Below, one piece after another: positions 1 to 36,315 of a DNA stretch of 36,315 nt; the first letter of the stretch is position 1, and every line of letters begins with the position of its first letter. Source of the DNA: a virus; IMG/VR virus record IMGVR_UViG_3300042295_001187, positions 1 to 36,315 of that record; one strand, written 5' to 3'. A model generated the notes under the pieces. That model was not told where the DNA came from. It did not search any database and saw nothing but the letters and a program-made list of their open reading frames with translations. Made by a program: the position numbers and the translations under genes.

Positions 1-574
1 TACATTGCAAAGTCACAGTTTGTAGCGCAAAGTACGCTTCTCTATCTGTGTTGTACAATGTTTCGAGTTGAGAAACTGTATATCTTTGCCCGATAAACTC
101 TAACACTCGATTTTTGAGAGGAATATTGTTAACATTTACAAAGGCTGATAACATTGCAAATTCAACATCGTATTTTTCTAATACTCTGAATATAGCGTTT
201 TTAGGTTTACCAATAAATGGGTTATACAATCCGCGAAGTTTGTATTTGTTGATTATTTCATAGTATAAAGCAACTTCTCCAAAATGGTCAATTTCGCCTG
301 TACACAAATAATATTCTGTTGGATCTATATCAACAAACAAGCCATCTAAAATATCGCTGAAGTCTTTTTCATTTCCATTCACGATCGTTACATTCATTGA
401 AGCGGTTAAACGAGTCAAATGTGCGTTAACAGTTGAGTCTCTATCTTTATTACCGTTATAGAAATAGCTAAGAGATACAGGCAAAACATTACTGCTACCA
501 TAGTCTTCAACTAACTTAAGATAACAGGCTAAACTATCCTTTCCTCCAGACAGCATAACAATAAATTTATTCAT
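1..574 (-). CDS. PP-loop ATPase, DPH6-like (diphthine-ammonia ligase family), partial
   Basis: The gene starts at an ATG at 574 and runs off the left edge, so only about 191 N-terminal residues are visible. Residues 9-14 read SGGKDS, the PP-loop that binds ATP in the adenine nucleotide alpha-hydrolase superfamily. The later segment around CTGEIDHFGE and the NPFIGKP turn fits the DPH6/MJ0570 type, which adenylates a carboxylate and then usually amidates it, better than QueC or ThiI. The start overlaps the stop of the upstream gene by 8 bp, so translation is probably coupled. In this context an amidoligase could modify a peptide or protein carboxylate, but the substrate is unknown. The superfamily call is firm; the family call is moderate because the C-terminus is missing. 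Confidence 0.72.
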   Translation of the reverse strand, partial: MNKFIVMLSGGKDSLACYLKLVEDYGSSNVLPVSLSYFYNGNKDRDSTVNAHLTRLTASMNVTIVNGNEKDFSDILDGLFVDIDPTEYYLCTGEIDHFGEVALYYEIINKYKLRGLYNPFIGKPKNAIFRVLEKYDVEFAMLSAFVNVNNIPLKNRVLEFIGQRYTVSQLETLYNTDREAYFALQTVTLQC

Positions 575-1400
575 CGCTTGTTCTTTCAAAGTTATAACGT
601 ACTGACATTCTATTCAATGTGTTTTGAACTACATCGATATTTAAGATATCTTCTCGTACATGATGCTTAGCTATACCTGCCCGAAAAGAGTAAATGTAAA
701 TTTTATTCATATGTTTATAGTACTCGAATGTAAAGGCACCGTTAAAACGAGTAAAGACTCCATAGATAAGATTTTTTAATCTTTGATCTAACGGCGATCT
801 ATTCGCAGCAATTTCCAACGCATTTCTTTCGTCAATGCAAAAAAATCCATACACTTTATCGTATGCTTCAAATTGGGTTACGTTTGCTAATCTAACAAAA
901 TACTTTTTGTCTCTTGAGTATATTATATTTGGTACCTTTGAGATAAAAATATTTTCATGAGAAGAAACGAGTTGATCGAGTGTTCCGGTAGACATGAGTG
1001 TTTCGTTTGGCCCATCGAGCTCAAGTAGATCAAATACACGATCGGAGTGTGTATTCTTAAAGGTATTAAAGTATTCGTCATCAATAAATTCATGACAAGG
1101 CGATACTGCTATACCTTCAAGTCTTGTCACTAAACCTTTTAAAAATGTGAGCACCGTTTCTTGATCAAATCGTCCACATTTATTTGGCAGGGCCCAGAAG
1201 ATATGGCCATCATTCCAAAAATCTTTTAATGATACGGTATTATAATCTAACTCTGGTGGTACATCAGTTACTGTGATATCGGCCAATTCAGGAATGAATA
1301 CTTGCGTAGTATGAGGAACACTACTTAGCAACGTTTCAGCGACAGATGAATCGTCACAATAGATTTTTAATCTGTTTTCTACTGTCATTACACTAGGCAT
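567..1400 (-). CDS. Unknown protein, possibly degenerate ATP-grasp-like
   Basis: A 277-residue soluble protein with no signal peptide or membrane segment and no family I recognise with confidence. The C-terminal third (about residues 165-255) has an alternating strand pattern, with FNGAFTFEYY followed by KIYIYSFRAG. This is reminiscent of the metal-binding end of ATP-grasp ligases, where a G-x-F-x-x-E strand precedes an ExNxR motif, but the ExNxR residues are absent. The resemblance is therefore weak and may be accidental. It overlaps the glycosyltransferase-like gene upstream by 8 bp and the PP-loop ATPase downstream by 8 bp, which ties all three to one transcript and probably one pathway. 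Confidence 0.6.
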   Translation of the reverse strand: MPSVMTVENRLKIYCDDSSVAETLLSSVPHTTQVFIPELADITVTDVPPELDYNTVSLKDFWNDGHIFWALPNKCGRFDQETVLTFLKGLVTRLEGIAVSPCHEFIDDEYFNTFKNTHSDRVFDLLELDGPNETLMSTGTLDQLVSSHENIFISKVPNIIYSRDKKYFVRLANVTQFEAYDKVYGFFCIDERNALEIAANRSPLDQRLKNLIYGVFTRFNGAFTFEYYKHMNKIYIYSFRAGIAKHHVREDILNIDVVQNTLNRMSVRYNFERTSDE

Positions 1401-2283
1401 ATGGATATTCTAACCCCGTACTAAACTTATTAACAACTGATTCAAAATAAGTTTCCACTTTCATTTTCCAATCATCCTGCCATGGAAACACGAAACCACT
1501 TCGATCGCTTGCAAGTGCCTTTGCCATAACCAAATAATTATGGTCAACATCTTTATATTTAAAATGACGATACACCGGAGAATACACCATTGTAAAAACA
1601 TCATTCCATTTACTTATAACACCAAATGGTATTTTATACATGGCAGCAATCATTCCAAATTCACTATTATATGATGTCCATATTAGTTTTGCATTCATAA
1701 GAAGATGAAGTCCACTTACGTTTTGAGATATTATGCGTTCTCTATATTTATCCTTCATTTTATCCACAGAAGCATCAGTCATAACTGGGTGTAATTTAAT
1801 CATAACATCGGGATAATCGATTAGCGCTTCTTCCACCTTTTCCCAATTCACTGTATGGAATAGATTAGATCCCGGTAAAAAGATTACTTTATCATAAGTT
1901 GTTTCTTGTTTTTCAAGAATGTATTTGTCTTGTATTTGTTCGAGCATCTGAGATATGATAGAATCATCTATATGAGTGTTTGAAAAAATATGATCAAAAT
2001 TTCTACAATTTACTTCTGCGTTTCTTGTGCTCACGAGTATTCCGCCCATGCAATCATGATACGCTATAGCATTGACTAAACCGTTTACAACTTGAGTAAT
2101 ATCATCTCGAGGTGGAACACCGCCAATAAGAGGACTTACATTAAATTTGCAAGTTAATTCATACTGGGCACATGTTTTAATGATATGATTTTCTATATTT
2201 AAAAAATATTCTTTTTTGTATGTAGGTTGAATATAACCAATGCGATCTACATTCGTCCACATTTCATTGATGGTATTGTTCAT
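1393..2283 (-). CDS. GT-B-like glycosyltransferase
   Basis: A 296-residue protein. The C-terminal half looks like the nucleotide-sugar half of a GT-B fold: a strand KVIFLPGSN (about 132-140), a helix, MIKLHP (161-166), then NAKLIWTSYNSEFGMIAAMYKIPFGVI in two pieces (197-223). This resembles the S/T-x(n)-E-A-x(n)-G-x-P region of capsule-type and CDP-glycerol-type transferases. The N-terminal half is not recognisable. The gene follows, after about 70 bp, the Thr/Ser-repeat structural protein at 2354-2821, an obvious candidate acceptor for O-glycosylation. No strong Shine-Dalgarno precedes the ATG at 2283, so it may depend on readthrough transcription from the late promoter at 2844. Alternatives are a glycan-synthesis or epimerase-like GT-B protein. 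Confidence 0.55.
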   Translation of the reverse strand: MNNTINEMWTNVDRIGYIQPTYKKEYFLNIENHIIKTCAQYELTCKFNVSPLIGGVPPRDDITQVVNGLVNAIAYHDCMGGILVSTRNAEVNCRNFDHIFSNTHIDDSIISQMLEQIQDKYILEKQETTYDKVIFLPGSNLFHTVNWEKVEEALIDYPDVMIKLHPVMTDASVDKMKDKYRERIISQNVSGLHLLMNAKLIWTSYNSEFGMIAAMYKIPFGVISKWNDVFTMVYSPVYRHFKYKDVDHNYLVMAKALASDRSGFVFPWQDDWKMKVETYFESVVNKFSTGLEYPYA

Positions 2284-2353
2284 ATTATACTCGAGTATGT
2301 TATAATCTAACTATTACAGTTTACAATTGCCGATTCTATACAAGTTATATTAT

Positions 2354-2821
2354 TTAATATGTACTTGTTGTGGCACTCGTAGACCAAGAAGTAGTTGCAG
2401 AAGTAGTTTGACTTACTGCTGTAGCAAACGATGTTGTTACGTCAAAAGATGTAGTGAACGATGTAGTGAAAGACGTAATATGAGAAGTGGTTCCATAAAC
2501 TGGCCCAGCTTTGCCGGTCCCAAGAAGTGTAGAATAAGATGTTGTAGCTGAAGTAGTTGCAGAAGTAGTTTGACTTACTGCTGTAGATATACTCGTAGTT
2601 AAATCATACGCCGTAGAATAACTGGTAAGTACGCTAGTCGTAAATGTAGTAGTCTTAAACGCAGATTTACCTCTTAAATCCGCAAAACCAACAGTGCCAG
2701 AAGCCCTTGCGCCAAGACCTCGTACTGGCACACTATTCATGCTAATTGTAGCAGTTGCGCTCAGTCCAAGTTCTACGTTAACTTCACTGAGTGATATAGG
2801 CCCTGTGCTAGGTAATGGCAT
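2354..2821 (-). CDS. Thr/Ser-repeat phage structural protein
   Basis: A 155-residue protein in two parts. Residues 1-54 match a module often seen in small structural proteins of marine myophages: LPSTGPISLSEVN near the start, then GFADLRGKS. Residues 55-155 are more than half Ser/Thr, built around about twelve copies of the tripeptide TTS with short spacers such as TTSATTS and TSFTTSF, and end in STY. At DNA level a 37-bp unit repeats exactly (2388-2424 and 2550-2586). The repeat is mucin-like and a plausible target for glycosylation or other side-chain modification. An exact T4-type late promoter lies 22 nt upstream, so this is expected to be an abundant late virion product. A glycosyltransferase-like gene follows directly. 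Confidence 0.8.
   Translation of the reverse strand: MPLPSTGPISLSEVNVELGLSATATISMNSVPVRGLGARASGTVGFADLRGKSAFKTTTFTTSVLTSYSTAYDLTTSISTAVSQTTSATTSATTSYSTLLGTGKAGPVYGTTSHITSFTTSFTTSFDVTTSFATAVSQTTSATTSWSTSATTSTY
2388..2586. repeat. Two exact 37-bp direct repeats inside the Thr/Ser-repeat gene
   Basis: Positions 2388-2424 and 2550-2586 are identical and in frame. They encode the TAVSQTTSATTS unit. The copies suggest expansion or contraction of the repeat by recombination or slippage. Confidence 0.85.
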
Positions 2822-2843
2822 AACAAATCTCCGGCTTTCAGAA

Positions 2844-2851
2844 TATTTATA
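2844..2851 (-). promoter_or_regulatory. T4-type late promoter (TATAAATA)
   Basis: On the minus strand the gap reads CTAGTATAAATATTC, an exact TATAAATA box 22 nt before the ATG at 2821. It lies in one of the few non-coding gaps of the window and shares the extended form TATAAATATT with the box at 17556. Confidence 0.7.
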
Positions 2852-3424
2852 CTAGTCATGGTCATATAAGAATAGATCTACTGGAAGGGCAATACGGAGA
2901 TTTGCGTCATATCTTCTTACATGATGATAGAGAAACCCTGGGAATATCACTACATCTCCGGTTTGTGGCATATGGACTGTTGGTTTAAACTGCGGCTGAA
3001 ATTCTAAAGTGTATCCTCTATTCGCGTTCGTCCGTGGATCGCTAAAAACAATCTCACCACCGCGGTCTTCATGTTCTGCCATAATATAGAAAACCGCAAC
3101 GAACGGCGATCCTGCATGGTTATGGGTGTCCATACTATATCCACCGCCGTTTCCGGTTAACCACGATTTAAACTTAAAGTGATAGTCATGTATGTCTATA
3201 TCATACACTTTCTCAAGGTATTCTCCGAACTTTTCTTCTGCGAGTTCCTTGAGTCGAGGTATTTTATGTATAATGAGAGATGCTTCGTCGTCACCTGGAG
3301 ATGTGACGACTTCATTCGACATTACACCAGTCAATATAGTTTCGCAGTCTTCTTTACTTATCTTTGACAAATAAACTGTCGTTGGGTACAGGTTGTTAAA
3401 CCCTAAATCCAATCTCTTCATCAT
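2852..3424 (-). CDS. 2OG-Fe(II) oxygenase (2OG-FeII_Oxy_5-like)
   Basis: A 190-residue double-stranded beta-helix oxygenase. The probable iron ligands are the first histidine pair in DTHNH (H101, H103), a distal His in FPGFLYHH (H167 or H168), and R177 in LRIAL for the 2-oxoglutarate carboxylate. The segment GGEIVFSDPR (122-131) and PQTGDVVIFPGFLYH (153-167) are typical of the PF13759 type, which uses an HxH rather than HxD first motif. This family is common in T4-like marine phages and hydroxylates protein or small-molecule substrates. AAGGA lies 5 nt before the ATG at 3424; ATG at 3421 is an equal alternative. It overlaps the upstream gene by 29 bp and is the last gene before the late promoter at 2844. 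Confidence 0.83.
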   Translation of the reverse strand: MMKRLDLGFNNLYPTTVYLSKISKEDCETILTGVMSNEVVTSPGDDEASLIIHKIPRLKELAEEKFGEYLEKVYDIDIHDYHFKFKSWLTGNGGGYSMDTHNHAGSPFVAVFYIMAEHEDRGGEIVFSDPRTNANRGYTLEFQPQFKPTVHMPQTGDVVIFPGFLYHHVRRYDANLRIALPVDLFLYDHD

Positions 3425-3791
3425 AATATTCCTTTACATCTGGAACCATTCCAGTCATTTTTAATGGTAACTCAATATCTTTTAAGATTTTATCATATGT
3501 GTTTGGGTCTTCATCGTATGTTTTAAAATACGGGTCATTACCAGCAAGTAGCATTGGATCTTTAAGTAGTTCGATAAGATCTTCACTATAGTCTTCTACT
3601 ATCCAACTAGCATAGCATACTGCTACAAAATAACTCTTTGCCGGATATATCCACTGATCAACTTTTTCATGAAAGTGACGGATAATATCGTTGTACTCAT
3701 TGCTAATGACGATTTCAACATTGTTCAAGTCATCTCGGTACTCGTGATTCAACCTATGATAGATCTCTTGTTTTATTTTCCACTCTTGCAT
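3396..3791 (-). CDS. Unknown small acidic protein
   Basis: A 131-residue protein of unrecognised family, rich in Asp, Glu and aromatic residues and apparently helical, with no signal or membrane segment. I start it at the ATG at 3791; an upstream TTG at 3803 would add four residues but lies deeper in the preceding radical SAM gene. It overlaps that gene by 19 bp and the 2OG oxygenase downstream by 29 bp. Its position between a radical SAM enzyme and an oxygenase suggests an accessory role such as substrate recruitment, but nothing in the sequence proves this. Confidence 0.6.
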   Translation of the reverse strand: MQEWKIKQEIYHRLNHEYRDDLNNVEIVISNEYNDIIRHFHEKVDQWIYPAKSYFVAVCYASWIVEDYSEDLIELLKDPMLLAGNDPYFKTYDEDPNTYDKILKDIELPLKMTGMVPDVKEYYDEEIGFRV

Positions 3792-4684
3792 TCGCCATAC
3801 CAATCTAAAAGACCTTTGTACCCATTACAACTATCGTCTAAGTTTTCGACATACCGGTAATGCTCAGTTAAACACGTGCCGTAATACTTACATTGCTTAC
3901 AGATGTCGCTGAGTTCGTTCTTTTCTTTCTGCGTCCATTGTATATACTCGTTCCAAGACTCAAGCTCTAAGAAGTACTCCTTATCATATTTATCAAACTC
4001 GAGCACACCAAACTTCCCATTCGGTGTTATATAGATGTGATTATCCGAGAACGCGTTGTATAGTCCTTCGTATGAATCTTGAATATGATCTTCATTTATG
4101 AAGTGGAACTTTTTTGGTGTTGTTGCAGTTAGCCACTTTATAACGAAGTTCTCGTAGTCACGATGAGTAACATTATACGAGTTCGCCTGATTAATAGAAT
4201 ATGGCTTGATCTCAACTGACTCAATAGACGAACACATATTTAACATATTAATCATTTCATCTACGTCCATTTGAATAACTTGAGGCGACGCAAGTATCAA
4301 AACCGCAATAGGGACTGGGGACATGAGCATGTTCTTATAAACGAGCTCAGACTTTTCACGGGCAGCAAAATCATATGACACAGAAAGATACGTGTCGTTG
4401 TCATAGAATCCTTCATGAATCATAGAGTAATTCGTTATCACATTGATGTCTCCATCATAATATTTACGAATAACATTTTTCATGGCATAGAAGTAGTCTT
4501 TCTTCAAAGCACCAATCTCACCGCCATATAAATCGATATGCTCGATCAATGGCACTTGACTTAAAAGTTCATCGAGCCGGTTCAATTCTATCTTCTTTGT
4601 ATCACGAAGTTGTGATTCGGTTAGATAACAGAAGTCACAGCTAAAGTTGCAGAAGTAAGAAGGATTAATACTTACTGTATACAT
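3773..4684 (-). CDS. Radical SAM enzyme with reduced SPASM-like C-terminus
   Basis: A 303-residue protein beginning almost at the catalytic strand. C12, C16 and C19 form the CxxxCxxC motif (CNFSCDFC) that binds the [4Fe-4S] cluster reductively cleaving SAM. YGGEIG (about 54-59) is the GGE SAM-binding turn. The C-terminal cysteine group reads CKQCKYYGTC plus a later DSC. The first Cys normally found before the ITPNGK hairpin of a full SPASM domain is missing, so a single auxiliary cluster is likely. SPASM proteins mature peptides and proteins, forming thioethers, C-C or C-O links, or oxidised side chains. The gene overlaps the next radical SAM gene (4672-5709) by 13 bp, suggesting a working pair. 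Confidence 0.85.
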   Translation of the reverse strand: MYTVSINPSYFCNFSCDFCYLTESQLRDTKKIELNRLDELLSQVPLIEHIDLYGGEIGALKKDYFYAMKNVIRKYYDGDINVITNYSMIHEGFYDNDTYLSVSYDFAAREKSELVYKNMLMSPVPIAVLILASPQVIQMDVDEMINMLNMCSSIESVEIKPYSINQANSYNVTHRDYENFVIKWLTATTPKKFHFINEDHIQDSYEGLYNAFSDNHIYITPNGKFGVLEFDKYDKEYFLELESWNEYIQWTQKEKNELSDICKQCKYYGTCLTEHYRYVENLDDSCNGYKGLLDWYGECKSGK

Positions 4685-5709
4685 GATTCATCAACATAAG
4701 GTGTTGGTTCTAGATTAAGACCATTCGCGTGAATAATCTCTGGCGCAAGTTGCTTCATATGTTTGCAATGGTCTTCAACCATTCCAAAGTTCTTTAAGTC
4801 TTTTACAGTCTTTCGGCAACCATTGCATATCTCGAACATTGGACAACTGAAACAAGATTTTTTGAGTGACAAGAGATTCAAATCATCTGTTAACGGTGTA
4901 GAGAACCCTCCAGCCATTTCATATTCAAAATCGATAGGTTTATCTCGGTCATCACCAAATGATCCACAAGAATAGTAATCGCCTTCAGGATTAATATTAC
5001 GAATATTCGAATCGCATGTGCGACTCTGTGGGCAGATCGTGTTTTCACCTTTTAGTCGTTTTAACATCTGTTGAGTGTTATGCTCCCACGGAGCCAGCCC
5101 AGCTTTCCAGATCTCAACGTATTTCTCATAGATCTTCGATAGACGATAAGGTTTATCTTGATCACCACTTGCCATGGCGTAGTTCACCTTACAGACCACA
5201 TCCATCTTTTTTGCTAACTCGACAGTTTGTATAACAGAGTCTTCATTCTCTTCTGTAATAACTGCGAGAAAGGTTGGTCGATATCCAATGTGCTCGAGCA
5301 TAGTATTCGACGCATTCCAAAAGTCTTCTTCACTAAAGACAGAATAATCGCCTTTTAATCTGCCATTGCCGTATTGAAAAGACGTGGCTACGCCAACTCG
5401 AGGATGTAAGAATAAAGGCTTCCACTTATCGACATTCTTATAGAATGGCCAGAGATTTGTTGTCAAAGAGATGGTGGTGGGATATTCATTTTCCTCTAGA
5501 TGCTTAATGAGTCTCCAGTAGTAAGCTGGGCTCATCATAAGAGGATCGCCACCATTTACAATGATAGTGTTTGTATTGGGATAGCGCTTAAGAAAACGAA
5601 ATACTTTCTCAAGATCTAATTGAGAAGTATGATCTTCTGATATCTTAGTTGAAGAACAAAAGGTGCACTTGAAGTTACAGACTTCAGTCGGCTTAATAAT
5701 CAAATCCAT
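4672..5709 (-). CDS. Radical SAM/SPASM enzyme
   Basis: A 345-residue protein with the CxxxCxxC motif at C11, C15 and C18 (CNFKCTFC) and the GGDP variant of the GGEP SAM-binding turn (VNGGDPLM). A full SPASM set follows: CPQSRTC, then a hairpin NPEGDYYSCGS, then CFSCPMFEICNGC and a final DHC. This layout predicts two auxiliary [4Fe-4S] clusters, as in anSME and sactipeptide or epimerase-type maturases. The first Cys is 11 residues from the N-terminus, so there is no N-terminal RiPP recognition domain and any such element must be a separate protein. It starts 6 bp after the stop of the 101-residue gene upstream and overlaps the reduced-SPASM enzyme downstream. QueE-like function is unlikely given the SPASM tail. 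Confidence 0.88.
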   Translation of the reverse strand: MDLIIKPTEVCNFKCTFCSSTKISEDHTSQLDLEKVFRFLKRYPNTNTIIVNGGDPLMMSPAYYWRLIKHLEENEYPTTISLTTNLWPFYKNVDKWKPLFLHPRVGVATSFQYGNGRLKGDYSVFSEEDFWNASNTMLEHIGYRPTFLAVITEENEDSVIQTVELAKKMDVVCKVNYAMASGDQDKPYRLSKIYEKYVEIWKAGLAPWEHNTQQMLKRLKGENTICPQSRTCDSNIRNINPEGDYYSCGSFGDDRDKPIDFEYEMAGGFSTPLTDDLNLLSLKKSCFSCPMFEICNGCRKTVKDLKNFGMVEDHCKHMKQLAPEIIHANGLNLEPTPYVDESCIQ

Positions 5710-5715
5710 GTTGTA

Positions 5716-6021
5716 TCATATATCAGCGTTAGGCCGATCTTTACCATATTTGTTGTTACATTCTCTAAAGTATTGTGTTTGGTCGATTGAATCTACGCCT
5801 TCAATCTCACACAGCCGGCGGTTAATGGCACGAATATCTTCTTTTAGAAATTGACCATATGGCTCCAGCATTTGGATCATATCCATGTATATTTTGTATT
5901 TTACTGGATCGCCCTGGAACTCGTACAGTTTCGTAATCCATACGTTGTACATTTCTGCGCACAGATCGCGTTCATCTCCGAGTTCTTTTTTCTTTTTCAA
6001 AAGAGTTTCAACTTCATCCAT
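5716..6021 (-). CDS. Unknown small helical protein
   Basis: A 101-residue highly charged protein with a coiled-coil-like start (LLKKKKELGDERD) and an all-helical look. No family recognised. The ATG at 6021 overlaps the stop of the 2OG oxygenase upstream by 8 bp, and the stop lies 6 bp before the SPASM enzyme downstream. Its size and place between two modifying enzymes would fit an adaptor or a substrate-binding partner, but it does not have the winged-helix pattern of a classical RiPP recognition element. Confidence 0.6.
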   Translation of the reverse strand: MDEVETLLKKKKELGDERDLCAEMYNVWITKLYEFQGDPVKYKIYMDMIQMLEPYGQFLKEDIRAINRRLCEIEGVDSIDQTQYFRECNNKYGKDRPNADI

Positions 6022-6535
6022 CTTCTAATCCTACGCTATAATCAAAGCTAGCAAGTCTACGTGTTATCTGTGTAGACCCTGCACGATGCCAGAAGCCACG
6101 ACAGTTATTTACCATAAACAAGTCTCCCGCTTGTGGATAAAAGTGTGCTGTTTCTTCTGCGCCATCTTTGTTGTACCATTTAAAATTTATTGATCCGCCA
6201 GTTTCTGGTTTTTGTGTGTCAAAGTAATATAAAAAGAATATATCGTACCCTTCAAACATGTCGGTATGCCAACCTTGGTTGTCTGCATCTACACCATCCC
6301 AAACAAGAAACTTGTTGTATCTAGCATTTGGCCATTCTGGAAGAATGTATTTCATCGTAAGATATTGCGCGAATGTTGACATGCGCTTTGTAAGTTCTGG
6401 ACTCACATCTTTCTCGCCATTATCACGAGATCTTTCTTCGACGTTTAAAAGCATAAACTCGGAGATATTGATTAAATCAAGAGCGCCTGGTTCACTAAAT
6501 TTAACGAATCCTTTAGTGTAAATATCTTCTATCAT
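6014..6535 (-). CDS. 2OG-Fe(II) oxygenase, prolyl-4-hydroxylase-like
   Basis: A 173-residue oxygenase. Iron ligands are H90 and D92 in GWHTDMFEG and H150 in FWHRAG, with R160 in TRRLASF as the 2-oxoglutarate anchor: the full HxD...H...R set. The core is a beta-helix with FFLYYFDTQ, GGSINF and PQAGDLFMV strands. I start at the ATG at 6535, which overlaps the TGA of the B12-type radical SAM gene upstream (ATGA), rather than at the GTG at 6550. A GAGGAGG sequence lies 14 nt upstream. Family members hydroxylate Pro, Lys, Asp or Arg in proteins, or small molecules. Its coupling to a B12-type radical SAM gene matches RiPP pathways that combine C-methylation and hydroxylation. Confidence 0.85.
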   Translation of the reverse strand: MIEDIYTKGFVKFSEPGALDLINISEFMLLNVEERSRDNGEKDVSPELTKRMSTFAQYLTMKYILPEWPNARYNKFLVWDGVDADNQGWHTDMFEGYDIFFLYYFDTQKPETGGSINFKWYNKDGAEETAHFYPQAGDLFMVNNCRGFWHRAGSTQITRRLASFDYSVGLEDG

Positions 6536-8259
6536 AATATCTCTAAACACCTCCTCGTTATATCAGATCTAAGTATTATTTCGTTCTTTGACAAAAACTT
6601 TTCGATCGTATTCACTCTAAAATCACCACCAAGCTTTCGAATAGTTTTGGGCGGAGTGTTAGGATCGAATATGTCGGCTATTTCTTCTTTTATCGCTTTG
6701 AAGTCTTCAAGGCTATTTATTGATTCAAATGCGATCTTACCAAAGTCTGCCGGCTTTACGAATGGCTCTAGCAACGGATATATGTTCTTCAGTAAATAGT
6801 TTGAAGCATTATTCATAAACCACATCTCTTGCATTTCATCAGTAGTGAACGAAAAACATGAACGTATCGTTTTGAAATACGTTTTCTTGTTCTTATAGAG
6901 GTTATGCCAGTTGTCTGAACCGTCTTCGTCGAGAATATCAGAATATACTTCAACAGTTTCAATATTATACTTCTTCTTATACTCTTCTGAATTAAGAGTA
7001 GAATCTGGAAGAAACATATAGTCGTGCCGAAAACTTGACCACGCTTTAAAATTCCAGATGATTTCTAATTCTGCATAAAAATCATCAAGTGTAGATCCTG
7101 GCATCCCAAGAATAAGTTCAACTGCAGGAGTGGGATAACCTTCCTCTCCGCATTTCTTATTGATATGTTGAGAGAGCTTAATTTTATCTTCAAAGCTCAA
7201 ATCAACTCTTTCAGCTATACGCATAGCTTCTTCACTTACACTCTGAATGCTAATCGATGGTATGATTGAAATGTATTCGGTTTTACCCCACATATCGGTG
7301 CCGCCTTCAGACTCTGAATGTTTTTCTTCACCCTTTCCAACAATATCGAATATAGCATCAATCAACCTGATTCTTCTATTTAAGTCTTTTGCTTTCATCG
7401 TACTGATGTCAGTCAAATTAAACTTATTATCCCACCCAAACCGAAATATCGAAACATCTCTTTCTTCAAATGCTCCAAAGTTAGCATCTGTAAGATATGC
7501 ATCTCGAAAACCAGCTTTCTTCAATGCAAGAATATCACGCTTTACTATCTCGATGTCTTTTTTAACAATCTTAGTACCAATCCCGCCACCCCACTCACAG
7601 TATACACATTTATATGGACAGCCACGAGTTGTTTCGATTATCACAAATGGTTCAAGCTTATTCTCTTTCGCGTAGGTCAACATCTCAGTTAAGTAGTCGA
7701 GATGTTCTTCATATACTGAGTAGTCTACATCAAACTTAGCAGGAATTGATCTTTTGCTCTTTAATTCCCAAGAAATATTTTCGCTTACTAATCTATCTTC
7801 AATATAACAATCGAGAACGTCTTGAATAAACATTTCTCCAGGTTTAGTCGGCTGACAGATAAAATCGTATTGAGGTCTACTTGCAAGAAATTCTGGTTCG
7901 TTAGTACCAATATGAGGTCCACCAAGTAGAAGCACTTTTTCTGGATGTGACTTCTTAATCATATTTGCAACGTCATCACAAATGGTATAGTTCCAAGTGT
8001 ATGAACTGAACATAATGATGTCTGCATTTTCTACTAATGATGCAACATCACTAATATCTTTGTAAGTGTTCCACTTATAAGGAGCTGGTTGCCATTCTAC
8101 ATTGTTTGGGTATTTTCCAAAATGATTGTAGTAGCTTTGGCAGAGCAGAAACGTTGTATTATTACTCAATGACCAATCTGCGTGAGGCGGATTGATGAAA
8201 GCAATTTTAACCTTTTTTTGATTCAACGTATCGGAATGATTCTTTAAAGACACATTCAT
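6532..8259 (-). CDS. B12-binding-domain-type radical SAM enzyme
   Basis: A 575-residue protein. Residues about 16-150 form a Rossmann-like cobalamin-binding-type domain with NPPHADWS, ADIIMFSSYTWNYT and LLLGGPHIGTNEPEFL, but the base-off DxHxxG motif is absent, as in many class B members. The radical SAM core has C214, C218 and C221 (CPYKCVYC) followed by the unusual CEWGGGIGTK. A second signature, ELILGMPGSTLDDFY, is typical of this superfamily. Known relatives perform C- or P-methylation, ring contraction or mutase chemistry. It is a clear homologue of 32917-34944. The ATG at 8259 lies 53 bp inside the preceding gene; an in-frame TTG at 8226 would reduce the overlap. Confidence 0.87.
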   Translation of the reverse strand: MNVSLKNHSDTLNQKKVKIAFINPPHADWSLSNNTTFLLCQSYYNHFGKYPNNVEWQPAPYKWNTYKDISDVASLVENADIIMFSSYTWNYTICDDVANMIKKSHPEKVLLLGGPHIGTNEPEFLASRPQYDFICQPTKPGEMFIQDVLDCYIEDRLVSENISWELKSKRSIPAKFDVDYSVYEEHLDYLTEMLTYAKENKLEPFVIIETTRGCPYKCVYCEWGGGIGTKIVKKDIEIVKRDILALKKAGFRDAYLTDANFGAFEERDVSIFRFGWDNKFNLTDISTMKAKDLNRRIRLIDAIFDIVGKGEEKHSESEGGTDMWGKTEYISIIPSISIQSVSEEAMRIAERVDLSFEDKIKLSQHINKKCGEEGYPTPAVELILGMPGSTLDDFYAELEIIWNFKAWSSFRHDYMFLPDSTLNSEEYKKKYNIETVEVYSDILDEDGSDNWHNLYKNKKTYFKTIRSCFSFTTDEMQEMWFMNNASNYLLKNIYPLLEPFVKPADFGKIAFESINSLEDFKAIKEEIADIFDPNTPPKTIRKLGGDFRVNTIEKFLSKNEIILRSDITRRCLEIL

Positions 8260-9220
8260 TCACATCTCTCACAATCTTTGAATAATCATTTTTAATAAAA
8301 CAAGTAAACGGGCATTTCTTATAGAATTCACACTCAAAACAATTGTACCGAATTAAAAACTTTTCAACTATAGTTCCTGAACCTAGATCGTTCGAAGATG
8401 GGCTAGTAAGTAGTACCGATCCAGAACACCCCTTTGGCACAGAGCCATCTGGCAATATTGTAAAACTATTACCTCGAGTACAGGACATTCGATTGTGTTG
8501 ATCGTCTTCTGTAAAATACGATACGTTAAGACACTCCGGATAGTTATCTATTAGGTATTTATTAAACGTTAGTAGGTCTGATTCCTTCGGCATAAGCGAT
8601 TCGGATATACTTACTGATGGTAAGAAAGAATCCCAATCACAAGGAAATTTATGATAAAGATAGTCGAAAAAGCTATCGCCTTCGATGATCGCTTTCATGT
8701 TTTGCTTTGTTGCAACACCACTTATCATGCGAATATGCTGGCTCAGCGCATCTACGTTCTGTTTAAACTTTTCGAATTGCTGTGGATTAAATCTACCCTT
8801 AGGGTCATATGACACTGATATCTTGTAATCGTTTTCAGTTAAAAATCGATCGACGGATTCGACATCATCAAACAGCAAGTTTGTAATAAAGTTTGGCTCA
8901 ACGTGTTTATTAGCGTCTACTTTTTTACGGATATCGACCATAAATTGTTTGTACGTTTCGAGAAACCCAAGCGTAATCCATCTATCCTGAAATAGTTCTC
9001 CGCCCATTGTATGGATCTTAAAATGAGTAGATCTCTTGTTGCTATTAATCCAAGCTGCAACACTATCGGTTTTAGAAAGAATATCTTCTTTTGTCGCTCC
9101 AACTATAGATGTGTGATCTTGTGGGCAAAACACACATGCTAAGTTACAATGCTCGAACAAGCAAACAACGACCTCAGCATAATCAATGACCTTCTGGTCA
9201 ATCAAATTGTATATGTTCAC
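8207..9220 (-). CDS. Radical SAM/SPASM enzyme
   Basis: A 337-residue protein with C25, C29 and C32 (CNLACVFC) as the SAM cluster ligands and a GGELF turn in place of GGEP. The SPASM region carries MSCTRG, the hairpin LPDGSVPKGC, CFECEFYKKCPFTC and a last ECVFK, enough for two auxiliary clusters. The start is a GTG at 9220 whose GTGA overlaps the stop of the 2OG oxygenase upstream, so the two are translationally coupled. Its end overlaps the B12-type gene by up to 53 bp. Function is expected to be peptide or protein maturation; the substrate is unknown. Confidence 0.87.
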   Translation of the reverse strand: MNIYNLIDQKVIDYAEVVVCLFEHCNLACVFCPQDHTSIVGATKEDILSKTDSVAAWINSNKRSTHFKIHTMGGELFQDRWITLGFLETYKQFMVDIRKKVDANKHVEPNFITNLLFDDVESVDRFLTENDYKISVSYDPKGRFNPQQFEKFKQNVDALSQHIRMISGVATKQNMKAIIEGDSFFDYLYHKFPCDWDSFLPSVSISESLMPKESDLLTFNKYLIDNYPECLNVSYFTEDDQHNRMSCTRGNSFTILPDGSVPKGCSGSVLLTSPSSNDLGSGTIVEKFLIRYNCFECEFYKKCPFTCFIKNDYSKIVRDVNECVFKESFRYVESKKG

Positions 9221-9696
9221 GCTATTGCCGGAATTTTAAATTCAAAAGATAGGACTCTCCTTGGTCCTTCAGTGTGTGTTGCTCGGTGTAAGAACCTTTG
9301 GTTCTGATTCAACCACACGAATTGATTCTTCTTTGGGTAAATTTTAAACTCTTCTACAGGTGTCTTGACTTCGATGAAGTTATTATACATCTCTCCATCG
9401 TCTAAGTACACTAAAAAGTTACTGTTGAATTCATCGCAGCTGTCGTTATGCCATTCCTGAGAAGGACCATCAACTCCAGACCACATGTTATGTTCACCAA
9501 AACTGAATTCTTCGAACATTGTAGAAACATACTTTGTAGCAATATGTTCGTGTAGCGATTGCAGATACATTTCTGCTTCTGGCGAAGGAGTTGCTTCACC
9601 GTCATTGCAATTCGGGAATGGGAATCTCTTAAATAAAAAAGCTACGTCTAATGTTAAAACGCCGGTCGCAAATCCATTTGTTAAAAACTCATTCAT
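9217..9696 (-). CDS. 2OG-Fe(II) oxygenase-like protein
   Basis: A 159-residue protein with the oxygenase ligand set: H83 and D85 in EWHNDSCDE, H137 in RFLHRATH, and R146/R147 in PRRVLSFEF. The strand NFLVYLDD (93-100) follows the HxD motif as expected. It is shorter at the N-terminus than classical prolyl hydroxylases. It is coupled by a 4-bp GTGA overlap to the SPASM enzyme downstream and lies 5 bp after the unknown 389-residue gene. The predicted role is hydroxylation of a protein, peptide or phage-made metabolite. Confidence 0.75.
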   Translation of the reverse strand: MNEFLTNGFATGVLTLDVAFLFKRFPFPNCNDGEATPSPEAEMYLQSLHEHIATKYVSTMFEEFSFGEHNMWSGVDGPSQEWHNDSCDEFNSNFLVYLDDGEMYNNFIEVKTPVEEFKIYPKKNQFVWLNQNQRFLHRATHTEGPRRVLSFEFKIPAIA

Positions 9697-9701
9697 AGCA
9701 A

Positions 9702-10871
9702 TTATCCCAATGTATATTTAAAGAGCATTTCTTTATTTTCATAATTCTGCAAAAGGTAATCAACAAAGTAAGTATTAACAGACCCTAAGTCAATAGCATA
9801 AAATGCACCAGCAGCATGATTATGATGGTGCAGTTCGTACTCAATAATCTTTTTCATGTTCTTTACGCTGATAATATCACTTTCAGCAAAGAAAGGTATA
9901 AAATCAAACTTATCAATTTCAGATCTTAAAACGGTATACCATTGCTCATCTGTCCAAACTGTACCTGTTACAATACTGTACTGACGAAGCACTGGTATGT
10001 CTGCTGCCGTAAAGTTACGTAAGTTGATTGTGCTTGTAGCCGAAGGAGCGTACATTGAGGTCTTTGTAGATCCCCAAACAGTAGGCCGGCACATAACTTC
10101 TACCATAGGTGCCGGATCGTTTGGCATATCATAGAAGTTATCAAAGTTGTATGGGCCGTTTTGGACTTGAAGAAGCTGCTGAAAGACTGGCTTTTGGAAG
10201 TGTACAAGGAAAATTTCTTTGTGCTCATATAGAAATTTTTCTAGGTCTTTCTTCACTAAGGGAGACATACATGCTGCAAGTTCTTCTGCGTAACGTTCGT
10301 CATAAAAGTAAGAAGCAAGTAAAAACTCTACACGTAGTTTTGATCGAATTGAAGCGATAAACTCATTGTAATTTTCCCCAGCAATGAATTGGTCATCTTC
10401 CCAGCATGCTAGAAATTTTGATTCCTCTAATTCCCATGTTTCAGTTATACTATTAGCGAATCTCTGAGTAGCAGACATTCGGCTGTTCAGGAAGTTCTTT
10501 TCCTTGAACACATGTGATTTAAAAAACTTCCAAGCATCTGCACCAGTGGCATTTGGCAAGATTAACTTAAGCCATTGGCTGGCCAAATGGTAGTACGCAT
10601 TAATATCACAATAGATGTAGACCGGACGTGTATCGGAATCACTGCAAGTTTTTGCATCGGTCAACATATCAATGAACGATTGATATGGTTTACCTTCACC
10701 AAACAATTCACCAACTGATTTAACCGTAGCTAAAACTCTGCCATAGAAAACAGTGCCTAAATCTTGATGAATATCGATACCACCGTTTTCCTCTGAAACG
10801 ATAATTCGGTTATAACTCATGCTGATTTTTTCATCAAAATCGAGATAAATTTTGTTAAACAGATGGAACAT
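9702..10871 (-). CDS. Unknown 389-residue protein
   Basis: A soluble protein with no recognised domain, signal peptide or membrane helix. It opens with MFHLFNKIYLDFDEKI and a short alpha/beta stretch including RPVYIYCDINAYY, then a long helical middle (about 110-230) and a C-terminal part with a His run (YELHHHNHAAG). The early strands could be a nucleotide-binding or Rossmann-like fragment, but no diagnostic motif is present. The ATG at 10871 overlaps the upstream 243-residue gene by 17 bp, so the two probably function together. The pair sits between a Cys-tailed structural protein and an oxygenase/SPASM pair. Confidence 0.65.
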   Translation of the reverse strand: MFHLFNKIYLDFDEKISMSYNRIIVSEENGGIDIHQDLGTVFYGRVLATVKSVGELFGEGKPYQSFIDMLTDAKTCSDSDTRPVYIYCDINAYYHLASQWLKLILPNATGADAWKFFKSHVFKEKNFLNSRMSATQRFANSITETWELEESKFLACWEDDQFIAGENYNEFIASIRSKLRVEFLLASYFYDERYAEELAACMSPLVKKDLEKFLYEHKEIFLVHFQKPVFQQLLQVQNGPYNFDNFYDMPNDPAPMVEVMCRPTVWGSTKTSMYAPSATSTINLRNFTAADIPVLRQYSIVTGTVWTDEQWYTVLRSEIDKFDFIPFFAESDIISVKNMKKIIEYELHHHNHAAGAFYAIDLGSVNTYFVDYLLQNYENKEMLFKYTLG

Positions 10872-11586
10872 TTTCCAATTCCTTAATGTCTTTTTGAATT
10901 TCGTTGAGTGATTTTATAACACTTGCTTGGTACTGTTCCTGAGTGACTATACCATTCGCGATGCCCCATGTCAATAGAAACATCGGGTTATTTTCATTCG
11001 CCCAATATGAATAAAGATTCTTGCCTTTAAACATATAGTCATTAAAGTATTTCGAATAATACGCCAACTTAGATTCATCTACCGATTCAAAAAACGTATA
11101 AAACACTTCATGTTTTAACAGGCTAACAAAGTTGATACCAACAGTACTATCAGTATCGTCGTGTTGATATGCTTTTACGCTTTCTTTTAAACCCTCATCA
11201 TTGAGCATATACGTGTTGTATAGCAACAATGACTCAAGTTTGTCAATCCACTGATCAAGTAAATCGCCTAATTGTTCAACAATATCTGGCGTAAATTGCG
11301 GCTTGAGATTTTTTCTTTGGAGCAGCATATCTATGACACGAATCTCAAGAGATTCTATATTTACGATATGGTTAAATTTCAAATAAGCTTCAACCATTTC
11401 AAAAAGAGAATCATTATTGTCGTACAGGATATCACATGGCAAATCAAGATTGCCAAGATAGATTAAAAGCTTTTCGCCTCTTAAATCAGACAAAGCGTAG
11501 TCAATAATATACTTTGTGTTCTTATCTTGAAAATAAACTTTCAGATCTTCGATACCAATCGGTGCTTTAGTTGTAATTACGTTCAT
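10855..11586 (-). CDS. Unknown 243-residue helical protein
   Basis: A mostly helical protein of unrecognised family. I start at the ATG at 11586 because AAGGA lies 7 nt upstream and this start falls just after the stop of the Cys-tailed structural gene; the longer frame up to 11643 would overlap that gene's Cys-rich end. Hydrophobic and acidic helices dominate (for example residues 95-130), with no cysteine cluster or catalytic signature. It overlaps the 389-residue gene by 17 bp. It could be a scaffold, adaptor or chaperone for the modification of the preceding structural protein, but that is only inferred from position. Confidence 0.65.
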   Translation of the reverse strand: MNVITTKAPIGIEDLKVYFQDKNTKYIIDYALSDLRGEKLLIYLGNLDLPCDILYDNNDSLFEMVEAYLKFNHIVNIESLEIRVIDMLLQRKNLKPQFTPDIVEQLGDLLDQWIDKLESLLLYNTYMLNDEGLKESVKAYQHDDTDSTVGINFVSLLKHEVFYTFFESVDESKLAYYSKYFNDYMFKGKNLYSYWANENNPMFLLTWGIANGIVTQEQYQASVIKSLNEIQKDIKELENVPSV

Positions 11587-11596
11587 AATATAATCC

Positions 11597-12232
11597 TTAT
11601 CTGCGGCCTCGAGAGCTGTGGCAGTTGTTGTGACAAGACGCATGACAGACGTTAACTTGCTCAGTATGAATAGTATTTCTTGCTATGGCATAAGCTGTTT
11701 GTAAGTTGGTGAAGAATGTTTCTAGGTTAAAAATGGTGATGTTGATATCTGTTGCTATGCCGCTTGAGTCTGTTGCACCGAGTGTCTGTAAATAAGTGGT
11801 ACTCAAATTAGCTTTTGATGTTTGATCATAAATAATGCCTGGGCCTTGACCAGTGATTGGGCCTAAGTCTATACGTATATTGTTGACCGTACCGTTGCCA
11901 GTCGGACGAGGTGTAATAAATCCAGTACCAGTAATAAACAACACTGCTCTTAGATTACGGATTCGCGTATACGTTGCAGTTTCTGTTCTTAAAACGTTTA
12001 TAATTGTACCTGCAGTAATGGTGGAACCAACACCGCCTAAGTTGGTACCAGTAATACCAATGGCTTTACCAGTCGTCGTACCACCCCAAATGTTCGGAAA
12101 ATATGACGAGTATGCACCAAACGGAAGTGCGTTTGAAGCGAACACGATACTTGCATTTCCGGTTGCTACAACGTAATCGGCAAAACGATCTATTATGTTC
12201 TGAGCGTTAATATCATCTTTTAAAGTTGCCAT
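11597..12232 (-). CDS. Phage structural protein with Cys-rich C-terminal tail
   Basis: A 211-residue protein. The body (1-185) is Gly/Thr/Ile-rich beta sequence typical of small virion proteins, with an N-terminus (MATLKDDINAQNIIDRFADY) like fibre- or neck-associated proteins. The tail is abnormal for a virion protein: VNVCHASCHNNCHSSRGRR, that is three Cys spaced by three residues, each followed by His, then an Arg-Gly end. Another Cys-then-Arg-Gly end occurs on the 63-residue protein at 31147-31338. The gene begins 2 bp after the SPASM gene at 12235-13254. The tail could bind metal, form disulfides, or be the core region for radical SAM crosslinking. A TATAAATA box lies 169 nt upstream, inside the SPASM gene. 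Confidence 0.75.
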   Translation of the reverse strand: MATLKDDINAQNIIDRFADYVVATGNASIVFASNALPFGAYSSYFPNIWGGTTTGKAIGITGTNLGGVGSTITAGTIINVLRTETATYTRIRNLRAVLFITGTGFITPRPTGNGTVNNIRIDLGPITGQGPGIIYDQTSKANLSTTYLQTLGATDSSGIATDINITIFNLETFFTNLQTAYAIARNTIHTEQVNVCHASCHNNCHSSRGRR

Positions 12233-12234
12233 AC

Positions 12235-13254
12235 TTATTCCATCTTAGCTAACAATTTCATCAAACTTTTTGGAGCTCCACATACATCGCCTTGCCATTC
12301 TAATTGGTGACAATCCCCATTGCAGTACTGAAATACTGGACAAGAATAGCATTTTGGGTTTCTGCTTCTTTCTTCTACAATGCTGCGAAGCCTTCTTGGA
12401 CTATTTATAATGGTGGCAACTGAATCGTCGATCGACCCGAAGTTAAACTCTGGTGCTGCATTTGGACAACCAGAGATTGTTCCATCTGCATTGAGCGTAA
12501 AGATCTTTTCTTCACAGTCGCGGCAAAAAGTACCGGAACAGTTGTATCCGCTTTCAAATTTCGCATACACGTTTTCGAGATTTTCGTTATGAAACCATTC
12601 CCGAGTATTATATTTGATAGCATCATTGTGCATATCAAGAAACCACCGATCGAGTTCAATATTCGTTGGAAATATCTCCGGAAACATCTTTGCAGACCCA
12701 TTACTCGTGAGCCTTTCAAACGATACTTCTTTTACACCGAGTCTGCGAATCCATCTCATCAACACGATAGGACGATATGCGATCGTCTGTTTTGTTACGC
12801 TGATGAATAGCTTAATATCAACTCCTTCACGCTGAAGCGTCTTGAGATTGTCATACCATAATTTGTATTGTTTGAAGTTGGCAAATCGAATCTTTGGATC
12901 CCAAGAGGTACCTAGCCGGCTTCCAAGATCGTTCTTAATAAACTCAATATGTTCAGGTTTAAGCTTATATACAAGATTTGTAGTAGCACCAAAGGTTTGA
13001 TTAGGTGATAGATCTTTGCACGCATCTACAACGTGCTTCATCTGTGATACTGGTGCTAAGAATGGTTCACCGCCATGAAACTCATAATGCGCAGAGTCAC
13101 CTGGCTTAAACTTTTCACGATGAAACTCGTGAATCCAATTTGAAACTTTTACTGGATCAAAGTAAACCTTAGCACCATTGATTCCATTCGTAAAACAATG
13201 GCTGCAATTTAAGTTGCACGTCTCAGTCGTCTTAAGATAGAACACCCAGTTCAT
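12235..13254 (-). CDS. Radical SAM/SPASM enzyme
   Basis: A 339-residue protein with a textbook layout. C13, C17 and C20 form CNLNCSHC, FHGGEPF is the SAM-binding turn, and the SPASM domain carries NCSGTFCRDC, the hairpin LNADGTISGCPN, CYSCPVFQYCNGDC and a last DVC. It looks most like anSME or sactisynthase-type maturases, which act on Cys or Ser residues of peptide substrates. The gene overlaps the cupin-type oxygenase upstream by 23 bp and precedes by 2 bp the structural protein with three C-terminal cysteines, its most obvious candidate substrate. Confidence 0.9.
   Translation of the reverse strand: MNWVFYLKTTETCNLNCSHCFTNGINGAKVYFDPVKVSNWIHEFHREKFKPGDSAHYEFHGGEPFLAPVSQMKHVVDACKDLSPNQTFGATTNLVYKLKPEHIEFIKNDLGSRLGTSWDPKIRFANFKQYKLWYDNLKTLQREGVDIKLFISVTKQTIAYRPIVLMRWIRRLGVKEVSFERLTSNGSAKMFPEIFPTNIELDRWFLDMHNDAIKYNTREWFHNENLENVYAKFESGYNCSGTFCRDCEEKIFTLNADGTISGCPNAAPEFNFGSIDDSVATIINSPRRLRSIVEERSRNPKCYSCPVFQYCNGDCHQLEWQGDVCGAPKSLMKLLAKME
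12402..12409 (-). promoter_or_regulatory. Possible internal late promoter (TATAAATA)
   Basis: An exact TATAAATA on the minus strand inside the SPASM gene, 169 nt before the Cys-tailed structural gene. A match inside coding sequence may be chance. Confidence 0.25.
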
Positions 13255-13732
13255 ACATCTTATCCTTCAAAAATCGCTCTAATCCAAAACTAAGTGTAAG
13301 AGCATCATATTCATTGAGAGCCATGTGCGGCGTGTCATAGGGTATATATGCATACGATCCAGGATAAAGATCAATAATATCATCTTTGATCTTCATTCGT
13401 TTGATACCTTCGCAACAATGAATGACCACGTGATCCGGATCAGTGTGCATTGGAAACGACGGTGAACCTGCAGGAGAAATAAACATATGGCACGTCACTG
13501 GTCCACTGTGTAAATATGATTTCGCATAGAGCCGACCTTGATTAAAGATGTCGATTGAAAATCTCTCCATTCCTTCAACTTTAATGGAACAGCCATTCGA
13601 TCGATACTGAATGAGTTCACCAAAGTCGTTTACATCATGCTGAAGATGCTGTGAATCAATCGCTCTGACTAACTTCTGTTCATATAATAGCGTATGAGAA
13701 AGAAACTCATACGCTTCACTTGTTGTTATCAT
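13232..13732 (-). CDS. Cupin/JmjC-like 2OG-Fe(II) oxygenase
   Basis: A 166-residue cupin-fold protein. H96 and D98 in FPMHTDPDH and H136 in YDTPHMAL provide an HxD...H metal site, with PGSYAYIPYDTPH as the typical second cupin motif. This is the arrangement of small JmjC-type hydroxylases and of other metal cupins. No obvious 2-oxoglutarate-binding Arg is placed as in the prolyl hydroxylase type, so the cosubstrate is less certain. It overlaps the large fibre gene by ATGA at its start and the SPASM enzyme by 23 bp at its end, linking fibre synthesis directly to a modification block. Confidence 0.7.
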   Translation of the reverse strand: MITTSEAYEFLSHTLLYEQKLVRAIDSQHLQHDVNDFGELIQYRSNGCSIKVEGMERFSIDIFNQGRLYAKSYLHSGPVTCHMFISPAGSPSFPMHTDPDHVVIHCCEGIKRMKIKDDIIDLYPGSYAYIPYDTPHMALNEYDALTLSFGLERFLKDKMYELGVLS

Positions 13733-16700
13733 AAAATAATCGCTTCTACTATTTCATTTCCATTTGAGTCATGCAGAGCAATCGCAAAAGATCGAGTTGC
13801 ATCGTTATCGGCAATTGCATATCCAGGTTTTCTCGAAGCGGTAAGACGATCACCTTTATTCACTACACCTGTAACAAGTACTGGAACACGCCCACGAAGT
13901 GCGATTATAGTTCCACCTTCGAGATCGTTATTCATAAGATATGCAGGCTTGTTAGAAACAACACCAGCTATTGAGTGAGAGTTTTCTATAGTGGATGCTG
14001 TTATTTCTAATTCTCCACCAACGCTCATTACTGTACCAACTGGATATTCCTTATCTGCTAGATACTTTTCTGCAAGGTCAGCGTATCGCGCTCTTGTTGC
14101 AGTACCTGTCATTACGTTTGCTGAGAAGTCACCAGCTGCATCGCGAGCTACGATTGCGTTAGCTGTGTTTGCACTCGTTGCGGTAGTTGCTGAATTAGAT
14201 ACTTTACCTGCGGTCGAGATAGTTGCTAGTTTTGTGTCGGCGATCGCTGCAGACGAACTGATATCATCATTAACAATGGTATTTGCAGTAATATCTGCGG
14301 CGATACTAATATTAGCACTACCGTTGAAGGATGTTGCAGTACCAGTTACATCCCCACTAATAGCGATGGTTCTGGCAGTTTGCAATGTTGTTGCGGTTGC
14401 TGCGTTACCTGTGGTTGAGCCAGACGACCCTGTGACATTGATACCCCAGTTACCAGAGGCACCAGTACCAGTCAGAGTGGGTGCGTAGGAGTTGTAGTTG
14501 GAACTGTCGAGAATGACCTGCCAGCTATTCCAAGTGCTATCAATACCGTTCCGCAACCTTAGCTGTGCTGGTCCAGAAGCGTTGAAACCAGACGCATTTC
14601 CGAAAACAAGTTGGTAAGACGAGTCCCCTGTGCTTGCGGTAGTTCCGGTCCACGGGGCATAGGTCATAACACCGGCATAGTTACCGGCAGTTCCCACACT
14701 TGATGCGTTTGCGAAATCAAACCTGACACTCTGCGGACTTGTGGTCGGCAGCTTGTTGCTGGCTATCCGGTCACCATCTGGAGAGGTGACTCTTATAGAC
14801 TGGATGCCCCAATTTCCCGAGGCACCAGTACCAGTCAGAGTGGGTGCATAGGAGTTGTAGTTGGAACTATCGAGTACCGTGCGCCATGCTTGCCAAGTAC
14901 CATTATTTCGCCCTCGAATGGCAATTTGACCTGTTCTATAATCACCAAAGATTTGATGTTTCCAAGAAGAACTATAAGCATGTGAGTAAAGAGCACCGTC
15001 GGTTTGGCCAAATAATGAAATTGAGCCAACATAAGCTATACAGGATTCGTCGGTTTCAATACCAATACTGGTTGAAGTTGTTGTTCGAGGAACTTCAATT
15101 TCGGCCCGAGTCCAAGATACTGCAGCAGAACCATCAACTGATTTACCTGTAGCACCAATAGTTAAAGTTCTGCCAGTTGCCCATGTACTCGCCGTAGTTG
15201 CGTTACCGCTCAGTGCAGCTGTAATTGTTCCAGCAGTAAAGTTACCACTTGCATCACGAGCCACAATGGCACTAGCAGTATTTAAGTTTGTAGCGGTTGT
15301 AGCTGCGTTGGATACTTTGCCGGCAGTTGAAATTGTAGCTAATTTGGTATCAGCAATGGCCGCTGAGGTATTAATATCGGCGTTAACAATAGTATTTGCA
15401 GTAATGCCGGCAGAGATGGTAATATCAGTTGAACCATTAAATGATGTAGCAGTACCAGTTACATCACCACTAATTGCAATTGTTCTAGCAGTTTGCAATG
15501 TAGTCGCTGTCGTTGCATTACCGCTTAGTGCAGCGGTAACTGTTCCTGCAGTGAAGTTACCCGATGCATCACGAGAAACAATCGTACTTGGAGTATTCGC
15601 GTTAGTAGCATTTGACGTTACAGTAAATGTAGCGTTTGTACCCTGATTCGCGGTAAATGTCTGAGAACCAGAAAGGCCTACACCTGAAACACCAAGCGTT
15701 AATGTGCCATCGCCAACGGTAATAGCACTCGTTGATGCACTTGTGATACGACCTTTTGCATCAACTGTTATAACTGGAATTGCGGTTGAGCTACCATAAG
15801 TATTCGCAGTAACACCAGAGTTTGCAAGTGTTGCAGTACCAGTCACGTTAGCTGAACCATTAAACGATCCAGATGTGTATGTCACATCGCCAGTTAATGA
15901 AATTGTACGGCCGGTTGCAAGAGTCGTAGCCGTGGTAGCGTTACCGCTTAGTGCTGCATAAATCGTATTCGCTTGAACATCTGCGTACTGGAATGTATTA
16001 TTGGCAGTATCAATTGTTTGACCTGGTTCCGGAACATAACCTTTAAAGAATTTCCAGCGGCCATCAGTTGCATCTCTAAATACACCGGTGTGAGCGTAAG
16101 TACCATCATTGTAGTTACCGACGATACCAATATCTGGGTTAGTAACAGTGCTGTTTGCGTTAAGATAGATAAGGTTATCTTCAATAGAAAGTTCAGTTGC
16201 ACTAACAGTAGTCGTTGTACCATTAATTACAAGGTTGCCTGAGAGAATTAGATTGCGGAATTCGACGTCTGATGTAGTTGAAACTGCTTGGCCGATAGCA
16301 ACCGTTGGTGACCAACCTTCACCTGCACTACCGGATATGGTGACACCTGTACCAGCAGTCAATCCTGCAACATAGTTTCCGGTTGTATCTGTACCAAGTT
16401 CAACCGAATTCGGCTGAACAGTTGTTGTTATTGTTACGTCTGAACCACCATTAAATGATATAGAGCCAGCCACATCGCCGCTGAGTGTAATCGTTCTACC
16501 AGTAGTAAGAGTCGCAGCACTTCCTGTAGTATTCTGGTTACCAGTAGCATTTACACCTGGCAAGTTAATGTTAGCCGAGCCATCAAATGAAACACCACCA
16601 ATGGTTCTTGCTGTCTGTAGAGTCGTTGCAGTTGTAGCATTACCAGAAAGAGCTGCTGTGATTGTTCCGGCTGTAAAGTTTCCAGATGCGTCGCGCGCTA

Positions 16701-17526
16701 CGATAGCGCTTGCGGTATTTGCGCTTGTAGCAGTCGTAGCAGAATTGAGAACCTTACCTGCAGTTGAGATAGTAGCAAGTTTTGTGTCAGCAATAGCGGC
16801 AACAGAGTTAATATCCGCGTTAACGATAGAGTCTGCAGTAATGGCAGATGATATAGTGATGTTTGAACTACCATTAAACGACGTTGCGGTGCCGGTTACA
16901 TCGCCACTGATCGCAATTGTTCTTGCAGTTTGCAAAGTCGTTGCAGTGGTCGCGTTTCCTGACAAAGCAGCAGTAATAGTATTCGCTGAAAAGTTTCCAG
17001 ATGCATCGCGGGCTACAACTTTTGATGCAGTAGCAGCAGTCGCAGCATCAACAGCAAGAGTGAGCGCAGCACCTTCAGAACCACCATTACCACCGGTAAT
17101 ATAAGATCCATTTGTAATCGAAGCAACATAGTTACCAGTCGTGTCCGTGCCAAGAGCAACAGAATCTGCTACGATAGTAGCAGTGAGAGTCCCAGACGTA
17201 AGATCAGTGAGAGTAACAGATCCACTTAGATCGCCTGCAAGAGTAATTACGGGATCTGGCTTGTTTGTAGTGTTAGTCCAATCAAGATAGTACGAACCAT
17301 GTTGACCGTCTAAAAGATCTGCGTCAAGTCCTGACGAAGCACCATCAACAGTTTTAATAGCAGTCAGAATTTCAGATGCGGTTTGATCTGCGGTAGCGCC
17401 GGATTCAATGCCGTCTAGCTTTGTTCCGTCTGCTGCTATATCTCGTCCGTCAACCGTACCCGATACAGCAATATTACCGTTCGCTACAACTAAGCCATTT
17501 TTGACTAGAAAATCTTTATCCGCCAC
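13729..17526 (-). CDS. Large tail fibre-like protein
   Basis: A 1265-residue fibre protein beginning at GTG 17526 with a GGGGAG Shine-Dalgarno. The N-terminus (ADKDFLVKNGLVVANGNIAV) is the usual attachment-side start of such fibres. The shaft repeats units such as ARDASGNFTAGTITAAL, SGNATTATTLQTARTI and ISGDVTGTATSFNGS. Residues about 800-1045 hold a different module with two near-identical segments around LDSSNYNSYAPTLTGTG. The last about 120 residues (from YADLAEKYLADKEY) form a compact domain, ending in VEAIIL, shared with the fibre at the right edge. It resembles C-terminal chaperone or head domains, possibly of the Peptidase_G2 kind. A late promoter lies 29 nt upstream. It likely forms a trimeric host-contacting fibre. 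Confidence 0.85.
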   Translation of the reverse strand: MADKDFLVKNGLVVANGNIAVSGTVDGRDIAADGTKLDGIESGATADQTASEILTAIKTVDGASSGLDADLLDGQHGSYYLDWTNTTNKPDPVITLAGDLSGSVTLTDLTSGTLTATIVADSVALGTDTTGNYVASITNGSYITGGNGGSEGAALTLAVDAATAATASKVVARDASGNFSANTITAALSGNATTATTLQTARTIAISGDVTGTATSFNGSSNITISSAITADSIVNADINSVAAIADTKLATISTAGKVLNSATTATSANTASAIVARDASGNFTAGTITAALSGNATTATTLQTARTIGGVSFDGSANINLPGVNATGNQNTTGSAATLTTGRTITLSGDVAGSISFNGGSDVTITTTVQPNSVELGTDTTGNYVAGLTAGTGVTISGSAGEGWSPTVAIGQAVSTTSDVEFRNLILSGNLVINGTTTTVSATELSIEDNLIYLNANSTVTNPDIGIVGNYNDGTYAHTGVFRDATDGRWKFFKGYVPEPGQTIDTANNTFQYADVQANTIYAALSGNATTATTLATGRTISLTGDVTYTSGSFNGSANVTGTATLANSGVTANTYGSSTAIPVITVDAKGRITSASTSAITVGDGTLTLGVSGVGLSGSQTFTANQGTNATFTVTSNATNANTPSTIVSRDASGNFTAGTVTAALSGNATTATTLQTARTIAISGDVTGTATSFNGSTDITISAGITANTIVNADINTSAAIADTKLATISTAGKVSNAATTATNLNTASAIVARDASGNFTAGTITAALSGNATTASTWATGRTLTIGATGKSVDGSAAVSWTRAEIEVPRTTTSTSIGIETDESCIAYVGSISLFGQTDGALYSHAYSSSWKHQIFGDYRTGQIAIRGRNNGTWQAWRTVLDSSNYNSYAPTLTGTGASGNWGIQSIRVTSPDGDRIASNKLPTTSPQSVRFDFANASSVGTAGNYAGVMTYAPWTGTTASTGDSSYQLVFGNASGFNASGPAQLRLRNGIDSTWNSWQVILDSSNYNSYAPTLTGTGASGNWGINVTGSSGSTTGNAATATTLQTARTIAISGDVTGTATSFNGSANISIAADITANTIVNDDISSSAAIADTKLATISTAGKVSNSATTATSANTANAIVARDAAGDFSANVMTGTATRARYADLAEKYLADKEYPVGTVMSVGGELEITASTIENSHSIAGVVSNKPAYLMNNDLEGGTIIALRGRVPVLVTGVVNKGDRLTASRKPGYAIADNDATRSFAIALHDSNGNEIVEAIIL
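14441..14874. repeat. Near-identical 72-bp direct repeats in the fibre gene
   Basis: Positions 14441-14512 and 14803-14874 match apart from a few bases and encode the same GTGASGNWGI-type segment. They bracket a module of about 290 bp and could support module exchange by recombination. Confidence 0.8.
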
Positions 17527-17555
17527 GGATCACTCTCCCCTGTGGTGCTTCTTAA

Positions 17556-17563
17556 TATTTATA
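17556..17563 (-). promoter_or_regulatory. T4-type late promoter (TATAAATA)
   Basis: The minus strand reads GTTATAAATATTAAG in the 50-bp gap between the 54-residue gene and the large fibre gene. The exact box is 29 nt before the GTG start at 17526. Confidence 0.7.
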
Positions 17564-17576
17564 ACTACTTAATATT

Positions 17577-17741
17577 TTAGCTTTCGACGATTTGAACACC
17601 GTTTTCTGGCCTAATCACGTTAAAATCAATCAATCCATCATATACAAATCCAAGAGTCATGGGGGCAAATCTGTCATATTCTATTAGATCTGCAAAAAAG
17701 TCTAATTCGGATTGTATAGGAGTTTCTGTTATCGCTGCCAT
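17577..17741 (-). CDS. Small 54-residue protein
   Basis: A short frame, easily missed, between two structural genes. The product begins MAAITETPIQSELDFFADLI and ends VIRPENGVQIVES. The ATG at 17741 lies 4 bp after the stop of the 366-residue structural gene, so it can be translated by coupling, and it ends just before the late promoter at 17556. It is acidic and amphipathic with no recognised family. The tight fit and absence of any competing frame support a real gene, probably a small virion or assembly protein. Confidence 0.6.
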   Translation of the reverse strand: MAAITETPIQSELDFFADLIEYDRFAPMTLGFVYDGLIDFNVIRPENGVQIVES

Positions 17742-17745
17742 TTCG

Positions 17746-18846
17746 TTATGCCGTCTGTCCTGTATTCACTACAAACCCGGCAGTTTTATTTCCGGAAGCT
17801 TGTGCAGAAGAAATAGCGTTAAAATATGTATAGGTATCACCATTAATAATCATAGTGTCTCCAGTTGTACCAGCACTGCCTCGAGTCATCCAAACGTCAC
17901 TGATACCAGTGATCCAACAGGTTGGCAGTCCATAGCCAAATCCTTGAAATATCATTGGCTTAACAATATTCCTCGTAGCTCCAGTTGCTGACAACGTTGC
18001 AGACATTCTAGATGACCATATGAATGGCTGCTGTGCTAATGAAGCAGCCGCGGCAATACCACCCTCGCTCGGACCGCCAAAACTTAGAACACCATAGTTT
18101 ATATTGGTGTTAGGGTCTGTAAAATTGAATGTTTCAAAAGTATGAGTATTTCCAGCTGCAGCCTGCGAAAGTGTACCATTTACTTGAACTCCTCCAAGTG
18201 TACCTGGACCAGAAGATCCAGGCCCGTAGGTATTTGATCCGATATTAAGTTGACAAAATGGTGCTGTACTATAAAATTCGTGTAATTCTGATGCACTATG
18301 TTCAAATACGCCATGATACTTTATACCTTCTCTTATTATCAATACAAATCTTGGAGTTGCAATAAGGTGAAAGGTTTGGTTTGCAACAGTGCTAAATGCA
18401 TTCTGACCATCGCCTATTAATGCTGTTGCAAACGCATCAGTAGTTGCATACCCATGTGAACCTCTATTTGTAATTGTAGTGGTTACTACGTTTGAAGCAC
18501 CAGCTAACCAAAATCCTCCGTATGTAGTAGTATCACTGTAAGTCATGTTTATAATAGCAAACTTTTCTTTTCCAGCTGGAGCAAGACATGGAGACTTCAT
18601 AGCCCACCACTGGTATGAAGTTGACGCTGGGACTGAGCCACTTCCTAAAGTGCTTCCATCTAAACTACTATGGACATATGTCCATCCTGCTGGAGTATTA
18701 TCTACAACAACACTTGACGTTGTGCTGAATCCGCTACCACTCAAATTGCTTATTGACGGAGTTGCAGATGTACATAGAGATATAATGTCTCTGATTAACC
18801 GTGATGGTATAACTGCTGATCCACCTGTTACTAACTTTGCGTACAT
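17746..18846 (-). CDS. Phage virion structural protein, fibre/spike-like
   Basis: A 366-residue protein that I start at the ATG at 18846. GGAG lies about 10 nt upstream, and this start falls one base after the stop of the 66-residue gene. The N-terminus (MYAKLVTGGSAVIPSRLIRD), followed by SNLSGSGFSTTSS and TPAGWTYVHSS, is a pattern I associate with large marine phage structural proteins. The rest is Gly/Ser/Thr/aromatic-rich beta sequence without catalytic motifs. It is probably a fibre-, spike- or head-decoration protein. Its place in the structural block behind the late promoter at 24853 fits. Confidence 0.75.
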   Translation of the reverse strand: MYAKLVTGGSAVIPSRLIRDIISLCTSATPSISNLSGSGFSTTSSVVVDNTPAGWTYVHSSLDGSTLGSGSVPASTSYQWWAMKSPCLAPAGKEKFAIINMTYSDTTTYGGFWLAGASNVVTTTITNRGSHGYATTDAFATALIGDGQNAFSTVANQTFHLIATPRFVLIIREGIKYHGVFEHSASELHEFYSTAPFCQLNIGSNTYGPGSSGPGTLGGVQVNGTLSQAAAGNTHTFETFNFTDPNTNINYGVLSFGGPSEGGIAAAASLAQQPFIWSSRMSATLSATGATRNIVKPMIFQGFGYGLPTCWITGISDVWMTRGSAGTTGDTMIINGDTYTYFNAISSAQASGNKTAGFVVNTGQTA

Positions 18847-18847
18847 A

Positions 18848-19048
18848 TTACAAAATCTCCATTCTTGAATCTGTCGGAACGTATTCGGGATCGAACGGCA
18901 TAAAGTACAAAGTATCTTGTACACCAAATGTTTTAATACTTGTTGCAGCCACTTGTTCTAGATCACTTAAGTTTCCATTAAAAACATACACAGTTGGTGT
19001 TACCTCATTGTTTCCTTGAAACTGGGCTATTATTTCTTCTCTTGTCAT
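18848..19048 (-). CDS. Small 66-residue protein
   Basis: A short protein (MTREEIIAQFQGNNEVTPTV at the start) with no recognised family. It lies 5 bp after the 160-residue structural gene and 1 bp before the 366-residue one, so it belongs to the same operon. Its size, mildly acidic composition and position suggest a small virion or fibre-assembly protein. Confidence 0.65.
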   Translation of the reverse strand: MTREEIIAQFQGNNEVTPTVYVFNGNLSDLEQVAATSIKTFGVQDTLYFMPFDPEYVPTDSRMEIL

Positions 19049-19053
19049 TTTCT

Positions 19054-19536
19054 TTATCCGTAAAAGGTTATTACAACGTTTAGTCCTGTGCCAGGACGTA
19101 TAGTTCCTACGTTAGTCACATCAATAAAGACCACGTCAGTATTTAATATGTTGAGCGAGGTAGCATAAGTATTGAAAGCACTTCCACTAGTAATTGAGTA
19201 TGTACCTAAAAAAGATGAAACGTTTTGTGAATCTATTTTTCTTAACTTAATATCAATTTGACCACCAACTGGCGCTGCGACCGTAGATCTTACTCCTTTT
19301 GCGTCAGTAACTTCTAAGTATACTGACGATATCAGTATTGGTAACCGAGTGAATACCGCTTTATTTCCTGTAAGTTTTACAACTGGTCTTCCAGCACCAG
19401 ATAGAGCAACTCTAGACGTTTTAGGTTTAAGTCCAGCAGCAATATTCGCGGCTGTAGCACCTGTAACGTTATTAACGTTTGTGTAAGCTGTCCCTGTAGT
19501 ATTATCTATGATAAATTTTCGGGTTCTTCTTGTCAT
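19054..19536 (-). CDS. Small structural protein
   Basis: A 160-residue beta-rich protein beginning MTRRTRKFIIDNTTGTAY. I use the ATG at 19536 because GAGG lies 7 nt upstream and the start sits 2 bp after the stop of the 512-residue gene; the longer frame to 19572 would read into that gene. The C-terminal two-thirds (AVFTRLPILISSVYLEV onward) look like an immunoglobulin- or jelly-roll-type beta domain. No catalytic residues are seen. It is likely a virion protein. Confidence 0.7.
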   Translation of the reverse strand: MTRRTRKFIIDNTTGTAYTNVNNVTGATAANIAAGLKPKTSRVALSGAGRPVVKLTGNKAVFTRLPILISSVYLEVTDAKGVRSTVAAPVGGQIDIKLRKIDSQNVSSFLGTYSITSGSAFNTYATSLNILNTDVVFIDVTNVGTIRPGTGLNVVITFYG

Positions 19537-19538
19537 TA

Positions 19539-21077
19539 TTAAACCTCTATGGTATGCACAGAAGCTTTCCAATCAATAGTATGACCGGTGACACCTGTTA
19601 CGTAAATATTTATAGAATTGTTTGTATCGTCTGCACGAGCATCCACTAGATATGATGGATTTGTCCGCACTACAATTATTTCATAAACCGAACCAATATC
19701 CGTCACTGTCCCGCCGTTGTTTGCTGCTACACCCTTCAATTCAAACATAGCGTAGTCACCAACGGTATCTGTTCGCCTTGCAGCTATTTGTATAATGTAA
19801 TTTACTGACTTATCTGTAGCTACTGGGATTCGTGTTGAACCACCAACAAGTATCTCAGTTTCGGTTGAGTTTGTGGTAGTGCCGGTTAAGGAATACTCAT
19901 TCGAAAAGACACTAGATCCACTGCTAAGAAGATTACTGGTGTCAGTTAAATCACTTACATCACTAGGTATTGTTGGTGTATTAGTTAAGTCGTTATAATC
20001 GCCACTAAATGATGATCCCGACGCTGATCCATATGCATACAACGCTGCAGTAAAATACGTTCCATTTCCAGAACTGTTGATGTCTTGGGAAGTAGGGTTT
20101 CCTGTGTATGCAGTAACCTCGACGTAATCAGTCGATCCGTTAAAATATGCAATGGTAGATAATACCTGTGTGTACCCCGAACCAGTTACAATCTGATCTT
20201 GTGCAATTGCTAACTGTGTATTTCCATTTTTTCTAAACTGTATGTTACTTTGATTGTTGGTTACCGACCCTGCAACCCACCAAACATGGGTAGTGATACT
20301 ATAATATCCAGCGATAGTTGGTTGAAATTTATTAGATGCGAACCAATTTTGCGGGTCAAACTCATCGACAAACGTAACGACGACGTCGGTCCCACCTGTG
20401 ATAGTTTGTGAGGTACCATTTTTAACAGCTCTAACGACATAGTCACCAGCCTCTATACCACCACCGCCAGCAGAACTAATGACACCATTAGCTATAGTAA
20501 TGGTAGTTCCATCTACTTTAACACCACCAAGAACAGTTGTATTTGCAGTCGGAAGAGTGTAACTACCTCCTCCACCACCTACTGCTCCGCCTTCGAGCAC
20601 GTCAATTCTTGCAAAAGTTACAGCAGTATTTGCATTTACCGGTGTTGCTAGCAGCCTAACGCTTCCTCCGCTAATATTAGCGTTAAACGATATGAGGCTT
20701 GATCCTGAGTAAATAGTCGCGTACTCTGTTACATAGCAGTCAGTGCCATCATGCGTTAACAGAATTTCTGTAGCATGGTATGAGCTCGATGTTGCTGCTT
20801 CTACATAATATTTAACGGTTCGCACTGATGTAGGTATGAAGTTATCTACGATTTGATCGGCAGTTGTTGTCGACAGTGTAACCTTACCGGTTACGTATGA
20901 AGCACTACCGCCAGCACCGCCGGTAACATCTACTATACTTTCAGCACCGTTTTCATTTTTCTTAATATAGAGTTTGCCGTCGAATGTGTTGATAGCAAAT
21001 TCGCCGAGTTCCAAGTCTGCTACAAGAGGAACCTTGCCCTGTACAGAACTTCTTTTTGCTTTAATAATTGTTGACAT
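19539..21077 (-). CDS. Fibre/neck protein with C1q-like domain
   Basis: A 512-residue structural protein. The N-terminus, STIIKAKRSS then ADLELGEFAINTFDGKLYIK, is the standard start of many phage fibre and hyaluronidase-like proteins. Residues about 215-350 look like a C1q/TNF-type jelly roll: FDPQNWFASNKFQPTIAGYY, then strands ending YFTAALYAYG. SFSGDYNDLTNTPTIPSDVS is a common fibre linker. C1q-type domains make trimeric carbohydrate- or protein-binding heads. The gene precedes the 160-residue protein by 2 bp. Confidence 0.8.
   Translation of the reverse strand: MSTIIKAKRSSVQGKVPLVADLELGEFAINTFDGKLYIKKNENGAESIVDVTGGAGGSASYVTGKVTLSTTTADQIVDNFIPTSVRTVKYYVEAATSSSYHATEILLTHDGTDCYVTEYATIYSGSSLISFNANISGGSVRLLATPVNANTAVTFARIDVLEGGAVGGGGGSYTLPTANTTVLGGVKVDGTTITIANGVISSAGGGGIEAGDYVVRAVKNGTSQTITGGTDVVVTFVDEFDPQNWFASNKFQPTIAGYYSITTHVWWVAGSVTNNQSNIQFRKNGNTQLAIAQDQIVTGSGYTQVLSTIAYFNGSTDYVEVTAYTGNPTSQDINSSGNGTYFTAALYAYGSASGSSFSGDYNDLTNTPTIPSDVSDLTDTSNLLSSGSSVFSNEYSLTGTTTNSTETEILVGGSTRIPVATDKSVNYIIQIAARRTDTVGDYAMFELKGVAANNGGTVTDIGSVYEIIVVRTNPSYLVDARADDTNNSINIYVTGVTGHTIDWKASVHTIEV
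19607..19614 (-). promoter_or_regulatory. Possible internal late promoter (TATAAATA)
   Basis: An exact TATAAATATT on the minus strand near the 3' end of the 512-residue gene, 70 nt before the 160-residue structural gene. It has the same extended form as the boxes at 2844 and 17556. Confidence 0.4.
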
Positions 21078-21081
21078 ATGT

Positions 21082-21116
21082 CCTCATGTATGTATAATGG
21101 CTATATAGCCTATGAG
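21082..21116 (-). other. Inverted repeats over the ribosome binding site of the 512-residue gene
   Basis: The 48-bp gap before the ATG at 21077 holds a perfect 12-bp palindrome (GGCTATATAGCC, 21099-21110), flanked by CTCAT and ATGAG arms. The right arm contains the GAGGA Shine-Dalgarno, so a folded leader could limit translation. This could equally be a weak transcription attenuator. Confidence 0.35.
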
Positions 21117-21125
21117 ATTATATTA

Positions 21126-24100
21126 TTAGTAAGTTCCACCATCTATAATAGCAATCGATACTGCACCAGAAGTTACTGTAAAGTTGTTAGCACTAAAGCT
21201 AGCTACACCTTTAACTGATGTATTTGCATCAATACCTGCAAGTGTTACTGCAGCAGTTTCAGACCCAGATCCGGTAACACTTAATCCAGTACCTCCGGTA
21301 ACAGCAATTGTTGCAACATAGTTACCAGTAGTATCAGTTCCGAGAGCAATAGAATCTGGTTGTATTGTAGTACTTATAGTAACATCAGAACTACCATTAA
21401 ACGATACCGAACCTGTTACATCGCCGGAAAGTGTAATGGTTCGACCGGTTTGAAGTGTAGTAGCAGTTGAAGCGTTACCGACAAGTGCAGCAGTAATCGT
21501 GTTTGCACCAAAATTGCCAGATGAGTCACGAGCCACGACCTTATTCGGAGTGGGCGTAGTGGTAGCATCAACAGTTATCGTAAGTGTAGAGGCTTCGGAT
21601 CCGCCGTCAGCACCTGTGATGTAAGATCCATTTGTAATAGCCGCTACATAGTTACCTGTGGTATCAGTACCAAGTGCAACTGAATTTGGCTGGACTGTTG
21701 TGCTGATGTCAACGTTACCGCTGCCATCAAATGATACAGAACCTGCTACATCTCCTGACAGGGATATCGTTCTCGCTGTTTGAAGTGTAGTAGCAGTTGA
21801 AGCGTTACCGACAAGGTTTGCAGTAATAGTATTTGCTGCAAAGTTTTTCGAAGAATCGCGGAATACGATAGTTGACGCAGTGTTCAGCGATGTAGCGTTT
21901 GATTCAATCGTATAATCTGTGCCTTCACCAGCCGTTCCGGTGATGGTGAGACCATTTCCAGAAACCGCCACAGATCCTGCATAGTTACCAGTTGTATCAG
22001 TTCCAAGAGCAACAGAATTTGGCTCTATTGTAGTGCTGATTGTAACGTTAGCCGTACCATCAATTGAAACAGAGCCAGTTACATCTCCTGATAGCGTAAT
22101 AGTTCTTGCAGTGAGCCACTTTGAGGCTGTATCAGCATTGCCAATTAACGCACCTCTGAAATTAGCAGCTTCAATATCTGCAAGAGCAAAAGAGACATGA
22201 CCAGTATCAATGAACGGGCTTGTATCAGGTTCTGGTGTATATCCTTCAAATACTTTAAAATGCCCGTCTGATGCATCTCGGAAGAAACCGCCATGTTGAT
22301 AGGTAGTATCATAATAGCCAAAAGCAAAGCCTAAGTCAGGGTTAGCATTTGATCTACCGCGAGCAGTACCACCAGATACATAAGTATCAGTTACTGAACT
22401 CGAGATAGTGAAAGTGTTTGCGGTAACACCTGTGATAGTTTTGTTCGATAAGTTAAATGAGCTTGGAGTAACTCCACTTATCGATACGCTGTATCCAACA
22501 AGATAGTTATGATTTTGTGTTGTAGAATAAACTACGTTCGCACCATCACCAACTATGTTAGAAATAGTAGTAGCAATTGCCTGGTTCATATATATCATAT
22601 TATCTGAAACAGATAAGTTTGTCGCGCTCACAGTAGTAGTTGTACCGCCAACCACAAGGTTACCAGAGATTGTAACACCACCACCAAATGTACCATTATT
22701 GAATGTAACGTTTGCTGACGTCGAAACATCTTGCCCAATCGCGATCGTAGGTGTTGCGGTTTCACCTGAATTATTCGTGAGTGTAACACCAGTTCCTGCA
22801 ACAAGACTTGCAACATAATCGCCAGTTGTATCTGTACCGAGAGCAACTGAATTTGGCTGAATAGTTGCGGTAATGGTAACGTTACCGAGATCTGTCATTG
22901 TAGCAGAGCCAGCGACATCACCAGAAAGAGTGATCACCGGGTCGTTAACATCAAAGTTTAAATAACCGCCGCCAACTCCGTTATCAGTATACGTTACACT
23001 GATACCGTTCTGCGTTCCGGTAAGCATTCCACCAACAGTGTCTTGAACTGCTTCGTCCCAGTTGTTTACCTGAGTGTTTGGAATAGAAATTGTGTTTGCA
23101 ACAGCAGAAGTAATACGACCTTGCTGATCTACAACAAACGTCGTAGTCGCGGTTGCTGATCCGTACGTACCAGGTGTTACAGCAGTATCATCGAGGTCTA
23201 CAGTTACGGTGTTGTTTGTAACTGTTGCGGTAATACCAGTGTCGCCAGTAATTGTGAGAGTATCTGAAATGAGCGATACACCATCAGTTCCAGAATTTCC
23301 AGCGATATTAAGAATAGTAGCAATTGCAGCTGTGCTGGCCGCTGTTAGACGACCTTGTTGATCAACCGTAAATGTTGCAATCGAAGTAGTGTTACCATAA
23401 GATCCAGGTGCAACAGCAGTATCATCAAGGTCAATGTCGACTCTGTTTTCCGTAACAGCAACGGTGATACCAGTGTTACCACTAAAATTGAGAGTATCAC
23501 TGAGTAATGAAACTGAATCAGATCCAGAATCACCGGCAATTGCTAGATTTGTAGCGATAGAAACGGTGCTAGCAGCAGTCAGTCGACCTTGTTGATCAAC
23601 AGTAAATGTTGCAATCGAAGTAGTGTTACCGTAAGATCCAGGTGATACTGCAGTATCATCGAGGTCAATCGTAATCGAATTATTCGATACTGTTGTAGTA
23701 ATTCCAGTATCACCTGTGAATGTGATAACTTCATTAGTAAGGATAGAATCTGTTGTGCCAACATCTGCAGCGATCTGAATAGCGACAGATCCGCCGGCAA
23801 ATCTATCATCGACATACTTTTTAGTAGCTGCATCAGTATTTGCAGTCGGTGTGCCAAGATTAATGATTTTTGCTGAGCTTACATCAACATTTCCAGTACC
23901 ATTTGGATCAAGCGTAATGTTTCCATTTGTGTCTGTCGATGTGATAGCATTACCATTAATCGTAATATTATCAACGTTGAGTATATCGATTTTACTATTG
24001 GAATCGACAATGAGAGCAGAAGTAGCAGTTAAAGTACCAGGTACATGATCAAGCATGGCAGTAAAGTACTTACCGCCAATCACTTCAATGTTCGCTGCAA

Positions 24101-24248
24101 CCCCGCCAGTCTCAGTGCCTGTACCAATATAGAGACGTTCGCCACCATTTGATTGAGTTCCGCCGAGGAACGAATACGCCATTTCACCTTGCGCAAGAGC
24201 ACCAGGTGATCCGGAAGAACCTGATCGTTTGATTCTGATGAGTGACAT
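21126..24248 (-). CDS. Long repetitive tail fibre/structural protein
   Basis: A 1040-residue protein starting SLIRIKRSGSSGSPGALAQG, a fibre-type N-terminus. It has a proximal TPTANTDAATKKYVDD motif common in tail fibres. Residues about 165-380 contain three tandem units with the core YGNTTSIATFTVDQQGRLTA and DDTAV. The distal half uses the same shaft unit as the 13729-17526 fibre (ARDSSGNFGANTITAAL, GNASTATTLQTGRTI, SVALGTDTTGNYVA). It ends in SIAIIDGGTY without the C-terminal domain of the other two fibres. Its ATG overlaps the stop of the 81-residue gene by one base. Likely a proximal fibre or baseplate-linked component. Confidence 0.8.
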   Translation of the reverse strand: MSLIRIKRSGSSGSPGALAQGEMAYSFLGGTQSNGGERLYIGTGTETGGVAANIEVIGGKYFTAMLDHVPGTLTATSALIVDSNSKIDILNVDNITINGNAITSTDTNGNITLDPNGTGNVDVSSAKIINLGTPTANTDAATKKYVDDRFAGGSVAIQIAADVGTTDSILTNEVITFTGDTGITTTVSNNSITIDLDDTAVSPGSYGNTTSIATFTVDQQGRLTAASTVSIATNLAIAGDSGSDSVSLLSDTLNFSGNTGITVAVTENRVDIDLDDTAVAPGSYGNTTSIATFTVDQQGRLTAASTAAIATILNIAGNSGTDGVSLISDTLTITGDTGITATVTNNTVTVDLDDTAVTPGTYGSATATTTFVVDQQGRITSAVANTISIPNTQVNNWDEAVQDTVGGMLTGTQNGISVTYTDNGVGGGYLNFDVNDPVITLSGDVAGSATMTDLGNVTITATIQPNSVALGTDTTGDYVASLVAGTGVTLTNNSGETATPTIAIGQDVSTSANVTFNNGTFGGGVTISGNLVVGGTTTTVSATNLSVSDNMIYMNQAIATTISNIVGDGANVVYSTTQNHNYLVGYSVSISGVTPSSFNLSNKTITGVTANTFTISSSVTDTYVSGGTARGRSNANPDLGFAFGYYDTTYQHGGFFRDASDGHFKVFEGYTPEPDTSPFIDTGHVSFALADIEAANFRGALIGNADTASKWLTARTITLSGDVTGSVSIDGTANVTISTTIEPNSVALGTDTTGNYAGSVAVSGNGLTITGTAGEGTDYTIESNATSLNTASTIVFRDSSKNFAANTITANLVGNASTATTLQTARTISLSGDVAGSVSFDGSGNVDISTTVQPNSVALGTDTTGNYVAAITNGSYITGADGGSEASTLTITVDATTTPTPNKVVARDSSGNFGANTITAALVGNASTATTLQTGRTITLSGDVTGSVSFNGSSDVTISTTIQPDSIALGTDTTGNYVATIAVTGGTGLSVTGSGSETAAVTLAGIDANTSVKGVASFSANNFTVTSGAVSIAIIDGGTY
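23346..23669. repeat. Direct repeats of about 90 bp in the 1040-residue gene
   Basis: Positions 23346-23435 and 23582-23669 are nearly identical; a more diverged third copy starts near 23110. They encode the YGNTTSIATFTVDQQGRLTA unit. Confidence 0.75.
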
Positions 24249-24493
24249 TAGAAGAATCCTCCGTTAATTTCTGTGTTTGGATTCTCGATCACGGTCTGAG
24301 CTCTCCAAGTTTGTGTCGATTCGTCGTAAGTGATAAGCGCGCCATCTTGCAAGTTGCCGACGACGACATCAGAAAGATCATCAAGTGTAATATTGCTTGT
24401 ACTTACTTGGTAATTAGTAACTAGAATATTCTGCTGAGGAGTTACCTTAGCGGTAGTTGTAGTTCCTTGTCTAACAACGGCTTTAATACTCAT
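24248..24493 (-). CDS. Small structural protein, 81 residues
   Basis: A short protein, MSIKAVVRQG at the start, with NITLDDLSDVVVGNLQDGAL and TYDESTQTWRAQ. This is the type of short sequence found at or near the N-terminus of marine phage fibres and in small neck proteins. It lies 1 bp after the 110-residue gene and overlaps the 1040-residue gene by one base (TAATG), so the three are translated together. It probably connects fibre to baseplate or neck. Confidence 0.75.
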   Translation of the reverse strand: MSIKAVVRQGTTTTAKVTPQQNILVTNYQVSTSNITLDDLSDVVVGNLQDGALITYDESTQTWRAQTVIENPNTEINGGFF

Positions 24494-24494
24494 A

Positions 24495-24827
24495 TTAGAT
24501 TCTCGTTATGCCAGGCGTTACTGTAACGATTCCTTCAACAACGCGAGTAATAGTTCCCCCTGAAGAAGTGATTTCTACATCGTATAGATATCTACCGGGT
24601 TCAATTGTCGAAGTCGTATTTGCTGTTAAAGAAAGAAATATTTCACCGTCAGCACTGCTATGACTTCCGACAAAATTAACAGCCGTACTTGATGCATAAT
24701 TTTTTCGCATTTGCGCAGCGACGGTGTATCCAGTGAGATTAAACACATTATTTGATACATCAGTCAAATCGATAGTTGCACTAAATGTTGCACCCTGATC
24801 AACAACTAAATTTGCTTTAATAGCCAT
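24495..24827 (-). CDS. Small baseplate/fibre-associated protein (BppU-N-like)
   Basis: A 110-residue beta-sandwich protein. The pattern of QGATFSATIDLTD, LTGYTVAAQMRKNY, FLSLTANTTSTIEPGRYLYD and VVEGIVTVTPGITR is frequent in T4-like marine phages and resembles the N-terminal domain of lactococcal phage BppU. It is the first gene behind the late promoter at 24853 and has a strong AAGGAG ribosome site. It most likely anchors the following fibre proteins. Confidence 0.8.
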   Translation of the reverse strand: MAIKANLVVDQGATFSATIDLTDVSNNVFNLTGYTVAAQMRKNYASSTAVNFVGSHSSADGEIFLSLTANTTSTIEPGRYLYDVEITSSGGTITRVVEGIVTVTPGITRI

Positions 24828-24852
24828 AGGTAATCTCCTTGAGTTCTATGGT

Positions 24853-24860
24853 TATTTATA
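24853..24860 (-). promoter_or_regulatory. T4-type late promoter (TATAAATA)
   Basis: The minus strand reads CTTATAAATAACC in the 41-bp gap before the structural block. The exact box lies 25 nt upstream of the ATG at 24827. Confidence 0.7.
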
Positions 24861-24868
24861 AGATCTCC

Positions 24869-25615
24869 TTAAAGAGCACCTTCGATATCATTGAAAAACT
24901 CAATTCGAGCTTGAATAGCTGATATTGCTGCTTGTTCAGCTTCATGAATCTTAATTGGATCATCGTCACAGAAGTATTCTACGAGTTTTTCTGACATTGG
25001 TCCATGCTCATCGCCATCTACTTCAATATGCCTCTGAAGATAATAGTGAAACTTAGGTGCTTCGAGTTTGCTAATGTTAAGCTGAGTTAATAACCGAGTA
25101 AACATATCTGGAATAATTGTTTCACGACCATACGCAAATGAAGCTGCAGCACAATGCGGTCCCTTTTTAATCGTGTCAAAGGTACTACGCATAAATTTTT
25201 CAGCCGGCTTTGAAGCAAGATGGTATGGAATATTTCCTATAATGTCTATGTTTTTAAGAAACACATTGATAGGTTTTACATCTGCATCTACTTCAAGCAT
25301 TGACTGAAGATATAAGTCAAAATGACTCACCGATCCGCCACCTGGTGCAACATCAGTTTCTTCACATAATACGATCTCATTAATCATTCTCGCAATATCA
25401 GAACGTGTTCCCTTTGTCGGAATCCACAAATATGTTGTCGGAACTACTTCGTGTTGCAATGTTTTAAGTAAGGACATAAAATCCCATACCGCAAACACGT
25501 GGTGCTCCATAAACACCCTTAAGTCTTGCTTTGACTGGATGTTATTTGTTATAAGAAGTGAATGATTCTTAAGTAAGTTTGAATGTTCTTCAATTAGTGT
25601 TTTGTTGAGTTTCAT
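24869..25615 (-). CDS. DUF3050 / heme-oxygenase-like diiron oxidase-type protein
   Basis: A 248-residue all-helical protein that fits the DUF3050 family, part of the heme-oxygenase-like diiron oxidase (HDO) fold. Diagnostic stretches are FMEHHVFAVWDF (35-46), CEETD and SHFDLY (84-102), SFAYGRE (159-165) and FHYYLQRHIEVDGDEHG (189-205). The last has the H-x5-H-x3-D-x3-H pattern expected to supply metal ligands. HDO enzymes use O2 for N-oxygenation, C-C cleavage or desaturation of amino-acid-derived substrates. It overlaps the SPASM gene upstream by 26 bp, so it joins the modification block. Family assignment is from memory of motifs; the reaction is unknown. Confidence 0.75.
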   Translation of the reverse strand: MKLNKTLIEEHSNLLKNHSLLITNNIQSKQDLRVFMEHHVFAVWDFMSLLKTLQHEVVPTTYLWIPTKGTRSDIARMINEIVLCEETDVAPGGGSVSHFDLYLQSMLEVDADVKPINVFLKNIDIIGNIPYHLASKPAEKFMRSTFDTIKKGPHCAAASFAYGRETIIPDMFTRLLTQLNISKLEAPKFHYYLQRHIEVDGDEHGPMSEKLVEYFCDDDPIKIHEAEQAAISAIQARIEFFNDIEGAL

Positions 25616-26945
25616 TTCTTGTCCTTAACCCATTAATATATCTTCTCATATAGTCTGTTGGCTCTTGATCATGTTTCATAACAACAGGTTGGCCAAAGAG
25701 TAATTGGAATGCATGAAGTTGAATATTTCCCCACCATACTTTTTCAAGAGCACAATTAGAATAGAATACGTGATCAGGAAACTTAATCGGGCATGAAGAT
25801 CTACACAAACGTTTCACTGGGCACTTCATGCAATGGGTCTTCTTGCGAAGAATGTCCATACCCTTGATCTCTACCTTCGTAACATCCTCAAGACGACCAG
25901 CAATAAAGCTTCCATCAGTATGAGGGCATAACCGAACATTGCCCTGAATATCTACAGACAATATATCGTTTGAGTCTGCTCCACAACCTGACTTTGTAGT
26001 GATAGGCGTAGCTCTCTTTAAGAATTTCGCGTATTCAATCACGCCTTCTTCTGAATACACTATATTGTTTTTTAAGAATCGAACACGCTCAATGTCGTTT
26101 ATACTCTGCTGGGTAAACTCGAATAGATGCAAAGTAAATGCTTTTAACTTCTCTCCACGAAGAATGTAATTTGATGAAGCTTCACCAGTGTCATGCACAT
26201 CATAGTTCTTAGCAGGAATGAATGTGATCTTCATTCTTTTGCGGTCAATTTGTTGAGAATCACAGAAGTCTTTAAAATAGTCGTTAATCGCGTATAGATC
26301 GTGGTTATCACTGCTTACGACTGTTGAAAATCCTAGGCCAACATTAGGCAAGTCAATAAGTTGTTTGATAACGTCGACTTTATTTGGCTTCTTCAATATA
26401 TCTTCACCGCGAAGCTTCTCTTGGCCTACCGCGTCATGTGATAAACTAATAAGTACTCTTGCTTTCAGCGTTCGAAAGAAGTCTACATGTTTTTGAACAA
26501 AGGCAGAACCATTTGTAGATATAAAGAACTCACGATCTGGTGAATCAAAAAACGTCATCAACTGAACCATATCTTTCCAATATAAGAATGGTTCTCCGCC
26601 CCACAGTTCTACACGGTGTAAACGATCAAGGTTTAAGTTCCGTTTGATATTAGCGATAAATGTATCTGTGTAAATAGACTGTGGTCTTTCAGACGGATTA
26701 CCAATATCTTTTTGCATGCAATATGTGCAATTATAATTACATGCATGCCCTAACAGAATTCGAATCGCAATTGGATTGTTTACTTTATTCGTGACACCGT
26801 GATTCTTTTCTTCTACTTCGTAATAAGAAAGATCTCTTTCGGGTGGCATGTTTAATTGAACACCAGAGGTGTTCATTAGTCTATTCGTGTGTGAGTCATA
26901 ATAGAAGGAAGTGCCATCCTTCAATTCATAATATTGATAATCCAT
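25590..26945 (-). CDS. Radical SAM/SPASM enzyme with N-terminal extension
   Basis: A 451-residue protein. An N-terminal extension of about 60 residues (YYELKDGTSFYYD, then NRLMNTSG) forms short strands and could bind substrate. The core has C69, C73 and C76 (CNYNCTYC), LWGGEPF, and an ISLSHDAVG strand. A complete SPASM set follows: SGCGAD, the hairpin DIQGNVRLCPH, HCMKCPVKRLCRSSC and SNC. Its ATG overlaps the stop of the 126-residue HxH protein by one base (TAATG), a close pairing expected of maturase and substrate. The end overlaps the DUF3050 oxidase. Confidence 0.9.
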   Translation of the reverse strand: MDYQYYELKDGTSFYYDSHTNRLMNTSGVQLNMPPERDLSYYEVEEKNHGVTNKVNNPIAIRILLGHACNYNCTYCMQKDIGNPSERPQSIYTDTFIANIKRNLNLDRLHRVELWGGEPFLYWKDMVQLMTFFDSPDREFFISTNGSAFVQKHVDFFRTLKARVLISLSHDAVGQEKLRGEDILKKPNKVDVIKQLIDLPNVGLGFSTVVSSDNHDLYAINDYFKDFCDSQQIDRKRMKITFIPAKNYDVHDTGEASSNYILRGEKLKAFTLHLFEFTQQSINDIERVRFLKNNIVYSEEGVIEYAKFLKRATPITTKSGCGADSNDILSVDIQGNVRLCPHTDGSFIAGRLEDVTKVEIKGMDILRKKTHCMKCPVKRLCRSSCPIKFPDHVFYSNCALEKVWWGNIQLHAFQLLFGQPVVMKHDQEPTDYMRRYINGLRTRNETQQNTN

Positions 26946-27325
26946 TATGCGAGTAAGTCATCCCATACATGGTTGTGTGATCGAAGCGCTTCCACCTGAT
27001 TTCTCATCTCAGTGTATTGAGATGCCTTAATATCGCCACCTTGAGAAAATGTTGAAGCAATTGCAGTGAAACCCGAAACGGTATTAACCGTATCAGTAGT
27101 AGAAACAGTTCCGGGCGAGACTAAGTTACCAAATTCTTTGACTTGACTATAATCGGTAAGTGTATGTGTGTGGGCCCCAACTGCGTTAATAAAGTCTTTT
27201 AACATAGTATAATGTGCAGCTTGTACAGTATTACCAGAAGCTACTTGTGCTAACAATGGGGTCGTATAGGTTGTACGAAGAGATAATGCTGGGCTTATCG
27301 ATGTTGTACCGCTGAATGCTGGCAT
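26945..27325 (-). CDS. Small structural-type protein with two HxH modules
   Basis: A 126-residue protein made of two related modules. The first reads NTVQAAHYTMLKDFINAVGA then HTHTLTDY; the second reads GGDIKASQYTEMRNQVEALR then SHNHVWDD. A third version occurs alone in the 63-residue protein at 31147-31338. Similar helix-plus-HxH segments occur in marine phage structural proteins. It has no cysteine. It lies between a divergent radical SAM-like gene and a SPASM gene it overlaps. AAGGA precedes the ATG. The HxH groups could bind iron or zinc as in phage spike tips, or be modified residues. Confidence 0.75.
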   Translation of the reverse strand: MPAFSGTTSISPALSLRTTYTTPLLAQVASGNTVQAAHYTMLKDFINAVGAHTHTLTDYSQVKEFGNLVSPGTVSTTDTVNTVSGFTAIASTFSQGGDIKASQYTEMRNQVEALRSHNHVWDDLLA

Positions 27326-27335
27326 GATTAAATCC

Positions 27336-28475
27336 TTATTTGAAACTTATTATGGGAGTCGGATCACCTGATGGGAAGTATAAACCAACTTCAGTTCTTC
27401 GATATCCTAGCTCTATAAGTTTGTGATAGTATTTTGAGTTTTCACTTAACATCATCTTTGGTATAAAGTTAAATTCTCTATTCACTACAAATGTATCTAC
27501 TGTATTTATATAGTAGTCTCTAAATTTTTGTGCGGTAGAATCTAGCGATTGTTTTAACTCTTCAGAGAAAGAGTTATACAATTTAAACTTTCCATTAACC
27601 ATATCATACATAAATTCTCTATGATCAAAGTCCCCGCTCATTATGTGAAAAGGATCCCAATTTATATCAGTTGCGTCATCAATACTATAGAAGAATCTAT
27701 CACCATATAGGTGAAGTGATCCACGGTAGACCTGATACGTTCTATCATTGTAGCACAGCACGTGGCTGTTTTGATAGTCGAATAACCCCTGCAAGTCATG
27801 ATCTGCATTACCGAGTTCGTTATCTTCAACACTTCTCTTTCTATAATCATTATGAAGAGACGTTACAATACCTTTATCATTTATCCACTCAACGAGTTCT
27901 TTTGCATGATAAGGTAATTCTGTTTCTGTTGTTTTGATTACCTTGACTTTATGTAAATCATACTTGCTTATATAATCTTGTAGTATCTCAATAATCTTGT
28001 TATAGTTTTTCTTTGAGTTTACTTTATTCATAAACTCTTCACTTAATGCAACTTCAGATAACCCTTTCATGTCGAGTTCCATAAGTGTCTTATGTTGTTT
28101 TATAAGTGCGTTATCGGTCATACCATATTCAAAGGTAGAAGCGTGTTCCTTATACCAAGAATATACGTAAGGATAGTTTTCCTTAAGATAGGACAAATCG
28201 TCGACTACTCTAATAACGTAGAAGTAGCTGAAGATCTCGTACCAACGCTTTTCTTCTTCGGCGGTTATCTTGGTGGGCACTGCATTCGAATAATACGGCA
28301 GATGTTGATTTAGTTTTTGCTTAATATAACAGACCTGACAATTCGCACCACAATAGTATTTGTTGGTAGGACTAAACGTAATATCATGATCTAAAGGTGC
28401 TAATGCATCTTCGGTTATGAAGTACGCACTATTATCTTTGAATTTTCTAAATTCTTCACCAGTGTAACTACTCAT
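27336..28475 (-). CDS. Divergent radical SAM-like protein
   Basis: A 379-residue protein that I start at the ATG at 28475, overlapping the SPASM gene upstream by 8 bp (a TTG at 28481 is possible). SPTNKYYCGANCQVCYIKQK carries a CxxxCxxC motif at C42, C46 and C49, preceded by a short strand and followed by Tyr, as in radical SAM proteins. No GGEP turn or SPASM cysteines are evident and the rest of the barrel is hard to trace. The charged middle (about 60-200) is helical and the C-terminus beta-rich. It may be an active atypical enzyme or a partner protein. Location between a SPASM gene and an HxH substrate-like gene supports the former. Confidence 0.6.
   Translation of the reverse strand: MSSYTGEEFRKFKDNSAYFITEDALAPLDHDITFSPTNKYYCGANCQVCYIKQKLNQHLPYYSNAVPTKITAEEEKRWYEIFSYFYVIRVVDDLSYLKENYPYVYSWYKEHASTFEYGMTDNALIKQHKTLMELDMKGLSEVALSEEFMNKVNSKKNYNKIIEILQDYISKYDLHKVKVIKTTETELPYHAKELVEWINDKGIVTSLHNDYRKRSVEDNELGNADHDLQGLFDYQNSHVLCYNDRTYQVYRGSLHLYGDRFFYSIDDATDINWDPFHIMSGDFDHREFMYDMVNGKFKLYNSFSEELKQSLDSTAQKFRDYYINTVDTFVVNREFNFIPKMMLSENSKYYHKLIELGYRRTEVGLYFPSGDPTPIISFK
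27503..27510 (-). promoter_or_regulatory. Possible internal late promoter (TATAAATA)
   Basis: An exact TATAAATA on the minus strand inside the divergent radical SAM-like gene, 177 nt before the 126-residue HxH gene. It may be a chance match. Confidence 0.25.
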
Positions 28476-29571
28476 ATCCAATCCAATGCAATAACGTTGG
28501 CTGCTGTTTTAATTTATGCAAATGACGCACCATTAAACTAATCGTTTTATAGAAGTCAACACATTTTCCACTCGGCTCTTCTTCAAACATATGATAAAGA
28601 TACTTTAACCCGCATGCGTCTCGAAGCTCACATGTTTGGCATCCTGGAAGAATGAAGTCTTCTTCGCTCTTTACTCGATCGAGATATTGCTGACCTCTCC
28701 ATCTTCCAACTCTAAATTCTTTTCTCTTGTATTCAAGGTAATCAAATTCTGGGTAAAGATACCCATCAGGTGATAAGATAAGTTTCCCGTGATTATTGAG
28801 GTATTGCTTATCTATTTTGTCGTAGTTACCATCTATGTTGAGGTTAATACCTTGTACATACAGAGAATGAATAAATCTCATCAAGTATATACTATACCAC
28901 TTCATATCGAAGTCGTCAATTAGGACTCTGAACTTTTGTTTCCCTCGATGATGACGAAGAGGAATCAGGTTGAGTGTATCGCATCTACTTTCTTTGCACG
29001 CGCTAATTACCGCTGCAAGTGTGTGCTCGTTGAATCCATCGGGTGGGCACACGAATTGAAACATCAAATAACAGTTGTTTCGATATAAGACTTCTGACAA
29101 TCCTTTCAGGTCTATCTTTTCACGATTGATCTCTTGATAGTTGAAGTCGTAACTCAAGGTGATGTGGGTTTTATTCCATTTCTGAAAGAACCACTCGTTT
29201 TCTACAATAAGTGATCCGTTTGTTGTGATGTAGTATTCAACGTCATCACCAAACATCGGATGTATTAAATCCATCAATTGATCAATGCGTTTGATATACA
29301 GAAACGGTTCACCTCCGTGAAAAGAAATTGACTTAAGATCTTTCGCATGTTCTTTCGCGAGAGTCATAAATTTTACGATCTCATCAAAGTCTCGTTTAAG
29401 AAGATTCTGTGAACCTATCTCATCCCGGATGTAAGATCGGTCACAGTAAACACAGTCGAAGTTACAAAAGTCTCCGAGGTATACTGTGATCGTCTTTATT
29501 CCAGTAAAGTCGAAAGACTTGTTTTGTTGATGCTGTTCTGTTCGTGTCTGAAGACGATTGTCGATATGCAT
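28468..29571 (-). CDS. Radical SAM enzyme with reduced SPASM-like C-terminus
   Basis: A 367-residue protein from the ATG at 29571 (a GTG at 29586 would add five residues). C36, C40 and C43 form CNFDCVYC, and FHGGEPF is the SAM-binding turn. The C-terminal set is GCQTCELRDACG plus GKC, while the hairpin LSPDGYLYPEFD lacks the Cys of a full SPASM domain. This suggests one auxiliary cluster, as in the enzyme at 3773-4684. It overlaps the SPASM gene upstream by 76 bp in another frame, the longest overlap here, and the divergent radical SAM-like gene downstream by 8 bp. Three radical SAM-type genes thus stand in a row. Confidence 0.86.
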   Translation of the reverse strand: MHIDNRLQTRTEQHQQNKSFDFTGIKTITVYLGDFCNFDCVYCDRSYIRDEIGSQNLLKRDFDEIVKFMTLAKEHAKDLKSISFHGGEPFLYIKRIDQLMDLIHPMFGDDVEYYITTNGSLIVENEWFFQKWNKTHITLSYDFNYQEINREKIDLKGLSEVLYRNNCYLMFQFVCPPDGFNEHTLAAVISACKESRCDTLNLIPLRHHRGKQKFRVLIDDFDMKWYSIYLMRFIHSLYVQGINLNIDGNYDKIDKQYLNNHGKLILSPDGYLYPEFDYLEYKRKEFRVGRWRGQQYLDRVKSEEDFILPGCQTCELRDACGLKYLYHMFEEEPSGKCVDFYKTISLMVRHLHKLKQQPTLLHWIGYE

Positions 29572-31145
29572 TGGATGTAATAACACTTCACTATGTCTGA
29601 ATCTGGATTGAACGTAATTTCTGGGTAGCCAAAGTATTTCGCGAGTGTATTATATAACTCTCTCAAATCATTTGCACCGAACCAGTCATTCATTATTTTT
29701 TCCGGTGGTTCGAGTGTATCGCGGATTTTCACGTAGTGTTCGAACATGCCTTGATCCAGCGTACGTCCTTCAAAGACTTCTCGAAAGAACGTAAGTTCAG
29801 CTGACATGATCTGAGGACCGAGCTCTTGAAGACGTTTGGCTCTCTTTTTTACATGCCGCATAAAGATCTTTTTATTTACATCGTGCTGAAAGTCAACATA
29901 AAGCTTAACGATCTTTTGGCACATATCGTCTGGGCGGAAGATTCGAGAACCGGTGTCAAGATTTCCTGCTGGGCACTGGTAGCATGCGTTCTGATAGTCA
30001 CATGTACGGCACTGTTCTTCTGTCTCAAACATCTCGTTGTAAGCGTTTTGAAACGTCTTATACCGATCGACGTACACCTTGTCCTGAATAACGTTTCCAA
30101 GAACCGCGATGTCAGCGCCATTTGACTTTTGGTTGGTAAAGAAATAACAGCCAGAGAAGTCACCTGATGCATCGATGGCAACCATATGTGAACCAACCAT
30201 ACAGTTACTATCTTCCTTTTGGCCAACACCTTCTGAAAACTTAACATACAGATCTTCATACGTCTCAAGCGCGTTGAAGATCTTCGATCTCATCGACTGC
30301 CAGTTATCGTCTTTCCACGAGATGTACCCATGTTTTGAGTCGAGCACAAGAGGGTGTACAACCATGTTTCTAACACCTAGGCTGTATAACTCATCGATGA
30401 AGTTACCCATGTCCCGACTTGTTTCTTCTGAGAGTGTTGCACGAATTACAACTCGCATAGGATCATCGACAGTATCAATTGCTTTTTTGATAATACCACG
30501 AAGCTTATTCATCTGTGAAGGCGTAATCTCACGATGATCGATCGTCGAATTGAAAGTATCGAGACTGATCATCATATGAGTATACGGTTTGCTGAAATAG
30601 AACTCAGTGAACTCATCGTTGAGTAACAGTCCGTTTGTACACATTGAGATGTACGTTCCGCGATAGTCTTTATAGTTTGAACTGAGTTCTTCGTCGTAAG
30701 TCTCAATGAATTCTTTTATTAACGGCTTATGAATAAGAGGTTCACCGCCAAAGAACTGAAAGACCTTCTTTTGCCCGTTGTTTCTAGCATTCATCCAGTC
30801 ATAGACTTGTTTGAGAGATTCCTTTGTGAACCGACCAAAGTCCTTGTTGTGTTGTTCATAACAATAAGAGCACGCTAAGTTGCATGCGTTAGTAAGCATA
30901 GCATTTACCTGAACAAGATCTTTAAATAAGGTTTCTGCTTGGGCAAAAGGGACTGCTTTTTCTTCAGACTTTGGAAGAACCGTGATGAGTTTATTTGACT
31001 TTTGACCTTTGCCAGATATATTGATAGTTTCAACACTTGTGACAAGAGCGCCTTCTTGATCTATGACCGAAGGTGTATGATTCTTTAACCTATTCTTTTG
31101 TGCTTCATTTAAGACTCTTCTCACATTCGCATAATTATTTGACAT
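29496..31145 (-). CDS. Radical SAM/SPASM enzyme, large
   Basis: A 549-residue enzyme that I start at the ATG at 31145, one base after the stop of the 63-residue Cys-tailed gene. About 80 N-terminal residues precede the core and could hold a substrate-binding element. The core has C88, C92 and C95 (CNLACSYC), FFGGEPL and MISLDTF. SPASM cysteines follow: DSNCMVG, the hairpin DASGDFSGCYFF, CRTCDYQNACYQC and DMC. A C-terminal helical extension of about 130 residues after the SPASM domain is unusual. Gene order, small Cys-rich product then SPASM enzyme, is the classical RiPP precursor-maturase arrangement. Confidence 0.9.
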   Translation of the reverse strand: MSNNYANVRRVLNEAQKNRLKNHTPSVIDQEGALVTSVETINISGKGQKSNKLITVLPKSEEKAVPFAQAETLFKDLVQVNAMLTNACNLACSYCYEQHNKDFGRFTKESLKQVYDWMNARNNGQKKVFQFFGGEPLIHKPLIKEFIETYDEELSSNYKDYRGTYISMCTNGLLLNDEFTEFYFSKPYTHMMISLDTFNSTIDHREITPSQMNKLRGIIKKAIDTVDDPMRVVIRATLSEETSRDMGNFIDELYSLGVRNMVVHPLVLDSKHGYISWKDDNWQSMRSKIFNALETYEDLYVKFSEGVGQKEDSNCMVGSHMVAIDASGDFSGCYFFTNQKSNGADIAVLGNVIQDKVYVDRYKTFQNAYNEMFETEEQCRTCDYQNACYQCPAGNLDTGSRIFRPDDMCQKIVKLYVDFQHDVNKKIFMRHVKKRAKRLQELGPQIMSAELTFFREVFEGRTLDQGMFEHYVKIRDTLEPPEKIMNDWFGANDLRELYNTLAKYFGYPEITFNPDSDIVKCYYIQCISTIVFRHEQNSINKTSLSTLLE

Positions 31146-31146
31146 C

Positions 31147-31338
31147 TTAGATACTGCCTCGGGCACAGTTGCACTGACAATTTGATGTATAGTCATCACT
31201 AAATGTATGGCTGTGCTGAATCAACGCATCAAGCACATCGACCATCTGCCGAAAAGATGCGGCATCAATTGTTTGGCCTGACGTTTTTGCTGTAGTGGAT
31301 CCAGCTGCTGTAAATGTACTCGTGTTATCTGCAACCAT
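31147..31338 (-). CDS. 63-residue HxH protein with Cys-rich tail, candidate maturase substrate
   Basis: A small protein with a leader-like Thr/Ala-rich start (TFTAAGSTTAKTSGQTIDAA), a helix, an HSHTFSDDY segment and the tail TSNCQCNCARGSI with three cysteines. The middle matches both modules of the 126-residue protein at 26945-27325. It has an AAAGGA ribosome site 7-8 nt before the ATG. It is immediately followed by the 549-residue SPASM enzyme with a 1-bp gap. A TATAAATA box lies 67 nt upstream. It could be a virion tip protein, a RiPP-like precursor, or both. Confidence 0.75.
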   Translation of the reverse strand: MVADNTSTFTAAGSTTAKTSGQTIDAASFRQMVDVLDALIQHSHTFSDDYTSNCQCNCARGSI

Positions 31339-31343
31339 GTTTG

Positions 31344-32351
31344 TTATCCTTTAGCTACGATAAATTCTATCTTGTATTTGCCCGCAGTAGCAGTACGATC
31401 GTATCTATTTATAATTGAATCTATATTGTATTCTAATGTGATATATCCAAAGTGTCGAGTCGGGTCTACGTGAATTTTTCCGTCCTTCACTTTTACAGTT
31501 AAATTAGTTTTGATTTCTCTATCAAATTTTATCTTATTACCGTATTTACCAAAGTAAGTACCACCTTCATATTCGTGTATAACGAACTGGGACGTCGTAA
31601 AAATAGTATTCTTGTTTACAGTGTATGTTCCGGAACCTTCGATTCTTGGTGTTAAAAAGTATTCTTCTATTGTGGCATCATATGCATCCATCGTAAAGGC
31701 GTGATGAGAATTATTATACACATTTGAATCAATACTCGGCATTGCTACTAAATGTGGATTGAGTACACAAACAACTAATTCTGAGTTTTTTGTTTTTTTG
31801 AAAACGCAATAAGTTACTGTAGCAATAGAAGCTAATCCATCAATAGGATTGTTATCTCCACTTAAGTTAATCACGTTAAAATCATCATCTCGAGTATAGT
31901 AGTACGATTTAGCCATCAACGTTTTCTTATTCATGGCGATATTACTTAGTGGAGTTCCGAGTGCAACCCAAGAATGTTTTTCTAAATAACTGTACACTTC
32001 ATCAAGATTAATAACTCTACTATTATCTGAGTCTAGACTAACATTAGGCGTTAAATATTCCTTTAGAATAAGTTGGCCCTTTGACTCACCAACTTCAGTA
32101 TTCATACCAGAGTTATTTGTTTCTATTACATACTTAAACGATTCAGACTCAAACTGTTCGAGTATGGGCGCCTTTAATTTATGTATGCGTTCATCTTTCA
32201 CTATATTAGCGAGTGAAGATCTTCCAGAATTAACTGGCATATATAAGCCGTTAAACGACCACTTATCGCCAATAGCAAGGTTCATTACATCAGTACAGTT
32301 TTCCCAAATGGGTGGACGCTTTGACGCCCATATAAATGCCCAGTTAATCAT
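31344..32351 (-). CDS. Unknown 335-residue protein, probably structural
   Basis: No family recognised. The start MINWAFIWASKRPPIWENC is Trp-rich, and the C-terminal third (from SGTYTVNKNTIFTTSQF to KYKIEFIVAKG) is regular beta sequence as in virion proteins. No cofactor motifs, signal peptide or membrane helices are seen. Its ATG overlaps the stop of the 191-residue gene (ATGA), and the 63-residue HxH gene follows after 5 bp. It could be a virion protein that carries or assembles with the HxH protein. Confidence 0.65.
   Translation of the reverse strand: MINWAFIWASKRPPIWENCTDVMNLAIGDKWSFNGLYMPVNSGRSSLANIVKDERIHKLKAPILEQFESESFKYVIETNNSGMNTEVGESKGQLILKEYLTPNVSLDSDNSRVINLDEVYSYLEKHSWVALGTPLSNIAMNKKTLMAKSYYYTRDDDFNVINLSGDNNPIDGLASIATVTYCVFKKTKNSELVVCVLNPHLVAMPSIDSNVYNNSHHAFTMDAYDATIEEYFLTPRIEGSGTYTVNKNTIFTTSQFVIHEYEGGTYFGKYGNKIKFDREIKTNLTVKVKDGKIHVDPTRHFGYITLEYNIDSIINRYDRTATAGKYKIEFIVAKG
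31406..31413 (-). promoter_or_regulatory. Possible internal late promoter (TATAAATA)
   Basis: An exact TATAAATA on the minus strand in the 3' end of the 335-residue gene, 67 nt before the Cys-tailed 63-residue gene. The spacing resembles that of the box at 19607. Confidence 0.4.
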
Positions 32352-32923
32352 AGTGACCTAATATATGCTATAACTTCTTCGCTTGAATTGCCATCAAAGA
32401 ATACATCAAACTTATCTTTGTGTTTTCTTAAAAAGTTTGAATAAGATTCTTGGAATAGATGCGCTGATTCTTCGCTTAAGTTTTCATGTGTGACAAGATG
32501 GTGAATACTTCGAGGAGTAACCCACCCAATATAGACGTGAGGTACATGTGGGCGATTGCCTGAATAAGCAATTGGTAAGACAACATGACCTTCAAGTTCT
32601 CTTCCAATATATACGTCTGATTCATATTTTAAGAAGATAAACTTATTCATATCGTGAAACGCTTCTTCAAAAAACTTTATATATGTGTCTTGATCTTGAA
32701 GGGATTCAAATACATACTTATAATCTCCACGCTTAAATGCATCAATGACGTCTTGAGGATATTCATGTTGAATTAAATTCTTTGCAACGATATCTAAAAA
32801 GTAAGCGTCTTCCATACAAAATTGTATAAAGTTATCTGCATGCCAGTTGTTGACCTTATTGCGAATAGCATTATTCACATCGTCAATCTCAATGTTCATC
32901 GCTAACACTACTTTTTTTAACAT
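32348..32923 (-). CDS. Unknown 191-residue protein
   Basis: A mainly helical protein with no family I recognise. Helices with acidic and aromatic residues fill the first half; a strand-rich middle (DVYIGRELEGHVVLPIAY, HVYIGWVTP) precedes a C-terminal helix pair. The ATG at 32923 overlaps the stop of the B12-type radical SAM gene and has GAGG 7 nt upstream; the next ATG at 32899 has no ribosome site. Coupling to the B12-type enzyme suggests a partner role. Confidence 0.62.
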   Translation of the reverse strand: MLKKVVLAMNIEIDDVNNAIRNKVNNWHADNFIQFCMEDAYFLDIVAKNLIQHEYPQDVIDAFKRGDYKYVFESLQDQDTYIKFFEEAFHDMNKFIFLKYESDVYIGRELEGHVVLPIAYSGNRPHVPHVYIGWVTPRSIHHLVTHENLSEESAHLFQESYSNFLRKHKDKFDVFFDGNSSEEVIAYIRSL

Positions 32924-34944
32924 GGGTTAACCTCTATGTGCCGAAACATCTTATTTGAGCCACTGATAGAACACAGTTTAATGAAGTACTTGTTTACTCT
33001 CTCGTTCATATCATATTTATGCCAATCGATCATGTGGTGAAGATCTGTGTATGTTACATCCATTGGAGTATTGTTGTATGTACCTTTGACTAAACTTTCT
33101 GACGTCCAATCATATTCACTTACAAATGACATAGGATTTTCAGGATTATAATCGATCCATTTAACAGTGTTGATGCTCCAATTGATTAGATCGTCTAGTT
33201 TCTCATCATCACCAAATTCGTCGATGATCCACCTTTTTACTGCTTGATAAAAGTTATAACGGTTGATGTTGATCATGATGTTAATTAGTGCTGACATCTT
33301 TGCATACAATTTCCACGGTAAACCATCAAGTCTATAGTATTCGAAGTTAATCGCACTTTTTTCCTGTACTTTTTGCTGGGCCTGTAGTATAATGCTTTTA
33401 AGCACAGAAAATTGGATAGAGTCTAAGTATTCAGTGTTAATGAATGTTTTGTAGAATTTTTTATAGAATGTAGAGTGTGGTATACCGATAGAGTCTAGGT
33501 ACTGAGTAATTCTACGAAGGTATCCTTCAGTCTCCATAGTAAAAATAATACCATCAGACACAAGCATCTCTACGTACTCTTCTCGAGAGTAGGACATAGT
33601 AGCTACTACGATCTTTGATGGCTGTACATACTCAGGTGCTTCAATTAGACCTCTTTGTTTGATCAAAGATCCGTCCATCAGAATGTCTTCTCGAATTACC
33701 GCATCCTTTGTAGATTCGGTTAAAGATTCAATCATTTCGAGTTTAAACTTTTTGATATAATCTGAATGTGAAGCAGGTGATGTGGGAAGAAGATGCCATG
33801 TATACTTTTCCCAGAATACATTTAGTTTTGCCATTTCACCTGCTGCGAAATAGTAGTTTTCAAGTGTCGTGCCGGGAAGACCTCGAATCAACTCTGCTCT
33901 GATTTTGATACCAAACTCTTCGCGGAGTTCGTTATAAGCTTTGAACTGCTTTTCCCAAGGTTCATCTATTCTGTCGATGTTCTTTAAGACTTGAGGATCC
34001 ATATCTTGCATTGATATCTTAAAGCCGGATGCAAGCCCATGCTGAGCCATCAGCCTATCAATCTTGTACACATTTGACTTCTTAGACTTGCTTAATCCAG
34101 CAAACACTATTTCCTTTGGCAGGTCGTATTTCTTTTTAAGCTCACACACATATTCCATAATTTCGACATCACGATCTAGTTGACCAAGATTTGCCTCAAC
34201 CATGTGAAGATCTTCTAATGCATTATTTTCTGCGAGCCATGTTAAATCTTCAATGATATCTTCAGTCGGTCTGAATGCAACCTTTGAGTTAATACCACCA
34301 CTCCACTCGCAGAAGGTGCACCCGTATGGGCACCCGCGGTGAGTTTCGTAGATAGTCTGAAGTGTTACACCTGGAATACGATTATCGATCACATCTTTGA
34401 TGTAGTCTTTATTACGTTCAAAGATTTTCTTTGGCCAAGTAAATGAACGCTTATGAAATGTAATAGGTGATGTAATATAACCATCATCTTTTGCCATTAC
34501 TATAAAGGGGACTTTCATCCAATCTTTATCAGTCTCTATTTGATAGAGTAATTCATTGATGAAAGGTTCACCATAGCCATCGGTTTGACAAGTAAAATCT
34601 ACATACGGGTATTTCTTAAAATAATCTGGGTCTTCCTTATATTCGCAGTAAGGCCCACCAAATGTAATGTAAATGTCTGGTCTATTTTCTTTAATCCGCC
34701 GAGCGACTTCTCGAGATAATCCTACGTTCCATACGTAGACGGAAAATCCTACAAGTGCAGGATCTTTTGACAAGATATCGTCGACAAGTTCTTGAACGTC
34801 GTTAGCCCTTGAAGAAGAAATTGGGTAGTGCCAATTCCACTTAGCACTACCCTTATAATTATCTTCTACATATGACTTAAACGACATCCACGCGTAATCA
34901 TACACATTATCGCGTATAGTGTAATTTACATAAACAAAATTCAT
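32917..34944 (-). CDS. B12-binding-domain-type radical SAM enzyme
   Basis: A 675-residue homologue of 6532-8259. Residues about 1-135 are a cobalamin-binding-type domain with ALVGFSVYVWNVGLS and ITFGGPYCEYKE, lacking DxHxxG. The core has C205, C209 and C212 (CPYGCTFC), then CEWSGGINSK. ELIRGLPGTTLENYYF is the second shared signature. A helical C-terminal part of about 200 residues is longer than in its homologue. Known relatives include peptide C-methyltransferases acting at unactivated carbons, but subfamily function cannot be read from sequence alone. AAGGAA precedes the ATG, and it starts 8 bp after the fibre gene at the right edge. Confidence 0.87.
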   Translation of the reverse strand: MNFVYVNYTIRDNVYDYAWMSFKSYVEDNYKGSAKWNWHYPISSSRANDVQELVDDILSKDPALVGFSVYVWNVGLSREVARRIKENRPDIYITFGGPYCEYKEDPDYFKKYPYVDFTCQTDGYGEPFINELLYQIETDKDWMKVPFIVMAKDDGYITSPITFHKRSFTWPKKIFERNKDYIKDVIDNRIPGVTLQTIYETHRGCPYGCTFCEWSGGINSKVAFRPTEDIIEDLTWLAENNALEDLHMVEANLGQLDRDVEIMEYVCELKKKYDLPKEIVFAGLSKSKKSNVYKIDRLMAQHGLASGFKISMQDMDPQVLKNIDRIDEPWEKQFKAYNELREEFGIKIRAELIRGLPGTTLENYYFAAGEMAKLNVFWEKYTWHLLPTSPASHSDYIKKFKLEMIESLTESTKDAVIREDILMDGSLIKQRGLIEAPEYVQPSKIVVATMSYSREEYVEMLVSDGIIFTMETEGYLRRITQYLDSIGIPHSTFYKKFYKTFINTEYLDSIQFSVLKSIILQAQQKVQEKSAINFEYYRLDGLPWKLYAKMSALINIMININRYNFYQAVKRWIIDEFGDDEKLDDLINWSINTVKWIDYNPENPMSFVSEYDWTSESLVKGTYNNTPMDVTYTDLHHMIDWHKYDMNERVNKYFIKLCSISGSNKMFRHIEVNPC

Positions 34945-34952
34945 ATTGTTCC

Positions 34953-36315
34953 TTAGAGGATAACAGCCTCTACCATTAATGCTCCATCTTCAAGAGCAAT
35001 TGCGAATGACCATGCATTTCTTGTGTTATCTACCCACGCATAACCTGGAGTTGTAGAAGGTGCAAGTCTATCACCTTTCTTACATCCGCCAATTACCTTA
35101 ACCGGAACTCGACCTTTGAGCGCAATCGCAGTTCCACCTTCGAGATTGTTATTCATAAGATACGCCGGCTTTTCTGAAACTACACCAAGAACTGAATGAG
35201 CATTATCAACATTAGCAGCTGTTACTTCTGCAGTGCCACCGACTGCAATAACTGTACCAACTTCATAGGCTTGATCTGCAAGATAATTTTCTGCAAGGTC
35301 AGCGTACTGGGCAGTCGTTGCAATACCATCAAAGGTAGTAGCAAATACAGTTGCGAATTTTAATGTAGAAGAGCCTAGGTTGTAAGAGTTTGTTGTATCT
35401 GGAAGAGCGCTACCACTATAGCGTAATGTTGGGAACGTCTTTGTACCGGATAGAGTTTGGTTACCGGTTGTACGTATAACGGTCGAATCGACTGCAAAGC
35501 TTCTATCTGCAGTTAGGTCGCCGCCGCCGCTTAAACCATCTCCTGCTGCGATATTTCTTGAAGTTCTTACGAGAGTGGTTGCTATTCTTGCATCAGCAAT
35601 AGTTCCTGAAGAGATATTTGTACCATTGATATTAGTAATAGCAGAACCAATACCCGCAAATGATACAGCTGTAATCGTGTTTGCCGCAAAGTTACCCGAT
35701 GCATCTCGAGCTACAACCTTTCCTGCCGTTGCAAGGTTAGTTGCATCTACGTCCCATGTTACTGCAGCAGAGCCATTGAAGTTTGATCCGTTGAGATAGT
35801 TACCGGCTGTATGCGCTTGGTTTGTATTTGCCGTAATTGTAATATTCGCTGAACCGTTGAACGATACACCATTAATTGTTCTTGATGTCTGAAGCGTCGT
35901 TGCAGTTGATGCGTTACCAGCAAGAGCAGCGGTAATGGTGTTTGCCGCAAAGTTTTGCGCCGCATCTCGAGCAACTATCTTATCTGCCGTAGACGTTGTG
36001 GTTGCATCAACCGCCCATGTAGTAGCTGCTCCACCGTTGAAGTTTGATCCGGTGAGATACGTACCACGAGTGAGCGTATTCGGTGTATTTGCCGTAATTG
36101 TAATTGCAGCAGAACCATTAAAGTTAACACCATTAATTGCTCGAGCTGTGGCAAGAGTAGTGGCTGTCGACGCATTACCTACAAGATCTGCTGTAATCGT
36201 ATTTGCAGCAAAGTTCTGTGATGCATCGCGAGCAACAACTTTTCCAGCAGTAGAGGTTGTCGTAGCATCAACCGCCCATGTAGTCGCAGCTGAACCGTCA
36301 AAGTTCGAACCGGTA
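34953..36315 (-). CDS. Tail fibre-like protein, N-terminus beyond window
   Basis: The frame is open from the right edge to the TAA at 34953, giving the last about 453 residues; an internal ATG at 35156 is not the true start. The shaft repeats RDASGNFAANTITAAL, GNASTATTLQTSRTI and FNGSANITITANT, matching the shaft of the 13729-17526 fibre. A transition near GDGLSGGGDLTADRSFAVDS follows. The last about 120 residues form the same C-terminal domain as that fibre (YADLAENYLADQAY, EKPAYLMNNNLEGG, VEAVIL). The two are paralogues, possibly alternative or sequential fibre components. The B12-type radical SAM gene follows after 8 bp. Confidence 0.82.
   Translation of the reverse strand, partial: TGSNFDGSAATTWAVDATTTSTAGKVVARDASQNFAANTITADLVGNASTATTLATARAINGVNFNGSAAITITANTPNTLTRGTYLTGSNFNGGAATTWAVDATTTSTADKIVARDAAQNFAANTITAALAGNASTATTLQTSRTINGVSFNGSANITITANTNQAHTAGNYLNGSNFNGSAAVTWDVDATNLATAGKVVARDASGNFAANTITAVSFAGIGSAITNINGTNISSGTIADARIATTLVRTSRNIAAGDGLSGGGDLTADRSFAVDSTVIRTTGNQTLSGTKTFPTLRYSGSALPDTTNSYNLGSSTLKFATVFATTFDGIATTAQYADLAENYLADQAYEVGTVIAVGGTAEVTAANVDNAHSVLGVVSEKPAYLMNNNLEGGTAIALKGRVPVKVIGGCKKGDRLAPSTTPGYAWVDNTRNAWSFAIALEDGALMVEAVIL

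Follow-up and report, generated by a model that had tools for sequence, protein, structure and literature searches.

The serine-rich repeat adhesins of Gram positive bacteria are glycosylated by the adjacently encoded GtfA and GtfB, and the Ser-Asp repeats by SdgA and SdgB, with UDP-GlcNAc as the donor. Flagellins are glycosylated by Maf and FlmG with CMP-pseudaminic or legionaminic acid. Among phages, virion glycosylation reportedly occurs in mycobacteriophages, where work by Freeman et al. that appeared in Cell Host Microbe in 2023 is said to have proposed that a phage-encoded glycosyltransferase decorates virion proteins. Closest to the enzyme described here in its structure are the retaining beta-Kdo transferases KpsC, WbbB and KrkA (CAZy GT107, GT99 and GT140), which act on saccharides and carry a QXXXD motif that provides the nucleophile.

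We have analyzed a stretch of viral DNA of 36,315 nucleotides (the window, as we call the whole of it) in which a short protein with a dense series of Thr-Thr-Ser tripeptides, the TTS protein, is followed by a gene for a GT-B transferase. Our main reading, to which we would give a probability of around two thirds, is that this is a mucin-like virion protein of the phage that is O-glycosylated by the transferase of its own cassette; its virion location, glycosylation, donor and role are all things that we infer. The likeness to the adhesins with GtfA/GtfB and SdgA/SdgB lies in a Ser-rich repeat protein, a dedicated O-glycosyltransferase encoded nearby and the GT-B fold. In contrast to these bacterial surface adhesins, the phage repeats are dominated by Thr and have spaced aromatic residues, and no demonstrated sequence relationship links the two. 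Direct transfer of a CMP-nonulosonic acid to Ser/Thr of an extracellular filament, as by Maf and FlmG, would be the same chemistry, although those enzymes belong to families different from that of the phage transferase, whose donor is presumed. As proposed for mycobacteriophages, a phage-encoded glycosyltransferase would act on virion proteins; what differs here is that the likely acceptor is a dedicated Ser/Thr repeat protein, that the enzyme is KpsC-like and that the hosts are Gram negative aquatic bacteria. With KpsC, WbbB and KrkA the phage enzyme has in common the GT-B fold and a K-x-H-P motif, but it lacks QXXXD, is only about 10-13% identical to them and would probably use Ser/Thr of a protein, instead of a saccharide, as the acceptor.

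Organization of the locus

The original prediction had described a stretch of about a hundred residues, more than half of them Ser/Thr and with some twelve TTS tripeptides, followed by a glycosyltransferase-like gene, and this agrees with what we measured. The TTS protein consists of an N-terminal phage module of 53 aa and a Ser/Thr-rich part of 102 aa, in which Ser and Thr make up 57 residues (56%) and TTS occurs 12 times, that is, a long, repetitive and Ser/Thr-dense region of the mucin-like or Ser-rich repeat kind. Chance composition can be ruled out, since 10,000 shuffles of residues 54-155 never yielded 12 TTS tripeptides (mean 2.6, maximum 9). The protein also tops the window in Ser/Thr content, with 57 per 100 aa; the next frame, a tail fibre, has 38. 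The transferase gene starts 70 nt downstream on the same strand (Table 1). It is located in a structural-gene region and beside the gene of its putative acceptor, as would be expected for virion glycosylation.

Table 1. Features of the window; all are on the minus strand.
Feature	Position	Strand	Remarks
PP-loop (QueC/Dph6-like) ATPase	2..589	-	fourth cassette gene, truncated by the window end
277-aa protein	567..1400	-	third cassette gene; same order in L007, L015, L177
GT-B transferase	1393..2283	-	296 aa; KpsC/WbbB-like fold (model); phrog_26179 family
Mucin-like TTS protein	2354..2821	-	155 aa, ATG start
Ser/Thr-rich region of the TTS protein	2357..2662	-	residues 54-155; two TTS-rich arms
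Non-repetitive short link LLGTGKAGPVYG	2492..2527	-	joins both TTS arms
N-terminal module of the TTS protein	2663..2821	-	residues 1-53; PLPSTGPISLSEVNVELG... / MPLPSTGPISLSEVNVELG...LRGKS; common to other phage proteins
T4-type late promoter-like site TATAAATA	2844..2851	-	23 nt upstream of the TTS start codon
2OG-Fe(II) oxygenase-like genes (3)	2852-3424, 6014-6550, 9217-9696	-	between tail-fibre genes
Radical SAM genes (8)	3773-4684, 4672-5709, 6532-8259, 12235-13254, 25590-26945, 28468-29586, 29496-31199, 32917-34944	-	Pfam match
Radical SAM-type gene	8207-9220	-	Cys-motif-like N-terminus only, no Pfam match
Small proteins with Cys/His-rich C-terminal tails (2)	11597-12232, 31147-31338	-	tails CHASCHNNCHSSRGRR; CQCNCARGSI; beside radical SAM genes

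Both genes had also been placed under a single late promoter. A candidate site is indeed found ahead of the pair, and the seven copies of its motif in the window are all on the coding strand, but this number is only a modest excess over the mean of 3.8 expected by chance. A late promoter common to the TTS and transferase genes is plausible.

Downstream of the transferase there are further cassette genes that the original prediction overlooked. The 277-aa protein had no match in a Pfam search; it is 24% identical (E 2e-19) to the gene at the same position in L177, a contig from a metagenome-assembled genome with the full cassette, which was the one further locus found in the genome collection. 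The PP-loop ATPase has weak Pfam matches to Diphthami_syn_2 and QueC and matches phrog_1550 with E 5.6e-6. The succession of TTS protein, transferase, 277-aa protein and PP-loop gene is kept in the three loci named in Table 1. In one of them, L007, neck genes come after the cassette, and in the window itself tail-fibre genes dominate. We also considered whether the PP-loop gene found in the window lineage and that found in Vibrio phage KVP40, both QueC-like, belong to one family; their pairwise similarity was not significant (E 0.18) and therefore only the window-type order is claimed. A role of the PP-loop protein as a sugar amidotransferase (PseA-like) received no support from family searches.

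Besides, there are about nine radical SAM-type genes among the tail-fibre genes (window positions 3773-34944), two of them with B12-binding domains. The two small Cys/His-tailed proteins beside them have the appearance of virion-like proteins to which a RiPP-style substrate has been fused, and the tail of the first one matches phrog_35144 by itself. One of the 2OG-Fe(II) oxygenase-like genes is the immediate upstream neighbour of the TTS gene, and similar genes are found near TTS or module genes in Pelagibacter phage HTVC008M and in L177.

Fold and conserved motifs of the transferase

A profile match over most of its length assigns the transferase to PHROG 26179 (E 9.2e-38, residues 61-283). 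Sequence searches against Pfam, NCBIfam and the PDB gave nothing decisive (the KpsC structure 6mgb was reached by profile search with E 1.1), and Pfam Capsule_synth had no match to the window transferase, its best value in the family being E 0.006, with 3 of 28 members matched. The AlphaFold model built from 28 sequences has a pLDDT of 85 and a pTM of 0.86 and keeps both Rossmann-like domains, and Foldseek returned GT-B enzymes with it. When the model was compared by VIA-align, the best 15 structures were all CMP-Kdo transferases (KpsC, WbbB and KrkA), with Z values from 10.8 to 7.3 and up to 235 residues aligned, and the next structure scored 6.7. Specifically, Z was 10.8 over 230 residues for KpsC, 9.6 over 231 for WbbB and 7.5 over 203 for KrkA. 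The original prediction had offered its GT-B call to the judgement of structure prediction, and in the model and the structure comparisons the assignment holds, as a GT-B fold of the KpsC/WbbB/KrkA type.

Across the 28 relatives K163-x-H165-P166 is invariant and S207-E208 nearly so, and D61, D77, K120 and Y121 are invariant or almost so. The (K/R)XHP motif binds CMP and is common to sialyltransferases and Kdo transferases (PMC12887879). Its invariance in the phage family makes a CMP-activated donor likely for this enzyme as well. In the QXXXD motif of the Kdo transferases, the Asp is the nucleophile of a double displacement (PMC12887879; see also PMC9587256). In our sequence alignment the Gln is absent in all 28 phage proteins, the Asp position is variable and no QXXXD is conserved anywhere; at the corresponding place the phage proteins have G-[S/T/H]-N-L-x-x, of which the last residue varies. 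Because this motif is missing, a retaining nucleophile mechanism is unsupported, and neither the donor nor the mechanism of the Kdo transferases can simply be transferred to the phage enzyme. The conserved acids D61 and D/E77 could act as catalytic base.

It is also conceivable, although unlikely, that the O-modification which the enzyme makes on the TTS protein draws on a UDP-hexose, for example, or on phosphoglycerol, and not on a CMP-ulosonic acid. The Foldseek list also contains GT-B enzymes with UDP donors, SdgB (the transferase of Ser-Asp repeats), GtfA/B, O-GlcNAc transferase and TagF, and the absence of QXXXD would be in keeping with such a donor; against it, the 15 Kdo-transferase rows clearly top the VIA-align comparison and K-x-H-P is invariant.

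Linkage of the two genes across phages

A search with the transferase alignment provided 80 IMG/VR loci, to which phage records were added. The resulting 88 genes formed 20 clusters at 70% identity, and in 18 of these a Thr/Ser-rich protein was encoded directly upstream on the same strand. The linked clusters come from Caulobacter, Vibrio and uncultured, mostly marine, phages. Among them are the Caulobacter podoviruses Lullwater, BL198 and Quill, Caulobacter phage Cr30, the Vibrio phages KVP40, QD01, F86, D479 and 6E35.1a, and also a large group of marine phages whose Ser/Thr proteins are about 670 to 1,550 aa long. The composition varies, the upstream protein being Thr/Tyr-rich in Cr30 (weaker in Ser/Thr) and Thr/Asn/Tyr-rich in L017. 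With a fixed threshold for Ser/Thr-rich (0.48 S/T in 50 aa), 15 of the 20 clusters had such a protein adjacent, versus 2 of 140 non-adjacent same-strand ORFs of those loci (Fisher p = 4e-15). Many loci are closely related, so that these counts correspond to some 5-6 truly independent lineages. The converse search, starting from the marine N-terminal module, found the transferase 143-188 nt downstream in all 73 loci with enough flank, 32 of which were non-redundant. Thus, the Ser/Thr protein and the transferase travel as a cassette among unrelated phages, and the pairing that had been noticed in a single window has gained evidence far beyond it. We found no description of this pair in the open-licence literature.

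Other features of these loci deserve mention. A single Ser/Thr-rich frame (L158:9001-18168) runs through 3,056 codons without a stop until the contig ends. A small coiled-coil-like gene, absent in the window, separates the pair in Vibrio and marine phages and also precedes the transferase in L093-type loci; it is found just before the transferase in L001:4487-4705, L054, L044 and L093:4447-4632. In the marine group (L026:4868-5809 and L041:4665-5600) the gene after the transferase encodes a conserved protein (MIEIVHxYKKxWSMFTLASLL) that is about 315 aa long; it had no family match and is possibly a second transferase.

The comparison of two sister phages is illustrative. The DNA of KVP40 and VH7D is 81% identical through the end of the gene preceding the TTS protein and diverges beyond. 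In KVP40 the order is TTS protein, small coiled-coil gene, transferase, KVP40.0257 and the QueC-like gene. At the same locus VH7D has a non-TTS protein built on the window's module, followed by PagP, and its whole genome record contains no transferase; the set has been lost in this phage. Because the transferase is nearly always found beside a Thr/Ser repeat protein and both were lost together here, the TTS protein is the probable acceptor.

The original prediction had overlooked that the 53-residue module is common to phage proteins with glycine-rich adhesin-like or other C-termini. Residues 1-53 match phrog_26817 (E 6.7e-10), phrog_26746 and the N-termini of proteins in 43 phage records. The module bears glycine-rich adhesin-like C-termini in L008, L009, L011-L013 and gp065 of HTVC008M, and other C-termini in L010, VH7D gp152 and MS02. 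Its carriers are often encoded after tail-fibre or baseplate genes, directly 3' of the baseplate gene(s) in HTVC008M and of a tail-fibre gene in MS02. Where the C-terminus is not of the TTS kind, the transferase was found in 0 of 5 testable loci, and among the matches listed no record with a non-TTS module protein was also a record with the transferase. Conversely, in L015 and L177 it is another module (QxDLSxIxNxYLNGNE...) that bears a TTS region of similar kind, and the transferases of these two loci belong to the window's clade in the tree. At least five unrelated N-terminal modules are found among the Thr/Ser-rich proteins upstream of the transferases. As far as these sequences indicate, the linkage follows the TTS region, and the N-terminal module is not the conserved partner.

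A different reading would be that the transferase alters glycans on the surface of the host, either lipopolysaccharide or capsule, for example to block superinfection, and that the TTS gene is its neighbour in a shared host-recognition island. Its fold is that of enzymes adding Kdo to capsule or O-antigen, and for pelagimyophages the transferases in the hypervariable host-recognition region have been proposed to modify the O-chain (PMC7029224). Besides, two clusters, the L093 group and Stenotrophomonas phage DLP_6, have the enzyme without a Ser/Thr-rich neighbour, so that the fold can serve another acceptor; in the tree both are placed apart from the other transferases. However, if host glycans were the target, the strict adjacency in 18 of 20 clusters, in podovirus and myovirus lineages alike, the 73 of 73 loci of the converse search and the joint absence in VH7D would all be unexpected, and we consider this explanation quite unlikely.

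Selection, structure and possible role of the TTS protein

The TTS protein of the window is 88% identical to that of its nearest relative, L007, and 43% to that of L015; the K-G link between the arms appears in the alignment also in L015, L177 and the Vibrio phage relatives. Over the 102 codons compared with L007 there were 14 synonymous and 6 amino acid changes. Ten of the synonymous changes affected S/T codons and not a single S/T residue was replaced (chance P = 0.006), all six replacements being at non-S/T positions. The S/T residues are therefore under purifying selection as protein, and a DNA microsatellite is ruled out as the origin of the repeats.

How the region is folded is less clear. 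AlphaFold gave a pLDDT of 28.8 and no confident fold for the TTS protein, from an alignment of three sequences that is too thin to prove disorder. In marine TTS proteins, the aromatic residues are located at strictly even spacings. Of the pairs no more than 20 residues apart, this holds for 247 of 262 in L063 and for 237 of 243 in L072, and the same was seen, almost without exception, in L041, L073 and other marine loci. Such a pattern in these relatives looks more like that of an ordered, extended strand than like that of a disordered mucin, so the term mucin-like may be only half right. It could even be argued that the TTS region stays unmodified and forms a structural fibre, its Thr/Ser/aromatic repeats making up an extended beta strand or a beta-spiral, and that the GT-B-like protein serves in assembly or acts on a different acceptor. 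The even spacing, with periods of 4, 6, 10, 16 and 20 residues in relatives, the short coiled-coil gene between both genes in Vibrio and marine phages and the missing catalytic QXXXD would fit. Nevertheless, we regard it as decidedly improbable, given that K-x-H-P, S-E and D61/D77/K120/Y121 are (near-)invariant in the 28 transferases, as in a working enzyme, and that the model retains both Rossmann-like domains. Low-complexity drift of a Ser/Thr-rich tail-fibre tip without special function beside an unrelated gene is scarcely credible: the tail-fibre proteins of the window are also Ser/Thr-rich (up to 38 per 100 aa), but 12 TTS tripeptides versus 2.6 expected, the intact S/T residues despite 10 synonymous changes in their codons, the recurrence of the pair and the linkage statistics all contradict it.

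O-glycosylation of the TTS protein by its cassette transferase remains the reading that we prefer. The TTS protein would be a late-expressed virion protein, and its location at the virion surface is suggested by the module, the late promoter and the neighbours (neck genes in L007, tail-fibre genes in the window); that it is glycosylated and exposed there can be inferred with good reason. Its module would probably dock it on the tail fibre or baseplate, replacing the glycine-rich adhesin-like tips that carry the same module, with the 102-aa region facing outward. Before assembly, the GT-B enzyme would move a sugar from a host-made CMP-activated donor straight onto Thr/Ser hydroxyls. This sugar would probably be Kdo, which occurs in most Gram negative hosts, or a nonulosonic acid (pseudaminic, legionaminic or sialic), and the product would be a dense mucin-like brush, probably acidic. 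Such a coat would most likely be used in tuning adsorption or shielding the tip protein, stability being another option. The original prediction had also contemplated hiding from receptors or antibodies; either would be conjecture, and antibodies are hardly to be expected as a threat to phages whose hosts are aquatic bacteria. A broader and more tentative generalization, which we hold to be somewhat short of an even chance, is that phage mucins form a widespread class. These would be fibres of Thr/Ser repeats, between 100 and more than 3,000 residues long, on interchangeable modules for docking to the virion. A dedicated enzyme of KpsC fold that has lost the Kdo-transferase nucleophile would attach Kdo or a sugar of the sialic acid type directly to their hydroxyls, forming an acidic brush in imitation of the host surface.

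The proposal is directly testable because several of these phages grow on laboratory hosts, such as Caulobacter crescentus CB15 and Vibrio natriegens Vmax. If it is true, aquatic phages would commonly encode their own protein O-glycosylation, which would then no longer be peculiar to mycobacteriophages, and its two-gene signature could be searched for in any phage genome. Transferase genes and genes for Ser/Thr repeats that at present are labelled only hypothetical, as in KVP40, Cr30, Lullwater and numerous contigs of marine origin, would gain a function. Some of the transferases assumed to change the host lipopolysaccharide would actually act on the phage itself, and a protein-glycosylating branch may have to be added to the KpsC-like fold.
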